A DNA stretch of 39,679 nucleotides from Streptomyces sp. NP160 (lineage in GTDB: Bacteria; Actinomycetota; Actinomycetes; Actinomycetales; Quadrisphaeraceae), in contig NZ_VDMJ01000054.1 of NCBI RefSeq assembly GCF_006335115.1, positions 1-39,679 on the forward strand. Direction: 5' to 3'. Positions 1-39,679 of this stretch are shown in pieces. Under the pieces are notes generated by a model, which had not been told where the DNA came from, did not search any database, and saw nothing but the letters and a program-made list of their open reading frames with translations. The first letter of the stretch is position 1; each line of letters begins with the position of its first letter. The position numbers and the translations under genes are program-made.

Positions 1-28
1 GTACGAGGTGGGGGGTACGAGGTGGGGG
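1..28. repeat. two tandem copies of a 14-bp unit
   Basis: The unit gtacgaggtggggg occurs twice in a row at the window edge. Only two copies are visible and more could lie outside the window. No gene is seen in the first 93 bases apart from this repeat and the following hairpin. Confidence 0.6.
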
Positions 29-36
29 GGGTGCGA

Positions 37-70
37 CGAGGGCCCCGGACCTGCTGGTCCGGGGCCCTCG
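37..70 (-). terminator. hairpin downstream of whiB3
   Basis: A perfect 15-bp inverted repeat (37-51 with 56-70) has a 4-nt TGCT loop and starts 24 nt past the whiB3 stop. It is very GC-rich and has no U-tract, as is common in actinobacteria, so it probably ends whiB3 transcription. Confidence 0.7.
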
Positions 71-93
71 CCGTCGCTCGGGGCGCGGTGCGG

Positions 94-426
94 TCAGCCG
101 ACCTCGGCGATGCGGGTCTCGGCGACCACGGTGTTCGGGGTGCGGCGCGAGCGCTGCGCCGCGTAGATGCGCTCGCGGTCGTCCTCGGTGAGGCCGCCCC
201 ACACGCCGTAGGGCTCGCGGACGGTGAGCGCGTGCTGGCGGCAGTCCTCGACGACCGGGCACGCCGAGCAGATGGCCACGGCGGCGGCGTCGCGGTTGCG
301 GCGGGCGGGGCCGCGCTCGCCCTCGGGGTGGAAGAAGAGGTTGGTGTCGTGCTCGCGGCACGAGCCCTGCAGCTGCCACTCCCAGATGTCGGCGACGGGG
401 CCGGGGAGGCGGGAGATCTCAGCCAT
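94..426 (-). CDS. whiB3: WhiB-family iron-sulphur transcription factor, WhiB3/WhiD type
   Basis: This 110-residue protein has the four cluster-binding cysteines C23, C53, C56 and C62 (C-x29-C-x2-C-x5-C), followed by the GVWGG turn at 74-78 and a basic C-terminus. The N-terminal LPGPxADIWxWQLQG segment and FFHPEGERG are typical of the WhiB3 (Mycobacterium) / WhiD (Streptomyces) subgroup rather than WhiB1 or WhiB2. WhiB proteins carry a 4Fe-4S cluster and act with the primary sigma factor; this subgroup is known for redox or metabolic control and late sporulation. The ATG at 426 is chosen because GGAGGAA lies just upstream; the frame is open further upstream but without homology. It is transcribed away from the merR-bldM pair. 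The promoter at 591-619 would give a leader of about 160 nt. Confidence 0.93.
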   Translation of the reverse strand: MAEISRLPGPVADIWEWQLQGSCREHDTNLFFHPEGERGPARRNRDAAAVAICSACPVVEDCRQHALTVREPYGVWGGLTEDDRERIYAAQRSRRTPNTVVAETRIAEVG

Positions 427-590
427 GGGTTCCTCCGGGAGGTCTGCGTGGTGCGCGAGGTGGTTCAGGTGGTCGTGCGGAGCCGGTGCAGCGTGCGGGT
501 GCACCTCCCTGCTGCGGGTGTGGATCCGCTGCGGGTGGGGTACTCCCTGCTCAGAGCCACCTCGCGGTGGTTCCGGGCTCGATGGGTACG

Positions 591-619
591 ACACTACAAC
601 CGCGCCAGGGGTTGTTCAA
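591..619 (-). promoter_or_regulatory. probable promoter of whiB3
   Basis: On the minus strand TTGAAC (614-619) is followed after exactly 17 nt by TAGTGT (591-596), close to the primary-sigma consensus. Transcription would start near 584. The 329-nt gap between whiB3 and merR (427-755) contains this promoter and the whiB3 leader. I see no riboswitch fold or other gene there. Confidence 0.6.
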
Positions 620-755
620 GGACCTGCCTCTGCGCCGTTCGTGTGAACCGCCTGAGAACCGCCGCCGGGCCGCCCCTCGACAGGCGCGGCGCCCTCCCGG
701 GTGCAGCACGGGGGGCGCGGTGGCGACGCCAGGACCACCCGACCACACTGGCGGG

Positions 756-1799
756 GTGCCCACCCCCGACGCCGCCCCCTCGGGCGTGTCGCTGGGCGTC
801 GCGGCCGCAGCACGGCGCCTCGGCGTCGCCCCCGCGACCCTGCGGACGTGGGCCCGCCGCTACGGCCTGGGCCCGAGCGAGCACGAGTCCGGCTCGCACC
901 GCCGCTACACCCCCGAGGACCTCGCCCGCCTGGTCGTGATGCGCCGGCTGACCCTGGAGGGCGTCCCGCCCGTCACGGCCGCGGCGACCGCCCTCGCCAC
1001 CGACCCCACCGAGGCCGCGATGGCGCTGGCCTCCACGGCGGGAGACGGGACCGACCTCCCCGAGCTCGAGGAGCCCGAGGAGGCGGCCACCACCGGTGAC
1101 GTGCCGGCCATCGCCGCCCTCGCCGCCGACCTCGGCGTGTGGAGCGCGGTGCTCCCCGCCGACCGCACCCCCCTCACGCGGCGCCCCTCGCCCGCCGGGC
1201 AGGGCGCGCTGCAGCGCGCCGTGCTCGCCGGCGACGCCCCCGGCGCCGCCGCCGCGGTCCTCGCGGCGTGCGCCTCGAAGGGGCCGCTGCGCGCGTGGGA
1301 GGAGGTCGTCCAGCCGGCCAGGGCCGCCCTCGCGCGCCGCTGGGAGGCGACCGGCCCCGGCGTGGACTCCGAGGTCCTGCTCACCGCGGCCACCCTCGAG
1401 GCCCTGCGCGCCCTGCGCCGGCCGCCGGAGCGCACCACCGCCGTCGTCCTGCTCGCCGCGGCCGAGGGCGAGGTCGACTCCCTGCCGCTGCACGTCCTGG
1501 CCGCGGCCGTCGCCGCCCACGGGGTCCGCCCGTGGGTGCTGGCGCCCGGGCTGCCCCGCGAGGCGGTGGCGGCCGCCGTGCGCCGCACCGGGCCGGCCGC
1601 CGTGCTCGTGCACGCCGAGCAGCCGGTGGTGGACGCGGTGGCGCAGCTGGGGCCGCTGCCGCGCCTGCGGCACCCGGTCCGGCTGGTGCTGTCCGGGCCG
1701 GGGTGGACCCCCGCGGAGCTCCCGGCGGGGCGCCCCGCGCTGCAGGCGCCCGCGCTGCCCAGGGCGCTCGAGGTGCTCCTGGAGGCCACGGAGCCCTAG
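756..1799 (+). CDS. MerR-family regulator with degenerate B12-binding-like sensor domain
   Basis: The N-terminus is a MerR winged helix (about residues 10-80; VAAAARRLGVAPATLRTWARRYG, then SGSHRRYTPEDL). A helical middle region resembles the methionine-synthase-type cap that precedes cobalamin domains (about 150-220), and the C-terminal third has a Rossmann-like pattern (about 225-340). MerR-B12 proteins such as CarH/LitR bind cobalamin through a histidine in an ExHxxG-like motif. Here the matching stretch reads GEVDSLP, with Asp in place of His and Pro in place of Gly, so base-on cobalamin binding is doubtful. GTG 756 is the likely start; GTG 786 also keeps the whole helix-turn-helix. It lies 81 nt before the bldM-type gene on the same strand and divergent from whiB3. 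The ligand is unknown. Confidence 0.8.
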   Translation: MPTPDAAPSGVSLGVAAAARRLGVAPATLRTWARRYGLGPSEHESGSHRRYTPEDLARLVVMRRLTLEGVPPVTAAATALATDPTEAAMALASTAGDGTDLPELEEPEEAATTGDVPAIAALAADLGVWSAVLPADRTPLTRRPSPAGQGALQRAVLAGDAPGAAAAVLAACASKGPLRAWEEVVQPARAALARRWEATGPGVDSEVLLTAATLEALRALRRPPERTTAVVLLAAAEGEVDSLPLHVLAAAVAAHGVRPWVLAPGLPREAVAAAVRRTGPAAVLVHAEQPVVDAVAQLGPLPRLRHPVRLVLSGPGWTPAELPAGRPALQAPALPRALEVLLEATEP

Positions 1800-1880
1800 C
1801 GCTCAGGTCGGCCCGATCCGTGCCGATGACACCTCCAGGACAGCCGACCGCTCGGGTCGGCGCACACGGAGGTGGCGACG

Positions 1881-2495
1881 GTGTCTGCGATGGCGACGGT
1901 CATGGTCTGCGACGACTCCCCGCTCGTGCGGGAGAACCTGCGGCGGGCGGTCGCGGGCGTGGCCGGGGTGGGGCGCGTGATCGGCGCCAGCTCCGGCGAG
2001 GAGGTGCTCGCCCGCTGGCCGGTCGAGCGCCCGGCGCTCGTGCTCATGGACGTCCGCATGCCGGGCATCGGCGGCGTCGAGGCCGCTCGCCGCCTGCTGG
2101 CGCGACACCCCGGGGCCGGCGTGCTCATGCTGACCGTCGCCGAGGACGTCGAGGGCGTGGCCCGTGCGGTCGCCGCCGGCGCCCGCGGCTACGTGGTGAA
2201 GGACGCCACCCGCTCCGAGCTGGTGGCCGCCGTCATCGGCGCCATGAGCGAGGCGGGCGTCCGCGGCCGCGGCGCCCGCCGCACCGAGGCCGGCGCCGCT
2301 CCTGCGCTCACCGAGCGCGAGCTGCAGGTGCTGACCGGCATGGGGGAGGGCCGCAGCAACGCCGAGATCGGCAAGCAGCTGTTCCTGTCCGAGGACACCG
2401 TGAAGACCCACGCGCGCCGCCTGTTCCGCAAGCTGGACGCGGCTGACCGCGCCCAGGCCGTGGCCAAGGGCTTCCGCCTCGGGATGGTCCACTGA
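1881..2495 (+). CDS. bldM: BldM-type orphan response regulator (REC + LuxR HTH)
   Basis: The receiver domain (about residues 5-120) keeps the acidic pair D11/D12, the phosphoacceptor D57 (LMDVRMPG), T85 and K107. A LuxR-type helix-turn-helix follows (about 140-202; LTERELQVL...SEDTVKTHARRLFRKL). CDDSPLVRE, MLTVAEDVEGVA and GRSNAEIGKQLFLSEDTVKTH match what I know of Streptomyces BldM, and BldM also sits next to whiD and near guaB in Streptomyces, which supports orthology. BldM controls aerial development and works as a homodimer or with WhiI without needing phosphorylation. GTG 1881 is chosen because GGAGG (1868-1872) lies 8 nt upstream; ATG 1890 is the alternative. No sensor kinase gene is nearby. 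A strong hairpin follows, so it is probably not co-transcribed with guaB. Confidence 0.85.
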   Translation: MSAMATVMVCDDSPLVRENLRRAVAGVAGVGRVIGASSGEEVLARWPVERPALVLMDVRMPGIGGVEAARRLLARHPGAGVLMLTVAEDVEGVARAVAAGARGYVVKDATRSELVAAVIGAMSEAGVRGRGARRTEAGAAPALTERELQVLTGMGEGRSNAEIGKQLFLSEDTVKTHARRLFRKLDAADRAQAVAKGFRLGMVH

Positions 2496-2506
2496 CCCGC
2501 AGCTGA

Positions 2507-4273
<1,767 letters not shown>

Positions 4274-4311
4274 GCGACCGGCCACCACCCGCTGACCAGC
4301 GAGGAGCACCC

Positions 4312-5463
4312 ATGGCCTACGAGATCGAGATCGGGCGCGGCAAGCGCGGCCGGCGCGCCTACACGCTGGACGACGTCGCCGTCGTCCCCAGCCGGCGCAC
4401 CCGGGACCCGGAGCTGGTCAGCGTCTCCTGGCAGATCGACGCCTACCACTTCGACATGCCCGTGATCTCGGCCCCCATGGACTCCGTGGTCAGCCCGGAG
4501 ACCGCGATCGCGATCGGCCGCCTCGGCGGCCTGGGCGTGCTCGACCTCGAGGGCCTGTGGACCCGCTACGAGGACCCCCGCCCGCTGCTGGCCGAGGTCG
4601 CCTCGCTCAGCGACGAGGGGACGGCCGACAGCAGGTCCCTGACGCGGCGCATGCAGGAGATCTACAGCGCGCCGATCGACCCCGACCTCGTGGCGCAGCG
4701 CCTCAAGCAGGTCCGCGACGCGGGGGTCGTCGTGGCGGGCGCGCTCTCGCCGCAGCGCACCGCGCAGCTGTGGAAGACCGTCGTGGACGCCGGGGTGGAC
4801 CTCTTCGTCATCCGCGGCACCACGGTCTCCGCCGAGCACGTGGGGTCCACCGAGGCCGACGTCCCGCCGCTGAACCTCAAGCAGTTCATCTACGAGCTCG
4901 AGGTGCCCGTCGTCGTCGGCGGCGCCTCCACCTACACGGCGGCGCTGCACCTCATGCGCACTGGCGCGGCGGGCGTCCTCGTGGGCTTCGGCGGGGGAGC
5001 CGCGCACACCACGCGCGGCGCCCTCGGCGTCCACGCCCCCATGGCCACGGCCATCGCCGACGTCGCCGCCGCCCGCCGCGACTACCTCGACGAGTCCGGT
5101 GGCCGGTACGTGCACGTCATCGCCGACGGCGGCATGGGGCGCTCCGGCGACGTCGTCAAGGCCGTGGCGTGCGGCGCCGACGCCGTCATGCTCGGCGCCG
5201 CCCTGGCCCGGGCCACCGAGGCGCCCGGGCGCGGCTGGCACTGGGGCCCGGAGGCCCACCACCCCGACCTGCCCCGCGGGCGCCGCGTGCGCGTCGGCAC
5301 CGTCGGCTCCCTCGAGGAGATCCTCGTGGGGCCGGGCACCACGCCCGACGGCACCACCAACCTGCTCGGCGCCCTGCGCCGGGCGATGGCCACCACGGGC
5401 TACTCCGACCTCAAGGAGTTCCAGCGCGTCGAGGTGGTCGTCAGCCCGTACCAGCCGACCTGA
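4312..5463 (+). CDS. guaB3: GuaB3-family IMP dehydrogenase-related protein
   Basis: This 383-residue TIM-barrel protein of the IMPDH/GMP-reductase superfamily has no CBS domains. It starts EIGRGKRGRRAYTLDDVAVVPS and contains VISAPMDSVV and the IADGGMGRSGDVVKAVACGADAVMLG phosphate-binding segment (split here by family, not by frame). The loop that holds the catalytic cysteine in GuaB (GPGSICTTR) reads GGGAAHTTR here, with H232 at the cysteine position, so normal IMPDH chemistry is not expected. Actinobacterial GuaB3 proteins are conserved next to guaB and their role is not settled. ATG 4312 has GAGGAG a few bases upstream. It is probably co-transcribed with guaB; a hairpin follows. Confidence 0.92.
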   Translation: MAYEIEIGRGKRGRRAYTLDDVAVVPSRRTRDPELVSVSWQIDAYHFDMPVISAPMDSVVSPETAIAIGRLGGLGVLDLEGLWTRYEDPRPLLAEVASLSDEGTADSRSLTRRMQEIYSAPIDPDLVAQRLKQVRDAGVVVAGALSPQRTAQLWKTVVDAGVDLFVIRGTTVSAEHVGSTEADVPPLNLKQFIYELEVPVVVGGASTYTAALHLMRTGAAGVLVGFGGGAAHTTRGALGVHAPMATAIADVAAARRDYLDESGGRYVHVIADGGMGRSGDVVKAVACGADAVMLGAALARATEAPGRGWHWGPEAHHPDLPRGRRVRVGTVGSLEEILVGPGTTPDGTTNLLGALRRAMATTGYSDLKEFQRVEVVVSPYQPT

Positions 5464-5468
5464 CCGGT

Positions 5469-5503
5469 CCGGCCGGCCGCCCGCTCGGGCCGGCCGGCCG
5501 TCC
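5469..5503. terminator. GC-rich hairpin between convergent guaB3 and polyol permease genes
   Basis: A nearly symmetrical CGGCCGGC-rich inverted repeat fills the 45-nt gap between the two stop codons and could end transcription from both sides. The pairing is imperfect by one base. Confidence 0.55.
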
Positions 5504-5508
5504 GGGGC

Positions 5509-6828
5509 TCAGTGGCGGGCGTCCTTCGGCTGGTCCACCCGCAGCCAGTGGCACAGGACGAACGCGATGCCGTAGAGCACCACGAAGGCCCACACGGTGC
5601 CGGCGTCTCCGCCCCAGGGCCTCACCAGTGCGACGACGGCGGCACCGAGGAACGCCGCGCCGCCAGCGGCCGTCGTGTAGACGGCCATGGCCGCGCCCTT
5701 GCGCTCGGTGAGCTGCGGCAGGATCGCCCCCAGCGGCACGAACCCGGCGAGCATCACGCCGAACACCACGCCCGCCAGCACCGACAGCGCGTAGCCCCCG
5801 TCGGAGCCCGGCTCCACGGCGTGCGGCACGTACCACCACAGCAGCAGGCCGACCGCGGACCCGAGCACACCGAACCACCGGACGGTCCGGACCCAGCCCC
5901 AGCGGTCGCCGATGGCGCCGAAGACGGCGTTGAAGGCGATGTTCGAGGCGTAGACGACGCTGCTCATGAGCAGCCACTGCGACTGCGACCAGCCCAGCGT
6001 GCCGCCGATGACGCCCGGCAGGATCACGAACATGCCGTACTGCGGTGCGGTGTTGATGATGCGCACCAGGAACCCGACGAGCACCTTCGGCTCCTGGGCC
6101 GCGAGCTTCACACCGCTGCCCAGCACCGAGCCGGTGCTCTCCGAGGCGGGCACGAGCCGCCGGCGGCCGTGGGGCTCGCGCACGAGGAAGGTCAGGGCGT
6201 ACCCGGCCACCACGAGGACGATGGACAGCCACATCGCGCCCGTCTCACCGCCGTAGCCACCGCCGAACGCCGGGATGGCCGCGATGGCCACCAGCGCCCC
6301 GAGGGTGGGCAGGCCGCCGGTGAACATCACGTAGAACCAGCCGACGGCGGTGCCGGCCCGCTCGCGCGGTGCCACCGCGTTGATCCAGACGAGGAAGGCG
6401 AAGGCGAAGAGCGGGTACCCGAACCCGCGCACGAAGTACGTGGCGGCGATGGCGGGCACGTTCCCGGTCTCCAGCGACAGCAGGAACAGCACCTCGAAGA
6501 CCACCCAGACGCCGAAGCCCAGGGTCATCACGCGGTGCGGCCCGAGCAGGTCCGAGAGCGCGCCCGCGAGGTAGGAGCCGACGAGCACGGCCAGGCCGTA
6601 CGCCGAGATGATGGTCGCAGCGGCGGCGCCCCGGGAGCCCAGCGCCTGCTCCAGGTGCGGTGCGACGAAGTTGGTCTCCACCGCGTTGCCCGTCATGAAG
6701 ACGATGACCGCCAGGAAGCCCCACCGCAGGACGTGGGGGATGCCGAGCCGGTCCAGACGGGTCTCGCGCGGGTCGCCCAGGGGCGGTGCCTGCGGTCCGT
6801 CCGCCGTCGTCCGGGTGCTGCCTGCCAT
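5509..6828 (-). CDS. MFS polyol permease (RbtT/DalT-like)
   Basis: This 439-residue inner-membrane protein has about 12 hydrophobic segments. Its pattern fits the enterobacterial ribitol/arabitol permeases RbtT and DalT: FMTGNAVETNFVAPHL in helix 1, YFVRGFGYPLFAFAFL, VRIINT, VRWFGVLGS, FVPLGAILPQL, KGAAMAVY and a C-terminal LRVDQP. That family imports pentitols by proton symport; the substrate here cannot be read from sequence. ATG 6828 is chosen because GAGGGG lies upstream and only the sequence after it shows homology. It lies 128 nt downstream of a glpD-like gene on the same strand, so the two may form an operon for uptake and use of a polyol or polyol phosphate. A small 8-bp hairpin (6910-6934) lies between them. 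Confidence 0.85.
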   Translation of the reverse strand: MAGSTRTTADGPQAPPLGDPRETRLDRLGIPHVLRWGFLAVIVFMTGNAVETNFVAPHLEQALGSRGAAAATIISAYGLAVLVGSYLAGALSDLLGPHRVMTLGFGVWVVFEVLFLLSLETGNVPAIAATYFVRGFGYPLFAFAFLVWINAVAPRERAGTAVGWFYVMFTGGLPTLGALVAIAAIPAFGGGYGGETGAMWLSIVLVVAGYALTFLVREPHGRRRLVPASESTGSVLGSGVKLAAQEPKVLVGFLVRIINTAPQYGMFVILPGVIGGTLGWSQSQWLLMSSVVYASNIAFNAVFGAIGDRWGWVRTVRWFGVLGSAVGLLLWWYVPHAVEPGSDGGYALSVLAGVVFGVMLAGFVPLGAILPQLTERKGAAMAVYTTAAGGAAFLGAAVVALVRPWGGDAGTVWAFVVLYGIAFVLCHWLRVDQPKDARH

Positions 6829-6956
6829 CGCCGTGGCCCCCTCGCCGCTCGCCGTCGAGGCGCGGCGCCGGCTGCTCCGCGCGCTGACCACCGTCGCACG
6901 GCGCAGGAGCGGCGGCGACCCGGTGGGCCGCCGCCCCGGCGCCGCGGTGCGCGGCC

Positions 6957-8672
6957 TCAGGCGTTGAGCAGGGGCCGGGAGTCGGGAGCCTCGCGGCGGG
7001 CGGCGTCGGCGGCCTCGTCGTCGGGGAGCTCCTGGCTGGCGCGCTCCGCAGCGACGCGCTCGCTGTAGCTGCGGACCTCCTCGGCGACCCGCGCGGCGTC
7101 CCACCCCAGCACCGGGGCCACGAGGTCCGCCACGGCCTGCGCGGACCCGACGCCGCGGTGGCCGTACTCGATGGACATCCGGGTCCGCCGGGCCAGGAGG
7201 TCGTCCAGGTGCAGCGCGCCCTCGTGCGTGGCGGCGTGCACGACCTCCACGCGCAGGTAGTCCTCCGCCCCCTCCAGCGGCTCCAGGAGGTCGGGCGTCT
7301 CGCGGCCCAGCTCCAGCAGGTCCAGGGCCTCGGAGCCGTAGCGGTTGAGCAGGTGCAGCACCCGGTGCTCGGGCACCCGGTAGCGCTGCGCGAGGGAGGG
7401 CACCTGGTTGACCAGCGCGTGGTAGCCATCGGCGCCCAGCAGCGGCACGTGCTCGGTGACGGACGGCGGCACCTGCGAGCCGAGGTCGGCCTTGGCGGTG
7501 TTGACCGCGTCGGCGGCCATGACGCGGTACGTCGTGTACTTGCCCCCGGCGATCGAGACCAGGCCGGGCTGCGGGCGCGCCACCGCGTGCTCGCGCGACA
7601 GGGAGCTGGTGCCCTCGGACTCACCCGCGAGCAGGGGCCGCAGCCCCGCGTACACGCCGCGGACGTCGTCCCTGGTCAGCGGGGTGCGCAGCACCGTGTT
7701 GGCGTGCTCGAGGATGTAGTCGATGTCGGCCCGGGTCGCCGCGGGGTGGGCCCTGTCGAGCGACCAGTCGGTGTCCGTCGTCCCGATGATCCACCGGGTG
7801 CCCCAGGGGATGAAGAAGAGCACCGACTTCTCGGTGCGCAGGATCAGACCCGTCTCGGAGGCGAACCTGTCCCGGGGGACGACGATGTGCACGCCCTTGG
7901 AGGCGCGCACCCGGAAGCGGCCGCGGCCACCGGCGAGGTGCTGCATGTCGTCGGTCCACACGCCGGTGCAGTTGATGACCACGGTGGCGCGCACGTCGGT
8001 GGTCGCGCCCGTCTCCACGTCGCGCACGGTGGCCCCGACGATCCGGTCCCCCTCGTGCAGGAGGGACACGACCTCGGTGCTGTTGCGGACCACGGCGCCG
8101 TAGTGCGCGGCGGTGCGGACGACGGCGAGGGTGTGGCGGGCGTCGTCGGCCTGGGCGTCGTAGTAGCGCATCGCCCCGACGAAGGCGTCGGGCTTCAGCC
8201 CGGGGGCCAGGCGCAGCGCGCCGCGCCGGGTCAGGCTCTTGAAGCCGGGCACCGAGCGGGCTCCGCCCATGGTGTCGTACATGGTCAGGCCGGCCGCCAT
8301 GTACGGCCGCTCCCAGATCCGGTGGTTGAGCGGGTAGAGGAACGAGACCGGCTTCACCAGGTGCGGGCAGATGCGCGTGAGCATCAGCTCCCGCTCCTTC
8401 AGGGCCTCCCGCACGAGGGAGAAGTTCAGCTGCTCCAGGTACCGCAGGCCGCCGTGGAACAGCTTCGACGAGCGCGAGGAGGTTCCCGAGGCCCAGTCGC
8501 GCTGCTCGACCACCGCGGTGCGCAGACCGCGGGTCGCCGCGTCGAGGGCGACACCGGCGCCCGTGACGCCGCCACCGATCACCAGCACGTCGAACGGCGC
8601 CCCGCCCAGGTCCTCCCACGCGCGCTCGCGGTACTCCGGGCCCAGCGTGCTCATCTGCGTCGCAGCCGTCAT
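6957..8672 (-). CDS. glpD: GlpD-family FAD-dependent (glycerol-3-phosphate) dehydrogenase, copy 1
   Basis: This 571-residue protein has an N-terminal FAD-binding motif (VIGGGVTGAGVALDAATRGL at about 30-50), RDWASGTSSRSSKLFHGGLRYLE, the dehydrogenase core (IPWGTRWIIGTTDTDW, then IAGGKYTTYRVMA) and the C-terminal helical DAO_C domain. Family members oxidise sn-glycerol 3-phosphate at the membrane and pass electrons to quinone; the related EryB of Brucella oxidises erythritol phosphate. ATG 8672 has AAGGAG 8 nt upstream. It is separated by a hairpin from the SorC regulator upstream and is followed by the polyol permease. With a second glpD in a proper glpD-F-K operon 1.2 kb away, this copy may act on another polyol phosphate, but the sequence does not prove that. 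Confidence 0.92.
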   Translation of the reverse strand: MTAATQMSTLGPEYRERAWEDLGGAPFDVLVIGGGVTGAGVALDAATRGLRTAVVEQRDWASGTSSRSSKLFHGGLRYLEQLNFSLVREALKERELMLTRICPHLVKPVSFLYPLNHRIWERPYMAAGLTMYDTMGGARSVPGFKSLTRRGALRLAPGLKPDAFVGAMRYYDAQADDARHTLAVVRTAAHYGAVVRNSTEVVSLLHEGDRIVGATVRDVETGATTDVRATVVINCTGVWTDDMQHLAGGRGRFRVRASKGVHIVVPRDRFASETGLILRTEKSVLFFIPWGTRWIIGTTDTDWSLDRAHPAATRADIDYILEHANTVLRTPLTRDDVRGVYAGLRPLLAGESEGTSSLSREHAVARPQPGLVSIAGGKYTTYRVMAADAVNTAKADLGSQVPPSVTEHVPLLGADGYHALVNQVPSLAQRYRVPEHRVLHLLNRYGSEALDLLELGRETPDLLEPLEGAEDYLRVEVVHAATHEGALHLDDLLARRTRMSIEYGHRGVGSAQAVADLVAPVLGWDAARVAEEVRSYSERVAAERASQELPDDEAADAARREAPDSRPLLNA

Positions 8673-8752
8673 GACGATCGCTCCTTCGCGCGGTCGGAAC
8701 CGTGGGGGCGGCGCCGGGTGGCCAGCCGCCCCGCTGGCGCTCAGCGTAGGTC

Positions 8753-8785
8753 GGCCTCCCGGTGGGCGCAGACCGCCGGGAGGCC
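8753..8785 (-). terminator. hairpin between sorC-type regulator and glpD copy 1
   Basis: A perfect 10-bp inverted repeat (8753-8762 with 8776-8785) begins 10 nt after the regulator stop. It may end or attenuate regulator transcription before glpD. Confidence 0.55.
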
Positions 8786-8794
8786 GCCGCCTCC

Positions 8795-9760
8795 TCAGGC
8801 CGTGCGCCGGGGGACCGGGCGCGCCGAGAGCAGCTCGCGCGCGGTCCGCTCGTCCACGACGAGGTCGGTGACGAGCCCGGCGGCGAGCGCGGCGAGGAGC
8901 CCGGGGACCTTGGCCTCGTCGGCGACGGCGCAGATGCGCCGCGGCACGCGCCGCAGCACCGGGGGGACGGGCCCCGAGCAGCGGTCGTTGAGGGGCAGCC
9001 CCTCCCAGGACCCGTCGGAGCGCAGGAAGACCGTGCACACGTCGCCCACCGCGGTGGCGGACAGGGCTGCGCGGTCGGGCCCGGTGAGGTAGCCCTCCGC
9101 CCAGACGCGGCTGGGCACGGCGCCCCCGAAGGCGCCGATGCCGAAGAGGGCGACGTCGGCGGCGTGCTGCAGGCGGAGCACCCGCTGCACGCTGCGCTCG
9201 CGCCACATGGCCCGGCGCGTCTCCACGTGGTCGAAGAAGGCGGGCACCGGGAAGTGGTGGACCTGGGCGTCCCAGGCGGCCGCGAAGCGTCCCAGGACGT
9301 CGCTCCCGTAGCCGACGCCGGTGCTCAGGGTGTTCATGGCGCCGTTGAGCTGCACCACCTGGACGTCGCGGAGGGGGTGGGCGAGGAGGTGCTCGCTGAC
9401 GGCGCTGGTCGTGGTGCCCCACGCCACCCCGACGATCATCCCGGCGCCGACCGCCTGGTCGAGGACGCGCCCCGTCACGCGCGCCACGTGGTGCAGGCGC
9501 TCGACAGCCCCGACCCCCTCCGGGAGCGGCACCACGCGCGCCGAGACGCCGTGCCGCTGGGCCAGCTCCTGCTCCACCGCCTGTGCACGTCCGTGCACCG
9601 GGACCACCTGGACGGACACGATGCCGGCCGCGCGCGCCGCATCCAGCATGCGGGAGACGGTGGAGCGGGACACCCCCTCCTCGGAGGCGATGGACTCCAT
9701 GGTCATCCTGCTCAGGTGGTACTTCCGGGCGACGCGCTCCAGGCGCTCGTCATCAGCCAC
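8795..9760 (-). CDS. SorC-family sugar/polyol-phosphate-sensing transcriptional regulator 1
   Basis: This 321-residue protein has an N-terminal helix-turn-helix (about 12-55; LSRMTMESIASEEGVSRSTVSRMLDAARAAGIV) and a C-terminal sugar-binding domain of the SorC/DeoR-effector type (VGVAWGTTTSAVSEHL, VVQLNGAMN, GIGAFGGAVPSR, GDVCTVFLRSDG). SorC proteins are tetramers that respond to phosphorylated sugars or polyols. GTG 9760 has GGGAG 7 nt upstream. It is divergent from glpD-glpF-glpK across a 157-nt gap holding GTGCACGTCCGTGCACC, and the same 17 bases occur again inside its own coding sequence (9583-9599). This strongly suggests autoregulation and control of the neighbouring glpD operon. Confidence 0.9.
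   Translation of the reverse strand: MADDERLERVARKYHLSRMTMESIASEEGVSRSTVSRMLDAARAAGIVSVQVVPVHGRAQAVEQELAQRHGVSARVVPLPEGVGAVERLHHVARVTGRVLDQAVGAGMIVGVAWGTTTSAVSEHLLAHPLRDVQVVQLNGAMNTLSTGVGYGSDVLGRFAAAWDAQVHHFPVPAFFDHVETRRAMWRERSVQRVLRLQHAADVALFGIGAFGGAVPSRVWAEGYLTGPDRAALSATAVGDVCTVFLRSDGSWEGLPLNDRCSGPVPPVLRRVPRRICAVADEAKVPGLLAALAAGLVTDLVVDERTARELLSARPVPRRTA
9583..9599. promoter_or_regulatory. intragenic copy of the GTGCAC-N4-GTGCAC operator
   Basis: The 17-nt sequence GTGCACGTCCGTGCACC is identical to the one at 9810-9826, exactly 227 bp away, and lies in the codons for residues VHGRA of SorC regulator 1. It could be an auxiliary operator for DNA looping. Confidence 0.5.
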
Positions 9761-9809
9761 GGGGCGGCTCCCGTCCTCTCGGTGCCCGCGCGGAGGCGGT
9801 GGTCGCGGC

Positions 9810-9826
9810 GTGCACGTCCGTGCACC
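9810..9826. promoter_or_regulatory. putative SorC operator between regulator 1 and glpD
   Basis: GTGCAC-GTCC-GTGCAC followed by C lies in the divergent intergenic region. TTGCCG (9830-9835) directly beyond it may be a weak -35 for glpD, so a protein bound here would touch that promoter. Confidence 0.6.
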
Positions 9827-9917
9827 AGATTGCCGCACCTCGGCGCTGCGCGCGATGGTCGTGGCCGCACCGCCCGGCCGCTCGAGGCCGACGGCCACCC
9901 GACGGAGAGGTCCCGCG

Positions 9918-11711
9918 ATGACGTCCTCCACCACCGCCACGGCCGCGGCTGCGGCCGCCACCGGCAGCACCGCGCTGTCGCCGGCCGCCCGCGACCGCGC
10001 CCTCGAGCGCCTGGCCGCCGGGACCCTCGACGTCCTCGTCGTCGGGGGCGGGGTCACCGGCGCCGGCGCCGCCCTCGACGCCGCCAGCCGCGGCCTGTCG
10101 GTCGGGCTGCTGGAGCAGCGGGACTGGGCCTCGGGCACCTCCAGCCGCGCCAGCAAGCTCGTGCACGGTGGGCTGCGCTACCTCGAGATGCTCGACTTCG
10201 CGCTGGTGCACGAAGCGCTGCAGGAGCGCGGGCTGCTCGTCGGGCGGCTCGCCCCGCACCTCGTGCACCCCGTGCCCTTCCTCTACCCGCTGCAGCACCG
10301 CGTGTGGGAGCGGGCCTACGTGGGGGCCGGCATCGCCCTCTACGACGCGCTCGCGGGGGTCTTCGGCCGCGTCGGGGGCCGCGGCGTGCCGCTGCACCGC
10401 CACCTGTCGCACCGGGCCCTGGCGCGCGTGGCGCCCTCCCTGCGCCCCGACGCCGCGGTGGGTGCGATCCGCTACTTCGACGCCAAGGTCGACGACGCCC
10501 GCTTCGTGGAGGTGCTCGTGCGGACCGCGGTCGGCCACGGGGTGGCCGCGGCCAGCCGCGTCACCGTCACCGGGTACCTCGAGGAGGGCGGCCGGGTCGC
10601 GGGGGTGACCGCCGTCGACCTGGAGACCGGCCGCGAGCTCCGGGTCCGCGCGCGGCACGTCATCGGCGCCACCGGGGTGTGGACCGAGCAGACCCAGGAG
10701 CTGTTCCGCGCGCAGGGCCTGCAGGTGCGCGCCTCCAAGGGCGTGCACGTCGTCGTCCCGAGGGACGCCGTGGCCGGGGAGGACGGCTTCATCCTCAAGA
10801 CCGAGAAGAGCGTGCTCTTCATCATCCCGTGGACCACCCACTGGGTCATCGGGACGACGGACACCCCGTGGGACCTCGCCAAGGACCACCCGGTGGCCAG
10901 CGCCGCGGACGTCGACTACCTGCTGGAGCAGGCCAACGCCGTGCTGCGGCGGCCGCTGACCCGCGACGACGTCCTCGGCGTCTGGACCGGGCTGCGCCCG
11001 CTCATCCAGCCCGTCTCCTCCGACGGCTCGGCCACGACCAGGGTCTCCCGCGAGCACACCACCGCCACCGTGCGCCCCGGCCTGACGGTCATCGCCGGCG
11101 GCAAGTACACGACGTACCGGGTGATGGCCCGCGACGTCGTCGACGTCGCCCTGGCCGACCGCGCCCCGGGCGACCCGGCCGGCGAGGTCCCCGCCTCGCT
11201 GACCGACCAGCTGCCGCTGGCGGGTGCGGACGGCTACGCCGTGCGCTGGAACCAGCGCCACCGCCTCGCCGCGGCCCGCGGCTGGAGCGAGGAGCGCGTC
11301 GTCCACCTGCTGCACCGCTACGGCGCGCTGGTGGACGAGGTGCTCGCCCTCGTCGACGCCGACCCCTCCCTCGGCGAGCCGCTGGAGGGCGCCCCGCACC
11401 ACCTGCGCGCCGAGGTGGTCTACGCCGCCACCCACGAGGGCGCGCTGCACCTGGAGGACGTGCTCACCCGCCGCACGCGCCTGTCCTACGAGCAGGCCGA
11501 CCGCGGCACCGCGTCGGCGCGCGCGGCCGCCGAGCTCGTGGCGGGCCCGCTGGGCTGGAGCGCCGAGCAGGTGGAGCAGGAGGTGTCCACCTACCTCGAG
11601 CGGGTCGCCGCCGAGCGGGCCGCCGAGGTGGAGCCCGACGACGCCTCCGCGGAGCGCGCCCGGCTGCGCGCTCCGGAGATCAGGCCGCTTCCGGTGGCCG
11701 ATCCCGCCTGA
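9918..11711 (+). CDS. glpD: glycerol-3-phosphate dehydrogenase (GlpD), copy 2
   Basis: This 597-residue FAD enzyme oxidises sn-glycerol 3-phosphate to dihydroxyacetone phosphate, with electrons passing to the quinone pool. The FAD motif is VVGGGVTGAGAALDAASRGL (about 40-60), followed by QRDWASGTSSRASKLVHGGLRYLE, IPWTTHWVIGTTDTPWD and IAGGKYTTYRVMARD. The C-terminal domain carries ATHEGALHLEDVLTRRTRLS. ATG 9918 has GGAGAGG 7 nt upstream; the alanine-rich first 20 residues are not conserved. It is first in glpD-glpF-glpK, so the glycerol role is well supported. It is clearly related to copy 1 (6957-8672), most visibly around the FAD motif and TTDTxW, but differs much in between, so the duplication is not recent. 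Confidence 0.95.
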   Translation: MTSSTTATAAAAAATGSTALSPAARDRALERLAAGTLDVLVVGGGVTGAGAALDAASRGLSVGLLEQRDWASGTSSRASKLVHGGLRYLEMLDFALVHEALQERGLLVGRLAPHLVHPVPFLYPLQHRVWERAYVGAGIALYDALAGVFGRVGGRGVPLHRHLSHRALARVAPSLRPDAAVGAIRYFDAKVDDARFVEVLVRTAVGHGVAAASRVTVTGYLEEGGRVAGVTAVDLETGRELRVRARHVIGATGVWTEQTQELFRAQGLQVRASKGVHVVVPRDAVAGEDGFILKTEKSVLFIIPWTTHWVIGTTDTPWDLAKDHPVASAADVDYLLEQANAVLRRPLTRDDVLGVWTGLRPLIQPVSSDGSATTRVSREHTTATVRPGLTVIAGGKYTTYRVMARDVVDVALADRAPGDPAGEVPASLTDQLPLAGADGYAVRWNQRHRLAAARGWSEERVVHLLHRYGALVDEVLALVDADPSLGEPLEGAPHHLRAEVVYAATHEGALHLEDVLTRRTRLSYEQADRGTASARAAAELVAGPLGWSAEQVEQEVSTYLERVAAERAAEVEPDDASAERARLRAPEIRPLPVADPA

Positions 11712-11779
11712 CCGCAGGAGGGTGCCTGCGAGCACCCGCCCCCACCAGCCGTCCACCGAGGAGGGCACCACCAGAGGGA

Positions 11780-11807
11780 GCCCCGCGCCGCGCGCGCGGC
11801 GCGGGGC
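11780..11807 (+). repeat. 28-bp perfect palindrome between glpD and glpF
   Basis: GCCCCGCGCCGCGC and its reverse complement abut with no spacer, 70 nt after the glpD stop and 25 nt before the glpF start. As RNA it would form a very stable hairpin that could attenuate read-through or stabilise mRNA segments. Confidence 0.6.
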
Positions 11808-11831
11808 CGACCGGGACAGAGAGGTCCGACC

Positions 11832-12566
11832 GTGTCACTCACCAACGTCTTCTTCTCCGAGGTGTTCGGCACCGCGCTGCTCGTGCTGTTCGGCGTCGGC
11901 GTCGTCGCGAACGTCCTGCTGGCGCGCACCAAGGGGCGCGGCGCCGACTGGCTGCTCATCAGCTTCGGCTGGGGACTGGCGGTCTTCGTCGGCGTCTTCG
12001 TCGCCTGGCGCTCCGGCGCTCACCTCAACCCCGCCGTGACGCTGGGGCTGCTCGCCTCCGGCACCGACAACTACAGCACCGAGGCGAACCCGGTGGCGGT
12101 GACCGCCGCCAGCACCGCGGTGTACCTCGTGGCCGAGATGGTCGGTGCCTTCATCGGCGCCGTCCTCGCCTGGGCCGCCTACCGCAAGCACTACGACGCG
12201 GAGGAGGACGGCGCCACGGTCCTCGGCACCTTCTCCACCGGACCGGAGATCCGCAGCTACGGCTGGAACCTCGTCACCGAGGTCATCGCCACCTTCGCCC
12301 TCGTCTACGTCATCCTGCAGTTCGGCAACACGCCCACGCAGGTCGGCCCGCTCAACGTGGCGCTGCTCGTGGTGGCGATCGGCGCCTCCCTCGGCGGCCC
12401 CACCGGGTACGCCGTCAACCCCGCCCGCGACCTCGGCCCGCGCCTGGCCCACGCCGTCCTGCCGATCCGGCACAAGGGCGGCGGCGACTGGGGCTACGCC
12501 TGGGTCCCGGTGGTGGGCCCGGTCGTCGGCGGGGTCCTCGCGGGCCTGGTCTCCCGGGTCTTCTGA
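11832..12566 (+). CDS. glpF: glycerol uptake facilitator (aquaglyceroporin)
   Basis: This 244-residue MIP-family channel has six membrane helices and the two half-helices with N66-P-A (HLNPAVT) and N196-P-A (AVNPARD). The aspartate after the second NPAR is the usual glycerol-channel residue, as in E. coli GlpF, rather than that of a strict aquaporin. It allows facilitated diffusion of glycerol and other small polyols across the cytoplasmic membrane. GTG 11832 has GAGAGG 8 nt upstream. It lies between glpD and glpK; phosphorylation by GlpK would trap the glycerol that enters. Small polyols such as erythritol might also pass, by inference from E. coli GlpF. Confidence 0.94.
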   Translation: MSLTNVFFSEVFGTALLVLFGVGVVANVLLARTKGRGADWLLISFGWGLAVFVGVFVAWRSGAHLNPAVTLGLLASGTDNYSTEANPVAVTAASTAVYLVAEMVGAFIGAVLAWAAYRKHYDAEEDGATVLGTFSTGPEIRSYGWNLVTEVIATFALVYVILQFGNTPTQVGPLNVALLVVAIGASLGGPTGYAVNPARDLGPRLAHAVLPIRHKGGGDWGYAWVPVVGPVVGGVLAGLVSRVF

Positions 12567-12630
12567 GGCCCTCCGCCGTCCCACCTGCTAGACCTCACGC
12601 ACGCTGCAACGACGCACAGGAGGAACCGAC

Positions 12631-14148
<1,518 letters not shown>

Positions 14149-14176
14149 GACCCGGACCCGCCTGCCGGCGGTGTCT

Positions 14177-14204
14177 GGCCGGCGCTGTCGGGCCGGCGCT
14201 GTCA
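14177..14204. repeat. two tandem 14-bp units between convergent kinase genes
   Basis: GGCCGGCGCTGTCG is followed by the same unit with a final A. It lies in the 64-nt gap between the stop codons of glpK and the FGGY kinase, and the GGCCGGC cores can pair with each other. A terminator role is possible. Confidence 0.5.
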
Positions 14205-14212
14205 GGCCGCGG

Positions 14213-15703
14213 TCAGGACGTGCTCGCGGCGAGCCGGTGCACCGCGCTCCGGCTCGCCGCCTGCAGCTCGGCGTAGGTGCGCGCCAGCTCGCGGTACTGC
14301 TCGTGGCGAGCAGCGTCGGGGACCACGACCCGCTCCGGGAGCGCCCAGTCGGTGCCCGCCGGGACGAGCCCCGCTCCGGTGGCCGCCAGCAGGGCGTCGC
14401 CGTAGCACGCGCCGACCGTCTGGCGCGGCACGTGCTGGACCCGACCCGTGACGTCGCTGACCACCTGCAGCCACAGGGGGCTGAGGGTGCCTCCGCCCAC
14501 CGCCACGAGGCGCTCGGGGGGCCCTGCGACGGCGTCGACGGCGGCGAGGACCTGCCCGACGGCCAGCGCCGTGCCCTCGTAGGCGGCGCGCACGAGGTGC
14601 CCTCGCCCGTGCCGCAGCGTCAGGCCGGCGATGACGCCTCGAGCGCTCGGGTCGTACAGCGGGGTGCGCTCCCCGGCGAAGTGGGGGAGCACGAGCAGTC
14701 CCTCAGCACCGGCGGGCACCGCACCGGCCTCGGCCAGCAGCTCGGACCAGGGAGCCCCGCCCGTGAGGGTGCGCACCCACTCGGTGAGCGAGCCGGCGGT
14801 GGCCGTCCCCCCGGACAGGGTGTAGCGGCCGGGGTCGGTGCCGCTGGTGGCCCAGACGTCGGGGCCGGTGAGCAGGCGGTCGAGCACCTGGACCACGAAG
14901 GCCGTCGAGCCGTACATCAGCATGGCGTCCCCGGGCGCGCGGACCCCGGCGCTGTGGGCCTCGGCCCACGCGTCGACGGTGCCCGCCACGACGGGCGTCC
15001 CGGGTGCCAGGCCGGTGGACGCAGCCGCCGCCGGGCTCACGGCGCCCACCACCTCGGCCGGCCACGCCAGGCGTGGCAGCGGCAGGCCGGGCGCGAGGTC
15101 CTCGGCCCAGTCGCGTGCCCAGGTGCGGGCGGGCAGGTCGTACAGCGGGTCGCACTGGCTGGCCGTGGGGTGGTCCTGGACGTGCTCCCCGGTGAGCTGC
15201 TCGACCACCCAGCTGCTCGAGCCGTGCCAGCGGGCGGAGGCGGCGTACGCCTCCGGCTCCTCCTCGCGCACCCACGCGATCTTCGGCCCCACCGCCTGGC
15301 TGCTCAGCGCCTTCCCGCAGCGGTCGAGCAGGGCCTGCGCGCCGTAGCGCTCCGTCAGCGCCGTGATCTGGGTGCTGGCTCGGGTGTCGATGCCGTACAG
15401 CACGGCGGGCCGCACGGGCCTGCCCCCGCCGTCGACGAGGAGCAGGCAGGGTCCCACCCCACTGACGGCCAGGGCGGCGACCCGGCTGGCCGGGACCGCC
15501 CGCCCAGGACCCAGGAGCTCGCGGCACAGCGAGACCACCTCGCTCCACCAGACCGCCTCGGCGTCCACCTCGGCCCACCCGGGACGGGGCAGGCTGATGC
15601 GGTGGTCGCGCCGGGCGCGGGCCACGACGACCCCGTCGGGCGTGGTGAGCACCGCCTTCGACGAGGAGGTGCCGAGGTCGATGCCCAGCACCACCTCGTC
15701 CAC
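14213..15703 (-). CDS. FGGY-family carbohydrate/polyol kinase (xylulokinase-like)
   Basis: This 496-residue protein has both actin-like domains of the FGGY family: N-terminal GIDLGTSSSKAVLTTPDG and a C-terminal ATP site with GGGTLSPLWLQVVSDVTGRV and a following GACYGDALLAATGAG. The middle has YGIDTRASTQI and the substrate-side GTVDAWAEAHSAG. These features resemble the xylulokinase-like branch rather than GlpK. Substrates in that branch include ketoses such as xylulose and, in some operons, erythrulose or erythritol; none can be assigned here. GTG 15703 has no Shine-Dalgarno but a TACCGT box 7 nt upstream, suggesting a leaderless transcript. It lies directly downstream of the ABC operon terminator and has a GTGCAC element against its promoter, linking it to the island's regulation. 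Confidence 0.88.
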   Translation of the reverse strand: MDEVVLGIDLGTSSSKAVLTTPDGVVVARARRDHRISLPRPGWAEVDAEAVWWSEVVSLCRELLGPGRAVPASRVAALAVSGVGPCLLLVDGGGRPVRPAVLYGIDTRASTQITALTERYGAQALLDRCGKALSSQAVGPKIAWVREEEPEAYAASARWHGSSSWVVEQLTGEHVQDHPTASQCDPLYDLPARTWARDWAEDLAPGLPLPRLAWPAEVVGAVSPAAAASTGLAPGTPVVAGTVDAWAEAHSAGVRAPGDAMLMYGSTAFVVQVLDRLLTGPDVWATSGTDPGRYTLSGGTATAGSLTEWVRTLTGGAPWSELLAEAGAVPAGAEGLLVLPHFAGERTPLYDPSARGVIAGLTLRHGRGHLVRAAYEGTALAVGQVLAAVDAVAGPPERLVAVGGGTLSPLWLQVVSDVTGRVQHVPRQTVGACYGDALLAATGAGLVPAGTDWALPERVVVPDAARHEQYRELARTYAELQAASRSAVHRLAASTS

Positions 15704-15710
15704 GTCCGGG

Positions 15711-15726
15711 ACGGTACATCGTGCAC
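15711..15726 (-). promoter_or_regulatory. leaderless promoter and GTGCAC element of the FGGY kinase
   Basis: On the minus strand TACCGT (15711-15716) lies 7 nt before the GTG start, and GTGCAC (15721-15726) is immediately upstream of it, in the -10/-35 spacer. A protein bound there would block this promoter. Confidence 0.5.
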
Positions 15727-15735
15727 ACCGGGGTG

Positions 15736-15783
15736 CCGCAGGGCCGGCGGCTCCCCACCAGGGAGGAACCGCCGGCCCTGCGG
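15736..15783 (-). terminator. terminator of the ABC transporter operon
   Basis: A perfect 15-bp inverted repeat (15736-15750 with 15769-15783) has an 18-nt loop and begins 15 nt after the binding-protein stop codon. It separates the ABC operon from the FGGY kinase promoter. Confidence 0.75.
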
Positions 15784-15797
15784 TCGTCAGGCGGACG

Positions 15798-16808
15798 TCA
15801 TTGGGACATCGTGAAGGGCGCCGTGTACTGGTCGACGTTGTCCTTGGTGATGAGGACGCAGTCGAAGGCCTGCTTCTCCTCGCTCACGCCGGTCTCGCCG
15901 GTCTTGAGGAAGGAGTCCGCCTGCTTGACCGCCTCCTGGGAGAAGGTCACGACCGGCTGGAGCACGGTGTAGGACAGCGTCCCGGCCTTGATGGCGTCGA
16001 CCGCGTCGGGCGATCCGTCGAAGCCGCCGATGGCCTTCATCTGGCCGATCTGGCCCGACTCCTGCAGCGCGGCGATCGCGCCGAGCGCCATCTCGTCGTT
16101 GCCGGAGATCACGGCGTTGATGCCGGGGTTCGCCTGCAGCATCGCCTGCATCTTGTCGTGGCCCTCGGTGCGGTCCCAGTTCGCGACCTGCTCCGCGACC
16201 TCCTTCAGGCCCGGGTACTGCGACAGGACCGTCTGGTAGCCGTTGGAGCGCGTGGCGGCGTTGTTGTCGCTCGGGGCCCCCAGCAGCTCCGCGTACTGCC
16301 CGTCCTGGCCCACCAGCTGCGCCCACTGCTGGGCGCCCAGCGCGGCGCCCTGGGCGTTGTTGGACACCAGCTGGGCCTTGGCGATGCCGGTCTTGTTGAT
16401 CTCGGCGTTGATGAGGAAGACGGGGATGCCGGCGGCGTCGGCCTTCTGGACGGCCCCGACGGAGCCGTCGGCGTTGGCCGGGTCGAGCAGCAGGGCGACG
16501 GAGCCGTTCGAGATCGCGGTGTCGACGAGCTGGCTCTCGGTGTTCGTGTCACCGCGGTGCGCCGCAACCGTGGCCTTGTAGCCGAGCTCCTCGGCGGCGG
16601 CCTTGGCGGAGTCCCCCTCTGCTGCCCAGTACGGGTTGGAGGGGTCGTTGACGATGATCGTGATGAGGCCGCCGGCCGTCGACCCGCCCTCGGAGGAGGA
16701 GCCGGCGCCCGCGGACGCGGCGGGGTCGCTGCTGCCGCCCCCGCAGGCGCTGAGGGCGAGGGTGAGCACGCTGCCGCCGGCGATGGCGAGCAAGGACCTG
16801 CGCTTCAT
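15798..16808 (-). CDS. ABC transporter sugar/polyol-binding lipoprotein (RbsB/PBP-4 family)
   Basis: This 336-residue protein starts MKRRSLLAIAGG and has a lipoprotein signal with the lipobox LSAC (C22), followed by a Gly/Ser-rich linker and a two-lobed periplasmic-binding-protein fold of the RbsB type (IIVNDPSNPYWAAEGDSAK, ISNGSVALLLDPANADG, VISGNDEMALGAIAAL, IGGFDGSPDAVDAIKAG). It would be anchored to the outer face of the membrane and deliver ligand to the permease encoded just upstream. ATG 16808 has GGAAGGAA upstream. In Mycobacterium smegmatis a binding protein of this class, from a cluster with the same dehydrogenase and kinase types, binds threitol. A tetritol ligand is therefore the best guess, not a proof. 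Confidence 0.9.
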   Translation of the reverse strand: MKRRSLLAIAGGSVLTLALSACGGGSSDPAASAGAGSSSEGGSTAGGLITIIVNDPSNPYWAAEGDSAKAAAEELGYKATVAAHRGDTNTESQLVDTAISNGSVALLLDPANADGSVGAVQKADAAGIPVFLINAEINKTGIAKAQLVSNNAQGAALGAQQWAQLVGQDGQYAELLGAPSDNNAATRSNGYQTVLSQYPGLKEVAEQVANWDRTEGHDKMQAMLQANPGINAVISGNDEMALGAIAALQESGQIGQMKAIGGFDGSPDAVDAIKAGTLSYTVLQPVVTFSQEAVKQADSFLKTGETGVSEEKQAFDCVLITKDNVDQYTAPFTMSQ

Positions 16809-16905
16809 GGTGTTCCTTCCGAGGGGCGCCGGCGTCACCGACGGCGCTGTGGCGGGGTGGGCTGGGGCGTGACCGGTGGAGCGGGTGGAGCGGTCGGAGC
16901 GGCCG

Positions 16906-18048
16906 TCAGGCCCTCGCAGCGGTCCCGGAGGTCGGGGACGTCGGCGGGGGTGCCTGCCCCGCGCGGCCGGACCCGCCGGCAGCGGCGGGGCGCCGCCCGC
17001 CGCGGTACTGGACCGAGTTGAGGAGCACCGCGGCGACGATGACGGCGCCGGTGAAGACGGTCTGCCAGTAGACGGAGACCCCGACGATGACCAGGCCGTC
17101 GGACAGGAAGCCGATGACGAAGGCGCCGAGCAGGGTGCCGCGGACGGTGCCCCGCCCACCGGAGAGGGCGGCGCCGCCGATGACGACGGCGGCGATGGCG
17201 GTGAGCTCGTAGGTGGTCCCCGCGGTGGGCCCGGCGGAGGTCAGCTGCGAGGTGAGGATGAGCCCGGCGATCGCGGCGGTCACGCCGGAGACCACGTAGA
17301 CCCAGATCTTCACGCGCTTGACCGGCACCCCGGACAGCTCGGCGGCGCGCTCGTTGCCCCCGGACGCGTACAGCCAGCGGCCGAAGACGGAGCGGTTCAG
17401 GACGCCGGACAGCGCCACGGCCACGGCCACCATGACCAGGACCCCGATCGGGACCGTCGCGATGCGGTTGAAGCCGAGCCACGCGAAGCCGGTGTTGCCC
17501 AGGGCCTCGTCGCCCCCGAAGGAGTTGTACGTGAGCCCGTTCGTCATGAGGCTGGCGAGGCCGCGCACGGCGTAGAGCGTCCCGAGCGTCGCCACGAACG
17601 GCGCCACGTTGAACCGCGCCACGAGCACGCCGTTGACCAGCCCGATGAGGGCGCCGACGCCGATGGCGACGAGCGCCACCACCCACACCGGTGGGAAGAG
17701 CGTGACGGCGGCGCCGAAGGGTGACAGGTCGACCCCCTTCATGAGGAAGCCGGCGACCATGCCGGCCATCCCCAGCGTCGACCCGACGGACAGGTCGATG
17801 CCCCCGTTGAGGATGACGAGGAGCATGCCCATCGCGAGGAGCGCGTAGATGGCGACGTGCGAGGCCATGACGAGGACGTTGGAGACCGTGGGGTAGGCGT
17901 TCGGCGCGAGCGCGGAGAAGATCACGAAGATCGCGACGAGGGCCAGGAAGGCGCGGCCCTCGAGCAGCAGCGCACCGATGTCGGTGCGCCGCCTCGCCGG
18001 GGCGGGCGCGGGGGCGGGAGCCGGGGCTGTGGCGGTGGACGAGGTCAT
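16906..18048 (-). CDS. ABC transporter permease (RbsC/XylH family)
   Basis: This 380-residue protein has 8-10 membrane helices and the BPD_transp_2 pattern: NGGIDLSVGSTLGMAG, FVATLGTLYAVRGLASL, NERAAELSGVPVKRVK, and IGGAALSGGRGTVRGTLLGA, the coupling region that contacts the ATPase. It opens with an Ala/Pro-rich cytosolic stretch and ends with a disordered Pro/Gly-rich tail of about 35 residues. ATG 18048 has GAGGAAGGA upstream. Its ATPase is encoded 70 nt upstream and its binding protein 97 nt downstream, the usual importer order. It moves the bound sugar or polyol across the cytoplasmic membrane. Confidence 0.92.
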   Translation of the reverse strand: MTSSTATAPAPAPAPAPARRRTDIGALLLEGRAFLALVAIFVIFSALAPNAYPTVSNVLVMASHVAIYALLAMGMLLVILNGGIDLSVGSTLGMAGMVAGFLMKGVDLSPFGAAVTLFPPVWVVALVAIGVGALIGLVNGVLVARFNVAPFVATLGTLYAVRGLASLMTNGLTYNSFGGDEALGNTGFAWLGFNRIATVPIGVLVMVAVAVALSGVLNRSVFGRWLYASGGNERAAELSGVPVKRVKIWVYVVSGVTAAIAGLILTSQLTSAGPTAGTTYELTAIAAVVIGGAALSGGRGTVRGTLLGAFVIGFLSDGLVIVGVSVYWQTVFTGAVIVAAVLLNSVQYRGGRRPAAAGGSGRAGQAPPPTSPTSGTAARA

Positions 18049-18118
18049 GGGGGTCCTTCCTCGACGGCGAGGGGCGGCGCGGACAGCGGTGCGGAGCGGG
18101 CGGCGCCCGGTGCCGCGC

Positions 18119-19663
18119 TCAGTGGGTGGTCGCCTCGCCGGAGGCGGCCATGATCTGGTCCTTGCGGACGTCAGGTCCGAACTCGGCGGCGATGCGCCCA
18201 CGGGAGAGCACGACGATCCGGTGGGCGATGGCGAAGCACTCGTTGAGCTCGGACGTGGAGTAGACGACCGCGAGGCCCTCGCGCGCCTTCTCGGCCAGCA
18301 GGCGGAACACCTCGCCCTTGGCGCCGATGTCGATGCCGCGGCTGGGCTCGTCCAGCAGGATGACGTCCGGGCGGGTGGCGAGCACCTTGCCGATGACGAC
18401 CTTCTGCTGGTTGCCCCCCGACAGGGAACCGATCGGGGCGCTGCCGCCGGCGGTCTTGACGCGGACGCTGCGGATGCCCTCCTCCACCACCGCGCGCTCG
18501 CCGCGGCGGGAGACGACGGCGCCGCGCACGAAGGAGCGCAGCGAGGCCAGCGAGAGGTTCTGCCCGACGGTCATCGTCTGCACGAGCCCGTCGCGCTGGC
18601 GGTCCTCGGGGACGAGGCCCATGCCGCGCTCGATGCGCTGGGCGATGCTCAGCCCTGCGACGTCCTCGCCCTTGAGCAGGACCCGTCCGCCGGAGGTGGG
18701 GACCCGTCCGGCCAGCGCCTCGAGCAGCTCGGTGCGCCCGGCGCCCATGAGGCCGTACAGGCAGACCACCTCGCCGGCCCTCACGGTGAGGCTGAGGCGG
18801 TCGACCACCGAGCGGTCCGGGTTCTCGACGTCGGCGACGCTGACCTCGTGCACCTCCAGGGCCGGGGTGCTCAGCTCGTAGCCGGTGGGGGGCGTGCCGA
18901 GGTCGTAGGAGTCGCCCACCATCTGCCGCACGACCCACTCCAGGTCGATCTGCGAGCGGTGCGCCGCTGCCGTGATCGCGCCGTCGCGCAGGACCACGGC
19001 GTAGTCCGTGATCTCGAGGGCCTCCTCGAGGTGGTGGGAGATGTAGACGATCGACACGCCCCGCGAGGTCAGGTCGCGCACGACGCCGAAGAGGACCTCG
19101 ACCTCCGAGGCGGACAGCGCCGAGGTCGGCTCGTCCATGATGAGGATGCGCGAGTCGACGAGCAGGGCCCGCGCGATCTCCACCAGCTGCTGCTGCCCGA
19201 CCCGCAGGTCGGCGACCGGGGTGGCGGGGTCGATGGCCTGCCCCAGCTCCTCCATCACCGCGCGGGCCTGGCGGGTCTCCTCGGCGAAGTCGACGCCCGC
19301 CGGGCCGCGCAGCTCGCGCCCCATGAAGAGGTTGTCCCGCACGCTGAGGTTCGGCGCGAGGCTGAGCTCCTGGTGGATGATCGAGATGCCGCGGTCGCGG
19401 GCGTCCACGGTGCTGGTGATCTCGACGGGCTCGCCGTCCAGGACGATCTGCCCCGACGTCGGCTGGGTGACCCCGGAGAGGATCTTCATGAGGGTCGACT
19501 TGCCGGCGCCGTTCTCGCCGAACAGCGTGGTGACGCGCCCGCGGTGGACGTCGAAGGCGACGCCCTTGAGGGCCCGGGTGGCGCCGTAGGTCTTGACGAC
19601 GTCGCGCGCCGACAGCACCACCTCGTCCGCGGCGGGACCGCGGGAGGCCCCGGCGCCGCTCAC
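18119..19663 (-). CDS. sugar ABC transporter ATP-binding protein (RbsA family, two ATPase domains)
   Basis: This 514-residue protein has two ATPase domains. The first has Walker A GENGAGKST, signature LRVGQQQLVEIARAL and Walker B ILIMDEPTSAL. The second has a degenerate Walker A GLMGAGRTEL, signature LSGGNQQKVVIGKVL and Walker B ILLDEPSRGID. This is the normal state of RbsA/MglA-type ATPases. It powers the permease encoded downstream. The start is GTG 19663, which overlaps the TGA of the DUF2291 gene by 4 nt (GTGA), so translation of the two is coupled. Confidence 0.95.
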   Translation of the reverse strand: MSGAGASRGPAADEVVLSARDVVKTYGATRALKGVAFDVHRGRVTTLFGENGAGKSTLMKILSGVTQPTSGQIVLDGEPVEITSTVDARDRGISIIHQELSLAPNLSVRDNLFMGRELRGPAGVDFAEETRQARAVMEELGQAIDPATPVADLRVGQQQLVEIARALLVDSRILIMDEPTSALSASEVEVLFGVVRDLTSRGVSIVYISHHLEEALEITDYAVVLRDGAITAAAHRSQIDLEWVVRQMVGDSYDLGTPPTGYELSTPALEVHEVSVADVENPDRSVVDRLSLTVRAGEVVCLYGLMGAGRTELLEALAGRVPTSGGRVLLKGEDVAGLSIAQRIERGMGLVPEDRQRDGLVQTMTVGQNLSLASLRSFVRGAVVSRRGERAVVEEGIRSVRVKTAGGSAPIGSLSGGNQQKVVIGKVLATRPDVILLDEPSRGIDIGAKGEVFRLLAEKAREGLAVVYSTSELNECFAIAHRIVVLSRGRIAAEFGPDVRKDQIMAASGEATTH

Positions 19664-20355
19664 TGCGCGACCTCGAGCGTGGCGGGCGTGACGTTCCAGC
19701 TCTGCGGGTTGATGAGGGTGACCACGCCGGTGACCGTGATGGAGCGCCCGGTGAGGTCCTGGCCCGCCAGGGGGGCGAGCACCTGCTCCTTGAGCTGGTC
19801 GTTGAGCGCCGCCCCGGCGTCCTGGTACTGGATCTGGTTCTCGAAGTCGTTGAGCGAGACCTCGCCGGTGACGTCGCGCAGGTCCGTGCCGTTGATGGCC
19901 GGGCCGAGCTGGACGTGGACCAGGTACCCCTCGGGGACGCCGGGCACCGTGACCACCGGCAGGCCGGTCTGGTCGGGGGCGCCGACCGTGCCGGTGAACT
20001 CCACCGGGACGACCGCGCCGATGCCGCTGCTGCTCGCGACGCCGTACTGGGTGGCGGCGCCGGGGTCGGCCTGCAGGGCGGTGGCGAGCTCGGCGGCGTC
20101 CACGGCCTTCTCCTGCACGAAGGCCTGCACCTCCGGGAACTCCTCCTGGCCGTAGGCGGCGGCGTCGAAGGCGGCGGGACCGACGAGCACCTCGGAGTCG
20201 TTGGCGACCACCTTGGTGCTCAGGGCGGCGGCGAGGACCACCGCGAGCACGACGAGGCCCGCGACCAGGCGGCCGCGGCGGCCCCGGGACGACGGACCGC
20301 CTCGGGCTGCGCGGGGCTGGGCCGGCTGCGTCGCCGGGGGTGTGGCGGTGCTCAT
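19660..20355 (-). CDS. DUF2291-family secreted protein of a sugar ABC operon
   Basis: This 231-residue protein has a Pro/Ala/Arg-rich start, one membrane segment (about 29-48; GRLVAGLVVLAVVLAAALSTK) and an exported domain of about 180 residues. VGPAAFDAAAYGQEEFP, VEFTGTVGAPDQTGLPVV, VHVQLGPAINGTDLRD, and the NDFENQIQYQDAGAALN region are what I associate with DUF2291, which recurs beside RbsABC-like importers for polyols. No enzymatic motif is visible. It may be an accessory to the binding protein at the outer membrane face. ATG 20355 has GAGGAGG upstream. Its stop overlaps the ATPase start by 4 nt, and a hairpin separates it from the dehydrogenase gene. Confidence 0.78.
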   Translation of the reverse strand: MSTATPPATQPAQPRAARGGPSSRGRRGRLVAGLVVLAVVLAAALSTKVVANDSEVLVGPAAFDAAAYGQEEFPEVQAFVQEKAVDAAELATALQADPGAATQYGVASSSGIGAVVPVEFTGTVGAPDQTGLPVVTVPGVPEGYLVHVQLGPAINGTDLRDVTGEVSLNDFENQIQYQDAGAALNDQLKEQVLAPLAGQDLTGRSITVTGVVTLINPQSWNVTPATLEVAQ

Positions 20356-20425
20356 GGCTCGGCCTCCTCGGGTGCGGGTGGGTGGGGGCGTGGGCAGGGC
20401 GGGGCCCGCCCGGGCAGGCGGGGGC

Positions 20426-20460
20426 GCTCCGCCGTCGGGTCGGTGACCGGACGGCGGAGC
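20426..20460 (-). terminator. hairpin between dehydrogenase and ABC operon
   Basis: A perfect 11-bp inverted repeat (20426-20436 with 20450-20460) begins 14 nt after the dehydrogenase stop. It may lower read-through so that enzyme and transporter are made in different amounts. Confidence 0.5.
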
Positions 20461-20473
20461 CGGGGGCGGTGCG

Positions 20474-21565
20474 TCAGCCGGTGAAGCTGGAGTCCGGGAT
20501 CAGCGAGACCTTGACCGACGACGCGCCGCTGGCGACGAGGTCGAGGCCCTCCTGGAATCGGGACAGCGGCAGCTGGTGCGTGCAGATGCGGTCCAGGGGC
20601 AGGACGCCGGACTCGATCATCTGCACGGCCTTCGGCCAGGTGTGGGGACCGAGGTGCGCGCCGCGCACGTCGAGCTCCTTGTCGTCGCTGATGATCGACC
20701 AGTCGGCGCTGGCCTCGGCGCCGAAGACGCCGTACTCGACGTACGTCCCGAGCTTGCGCAGCAGGGTGAGGCCCTGCTTGACGGCGGCGGGGTGGCCGGT
20801 GCCCTCGAGGTACACGTCGGCGCCGAAGCCGCCCGTGAGGTCCCGCACGACGGCGTAGATGTCGTCGGAGGTGATGTCCAGGACGACGTCCGCGCCTGCG
20901 GCGCGGGCGAGATCGAGCTTGCTGGCGATGGCGTCGAGGGCGACGACCTTGGCGGCCCCCTTGGCCTTGGCGCCGGCGATCATGCCCAGGCCGATCGGCC
21001 CGCACCCGGCGACGACGACCACGTCCTCGAACTGGATGTCGGCGCGCTCCACGGCGTGCAGCGCGCAGGACAGGGGCTCGGCGAAGGCGGCGTGCGCGGG
21101 GGGCAGGTCCTTGGAGATCTTGTGGACGAGCGCCTTGGCGGGGAAGGCGATGTACTCGGCCATGGCGCCGTCGTAGGTCTTGAAGCCGTACATGTCGTGC
21201 GTGGCGCACATGTGGTAGGCGCCCCGCAGGCAGTAGCGGCAGTCCCAGTCGGGGACGATCTGCTCGCTGACCACGCGGTCGCCGACGGCCACGCCCCAGC
21301 GGGCCGTGGCCTCGTCGGAGATCTCGACCACCTCGCCGACCAGCTCGTGGCCGGGCACGCGGCCCTTCTCGGCCCAGGGGGCGCGGTGCTCGTCGCCCCA
21401 GAACTTCGCGGCGCCGTGGTAGCACTTGAGGTCGGAGGCGCAGATGCCCACGGCCTCCACCCGGACCAGCGCGCCGCCGTCCGGCAGCGCGGGGACCGGC
21501 ACCTGCTCGAGGCGGTAGTCCTCCGGGCCGTGGCAGACGACCGCCTGCATGGTTCCTGTCGTCAT
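20474..21565 (-). CDS. zinc-dependent polyol dehydrogenase (probable erythritol/L-threitol dehydrogenase)
   Basis: This 363-residue medium-chain dehydrogenase has catalytic zinc ligands C42 and H73-E74, and a structural zinc lobe with C109, C112 and C120 in which the first ligand is D106 instead of Cys. The NAD-binding motif is GCGPIGLG. YHGAAKFWGDE, YLEGTGHP and DWSIISDDKELDV resemble the erythritol/L-threitol dehydrogenase of Mycobacterium smegmatis as I remember it. That enzyme oxidises erythritol or L-threitol to erythrulose with NAD. ATG 21565 has GAGGAGG upstream. It heads the minus-strand transporter cluster and is divergent from SorC regulator 2. The promoter at 21618-21646 is flanked by TGCACC elements. 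Another polyol substrate cannot be excluded. Confidence 0.85.
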   Translation of the reverse strand: MTTGTMQAVVCHGPEDYRLEQVPVPALPDGGALVRVEAVGICASDLKCYHGAAKFWGDEHRAPWAEKGRVPGHELVGEVVEISDEATARWGVAVGDRVVSEQIVPDWDCRYCLRGAYHMCATHDMYGFKTYDGAMAEYIAFPAKALVHKISKDLPPAHAAFAEPLSCALHAVERADIQFEDVVVVAGCGPIGLGMIAGAKAKGAAKVVALDAIASKLDLARAAGADVVLDITSDDIYAVVRDLTGGFGADVYLEGTGHPAAVKQGLTLLRKLGTYVEYGVFGAEASADWSIISDDKELDVRGAHLGPHTWPKAVQMIESGVLPLDRICTHQLPLSRFQEGLDLVASGASSVKVSLIPDSSFTG

Positions 21566-21617
21566 CACGACCTCCTCGTCGTCCTGGGCCGCGTCGTCGC
21601 CGCCCCGTCGAAGCAGG

Positions 21618-21667
21618 ACAGTAGACAGACTCTGCACCGATGTCCAGCACGTCTGTGCACCGGTGCA
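21618..21667 (-). promoter_or_regulatory. promoter of the polyol dehydrogenase with operator elements
   Basis: On the minus strand TGGACA (21641-21646) and TACTGT (21618-21623) are 17 nt apart. TGCACC (21633-21638) lies in the spacer and the palindrome TGCACCGGTGCA (21656-21667) lies just upstream of the -35. The two TGCACC elements are 23 bp apart, about two helical turns. This is a likely site for the adjacent SorC regulator. Confidence 0.6.
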
Positions 21668-21717
21668 TCACGATCTGGTCTCCCGTCCAGGGCGGCGGCG
21701 TGCCAGGATCGTCGGTC

Positions 21718-22683
21718 GTGAGCGCTGGGGCGACGGAGGGGATCGGGCGCAGCCCTGACCACCTGCTGTACGCGGTGGCCGTCGAGTACTACCTCAAGGA
21801 CGCCACGCAGGCGGAGATCGCCCAGCAGATGCGCACGAGCCGGGCCACCGTGAGCCGCCTGCTGGCGGAGGCGCGCCGCCGCGGCATCGTCTCCATCGCC
21901 GTCCACCAGCCCGCCGACCAGCCCGACCACGACCTGGCGCTGGCCTGCGCCTCAGCGCTCGGGCTGGCGGAGGTGCACCTCTACCCCGACCTGCCGCCCG
22001 GCGCGCCGCACAGCATGCTCTCCACCGCACTGGCCCGCCCGCTGACGGTGGCCCTGCGGCAGGCGCACCTGGCGGCGGGGGACGTCCTGCTGGTGTCCAG
22101 CGGCCGGATGGTCTACGCCGCCGCGCACGGCGAGCTGCCCCCCCTGCCGGGGGTCCTGGTGGCTCCCACGGTGGGCGGTCAGCTGGAGCCCGAGCCGTGG
22201 TACCAGACCAACGAGATCATCAGGGCGTTCGCCGAGGCGGTGCGCGGCAACCCCGCGTTCCTCTACGCGCCGGCGCTGCCCAGCGCCGCGCTGCGCGAGG
22301 GGCTCCTCGACGACCCGGGCATCCGCCGCGTCGTCGACACCTGGGGCACGGCGGAGGCCGCCGTCATGGGCATCGGTGCACCGCCGCAGCAGCGGGTCTC
22401 GCTCCCGCACTTCGTGCCCGCGCACAGCGCTGCCCTCGACCGCGCGGTCGGCGACATCTGCTCGCGCTTCTTCGACCGCGACGGCGCCCCCGTGGACTTC
22501 CCGGGCAGCGAGCGCCTCATCGCCACCCCGTTGGAGCTGCTGCAGCGCATCCCCACGACCATCGCCGTCGCCAGCGGGCCGGAGAAGGTCAGCGCCATCC
22601 GCGCCGGGGCACGAGCCGGTTACTTCAAGCGCCTCGTGACGGACACCAGCACGGCGGCGCTGCTGGCGTCCAGCCCCGCCTGA
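21718..22683 (+). CDS. SorC-family transcriptional regulator 2
   Basis: This 321-residue protein has an N-terminal helix-turn-helix (about 15-60; YYLKDATQAEIAQQMRTSRATVSRLLAEARRRGIVSI) and a C-terminal SorC sugar-binding domain (AAGDVLLVSSGRMVY, LVAPTVGGQLEPE, VMGIGAPP, GDICSRFFDRDGAPVD, IAVASGPEKVSAIRAGARAGYFKRLVTD). SorC proteins sense a phosphorylated pathway intermediate; a tetrulose phosphate would fit the neighbours. GTG 21718 is chosen because homology starts shortly after it and AGGA lies 9 nt upstream. It is divergent from the dehydrogenase-transporter cluster and convergent with the isomerase and kinase genes, so it sits at the centre of the proposed regulon. Confidence 0.88.
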   Translation: MSAGATEGIGRSPDHLLYAVAVEYYLKDATQAEIAQQMRTSRATVSRLLAEARRRGIVSIAVHQPADQPDHDLALACASALGLAEVHLYPDLPPGAPHSMLSTALARPLTVALRQAHLAAGDVLLVSSGRMVYAAAHGELPPLPGVLVAPTVGGQLEPEPWYQTNEIIRAFAEAVRGNPAFLYAPALPSAALREGLLDDPGIRRVVDTWGTAEAAVMGIGAPPQQRVSLPHFVPAHSAALDRAVGDICSRFFDRDGAPVDFPGSERLIATPLELLQRIPTTIAVASGPEKVSAIRAGARAGYFKRLVTDTSTAALLASSPA

Positions 22684-22699
22684 GACCGGCGTCCGGGCG

Positions 22700-22750
22700 C
22701 CGGGGACCCCTGGTGCCCCTGCCGGCAGCGCGGTGGCCAGGGGTCCCCGG
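22700..22750. terminator. bidirectional hairpin between SorC regulator 2 and the isomerase gene
   Basis: A perfect 14-bp inverted repeat (22700-22713 with 22737-22750) has a 23-nt loop and fills the gap between two convergent genes. Confidence 0.75.
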
Positions 22751-22761
22751 TGCGGAGCGCC

Positions 22762-23286
22762 TCAGGCGACGTCGGAGTCCGCGGCCTCCCGCTCGGCGTC
22801 CTCCAGGGACCGCTCGCCGTCGGCGCCGTCGTCCTCGTAGGCCGTGATGGCGTCGACCTTGGCGGCGGAGGCGCTGGAGGTGTCGAAGGTGTACCCCAGC
22901 CACTCGCGGGCCAGGCGGCGGGCCAGCTCGATGCCGACCACGCGCTGGCCGAAGCACAGCACCTGGGCGTTGTTGCTCAGCACGGCGCGCTCCACCGAGA
23001 AGCCGTCGTGCGCGGTCACGGCGCGGATGCCCGGCACCTTGTTGGCGCTGATGGCCACGCCGAGGCCCGTGCCGCACACGAGCAGCGCGCGGTCGGCCTT
23101 CCCGTCCCGGATGAGACGGGCCGCGGCGACGGCGATGTGCGGGTAGGCCGTGTCGCCGTCGGCGTCCACGCCCACGTCGGTGACCTCCGAGACGCGCTCG
23201 TCACCCTGCAGGTCCTTCTTGAGGACCTCCTTGTAGTCGTACCCGGCGTCGTCGCTGCCGACGACGATCCTCAGCTGGTCAGCCAC
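22762..23286 (-). CDS. RpiB-family isomerase, probable D-erythrulose-4-phosphate isomerase
   Basis: This 174-residue protein of the RpiB/LacAB fold has the active-site C71 in CGTGLG, the H93-D94 pair and [10 protein letters not shown]. The usual substrate-binding DHAG of ribose-5-phosphate isomerase B is DDAG here (D12-D13). The mycobacterial erythrulose-phosphate isomerases also belong to this family, and the enzyme would turn D-erythrulose 4-phosphate into D-erythrose 4-phosphate for the pentose phosphate pathway. GTG 23286 has GAGGAG 8 nt upstream. It lies 69 nt downstream of the DhaK-DhaL kinase gene and is probably in the same operon. A plain RpiB acting on ribose 5-phosphate is the alternative. 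The acidic tail of about 25 residues is not conserved. Confidence 0.85.
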
Positions 23287-23355
23287 GTCCTGCTCCTCGT
23301 CCCTGTGGTCCTGTGCGTCCCCTACCCCCGTCGGGGCGGCTCAGCGGTCCTCCGG

Positions 23356-25119
23356 TCAGCGCCCCGCCAGCACGCCGGCCAGCACCTGGGCCACCATCCC
23401 CAAGCTGGTGGCACCGGCGTCCGGGGTGCCCTTGCTGCGCTCGGCCAGCGGCCTGGCCCGCCCCACCTTCGGCGTGAGGTCCTTCGTCGCGTCCGCGGCC
23501 TCCACGGCGCGGTCGGCGGCCACCGCCCACGCCTCGCGCAGCCGCCGGCCCGCGCCCACGCCCTCGTCCAGGGCGTCGCAGAACGGGCCCAGCGCGTCGA
23601 GCATCGTCTTGTCGCCGGGCTTCGCCCCGCCCAGCTCTCCCAGGCGGTCGTACCCGGCGCGGACGCCCGCGGCCACGGTCGCAGCGTCCGGTGCGGCGTC
23701 GTCGCCGACGCGCTTCGCCAGCGCTCCGAGCAGCTCGCCCCACAGCACGCCCGAGGTGCCCCCGGCGCGAGCCGCCCACTCGTCGCCCGCGGCCTGCAGC
23801 ACCGTGCCGGCGCCGGCGCCGGCCTCGGCCGCGGCCCGGGCGGCGTCGCGCGCGGCGGCGGAGCCGCGGACCATGCCGCGGCCGTGGTCGCCGTCGCCGG
23901 CCACCGCGTCGATGCGACCCAGCTCGTCCTCGGCCTGCGCCATCCGGTCGGCGACGGCGGCGAGCGCGTCGGCCACCAGCGCACCGGCGGCGCGGGAGCC
24001 CTCGTCCGCGGGACCGCTCGACAGCGGCGGCGCCTCGGCGTCGGCGGCGGCCTCGTCGTCGCTGCGCACAGCACCCTGACCGGCAGCGCCCTCGTCGTCC
24101 TGGACCGCCTCGACGAGCCGGCCCTTGCGGTAGGCGGGGGTGTCGGCGGGCGCGCCCCACAGGCGCTCCAGCTCGTCGTCGAGCCAGGTCAGCGTGAGGG
24201 AGCAGCCCGCCATGTCCAGGCTGGTGACCAGCTCGCCGACCTCGGGCTCCACCACCTCCAGGCCCCGCTCGCGCAGGAGGCGCGCCACGTCGTTCCAGAC
24301 GACGAAGAGCTCCTCGTACTTGGTGTTCCCCAGGCCGTTGAGCAGCGCCGTCACGCGCGCGCCCTCGACGGCCAGCCCCTCGGGGGCGTCGCCGAGGACG
24401 CCGTCGACCAGCGTGCGGGCCAGCTCGGCGGCGGTGGGCAGGTCGACCTCGTCGATGCCGGCCTCGCCGTGGATGCCCAGGCCCACGCTCATGCGGCCCT
24501 CGGGCACGGTGAAGAGCGGGCCGTCGGCGCCGGGCAGCGTGCAGCCGCTGAAGGCCACGCCCAGGGTGCGGGTGCGCTCGTTGGTCTTGAGCGCCACGCG
24601 CTCGACGTCGTCGAGGGACATGCCCTCCTCGGCGGCGGCGCTGGCGCACTTGAAGACCGGGACGTCGCCGGCGATGCCGCGGCGCTTCCCGTCCGCGCCC
24701 TTGCCGACCGAGGCGACGTCGTCGGTGACGGCGACGTAGCGCGCGGGGATGCCCTCGGCCTCGAGCCGCTCGACGGCCAGGCCGAAGTTCAGCACGTCCC
24801 CGGCGTAGTTGCCGGTGGTCAGCAGGACTCCGCCGCCGCCCGACGCCGCGCGGCCCACGGCGGCCGCCTCGGCCGCCGAGGGCGAGGTGAAGACGTTGCC
24901 CATCACGGCGCCGTCGGCGTACCCGGGGCCGACGATCCCGGCGAACGCCGGGTAGTGGCCCGAGCCACCCCCGACGACGACGGCCACCTTGCCCTCGCGG
25001 GTGCGCCGCCGGCGGACCACGCCACCGGGCACGTCCACCACGTAGGAGGAGAAGGCGTCGCAGAAGCCGGCCTTGGCGTCCTCGGCGAAGGCTGACGGGT
25101 CGTTGAACAGGCGGGTCAT
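23356..25119 (-). CDS. fused DhaK-DhaL kinase, probable D-erythrulose kinase
   Basis: This 587-residue ATP-dependent dihydroxyacetone-kinase-type enzyme has an N-terminal DhaK domain (about 1-330) with H217 in GLGIHGEAG, the residue that binds the keto group covalently, and GGGSGHYPAF. A low-complexity acidic linker (about 340-375) leads to a C-terminal DhaL domain (about 378-587) with the metal-binding aspartates D404, D409 and D411 (AGDGDHG). In Mycobacterium smegmatis a protein of this architecture phosphorylates D-erythrulose. Together with the dehydrogenase and isomerase this completes a route to erythrose 4-phosphate. ATG 25119 has GAGGA upstream. Dihydroxyacetone kinase is the alternative, but glycerol already has GlpK/GlpD here. 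The upstream gap has four GTGCAC elements. Confidence 0.87.
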   Translation of the reverse strand: MTRLFNDPSAFAEDAKAGFCDAFSSYVVDVPGGVVRRRRTREGKVAVVVGGGSGHYPAFAGIVGPGYADGAVMGNVFTSPSAAEAAAVGRAASGGGGVLLTTGNYAGDVLNFGLAVERLEAEGIPARYVAVTDDVASVGKGADGKRRGIAGDVPVFKCASAAAEEGMSLDDVERVALKTNERTRTLGVAFSGCTLPGADGPLFTVPEGRMSVGLGIHGEAGIDEVDLPTAAELARTLVDGVLGDAPEGLAVEGARVTALLNGLGNTKYEELFVVWNDVARLLRERGLEVVEPEVGELVTSLDMAGCSLTLTWLDDELERLWGAPADTPAYRKGRLVEAVQDDEGAAGQGAVRSDDEAAADAEAPPLSSGPADEGSRAAGALVADALAAVADRMAQAEDELGRIDAVAGDGDHGRGMVRGSAAARDAARAAAEAGAGAGTVLQAAGDEWAARAGGTSGVLWGELLGALAKRVGDDAAPDAATVAAGVRAGYDRLGELGGAKPGDKTMLDALGPFCDALDEGVGAGRRLREAWAVAADRAVEAADATKDLTPKVGRARPLAERSKGTPDAGATSLGMVAQVLAGVLAGR

Positions 25120-25157
25120 CGTCGTCCTCACGTGTCCTGGCTCATGGTGTCCTGGTC

Positions 25158-25276
25158 GTGCACAAGAGTGCGGAACAGGTGTGCACGGTGACTGTAGGGC
25201 CCCGCGGTGGGCGCCGTCACCCACTGGCGCCCCGGTGCCTCCGGGGGTGCACCGGTCGGCCGCTGCCCCTGTGCAC
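25158..25276. promoter_or_regulatory. cluster of four GTGCAC elements upstream of the kinase gene
   Basis: GTGCAC occurs at 25158, 25181, 25247 and 25271. The first pair is 23 bp apart and the second 24 bp, close to two helical turns. The elements flank the promoter at 25191-25219. About 0.07 copies would be expected by chance in this gap at this GC content (my estimate). Confidence 0.65.
25191..25219 (-). promoter_or_regulatory. probable promoter of the kinase-isomerase operon
   Basis: On the minus strand TGACGG (25214-25219) and TACAGT (25191-25196) are 17 nt apart. GTGCAC at 25181-25186 would lie on the transcription start and GTGCAC at 25158-25163 about 22 nt inside the leader, as expected for repressor sites. 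Confidence 0.5.
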
Positions 25277-25326
25277 CGTGCCACTCCCGGCGGCGCAGCA
25301 CGACCGGGGGACCACCACCGCGGCCG

Positions 25327-25332
25327 TAGCCT
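25327..25332 (+). promoter_or_regulatory. -10 box for a leaderless SURF1 transcript
   Basis: TAGCCT ends 6 nt before the GTG start at 25339, the same spacing as at guaB. The GGAGGG in between touches the start codon and is too close to act as a ribosome binding site. Confidence 0.55.
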
Positions 25333-25338
25333 GGAGGG

Positions 25339-26211
25339 GTGCTGCGCACGGCCCTGCGACCCGCCAACCTCGGGTTGCTCCTGCTCATGGTGGCCGCCGC
25401 GGTGGTGTTCTCCCTGCTGGGGGAGTGGCAGCTCGGGCGCTCCCAGGAGCACGCCCGCGTCTCGCCCACCGAGACCGTGGTGCCGATCGGCGAGGTGCTG
25501 CAGCCCGCTGCCGACTTCACCGGCCACGCCGACCACCAGCGCGTGTCCGTGACCGGCACCTGGGCCGACCTGCCGCTGGAGGAGGTGCGCGAGCGTCCGC
25601 TCGACGGTCGTGACGGCGCCTGGGTGGTGGCGGCGCTGCAGGAGAGCGGCACGGGCGGTCTGCTGCCGGTGCTGCTGGGGTGGCAGCCCGCCGGCGAGGC
25701 CCTGCCGGCGGCGCCCACCGGCGCCGCGCAGCTCACGGGGCGGCTCATGGCGTCCGAGCAGCCCGAGGGCCTGGCGCCCGGCGGCCAGCTGGGTGCGCTG
25801 AGCTCCGGAGACCTGGTCAACGTCTGGCCCGGTCGCCTCTACACCGGCTACCTCGTGGCCGATGCCGGCTCCGCGCCGACCGGCGCCCTCACCGCCGTGC
25901 CCAGCGAGGCGCCCGTGGCGCGCCTGGACCCGCAGAACCTCTCCTACGCCTTCCAGTGGTGGCTCTTCGCGGCCTTCGCCCTGGTCATGTGGGTCAAGAT
26001 CGTCAAGGACCGCCACGGCGACGAGCTGGAGGACCGCCGGCTCGCCGAGGAGGAGGCCGCCGGTGGTCGGGACGACGACGAGGGCGGCGCCGCTGCTCCG
26101 CGGGAGCCGGCGCCCCGGCCTACCGGAGCAGGCCTGCGGGCCTGGGAGGATGTCGCCGTGCCCGACGCCCGCCCGCTGACGCAGCCCGACACCCCGCAGG
26201 TCCACCGGTGA
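25339..26211 (+). CDS. SURF1-family protein (cytochrome oxidase assembly)
   Basis: This 290-residue membrane protein has the SURF1 layout: an N-terminal helix (about 10-30; [23 protein letters not shown], with the W-Q-L-R signature), an external domain (VSVTGTW, LLGWQP, TGRL), and a second helix near 210-230 ([18 protein letters not shown]). A charged cytosolic tail of about 60 residues follows. SURF1 helps insert heme a into cytochrome c oxidase. It starts the SURF1-DUF3817-guaA unit: its TGA overlaps the next GTG by 4 nt. The start GTG 25339 is supported by the -10 box 6 nt upstream. It is divergent from the kinase gene and shares a 219-nt control region with it. Confidence 0.88.
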
Positions 26212-26602
26212 GCCGCACCGACCAGCGCTCCCGCGCCCGCCAGGCGCCCCGGGTCCACCGAGACCCCGGTGCCTCGCTGACGCGCTACCGCGTCTTCGCG
26301 CTCGCCACCGGCGTGATGCTCCTGCTGCTGTGCCTGGAGATGGTGGTCAAGTACGGCTTCCTCGACGGGCGCAGCTCCGCCTGGGACGCCATCTCCTACG
26401 TCCACGGCTGGGTGTACTTCGTCTACCTCATCACCGTGGCCGACCTGTGGAGCAAGCTGCGCTGGCCGCTGGGCCGACTCGTGGTCCTCGTGCTCTGCGG
26501 CGTGGTGCCGCTGCTGTCCTTCTGGGCCGAGCGCCGGGTGGTCGCCGACGTGCGCGCCGGCCGCTCGGGTCCCTCCGTGCCCTCGACCCCTGGAGCTGCT
26601 GC

Positions 26603-26606
<4 letters not shown>
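26208..26606 (+). CDS. DUF3817 integral membrane protein
   Basis: This 132-residue protein has three predicted membrane helices (about 28-47, 63-80 and 88-106) and polar ends. [35 protein letters not shown] and [26 protein letters not shown] are typical of DUF3817, a family often encoded just before guaA in actinobacteria. The function is unknown. It starts with GTG in a 4-nt overlap with the SURF1 stop and ends in a 4-nt overlap with the guaA start, so translation of all three genes is coupled. Confidence 0.88.
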
Positions 26607-28229
<1,623 letters not shown>

Positions 28230-28235
28230 GCGCTG

Positions 28236-28580
28236 GTGAGCGACAAGAGCTCGGGCGGGCTGCTGCTGCGCCCGTCCGTCGTGGCGGCGGCCGGTCTGGT
28301 CGGCGGCTTCGCCGTCGCCCGTGCCACCAAGCGCGAGGTCGGCGGCACGCTGTTCGGCCTGGCCGGCACCTGGTGCGGCAAGCAGTGGGCGAGGAGCACC
28401 GGTCCCCTGGGCGCCGCCGTGCTCGGCGCGCTGTACACGGCGGCCATGGGCGGCTCGCACCCGCTGGCCAAGCGCATCGGGGCCTGGCCGTCGGTGCTGC
28501 TCGTGGCCGCGGGGGTGGCGGCGGCCAGCGAGGCCGCCGAGGCGTGGGGCCGCAGCCGCGGCCTGCCGAAGGGCGACTGA
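28236..28580 (+). CDS. small alanine/glycine-rich membrane protein, unknown function
   Basis: I do not recognise a family for this 114-residue protein. It has two or three weakly hydrophobic, Gly/Ala-rich segments (about 14-26, 56-68 and 86-101) separated by basic stretches (ATKREVGG, AKRIGAW), so it is probably membrane-embedded. GTG 28236 lies 7 nt after the guaA stop, with GTGAGG just before it, so it is probably the last gene of the SURF1-DUF3817-guaA operon. The same strand bias and GC use as guaA support real coding. Confidence 0.7.
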   Translation: MSDKSSGGLLLRPSVVAAAGLVGGFAVARATKREVGGTLFGLAGTWCGKQWARSTGPLGAAVLGALYTAAMGGSHPLAKRIGAWPSVLLVAAGVAAASEAAEAWGRSRGLPKGD

Positions 28581-28617
28581 GCCCCGACTGAGCCCCGACG
28601 GAGCCCCGCCGGGGCGA
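28578..28617 (+). repeat. short TGAGCCCCGAC direct repeats ending in a hairpin
   Basis: Two exact copies of TGAGCCCCGAC, starting at the stop codon, are followed by a related GGAGCCCCG, where GCCCCGCCGGGGC can fold. Possible terminator of the guaA operon. Confidence 0.4.
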
Positions 28618-28675
28618 CGCCGTCCGGGCCCGCGGGTCTGGACGGGCGCTGGTCCCGCCCGGCAGCATCCGCTGC

Positions 28676-29146
28676 GTGAGGTACCGCACCACCGTGCTCA
28701 ACCCGCGCGGGAACGCCACCGGTCTCGAGGTCCCCGCCGACGTGCTCGACGCTCTGGGAGCCGGGAAGCGCCCCCTGCTGAGCGTCACCGTGGCGCGGGC
28801 CGACGGCTCGTCCGCGCCGTACACGTGGACGACGACGCCCGGGAGCATGGGCGGCGCCGTCATGGTGCCGCTGTCGTCGGAGCACCGCGCGGCGTCGGGC
28901 CTCGCCGCCGGTGACGAGGTGGACGTCGACGTCGAGGTGGCCTCGGCGCCCGCTCCGCTCGCCGTGCCCGAGGACCTCGCCGCGGCCGTGGAGGCCGCAG
29001 GCGCGACGGCGTTCTTCGACGGCCTGGCGCCCAGCCACCGCAAGGAGTGGGTGCGCTGGGTGGAGGAGGCCAAGAAGGCCGAGACCCGGGCGTCCCGCGT
29101 GGCGCAGGCCGCGGAGGCCCTGGCCGCCGGGAAGTCCCGCCGCTGA
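28676..29146 (+). CDS. DUF1905/YdeI (OmpD-associated)-family protein
   Basis: This 156-residue cytosolic protein has an N-terminal DUF1905-like beta-barrel (about 1-90; GNATGLEVPADVLDALGAGKR, YTWTTT, MVPLSSEHRAASGLAAGDEVDVDVE) and a C-terminal YdeI-type helical segment (about 98-150; DLAAAVEAAGATAFFDGLAPSHRKEWVRWVEEAKKAETRASRV, continuous in the protein). The biochemical role of the family is poorly known. GTG 28676 follows CAGCAT by 7 nt, possibly a weak leaderless promoter; no Shine-Dalgarno is seen. It is separated from the guaA operon by a 95-nt gap and converges on the AI-2E-type permease gene. Confidence 0.8.
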   Translation: MRYRTTVLNPRGNATGLEVPADVLDALGAGKRPLLSVTVARADGSSAPYTWTTTPGSMGGAVMVPLSSEHRAASGLAAGDEVDVDVEVASAPAPLAVPEDLAAAVEAAGATAFFDGLAPSHRKEWVRWVEEAKKAETRASRVAQAAEALAAGKSRR

Positions 29147-29181
29147 CCCCCGCCCTCGCAGCCCCGGCCGGGCCGGCTGGC

Positions 29182-29245
29182 GTCCGGTGGGGAGGCTGTC
29201 GTCCGCTACCGGGGCTGGACCCGGACGCGAGTCTCCCCACCGGAC
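29182..29245. terminator. long-loop inverted repeat between convergent genes
   Basis: GTCCGGTGGGGAG (29182-29194) pairs perfectly with 29233-29245 across a 38-nt loop, in the 184-nt gap between the YdeI-type and AI-2E-type genes. It could end transcription from both sides. Confidence 0.5.
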
Positions 29246-29330
29246 CTCAGGCTCCCCGGTGCCGCCGCTGGTGGTCTCCCTCGTCGGCGTCCGGCGCGGT
29301 CGAGGACGTCGAGGTCGAGACGGCGGCTCG

Positions 29331-30794
29331 TCAGCGGGTCAAGCGGCCGGCGGCGGAGCGCAGCCGCCGGGCGAGGGACCCACGGCGGCCCGTCCCGTCC
29401 TCGGGAGCAGCCTGCTGCCCGCCGGGCCAGCCCTGCTCGGTGGGGACCCCGGTCCACTCCTCGGCGGCCGAGCTCGGGCGGGGCTGCTCCGCCGGCTCGG
29501 AGCCCGCCACCGCCTCGGACGGGGCGGCCTGAACAGGGCCCGGGGCGGGCGCAGCCGGGGCGTGCGCCGCGGCGTCCGTCGTCGTCGGGCCGGTGACGGG
29601 GGCGGTCGCCGGCTGCGGGGCGGGGTGGCGGTGGGGGAGGTGCACCCCCGGCAGGTGCGGCAGGTGCACGTGGGGCAGCGCGGGACGGCGCACCGGCACC
29701 CCCCGGGTGCTCCCGGCGACCAGCGGCAGCATCCAGCGGGCGCGCGGGTCGGCGTCGATGAGCACCGCGCGCGCCAGCAGGCTCAGCGGCACGGCGAGCA
29801 GCGCCCCCAGCCCGCCCAGCACGAAGCCCCAGAAGACCACGGACAGGAACGTCAGCGTGGCCGACAGCCCGACCGCGCTGCCCACGATCTTCGGCTGGAT
29901 GAGCCCCTGGATCACCACGTTGATGACCGTGTAGATGACCACGACGAGCAGCGCGTTCTCGGGACCGTTGGCCAGCAGCGCCAGCAGCGCCGGAGGGGCG
30001 ACGCCCAGGAGGAACCCGATGTTGGCGACGTAGTTGGTGACGAAGGAGACCAGTCCCCACAGCAGCGCCAGCGGCACCCCGAGCCACACCAGCGCCACCA
30101 CGTCGAGCACGGCGACGATGGCGCCGAAGACCGTGGAGACCACGAGGTAGCGGCGGGTGCCGGAGGCGAAGGTGCGCATCGCCTCGACGGCGTCGCGGTG
30201 CAGGGCGGAGGCCTGGTCGAGCAGCTTGGGGAAGGGCGCCGCGTCGAGCACGAGGAAGAACAGCAGCAGCAGCACGAACGCGAAGTCCGTCAGCCCCGAG
30301 GCCAGGCCCGACACCAGCGTCTGCGCGTACCCGAGCAGCTCGTACGGGTTGGCGCTGTTGATCATCCGGATGAGCTCGGCCTGGTTGAAGCCGATCTGGG
30401 TCAGCAGGTCCAGCAGCTGGTCGCGCAGCTCGATGAGCTGGGGCGCGTACTGGGGCAGTGTGGTGGCCAGCTCCACCGCCGACCACGCCAGCGACGCGGC
30501 CAGCGCCGCGACGATGAGGTAGACCACCACGAGGTTGACGGCCACCCCCGTCCAGGTGGCCACCCACTGCGGCACCCACGGCGAGGCGCCCAGGCGCTGG
30601 ACCCTGGCGCCCAGGGGGTGCACGACGATGACCAGCACGACCGCGAGGAAGGCCGGTCCGACGCTGCCGGAGAAGGCCTTGAGGCCGGCGACGGCGACGA
30701 CGACGGCCGCGAAGGCCACCAGCAGCCGCAGGCTGCGCGAGCCGGCGGCGGGGTCGGGTGGTGGCGCTGCGGGGACGTCCGGCGCCGCGGTCAC
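29331..30794 (-). CDS. AI-2E family transporter (TqsA/PerM-like permease) with His/Pro-rich tail
   Basis: The first 365 residues of this 487-residue protein match the AI-2E/PerM family: paired N-terminal helices, a long amphipathic region (about 105-160), FLVLDA, and the core VSFVTNYVANIGFLLG and IQGLIQPKIVGSAVGLSATLTFLSVVFWGFVLGGLGALLAVPL segments. Family members export small solutes, for example the quorum signal AI-2 or sodium in exchange for protons; the substrate here is unknown. The last 120 residues form a disordered, Pro/Ala-rich cytosolic tail that opens with a cluster of seven histidines (about 375-390). The start is GTG 30794, in a 4-nt overlap with the gluconokinase stop. It is last in galM-gntK-permease. 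Confidence 0.85.
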   Translation of the reverse strand: MTAAPDVPAAPPPDPAAGSRSLRLLVAFAAVVVAVAGLKAFSGSVGPAFLAVVLVIVVHPLGARVQRLGASPWVPQWVATWTGVAVNLVVVYLIVAALAASLAWSAVELATTLPQYAPQLIELRDQLLDLLTQIGFNQAELIRMINSANPYELLGYAQTLVSGLASGLTDFAFVLLLLFFLVLDAAPFPKLLDQASALHRDAVEAMRTFASGTRRYLVVSTVFGAIVAVLDVVALVWLGVPLALLWGLVSFVTNYVANIGFLLGVAPPALLALLANGPENALLVVVIYTVINVVIQGLIQPKIVGSAVGLSATLTFLSVVFWGFVLGGLGALLAVPLSLLARAVLIDADPRARWMLPLVAGSTRGVPVRRPALPHVHLPHLPGVHLPHRHPAPQPATAPVTGPTTTDAAAHAPAAPAPGPVQAAPSEAVAGSEPAEQPRPSSAAEEWTGVPTEQGWPGGQQAAPEDGTGRRGSLARRLRSAAGRLTR

Positions 30795-31291
30795 AGGCCG
30801 AGCGCCTCGGCAGCGGCGCGGGCGCAGTCCTGCGGGGAGGAGTCGACGGAGACCACCACGCCGTCCTCGTCGGCGCCGAGGCGCTCGAGGGTGTCCAGCT
30901 GGGAGTCGAGCAGCGAGCTGGGCATGAAGTGCCCGGTCCGCCCGCCGATCCGCTGGGCCAGCAGCTCGCGCGGACCGTCGAGGTGGACGAAGCGGACCCG
31001 GGCCCGGGACCCGCGCAGCACGTCGCGGTAGCTGCGCTTCAGCGCCGAGCAGGTGACCACGGCGTCCTCGCCGGCGTCCGCCCGCTCGCTGGCCCAGTCC
31101 CGGATCGAGCGCAGCCAGGGCCAGCGGTCGTCGTCGGTGAGCGGGTGCCCGCTCTCCATCTTGTCGATGTTGGCCTGCGGGTGGAACTCGTCGGCCTCGG
31201 CGAAGGTCCAGCCGAGGTCCTTCGCGAGCAGCTGGGCGACGGTGGTCTTGCCGCTCCCGGACACGCCCATGACCACGAGGAGCTGGCTCAC
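30791..31291 (-). CDS. gntK: gluconokinase
   Basis: This 166-residue P-loop kinase has Walker A GVSGSGKTT (residues 9-17), FAEADEFHPQANIDKMESGHPLTDDDRWPW (continuous in the protein, the substrate-binding and lid region typical of GntK), CSALKRSYRD and HLDGPRELLAQRI. It makes 6-phosphogluconate from gluconate and ATP, feeding the pentose phosphate or Entner-Doudoroff pathway. The length is normal. The start is GTG 31291, overlapping the aldose epimerase stop by 4 nt, and its own stop overlaps the next gene by 4 nt. No gluconate permease is seen in the window. Confidence 0.93.
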   Translation of the reverse strand: MSQLLVVMGVSGSGKTTVAQLLAKDLGWTFAEADEFHPQANIDKMESGHPLTDDDRWPWLRSIRDWASERADAGEDAVVTCSALKRSYRDVLRGSRARVRFVHLDGPRELLAQRIGGRTGHFMPSSLLDSQLDTLERLGADEDGVVVSVDSSPQDCARAAAEALGL

Positions 31292-32268
31292 GAGCGCGCG
31301 CCGTCGGCCGAGGGGGTGGGGGCGCGCAGCGGCTCGATGCGCCACCACGAGCGGGTGCTCTGGCCGCGCTCGAGCACGCGCAGGTCGGTGCCGGTGCGCA
31401 GCGCGTCGGGCGGGCAGGTCATGGGCTCCACGGCCAGGCCCACGCGGTCGTCCTCGGGCTCGGGCCGGTCGGCCGTGTGCACCTGCACCCACGGGCAGTC
31501 CTGCGGGTCCCAGTGCACCGCGACGCCGGTCCCGTCGGCGGCGAGCACGCGCGCGCTGCCGGCGTCCGGACCGCTCAGCTGCGCGTAGGCGTCGTCCACG
31601 GAGCGGCCGCGCAGCGGGGCCCCGCCGCGGAAGTCGAGGTCGGTGCCGTCGACGGGGCGCAGCTGCTCGCGGCCGTCCTCGCCCAGCACGGGCAGCAGCC
31701 GGTCGGGGTCGACCACGAGGGTGGCGCCGGCGGACAGCTCGAAGGTCCAGTCGTCCACGCGCCCCGGCCCTGCCACGAGGTAGGGGTGGATGGAGGTGCC
31801 GTAGGGCGCGGGGACGTCGCCGACGCCGGTGGCCTCCAGCTCCCAGGTCAGGCCGGCGTCGGGGCCCTCCTCGACGAGGCGGTAGCTGACCCGCAGCTCG
31901 AGGTGGCCGGGGTAGCCGGCCTGCGGCCAGACCGTGGTGCCCAGGACGACGGAGTCGGCGGAGCGCTCCAGCAGGTCCCACGGCTGCCAGCACACGAGTC
32001 CGTGCAGGGCGCAGCCGCGGTCGGGCTCGGTCAGTGCCAGCTGCTGCTGCGCGCCCTGCCAGCTCCAGAGGCCGTCGCCGGTGCGGTTGGGCCACGGCGC
32101 CAGCACCGACCCGCGGTAGTGCTTGCGGGGCGAGCCCTCGGGGAAGGGGACCACCAGGTCGCGGCCGCCGTCGGTGAAGGACCGCAGGCCGCCGCCGACC
32201 TCGGTGACCACCGCCTTCAGCGCGCCGGCGCTGATCTCGTGCTGCTCACCGGAGGCGGGGACCGTCAT
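31288..32268 (-). CDS. aldose 1-epimerase (GalM-type mutarotase)
   Basis: This 326-residue protein has the GalM-like beta-sandwich pattern: APWPNRTGDGLWSWQG, the His in ALHGLVCWQPW, YGTSIHPYLVAG with the second His, and a late Asp/Glu pair in VDDAYAQL and AVEPMTCPPDAL. It equilibrates alpha and beta anomers of aldohexoses. It looks like the YihR/YeaD-like GalM relatives common in actinobacteria rather than E. coli GalM, so the sugar is unsure. ATG 32268 has no clear Shine-Dalgarno, but TAACCT lies 6 nt upstream. It is first in the coupled trio with gluconokinase and the AI-2E-type permease. Confidence 0.9.
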   Translation of the reverse strand: MTVPASGEQHEISAGALKAVVTEVGGGLRSFTDGGRDLVVPFPEGSPRKHYRGSVLAPWPNRTGDGLWSWQGAQQQLALTEPDRGCALHGLVCWQPWDLLERSADSVVLGTTVWPQAGYPGHLELRVSYRLVEEGPDAGLTWELEATGVGDVPAPYGTSIHPYLVAGPGRVDDWTFELSAGATLVVDPDRLLPVLGEDGREQLRPVDGTDLDFRGGAPLRGRSVDDAYAQLSGPDAGSARVLAADGTGVAVHWDPQDCPWVQVHTADRPEPEDDRVGLAVEPMTCPPDALRTGTDLRVLERGQSTRSWWRIEPLRAPTPSADGARS

Positions 32269-32274
32269 GGAGCG

Positions 32275-32280
32275 AGGTTA
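32275..32280 (-). promoter_or_regulatory. -10 box for a leaderless epimerase transcript
   Basis: On the minus strand TAACCT lies exactly 6 nt before the ATG at 32268. It is squeezed between that start and the stop of the upstream nucleotidyltransferase (32289), so the epimerase operon seems to have its own promoter. Confidence 0.5.
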
Positions 32281-32288
32281 GAGGCAGC

Positions 32289-33191
32289 TCACGCCGGTGG
32301 GCCCACCCCGGGCTCCGCACACCCCACCGTGACCGGCCGCTGCGCCGTGCCGGCGCGCACCGCGTCCACGAGGTGCTCGTCGGCCTCCACGACCGCGCCC
32401 GGCCACACGACGGACCGCTCCAGCGTCCCGCGGACCACCGCCCCGGGGCTGACGGCGCTCGCGCCGCCGGTGGCGAGGAGGTTGGCGCGCAGGTAGTCGG
32501 CGGGGGTGCCGCAGTCGACGGCGCTGCCGGCGGGCACCACCGCCAGGTCCAGGCCGTCCGCGTCCCCCGCGGGGCGCGCGGCGAGCTCTCGCCAGAGCAC
32601 CTCGTAGAGGCCCGAGGGGACGGGCTCCAGCCGGTCCAGCAGGTGCGCGGGCAGCACGCACGAGCCCACGTAGCGGACACCGGTGCCGTCGGCGGTGCGG
32701 AAGTCGGCGCGGGCGCCGGGCGCCGCGGGCTCGCACAGCAGGCGGCACCGCCGGCCGTCCCAGCCGCGGACCAGGCCGGCGAGCAGCGCGGGTCCGTCGG
32801 GCATCCAGGCGTCGGCGTTGGTGACCACGGCGGACCTCCCGGCCAGCCAGGTGCGCAGCGCGCCGAGCGCCCCCGCCGTCCCCAGCGCCGGCGGCAGCGC
32901 ACCCGCCCGCGCAGCGGCACCTGCGCCACCGCTGTCGTCGTCGGCTGCGACGGGGAGCTGGTCCTCGCGGCTGACGTGCGCCCTGCCCGCTGCCGCTGCG
33001 GCCACCTGGTCCGCCAGGGCGTGCGCGTTGACCGCCACCCGGGCGGGCGCGGGCCCGGCCTCGCCCAGGGCGGCGGACACGCGCGCGAGCGCGCCGTCCA
33101 GCAGGGGGGTGCCGCCCACGGGCACCAGCGCCTTGGGCACCAGGTCCGTCAGCGGCCGCAGCCGCGTGCCCGCCCCGGCTGCCAGGACCAC
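32289..33191 (-). CDS. sugar-phosphate nucleotidyltransferase-like protein
   Basis: The N-terminal half has the NTP-transferase fold: VVLAAGAGTRLRPLTDLVPKALVPVGGTPLL, the nucleotide-binding loop with the Arg and Lys seen in RmlA/GlmU/GalU enzymes (continuous in the protein), and TNADAW in place of the usual metal-binding GD. A C-terminal part (VDCGTPADYLRANLLA, then a short left-handed-helix-like VSPGAVVRGTLERSVVWPG) follows. Such enzymes make NDP-sugars; the substrate is unknown. The start is unclear. GTG 33191 cuts the first strand short, while a CTG at 33236, overlapping the Nudix stop as CTGA, would add 15 residues and fit the family better. No Shine-Dalgarno supports either. Confidence 0.8.
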   Translation of the reverse strand: MVLAAGAGTRLRPLTDLVPKALVPVGGTPLLDGALARVSAALGEAGPAPARVAVNAHALADQVAAAAAGRAHVSREDQLPVAADDDSGGAGAAARAGALPPALGTAGALGALRTWLAGRSAVVTNADAWMPDGPALLAGLVRGWDGRRCRLLCEPAAPGARADFRTADGTGVRYVGSCVLPAHLLDRLEPVPSGLYEVLWRELAARPAGDADGLDLAVVPAGSAVDCGTPADYLRANLLATGGASAVSPGAVVRGTLERSVVWPGAVVEADEHLVDAVRAGTAQRPVTVGCAEPGVGPPA

Positions 33192-33232
33192 CCCGGCGAG
33201 GGCGCCCGGGAAGGGGGCGGCGCCGGCGCGGC

Positions 33233-33790
33233 TCAGGGCAGGAGCCGCCCGCCGCGGGCGCCGTCGGCCAGGGCGTCGACGAGCCCGGCGAGGATGGAGC
33301 GGGTCGCGGAGTCCGCGTCGCGGGAGGCTTCCTGCGGGGTGAGCCAGGCGAAGCCGCGGGCCTCGCCACCGGGCACCACCTCCGGGCGCTGCTCGACCAC
33401 CACCCGGTAGACGACGTCCACCCGGCGCACGCCGGGCTCCACCAGAGCCGTCACCGGGACGCCGACGCGCACCCGCAGGCCGGTCTCCTCGCGCACCTCG
33501 CGCTCGACCCCGGGGGCGGGCGCCTCGCCGCGGTCCAGCAGGCCGCCCGGCAGCGACCAGCCACCGCGGTGCGGCTGGCGCAGGAACAGCACCGCGCCGT
33601 CGTGCTCCACCGCGCAGACCGCCCCGACGGTGTAGCTGGGGGTCCCGGCGCGCACGAGCGCCCGGCGCACCGGGGCGGGCGTGACGCGGAACGCGCGCAG
33701 CACCGCGGTGTGCGCGGTCCCGCGCAGCCCCGGCGGGACGCGCTCGAGCAGCGCGCCCAGCGGACCGGACCGGTGCCCCTGCTCGCCCAT
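33233..33790 (-). CDS. Nudix hydrolase
   Basis: This 185-residue protein has a complete Nudix box, G-x5-E-x7-REVREETGL, in the middle (starting at GGLLDRGE), after AVEHDGAVLFLRQPHRGGWSLPGG. It hydrolyses a nucleoside diphosphate linked to another group; the substrate cannot be told. The first 45 residues are a basic, Pro/Arg-rich extension. The start is ATG 33790, with TAGGCT ending 6 nt upstream and no Shine-Dalgarno, which suggests a leaderless transcript. Its stop lies at the start region of the nucleotidyltransferase gene, so the two form an operon. It is divergent from the glycerophosphodiesterase gene across 205 nt. Confidence 0.9.
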   Translation of the reverse strand: MGEQGHRSGPLGALLERVPPGLRGTAHTAVLRAFRVTPAPVRRALVRAGTPSYTVGAVCAVEHDGAVLFLRQPHRGGWSLPGGLLDRGEAPAPGVEREVREETGLRVRVGVPVTALVEPGVRRVDVVYRVVVEQRPEVVPGGEARGFAWLTPQEASRDADSATRSILAGLVDALADGARGGRLLP

Positions 33791-33796
33791 GACCGG

Positions 33797-33802
33797 AGCC
33801 TA
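33797..33802 (-). promoter_or_regulatory. -10 box for a leaderless Nudix transcript
   Basis: On the minus strand TAGGCT lies 6 nt before the ATG at 33790, the same spacing as at guaB, SURF1 and the epimerase. No -35 is recognised. Confidence 0.5.
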
Positions 33803-33921
33803 GGCGCAGCCCCGCCGGAGGCTCGGGGGGCTGCTCCTGCCGGGTGGAGATCGGCCCGCGGGCCGCACCCGCGGGTCCTGCCCCCTGCACGACGGCGCCC
33901 AGGACGCCGATGGAAGGACTG

Positions 33922-33965
33922 GTTCGTCACATCTGCACCTCCTGTTCATCCGTTGTCCCGCGGGC
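33922..33965 (+). promoter_or_regulatory. PHO-box-like array upstream of the glycerophosphodiesterase
   Basis: Four 7-nt elements start every 11 nt, at 33922, 33933, 33944 and 33955: GTTCGTC, CTGCACC, GTTCATC and GTCCCGC. They resemble the GTTCACC-N4 direct repeats bound by PhoP in Streptomyces. The array ends 31 nt before the start codon. The fourth element is weak. Confidence 0.6.
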
Positions 33966-33995
33966 ATCCAGGTCCGGGGAGGAGAGTGGTACTCC

Positions 33996-35081
33996 GTGAG
34001 CAGTGCTGAACCGCTCGTCGGCGGGGTCCCGTCTGTCATCGGACACCGCGGCGCCAGCGGGTACCGGCCCGAGAACACCCTGGCCTCCTACGAGCTCGCG
34101 GCTCGGCTGGGAGCCGACCGCATCGAGCCGGACATCGTGCCGACGCGCGACGGCGTGCTCGTGCTGCGGCACGAGAGCGAGGTCACGCACTCCACGGACG
34201 TGGCCAGCCGCCCCGACCTCGCGGCGCGCCGCACCACCCGCGTCGTCGACGGCCAGCCGGTCACGGGGTGGTTCACCGAGGACCTCAGCTACGACGAGCT
34301 GCGCTCCCTGCGCGCCGTCGAGCCCAGGCCGCACCTGCGTCCCACCACCACCGTGTACGACGGCCTCTACGAGGTCCCGACCTTCGCCGAGCTGCTCGAG
34401 CTCGCCGCGCAGCTGCGGCTGGAGCTGGGGCGCACCATCGTCGTGACCGCCGAGGTCAAGGCCCCCTCGCGCTACGCCGAGGACGGGTTCGACGTGGCCG
34501 CGCTCGTCATCGCCGAGCTTCGCCGGCTCGGGCTGGACGAGCCCGACGCGCCGGTGGCGCTGCAGTGCTTCGAGTCCGCGTTCCTGCGGCGGCTGCGGGC
34601 CGAGGGCCTGCGCGTGCCGCTGGTGCAGCTGGTCGAGGACGACGACGCCGGCCGCGCCGCGTGCACGCCGTGGGGCCTGCGCGAGGTCTCCACCTACGCC
34701 GAGGTGCTCGCGCCCTGCAAGGACATGGTGCTGCCGGTGGCCGCCGACGGGACGCTCGGCCCGGCCACCCCGCTCGTCGCCGACGCCCACCGCGCCGGCC
34801 TGGCCGTGCACGTGTGGACGCTGCGCAACGAGAACGCCTTCCTGCCGGTGTCGCTGAGGGTGGGTCCCTCCGAGGCCGCCCCCGGGCGCGCGCTCGTGGA
34901 GCACCTGGCCTTCCTGGACGCCGGGGTGGACGGGATCTTCACCGACCACCCCGACACCGGTTTCGAGGCCCGCCGCCTGTGGGCCGCGGGCAAGGCGGTG
35001 CCGGGCGCGCGCCGCGGCGGCTCCGGTGGGCCGTCCAGCGCCGCGGGCTCGGCCAGCTCGGGCCAGCGCCTCGCCGGCTGA
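33996..35081 (+). CDS. glycerophosphodiester phosphodiesterase
   Basis: This 361-residue GDPD-family TIM barrel has the catalytic start IGHRGASGYRPENT (H17), the metal-binding E and D in IEPDIVPTRDG and the second His in LRHE. EVKAPSRYA, ALQCFES, VHVWTLRNEN and GIFTDHPD complete the fold. It hydrolyses glycerophosphodiesters to sn-glycerol 3-phosphate and an alcohol. No signal peptide is visible, so it may act in the cytosol, or be exported by an unseen route. GTG 33996 follows GGGGAGGAG. The PHO-box-like array just upstream suggests induction by phosphate starvation, and its product could feed the GlpD enzymes. It ends in a Gly/Ser-rich tail. Confidence 0.92.
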   Translation: MSSAEPLVGGVPSVIGHRGASGYRPENTLASYELAARLGADRIEPDIVPTRDGVLVLRHESEVTHSTDVASRPDLAARRTTRVVDGQPVTGWFTEDLSYDELRSLRAVEPRPHLRPTTTVYDGLYEVPTFAELLELAAQLRLELGRTIVVTAEVKAPSRYAEDGFDVAALVIAELRRLGLDEPDAPVALQCFESAFLRRLRAEGLRVPLVQLVEDDDAGRAACTPWGLREVSTYAEVLAPCKDMVLPVAADGTLGPATPLVADAHRAGLAVHVWTLRNENAFLPVSLRVGPSEAAPGRALVEHLAFLDAGVDGIFTDHPDTGFEARRLWAAGKAVPGARRGGSGGPSSAAGSASSGQRLAG

Positions 35082-35129
35082 GCCCGGCCCCCCGCCACGC
35101 AGCCGAGCGCCCGGCTGCCGCCACGGGAG

Positions 35130-35183
35130 GGTCGGGCGAGGGTCAAGAGATGGTCATGGAGGGTCAAGGGCCCGTCCACCCAC
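35130..35183 (+). promoter_or_regulatory. PHO-box-like array upstream of the 5'-nucleotidase gene
   Basis: GGTCGGG (35130), GGTCAAG (35141), GGTCATG (35152), GGTCAAG (35162) and CGTCCAC (35173) are spaced 11, 11, 10 and 11 nt. The G-G/T-TCA core fits Streptomyces PhoP repeats. The last element lies where a -35 is expected, 17 nt before TAGTGT. Confidence 0.62.
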
Positions 35184-35200
35184 GGCGCCCGAGATGTCCG

Positions 35201-35206
35201 TAGTGT
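35201..35206 (+). promoter_or_regulatory. -10 box of the 5'-nucleotidase gene
   Basis: TAGTGT ends 7 nt before the GTG start and 17 nt after the PHO-box-like array, without a recognisable -35 of its own. This is the pattern of an activator-dependent, leaderless promoter. Confidence 0.5.
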
Positions 35207-35213
35207 CCGGTTC

Positions 35214-37019
35214 GTGACAGCCTCGCGACGCGCCCGCACAGCCCCCGCCGCCCTGGCAGCCGCAGTCCTCGTGCTCGGCACCCCAGTGGTCGCGCACGCG
35301 GCGGACCCCGGGTCCTCCGTGGTGCCGGTCGCACCCCAGCAGCCGGCTCCCGTGCCCGTCGAGGGCGGCGTCCGCCTGACGCTGCTGCACGCGAACGACC
35401 TGGAGTCGGCCCTGCTGCCCGAGGCCGACGAGACCGGCGCGGAGCACGCCGGCGCCGCCCGCTTCGCCGCGCTGGTCGAGCGCCAGCGCGAGGCCGCCGC
35501 GGCGCGCGGACCCGTGCTCACCCTCGCCGGCGGCGACCTCTTCCTGCCCGGTCCCCAGCTCGACGCCAGCCGCCTCGACGGCACCGGAGAGCTCTACGAC
35601 GCCCTGGCCCTCGACGCCGCGGAGTTCGACGCCAGCGCCATCGGCAACCACGACTTCGACCTCACCCCCGACTTCCTCGCCGACTACCTCGACGCCGTCA
35701 GCGACGACGTGCCGTTCGTGGCGGCCAACCTCGACCTGTCCGGCGAGCCGCGCCTGCAGGCGGAGGTCGACGACGGCACCGTGGTCTCCTCGACCGTGGT
35801 GGAGTCCGCGGGCGAGCGCTTCGGCGTCATCGGCATCACCACCCCGGAGCTGCCGGAGCTGACGAGCCTCGGCGAGGTCCGGGTGGACCCCGACCTCGCG
35901 GGGGTCGCCAACGCGCAGGCGGCGGCCCTGGCCGAGGCCGGCGTGACGAAGGTCGTGCTGGTCTCGCACCTGCAGGACGTCGACAACGAGGTCGCGCTCG
36001 TGCCGCAGCTGACCGGCGTCGACGTCGTCGTCGCCGCGGGCGGCGGAGAGGTCATGGCCTCGCCGGGGGACGCGCTGCTGCCCGGTGACGCGGTGAGCAC
36101 CGACGCCGCGGGCGCGCCGCTGGCCTACCCGACCGTGGTGGGCGCCGCCGACGGCGCCCGGGTGCCGGTGGTCACGACGAGCGGGCTCTACCGGTACGTC
36201 GGCCAGCTGGTGGTGGACTTCGACGCCGACGGGCGCCTGGTCGCCGTCGACGACCTCGCGAGCCGCCCGGTGCCCGTGACCTCGACCGGGCCTGACGCCG
36301 TGGAGCCCGACCCCGACGTCGTCGCCGAGGTCGAGGAGCCCGTGGCGGCCTACGTCGACGGCCTGGCCACGGAGGTGGTGGCCCGCACCGAGGTGCCGCT
36401 CGACGGCCGGCGCGACGCGGTGCGCTCGCGGGAGACGGGGCTGGGCTCGCTCGTGGCCGACTCGCTGCTGGCCGCCGGGCGCGCCGGGGCGGAGGCGGCG
36501 GGTGTGGCGCCGCCGGTGGTGGCGCTGCAGAACGGCGGCGGCATCCGCAACGACTCCGTGCTGCCGGTCGGCGACGTCTCGGCGCTGGACACCTACGACG
36601 TCACGCCGTTCGCCAACTTCGTGGCGGTGGCGCCGGAGCTGCCGGTGGAGGCGTTCGTGGCCGCTGTCGACCACGGCGCCGGCGCGGGGGAGGGCTCGTT
36701 CGCGCAGGTGGCGGGCTTCTCGTACACGGCAGACCCGGACGCGCCGGCCGGCTCGCGGGTGCAGGCGCTGACCCTGGCCGACGGGACGCCCGTCGTGGCC
36801 GGCGGGCAGCGGGTGCTGGACGGGACCATCTCCGTGGCCTCGATCGACTTCCTGCTGCGGGGCAGCGACGGCTACGACGCCCTCGACGGGGTGTCCTTCG
36901 AGGTGCTGCCCACCACCCAGCAGCAGGCGCTGCAGGGCTACCTGCGCGACGACCTCGGCGGCACCGTGACGGCCGCGCAGTACCCCGAGGCGGGCACCGG
37001 CCGCATCACCCAGGTCTGA
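35214..37019 (+). CDS. secreted 5'-nucleotidase / 2',3'-cyclic phosphodiesterase family metallophosphatase
   Basis: This 601-residue protein has a signal peptide (about 1-30, probable cleavage after AHA). A calcineurin-like metallophosphatase domain follows (about 50-340; LLHANDLES, LAGGDLF, IGNHDFD, VSHLQDVD), then a 5'-nucleotidase C-terminal domain (about 380-590; NGGGIRN, DVTPFANFV, SIDFLLRGSDGYDAL). It should release phosphate from nucleotides outside the cell. The usual late metal motif GH[ST]H is not seen; AGGGEVMA takes its place, and the usual nucleobase-stacking residues are not obvious. No LPXTG or membrane anchor is found. The start GTG 35214 fits the signal peptide and the -10 box 7 nt upstream. 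The PHO-box-like array suggests a phosphate-starvation role. Confidence 0.9.
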   Translation: MTASRRARTAPAALAAAVLVLGTPVVAHAADPGSSVVPVAPQQPAPVPVEGGVRLTLLHANDLESALLPEADETGAEHAGAARFAALVERQREAAAARGPVLTLAGGDLFLPGPQLDASRLDGTGELYDALALDAAEFDASAIGNHDFDLTPDFLADYLDAVSDDVPFVAANLDLSGEPRLQAEVDDGTVVSSTVVESAGERFGVIGITTPELPELTSLGEVRVDPDLAGVANAQAAALAEAGVTKVVLVSHLQDVDNEVALVPQLTGVDVVVAAGGGEVMASPGDALLPGDAVSTDAAGAPLAYPTVVGAADGARVPVVTTSGLYRYVGQLVVDFDADGRLVAVDDLASRPVPVTSTGPDAVEPDPDVVAEVEEPVAAYVDGLATEVVARTEVPLDGRRDAVRSRETGLGSLVADSLLAAGRAGAEAAGVAPPVVALQNGGGIRNDSVLPVGDVSALDTYDVTPFANFVAVAPELPVEAFVAAVDHGAGAGEGSFAQVAGFSYTADPDAPAGSRVQALTLADGTPVVAGGQRVLDGTISVASIDFLLRGSDGYDALDGVSFEVLPTTQQQALQGYLRDDLGGTVTAAQYPEAGTGRITQV

Positions 37020-37037
37020 CGCGGCCAGGCCGCCCCG

Positions 37038-37097
37038 AGGGTGGCGAGCGCCCATGATCACGACCCGTCTTCCGTGATCATGGGCGCTGGCCACCCT
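37038..37097. repeat. 60-bp inverted repeat containing CCCATGATCACG
   Basis: Two 25-nt arms (37038-37062 and 37073-37097) pair at 24 of 25 positions around a 10-nt loop, between the nucleotidase stop and the helicase promoter. It can act as a terminator, but the symmetrical TGATCA core and a related CCGTGATCATGG at 39659-39670 suggest a dispersed intergenic repeat. Confidence 0.7.
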
Positions 37098-37165
37098 GCG
37101 GGCCGTCCACGGGGCGGCCGCGAGGGGACCCGGGTGTCGGCGGTCGGACGTAGGCTCGTCGGACG

Positions 37166-39616
37166 ATGAGCACGCTCTTCGACGACCTTCCCCTCCCGGT
37201 CCCGCAGACCCCCGCCGGGTCGCCCGCGGACGACGGGCGCCCGGGCGTGCTCGCCGACCGGCCAGCGGTCCGGATCGACCCCGCGGCGCTGCTGGAGGGG
37301 CTCAACCCGGCCCAGCGGGAGGGCGTGCTCCACCAGGGGTCGCCGCTGCTGCTGGTGGCCGGCGCCGGCTCGGGCAAGACGCGCGTGCTCACGCACCGCA
37401 TCGCCCACCTCGTGGCCGCCCGCGGGGCCCGCCCCGGGCAGGTGCTGGCCATCACCTTCACCAACAAGGCCGCCGGGGAGATGAAGGAGCGGCTCGAGGG
37501 GCTGGTCGGTCCCGCCGTCCGCTCGATGTGGGTCTCCACCTTCCACTCGGCGTGCGTGCGGATCCTGCGCCGCGAGGCGGAGTCCGCCGGGCTGCGCTCG
37601 AGCTTCTCCATCTACGACGCCGACGACTCGCGCCGCCTGCTCGCGCTCGTCGTCCGCGAGCTCGACCTCGACCCCAAGCGCTACGCCCCGCGCTCGCTGG
37701 CCACGCAGATCAGCAACCTCAAGAACGAGCTGGTCACGCCGGAGGCGCACGCCGCGAAGGCCGCGGACGGGACGCACGCCGAGCGGATCCTCGCCGAGGT
37801 CTACGCGCTCTACCAGGCCCGCCTGCGGCAGGCCAACGCCCTCGACTTCGACGACCTCATCATGACGACGGTGCGGGTGCTGCAGACCGTGCCCGCCGTC
37901 GCCGAGCACTACCGCCGCCGGTTCCGCCACGTCCTCGTGGACGAGTACCAGGACACCAACCACGCCCAGTACGTGCTCGTGCGCGAGCTGGTCGGCGGCC
38001 CCGGCGCCACCTGGGGCCCGGAGGGACAGCCCGACGGCGTCCCGCAGGCCGAGCTCACGGTCGTCGGTGACGCCGACCAGTCCATCTACGCCTTCCGCGG
38101 CGCGACGATCCGCAACATCGTCGAGTTCGAGGAGGACTACCCGGACGCCAAGACCGTGCTGCTGGAGCAGAACTACCGCTCCACGCAGACGATCCTGTCC
38201 GCGGCCAACGCCGTCATCGCCAAGAACGCCGACCGCCGGCCCAAGAACCTGTGGACGGCGGAGGGCAGCGGCGAGCAGATCGTCGGGTACGTCGCCGACG
38301 CCGAGCACGACGAGGCCGCCTTCGTCGCCTCCGAGATCGACAGGCTCGTCGACGACGAGGGCGTCCGCTACGGCGACGTCGCCGTCTTCTACCGCACCAA
38401 CGCGCAGTCGCGGGCGCTGGAGGAGGTGTTCGTGCGCGTCGGCCTGCCGTACAAGGTGGTCGGCGGCACGCGCTTCTACGAGCGCCGCGAGGTCCGCGAC
38501 GCCCTCGCCTACCTGCGGGCGCTGGCCAACCCGGACGACGTCGTCAGCCTGCGCCGCATCCTCAACGTCCCCAAGCGCGGCATCGGCGAGCGGGCCGAGG
38601 CGTGCGTGGCCGCCCTGGCCGACCGCGAGCGCATCGGCTTCCCGGCGGCGCTGGAGCGGGCGGCGGAGGCGCCGGGCATCGCGGCCCGCTCGCTGACCTG
38701 CATCCGCGGCTTCACCGACCTCATGGACGAGCTGCGCACGGTCGTCGAGGGCGGCGCGGGCCCGTCGACGGTGCTCGAGGCCGTGCTCGACAGGTCGGGC
38801 CTGCTCGCAGAGCTGCGCGCCAGCCTCGACCCGCAGGACGAGTCCCGCGTCGAGAACCTCGCCGAGCTCTCTGCGGTCGCCGCGGAGTACGAGCAGGCCA
38901 ACCCCGAGGGGACGCTGGCCGACTTCCTCGAGACGGTCTCGCTGGTGGCCGACGCGGACCAGATCCCCGGTGCCGCCGTGGCCGACGGGGCGGACGAGCA
39001 GGCCGGCGAGGACTCGGGAGTCGTCACGCTGATGACGCTCCACACCGCCAAGGGCCTGGAGTTCCCCGTCGTCTTCCTCACCGGCCTGGAGGACGGGACG
39101 TTCCCGCACCAGCGGTCGCTCGCCGACGACGACGAGCTGGCCGAGGAGCGGCGCCTGGCGTACGTGGGCATCACCCGCGCCCGCCGGTACCTGCGGATCT
39201 CCCGCGCGGCGTCCCGCAGCGCGTGGGGGCAGCCGCAGTACTTCCCGCCGTCGCGCTTCCTCGACGAGATCCCGCACGAGCTGGTGCGCTGGGAGCGCGC
39301 CGAGGCGTCGGGCTCCTCGGGCTGGGGTGGCGGCGCCGGGGGCGGCCGCGGCGGGTCGACCTACAACGCCGGCGGCTACGGCAGCAGCCACTCCTCGGCG
39401 CAGGCGAAGCTGGCGGGCACGCCCGGCGTGCGCACGGCGGGCACCCGGCCGGTGATCTCGCTGGCGGTCGGGGACCGCGTCACGCACGACTCCTTCGGCA
39501 TGGGCACCGTCGTCGCCGTCGAGGGGGCCGGTGACAAGACCGTGGCCCACGTCGACTTCCGCAGCGAGGGCACCAAGCGCCTGCTGCTGCGCTACGCCCC
39601 CGTCCAGAAGCTCTGA
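37166..39616 (+). CDS. pcrA: ATP-dependent DNA helicase, PcrA/UvrD family
   Basis: This 816-residue superfamily 1 helicase unwinds DNA 3' to 5' in nucleotide-excision and mismatch-related repair and clears proteins from DNA. The motifs are in order: Q motif LNPAQREGV, Walker A GAGSGKTR (about 66-73), TFTNKAAGEM, DEYQDTN, GDADQSIYAFRGA, QNYRST, TLHTAKGLEFPVVFLTGLEDG and EERRLAYVGITRAR. A Gly/Ser-rich linker leads to a C-terminal Tudor-like domain (AVGDRVTHDSFGMGTVVAVEG). It fits PcrA/UvrD1 of mycobacteria better than UvrD2, since no HRDC domain is seen. ATG 37166 follows TAGGCT by 9 nt, so the leader would be only a few bases long. Confidence 0.96.
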   Translation: MSTLFDDLPLPVPQTPAGSPADDGRPGVLADRPAVRIDPAALLEGLNPAQREGVLHQGSPLLLVAGAGSGKTRVLTHRIAHLVAARGARPGQVLAITFTNKAAGEMKERLEGLVGPAVRSMWVSTFHSACVRILRREAESAGLRSSFSIYDADDSRRLLALVVRELDLDPKRYAPRSLATQISNLKNELVTPEAHAAKAADGTHAERILAEVYALYQARLRQANALDFDDLIMTTVRVLQTVPAVAEHYRRRFRHVLVDEYQDTNHAQYVLVRELVGGPGATWGPEGQPDGVPQAELTVVGDADQSIYAFRGATIRNIVEFEEDYPDAKTVLLEQNYRSTQTILSAANAVIAKNADRRPKNLWTAEGSGEQIVGYVADAEHDEAAFVASEIDRLVDDEGVRYGDVAVFYRTNAQSRALEEVFVRVGLPYKVVGGTRFYERREVRDALAYLRALANPDDVVSLRRILNVPKRGIGERAEACVAALADRERIGFPAALERAAEAPGIAARSLTCIRGFTDLMDELRTVVEGGAGPSTVLEAVLDRSGLLAELRASLDPQDESRVENLAELSAVAAEYEQANPEGTLADFLETVSLVADADQIPGAAVADGADEQAGEDSGVVTLMTLHTAKGLEFPVVFLTGLEDGTFPHQRSLADDDELAEERRLAYVGITRARRYLRISRAASRSAWGQPQYFPPSRFLDEIPHELVRWERAEASGSSGWGGGAGGGRGGSTYNAGGYGSSHSSAQAKLAGTPGVRTAGTRPVISLAVGDRVTHDSFGMGTVVAVEGAGDKTVAHVDFRSEGTKRLLLRYAPVQKL

Positions 39617-39624
39617 CCCACCCC

Positions 39625-39640
39625 GCCCGTCATGACGGGC
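39625..39640 (+). terminator. 16-bp palindrome after the helicase gene
   Basis: GCCCGTCATGACGGGC starts 9 nt past the pcrA stop and is followed by CTTCCC. It could form a short terminator hairpin. Confidence 0.5.
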
Positions 39641-39658
39641 TTCCCGTGCACCTTCCCG

Positions 39659-39670
39659 CCGTGATCATGG
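39659..39670. repeat. second copy of the TGATCATGG repeat core
   Basis: CCGTGATCATGG matches one arm of the inverted repeat at 37073-37082. The window ends 9 bases later, so a pairing arm may lie outside. Confidence 0.5.
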
Positions 39671-39679
39671 ACCTCCCGA

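What the first reader, a model, noticed from the sequence alone, without database searches (positions are those of the whole stretch)
15798..25119. Complete candidate erythritol/threitol pathway with its own importer and regulator
A ribose-class ABC importer, DUF2291 protein, zinc-type polyol dehydrogenase, SorC regulator, fused DhaK-DhaL kinase and RpiB-type isomerase lie together. Each enzyme belongs to the family used in the Mycobacterium smegmatis tetritol route (polyol to erythrulose, to erythrulose 4-phosphate, to erythrose 4-phosphate). No part of that three-step chain is missing.
Basis: partly seen in the sequence, partly recalled or inferred. Interest (0 to 1): 0.75.

Follow-up and report, generated by a model that had tools for sequence, protein, structure and literature searches.

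The report
Mosaic erythritol-use gene cluster
An actinobacterial gene cluster that probably lets the cell import and burn the sugar alcohol erythritol, built from a mycobacterium-like enzyme set and a rhizobium-like importer under one shared genetic switch.

Summary
The genes are there as described: DhaK-DhaL kinase, RpiB-type isomerase, zinc dehydrogenase, DUF2291, ABC ATPase, permease and binding protein on the minus strand, with a SorC gene on the plus strand. The cluster is larger than reported. An FGGY kinase follows the binding protein, and a SorC-operator-like 27-bp site lies before each of the two operons, with no third copy in the 4.77-Mb genome at up to 3 mismatches.

Best reading: erythritol uptake and catabolism, via D-erythrulose and D-erythrulose-4-P to D-erythrose-4-P. 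Two lines agree. The three enzymes are 65-84% identical to those of one cluster found in 4 of 6 Mycobacterium loci read. The importer is 70-75% identical to R. leguminosarum EryEFG, on which growth on erythritol depends there.

The combination is a mosaic. It occurs in 9 of 33 dehydrogenase-bearing genomes among 248 of the order; two genus members keep only the enzymes at the same site.

The threitol half is not supported: L-threitol would need LerI, absent from the cluster. New variant of a known kind; moderate interest.

The parts
14213..15703 (-). FGGY-family sugar kinase, 94 bp downstream of the SBP; role unknown, possibly for a pentulose
   Evidence: Pfam FGGY_N/FGGY_C; best curated model XylB 262 of 380 bits, not met; best solved relatives 3ifr and xylulose kinase 2itm; near the dehydrogenase in 19 of 34 loci of the order
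15798..16808 (-). EryG-like substrate-binding lipoprotein
   Evidence: 75% to R. leguminosarum EryG; 100/100 clade with rhizobial EryG; start codon is my choice
16906..18048 (-). EryF-like permease
   Evidence: 72% to R. leguminosarum EryF; BPD_transp_2; start codon is my choice
18119..19663 (-). EryE-like ABC ATPase
   Evidence: 70% to R. leguminosarum EryE; stop/start overlap of 4 bases with DUF2291
19660..20355 (-). DUF2291 membrane-anchored protein, first gene of the importer block
   Evidence: Pfam DUF2291; 46% to the R. leguminosarum one; found in the same 12 loci as ATPase, permease and SBP, of 45 searched
20474..21565 (-). EltD-like zinc polyol dehydrogenase, probably NAD-dependent
   Evidence: 71-72% to the Mycobacterium cluster; 46% to a protein annotated erythritol/L-threitol dehydrogenase; GHE and GxGPxG motifs
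21633..21659 (+). SorC-type operator-like site between the dehydrogenase and SorC genes
   Evidence: 33.1 bits with a matrix made from other genera
21700..22683 (+). SorC-family regulator (ORF called from 21640; later GTG start more likely)
   Evidence: Pfam Sugar-bind; 50-56% to the Mycobacterium one
22762..23286 (-). DerI-like RpiB-type isomerase
   Evidence: 82-84% to the Mycobacterium cluster; catalytic CGTG cysteine kept; 45% to R. leguminosarum EryI
23356..25119 (-). Fused DhaK-DhaL kinase, LerK-like
   Evidence: 65-67% to the Mycobacterium cluster; tree; GIHGE, GDGDHG and GGTSG motifs
25159..25185 (-). Second operator-like site, before the kinase-isomerase operon
   Evidence: 19.7 bits, second in the window apart from reverse strands, with the matrix from other genera

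Best explanation
A SorC-controlled regulon for erythritol. The DUF2291-EryE-EryF-EryG-type importer takes up erythritol (inferred from its clade). An EltD-like zinc dehydrogenase oxidises it to D-erythrulose, the fused DhaK-DhaL kinase makes D-erythrulose 4-phosphate, and the DerI-like RpiB isomerase makes D-erythrose 4-phosphate for the pentose phosphate pathway (inferred from homology). SorC binds a 27-bp site before each of the two operons and probably senses a sugar phosphate made by the route (sites shown by sequence; binding and effector inferred). The enzyme set is of the mycobacterial kind and the importer of the rhizobial kind, joined at one chromosomal place between glpK and a SURF1 gene.
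For: Importer 70-75% to EryEFG with the same gene order and DUF2291 first; R. leguminosarum growth on erythritol depends on eryEFG (PMC3599248 passage); one 100/100 SBP clade of 11 rows, each row lying with rhizobial ery genes or with a LerK-like kinase. Dehydrogenase 71-72%, kinase 65-67%, isomerase 82-84% to the Mycobacterium cluster. EltD and LerK take erythritol to D-erythrulose-4-P, which DerI turns to E4P (PMC10733421 passages). Co-occurrence in 248 genomes: 31 of 33 dehydrogenase genomes have the kinase and 30 of 33 the isomerase. Operator before both operons, found by a matrix made from other genera. An RpiB-type isomerase is needed for full erythritol use in Yarrowia (PMC5992420 passages). 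The genome has another, housekeeping-type RpiB.
Against: No ligand or activity data. The actual M. smegmatis enzymes were not compared. Two of six Mycobacterium loci read (L113, L114) have kinase and isomerase without the dehydrogenase. The isomerase meets the model named ribose-5-phosphate isomerase (TIGR02133, 205 of 168 bits) and misses the rhizobial D-erythrulose-4-phosphate isomerase model (151 of 240). The closest solved SBPs are named ribose-binding. The FGGY kinase has no place in the route. The dehydrogenase family also sits in other contexts: 14 of 34 loci show no kinase in the stretch read. Co-occurrence tests ignore kinship.
Confidence: 0.72

Rival explanations
1. A dual tetritol and pentitol cluster, or mainly a pentitol one: the dehydrogenase oxidises xylitol, ribitol or D-arabitol to a pentulose that the FGGY kinase phosphorylates, with the erythrulose branch secondary.
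For: FGGY kinase 94 bp after the SBP; FGGY near the dehydrogenase in 19 of 34 loci of the order and in the 4 Mycobacterium loci with the dehydrogenase; 6 of the 14 loci without kinase in the stretch have FGGY; solved relatives include xylulose kinase.
Against: FGGY is missing from L149, which keeps dehydrogenase, SorC, importer, kinase and isomerase. XylB model not met (262 of 380 bits). The importer clade is that of the rhizobial erythritol transporter, which in PMC3599248 goes with loci lacking pentitol genes, with one exception, M. ciceri.
Confidence: 0.15
2. A threitol cluster: D-threitol or L-threitol is the main substrate.
For: EltD also takes L-threitol; a second TIM-family gene, 46% to R. 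leguminosarum EryH, lies elsewhere in the genome and could act as LerI.
Against: No LerI-like TIM in the window, unlike the Arthrobacter plasmid and rhizobial loci. Importer far from 4rsm, recalled as the D-threitol binder. Importer clade points to erythritol.
Confidence: 0.06
3. Glycerol and dihydroxyacetone metabolism: an extra DHA kinase and ribose-phosphate isomerase beside the glp genes.
For: glpF and glpK adjoin the cluster in the window and the four same-genus loci checked; the kinase meets the broad dihydroxyacetone kinase family model PRK14479 and the isomerase meets RPI_actino.
Against: The glycerone kinase equivalog is not met (345 of 575 bits). A second Dak1-Dak2 gene and a housekeeping-type RpiB exist. 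Kinase and isomerase co-occur (74 genomes of 81 and 77) and share the operator with the polyol dehydrogenase and importer.
Confidence: 0.05

Closest known systems
M. smegmatis tetritol route (EltD, LerK, DerI; the operon msmeg_3265-3273 is my recalled link)
   Same: Same enzyme families and order of chemistry; relatives in four Mycobacterium genomes have dehydrogenase 71-72%, kinase 65-67%, isomerase 82-84%, SorC 50-56%, FGGY 57-60%; operator-like site in the dehydrogenase/SorC gap of M. arenosum and M. wolinskyi
   Different: In M. arenosum the importer between dehydrogenase and kinase has SBP_bac_1 and BPD_transp_1 proteins, a CUT1-like set; here it is EryEFG with DUF2291. M. smegmatis itself not compared
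Rhizobium leguminosarum erythritol locus (eryABCD, eryEFG, eryR-tpiB-rpiB)
   Same: Importer block DUF2291-EryE-EryF-EryG, same order, 46/70/72/75%
   Different: Catabolism there starts with a kinase; EryC and EryH have no match in the window, EryA only 29% to the FGGY kinase, EryB 32-34% to GlpD-like genes, isomerase 45%
Arthrobacter sp. FW306-07-I plasmid locus (NZ_CP084551)
   Same: EryEFG-type importer with DUF2291 (39-69%), kinase 54%, isomerase 70% together
   Different: Has a TIM-family isomerase, a DeoR regulator and two other zinc dehydrogenases (28-30%); no SorC and no EltD-like enzyme in the stretch

Membership tests
EltD-LerK-DerI erythritol route (M. smegmatis type) | EltD-like dehydrogenase, LerK-like kinase and DerI-like isomerase in one cluster | tested here: met
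   Same set in 4 of 6 Mycobacterium loci read, 65-84% identical; not compared with M. smegmatis itself
EltD-LerK-DerI erythritol route (M. smegmatis type) | Activities on erythritol, D-erythrulose and D-erythrulose-4-P | not testable with these tools
   Needs assays
EltD-LerK-DerI erythritol route (M. smegmatis type) | LerI for the L-threitol branch | tested here: not met
   No TIM match in the window at 1e-8; candidate only in trans, C1:34002-34745
EryEFG erythritol importer | EryG identity at the 73% cut-off of PMC3599248, gene order and DUF2291 first | tested here: met
   74.7% over 289 residues to the R. leguminosarum WSM1325 protein, same order; clade
EryEFG erythritol importer | Erythritol binding and transport | not testable with these tools
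   No ligand data
Rhizobial/Brucella kinase-first route (EryA, EryB, EryC, EryH, EryI) | EryA, EryB and EryC orthologues in the cluster | tested here: not met
   EryC no match; EryA 29%; EryB 32-34%, to GlpD-like genes outside the cluster
Curated D-erythrulose-4-phosphate isomerase (NF051858) | Score at or above cut-off | tested here: not met
   150.9 of 240 bits; TIGR02133 RPI_actino met instead
SorC-family regulon | SorC protein with the same operator before both operons | tested here: met
   binding itself not tested

The most novel reading that the evidence does not exclude
DUF2291-EryEFG is a portable uptake block that serves two chemically different erythritol routes: kinase-first in Rhizobiales and dehydrogenase-first in Actinobacteria. 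In the window's genus it comes or goes together with SorC and its two operators at one chromosomal place, and DUF2291 is a required subunit of the importer.
Probability: 0.4. Interest if true: 0.5.

Novelty: new variant of a known kind. Interest (0 to 1): 0.4.

Why it matters
It joins the rhizobial erythritol importer and the mycobacterial erythritol enzymes in one cluster, so each supports the other's substrate assignment. It gives a small system in which DUF2291, still without a function, can be tested. LerI and DerI are also used in a synthetic formaldehyde pathway (PMC10733421 passages), so further homologues are of practical use. It is not a new kind of pathway.

Tried and rejected
Fold of DUF2291 from one sequence: mean pLDDT 40, useless, so no fold search was made. 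A viral-contig scan to deepen its alignment found no relative. M. smegmatis genome: no exact porin match in genome contigs (best 98% of 322 relatives, 80 listed) nor among 396 Mycobacterium genomes (best 99%); my recalled query may hold errors, so its absence is not proven; relatives were used. Idea that LerI is required and missing: dropped for erythritol. Idea that dehydrogenases beside the erythrulose kinase form one clade apart from FGGY-only ones: not borne out; contexts are mixed in the tree, whose bootstrap had not settled. One 9-row clade (8 genomes of family f14) lacks the kinase in the stretches read, yet 7 of these 8 have a full-length kinase match elsewhere and G429 a partial one. 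Papers on DUF2291: 0 in the held library. Other literature searches: all in CC-licensed PMC papers, so 'not described' means only these. Solirubrobacter genomes were already annotated with eryEFG (PMC10722151 passage).
Full report
OBSERVATION. The window is GC-rich (71-79% in 2-kb blocks) and lies on contig 137 of a 4.77-Mb genome (98.25% complete). Pfam and NCBIfam confirm every family named in the finding. On the minus strand come the DhaK-DhaL kinase (25119-23356) and the RpiB isomerase (23286-22762); then, after the plus-strand SorC gene (to 22683), a second minus-strand run: dehydrogenase (21565-20474), DUF2291 (20355-19660), ABC ATPase (19663-18119), permease (18048-16906), SBP (16808-15798) and FGGY kinase (15703-14213). 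Outside lie glpF-glpK on one side and a SURF1 gene and GMP synthase on the other.

IMPORTER. Of 264 plasmid records with a match to the SBP, the 40 listed, all rhizobial, show 74-77% identity. The annotated neighbourhoods in R. leguminosarum WSM1325 and Sinorhizobium sp. B11 hold RpiB, TIM, DeoR, SorC, TIM-barrel, G3P-dehydrogenase and FGGY-kinase genes, divergent from DUF2291-ATPase-permease-SBP (the ery names are mine, by order and family). Direct comparison gives DUF2291 46%, EryE 70%, EryF 72%, EryG 75%. Passages of PMC3599248 say that R. leguminosarum growth on erythritol depends on eryEFG, that a hypothetical gene stands at the start of that transcript, and that 73% was the cut-off for EryG homologues. 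An SBP tree of 20 rows puts the window, two genus members, five genomes of family f11, an Arthrobacter plasmid and both rhizobial proteins in one 100/100 clade of 11 rows. The closest solved SBPs are named probable ribose-binding (5ibq, 4ry0; E about 1e-84); 4rsm and 4rs3, which I recall as the M. smegmatis tetritol-binding proteins, are far weaker, E 5e-27 and 7e-26.

ENZYMES. M. smegmatis itself was not found. Six Mycobacterium genomes were searched with the kinase: four have a full-length match of 63-69%, one (G006) only weak partial matches, one (G003) none. Of the four stretches read, M. arenosum (L111) and M. wolinskyi (L112) hold dehydrogenase, SorC, kinase, isomerase and FGGY; M. senegalense (L113) and M. 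brisbanense (L114) hold kinase and isomerase without the dehydrogenase. Two further genomes, chosen for the best porin match, also hold the whole set. Over these four loci the identities are dehydrogenase 71-72%, kinase 65-67%, isomerase 82-84%, SorC 50-56%, FGGY 57-60%. In M. arenosum eight genes from dehydrogenase to an EamA protein were matched, with an unexamined 0.8-kb stretch between; this is compatible with the nine numbers of the M. smegmatis operon msmeg_3265-3273 named in PMC11303327 (passage). That msmeg_3265 is EltD and msmeg_3271 LerK is recalled. The kinase tree (29 rows) places the window kinase in a 98/97 clade of 11 rows with three of the four mycobacterial kinases given; L114 falls outside. 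The dehydrogenase is also 46% to a Providencia protein annotated erythritol/L-threitol dehydrogenase. Kinase motifs GIHGE, GDGDHG and GGTSG are in 28 of 28 relatives; the CGTG cysteine region is in all 29 isomerases and absent from the genome's other RpiB.

ROUTE. [quoted passage not shown] PMC12780249 (passages) speaks of three- or four-step routes in M. smegmatis. The window therefore holds the three-step erythritol route but not the L-threitol one. The TIM at C1:34002-34745, 46% to R. leguminosarum EryH, could supply LerI in trans; it also meets a triose-phosphate isomerase model.

DISTRIBUTION. In 248 genomes of the order the dehydrogenase is found in 33 (E at most 1e-100), the kinase in 81 (1e-130), the isomerase in 77 (1e-50) and the SBP in 17 (1e-85). 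Of the 33, 31 have the kinase and 30 the isomerase; kinase and isomerase coincide in 74 (Fisher tests there are not corrected for kinship). Besides the window I read 33 stretches around these dehydrogenases. Nine of 34 loci have the full combination with EryEFG: window, L148, L149, L154, L170, L171, L173, L174, L180; in L173 the isomerase lies just outside the stretch. Eleven have dehydrogenase and kinase without EryEFG. Fourteen show no kinase in the stretch, some cut by contig ends. The 9 SBPs of at least 58% identity are all in the nine loci; the other 8 (53-56%) have no dehydrogenase match in their genome, and 3 of them adjoin a kinase. DUF2291, ATPase, permease and SBP were found in the same 12 of 45 sequences searched.

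GENUS POLYMORPHISM. In the window and four genus members the cluster lies between glpK and SURF1. Window and L148 are complete; L149 lacks FGGY; L151 and L152 keep only dehydrogenase, isomerase and kinase, without importer, cluster SorC, FGGY or operator sites. A further genus member, G484, has none of the four proteins at the thresholds used. Whether the block was gained or lost is not known.

REGULATION. Reading the dehydrogenase/SorC gap and the region before the kinase side by side showed a shared 27-bp site. The pattern made from it fits exactly twice in the window (0.01 expected) and nowhere else in the genome at up to 3 mismatches; the reversed control gives none. The two hits are by construction; the absence of a third is not. 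The independent test is: a matrix learnt only from 13 dehydrogenase/SorC gaps of other genera ranks the window's gap site first (33.1 bits) and the kinase-side site second (19.7), leaving aside their own reverse strands (13.8, 13.7); the best unrelated place scores 3.7. At up to 4 mismatches there is no site in 12 of 12 examined loci without SorC, but also none in 12 of 29 loci with SorC, and in L172 only one away from the gap. Of those 12 the matrix was run on four (L168, L170, L171, L180) and gave 21-26 bits, at two places in three of them. B. subtilis SorC-family operators hold paired half-sites, and effectors there are sugar phosphates (PMC11229326 passages).

WEAK POINTS. The isomerase passes a model named ribose-5-phosphate isomerase and misses the rhizobial erythrulose-4-P isomerase model. 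The FGGY kinase has no place in the route. The dehydrogenase family has other contexts, such as L150 with another ABC importer and a DeoC-type aldolase. The dehydrogenase of the window and three relatives has Asp for the first structural-zinc cysteine. No activity was measured.

NOVELTY. Both halves are known separately, and eryEFG has been annotated in Solirubrobacter (PMC10722151 passage) and lichen bacteria (PMC11542873 passages). In the searches listed I found no paper that describes the mosaic or DUF2291 in this role. I rate it a new variant of a known kind.

Noticed in passing
window 8795-10177 (-) and 9312-14148 (+): A second SorC-family regulator frame lies beside a glpD-glpF-glpK run, so glycerol genes here may also be under a SorC-type regulator.
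   Followed up: no
window 7179-8594 (-): A second GlpD/EryB-like stretch (34% to R. leguminosarum EryB) besides the glpD at 10077-11531 (+).
   Followed up: no
G000 C1:34002-34745 (L014:9488-10330, -): A second triose-phosphate-isomerase-family protein, 46% to rhizobial EryH, beside unrelated genes: a possible LerI in trans.
   Followed up: partly
window 20474-21565; L148, L149, L154: The first structural-zinc cysteine of the dehydrogenase is Asp in these four, while 35 of the 36 other dehydrogenases in the set whose motif was found keep Cys or align with it; the four include two separate branches of the tree.
   Followed up: partly
L150 (G404 C1:599600-619500): A second dehydrogenase copy (86%) with its own SorC, another ABC importer and a DeoC/LacD-type aldolase: perhaps another polyol pathway using the same dehydrogenase family.
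   Followed up: partly
L170:2346-4548 (also seen as frames in L171, L180): In family f11 an SDR-like and a transporter-like frame stand between the SBP and the kinase, just after a second operator-like site.
   Followed up: partly
L005 (Arthrobacter plasmid NZ_CP084551): A plasmid typed as conjugative carries an EryEFG-type importer with kinase, isomerase and TIM genes.
   Followed up: partly
L181 (Salmonella enterica plasmid NZ_CP030220): An IncI1 plasmid carries a dehydrogenase of this family (48%) with DhaK, DhaL, RpiB, transaldolase, SDR, MFS and a sugar-binding regulator.
   Followed up: no
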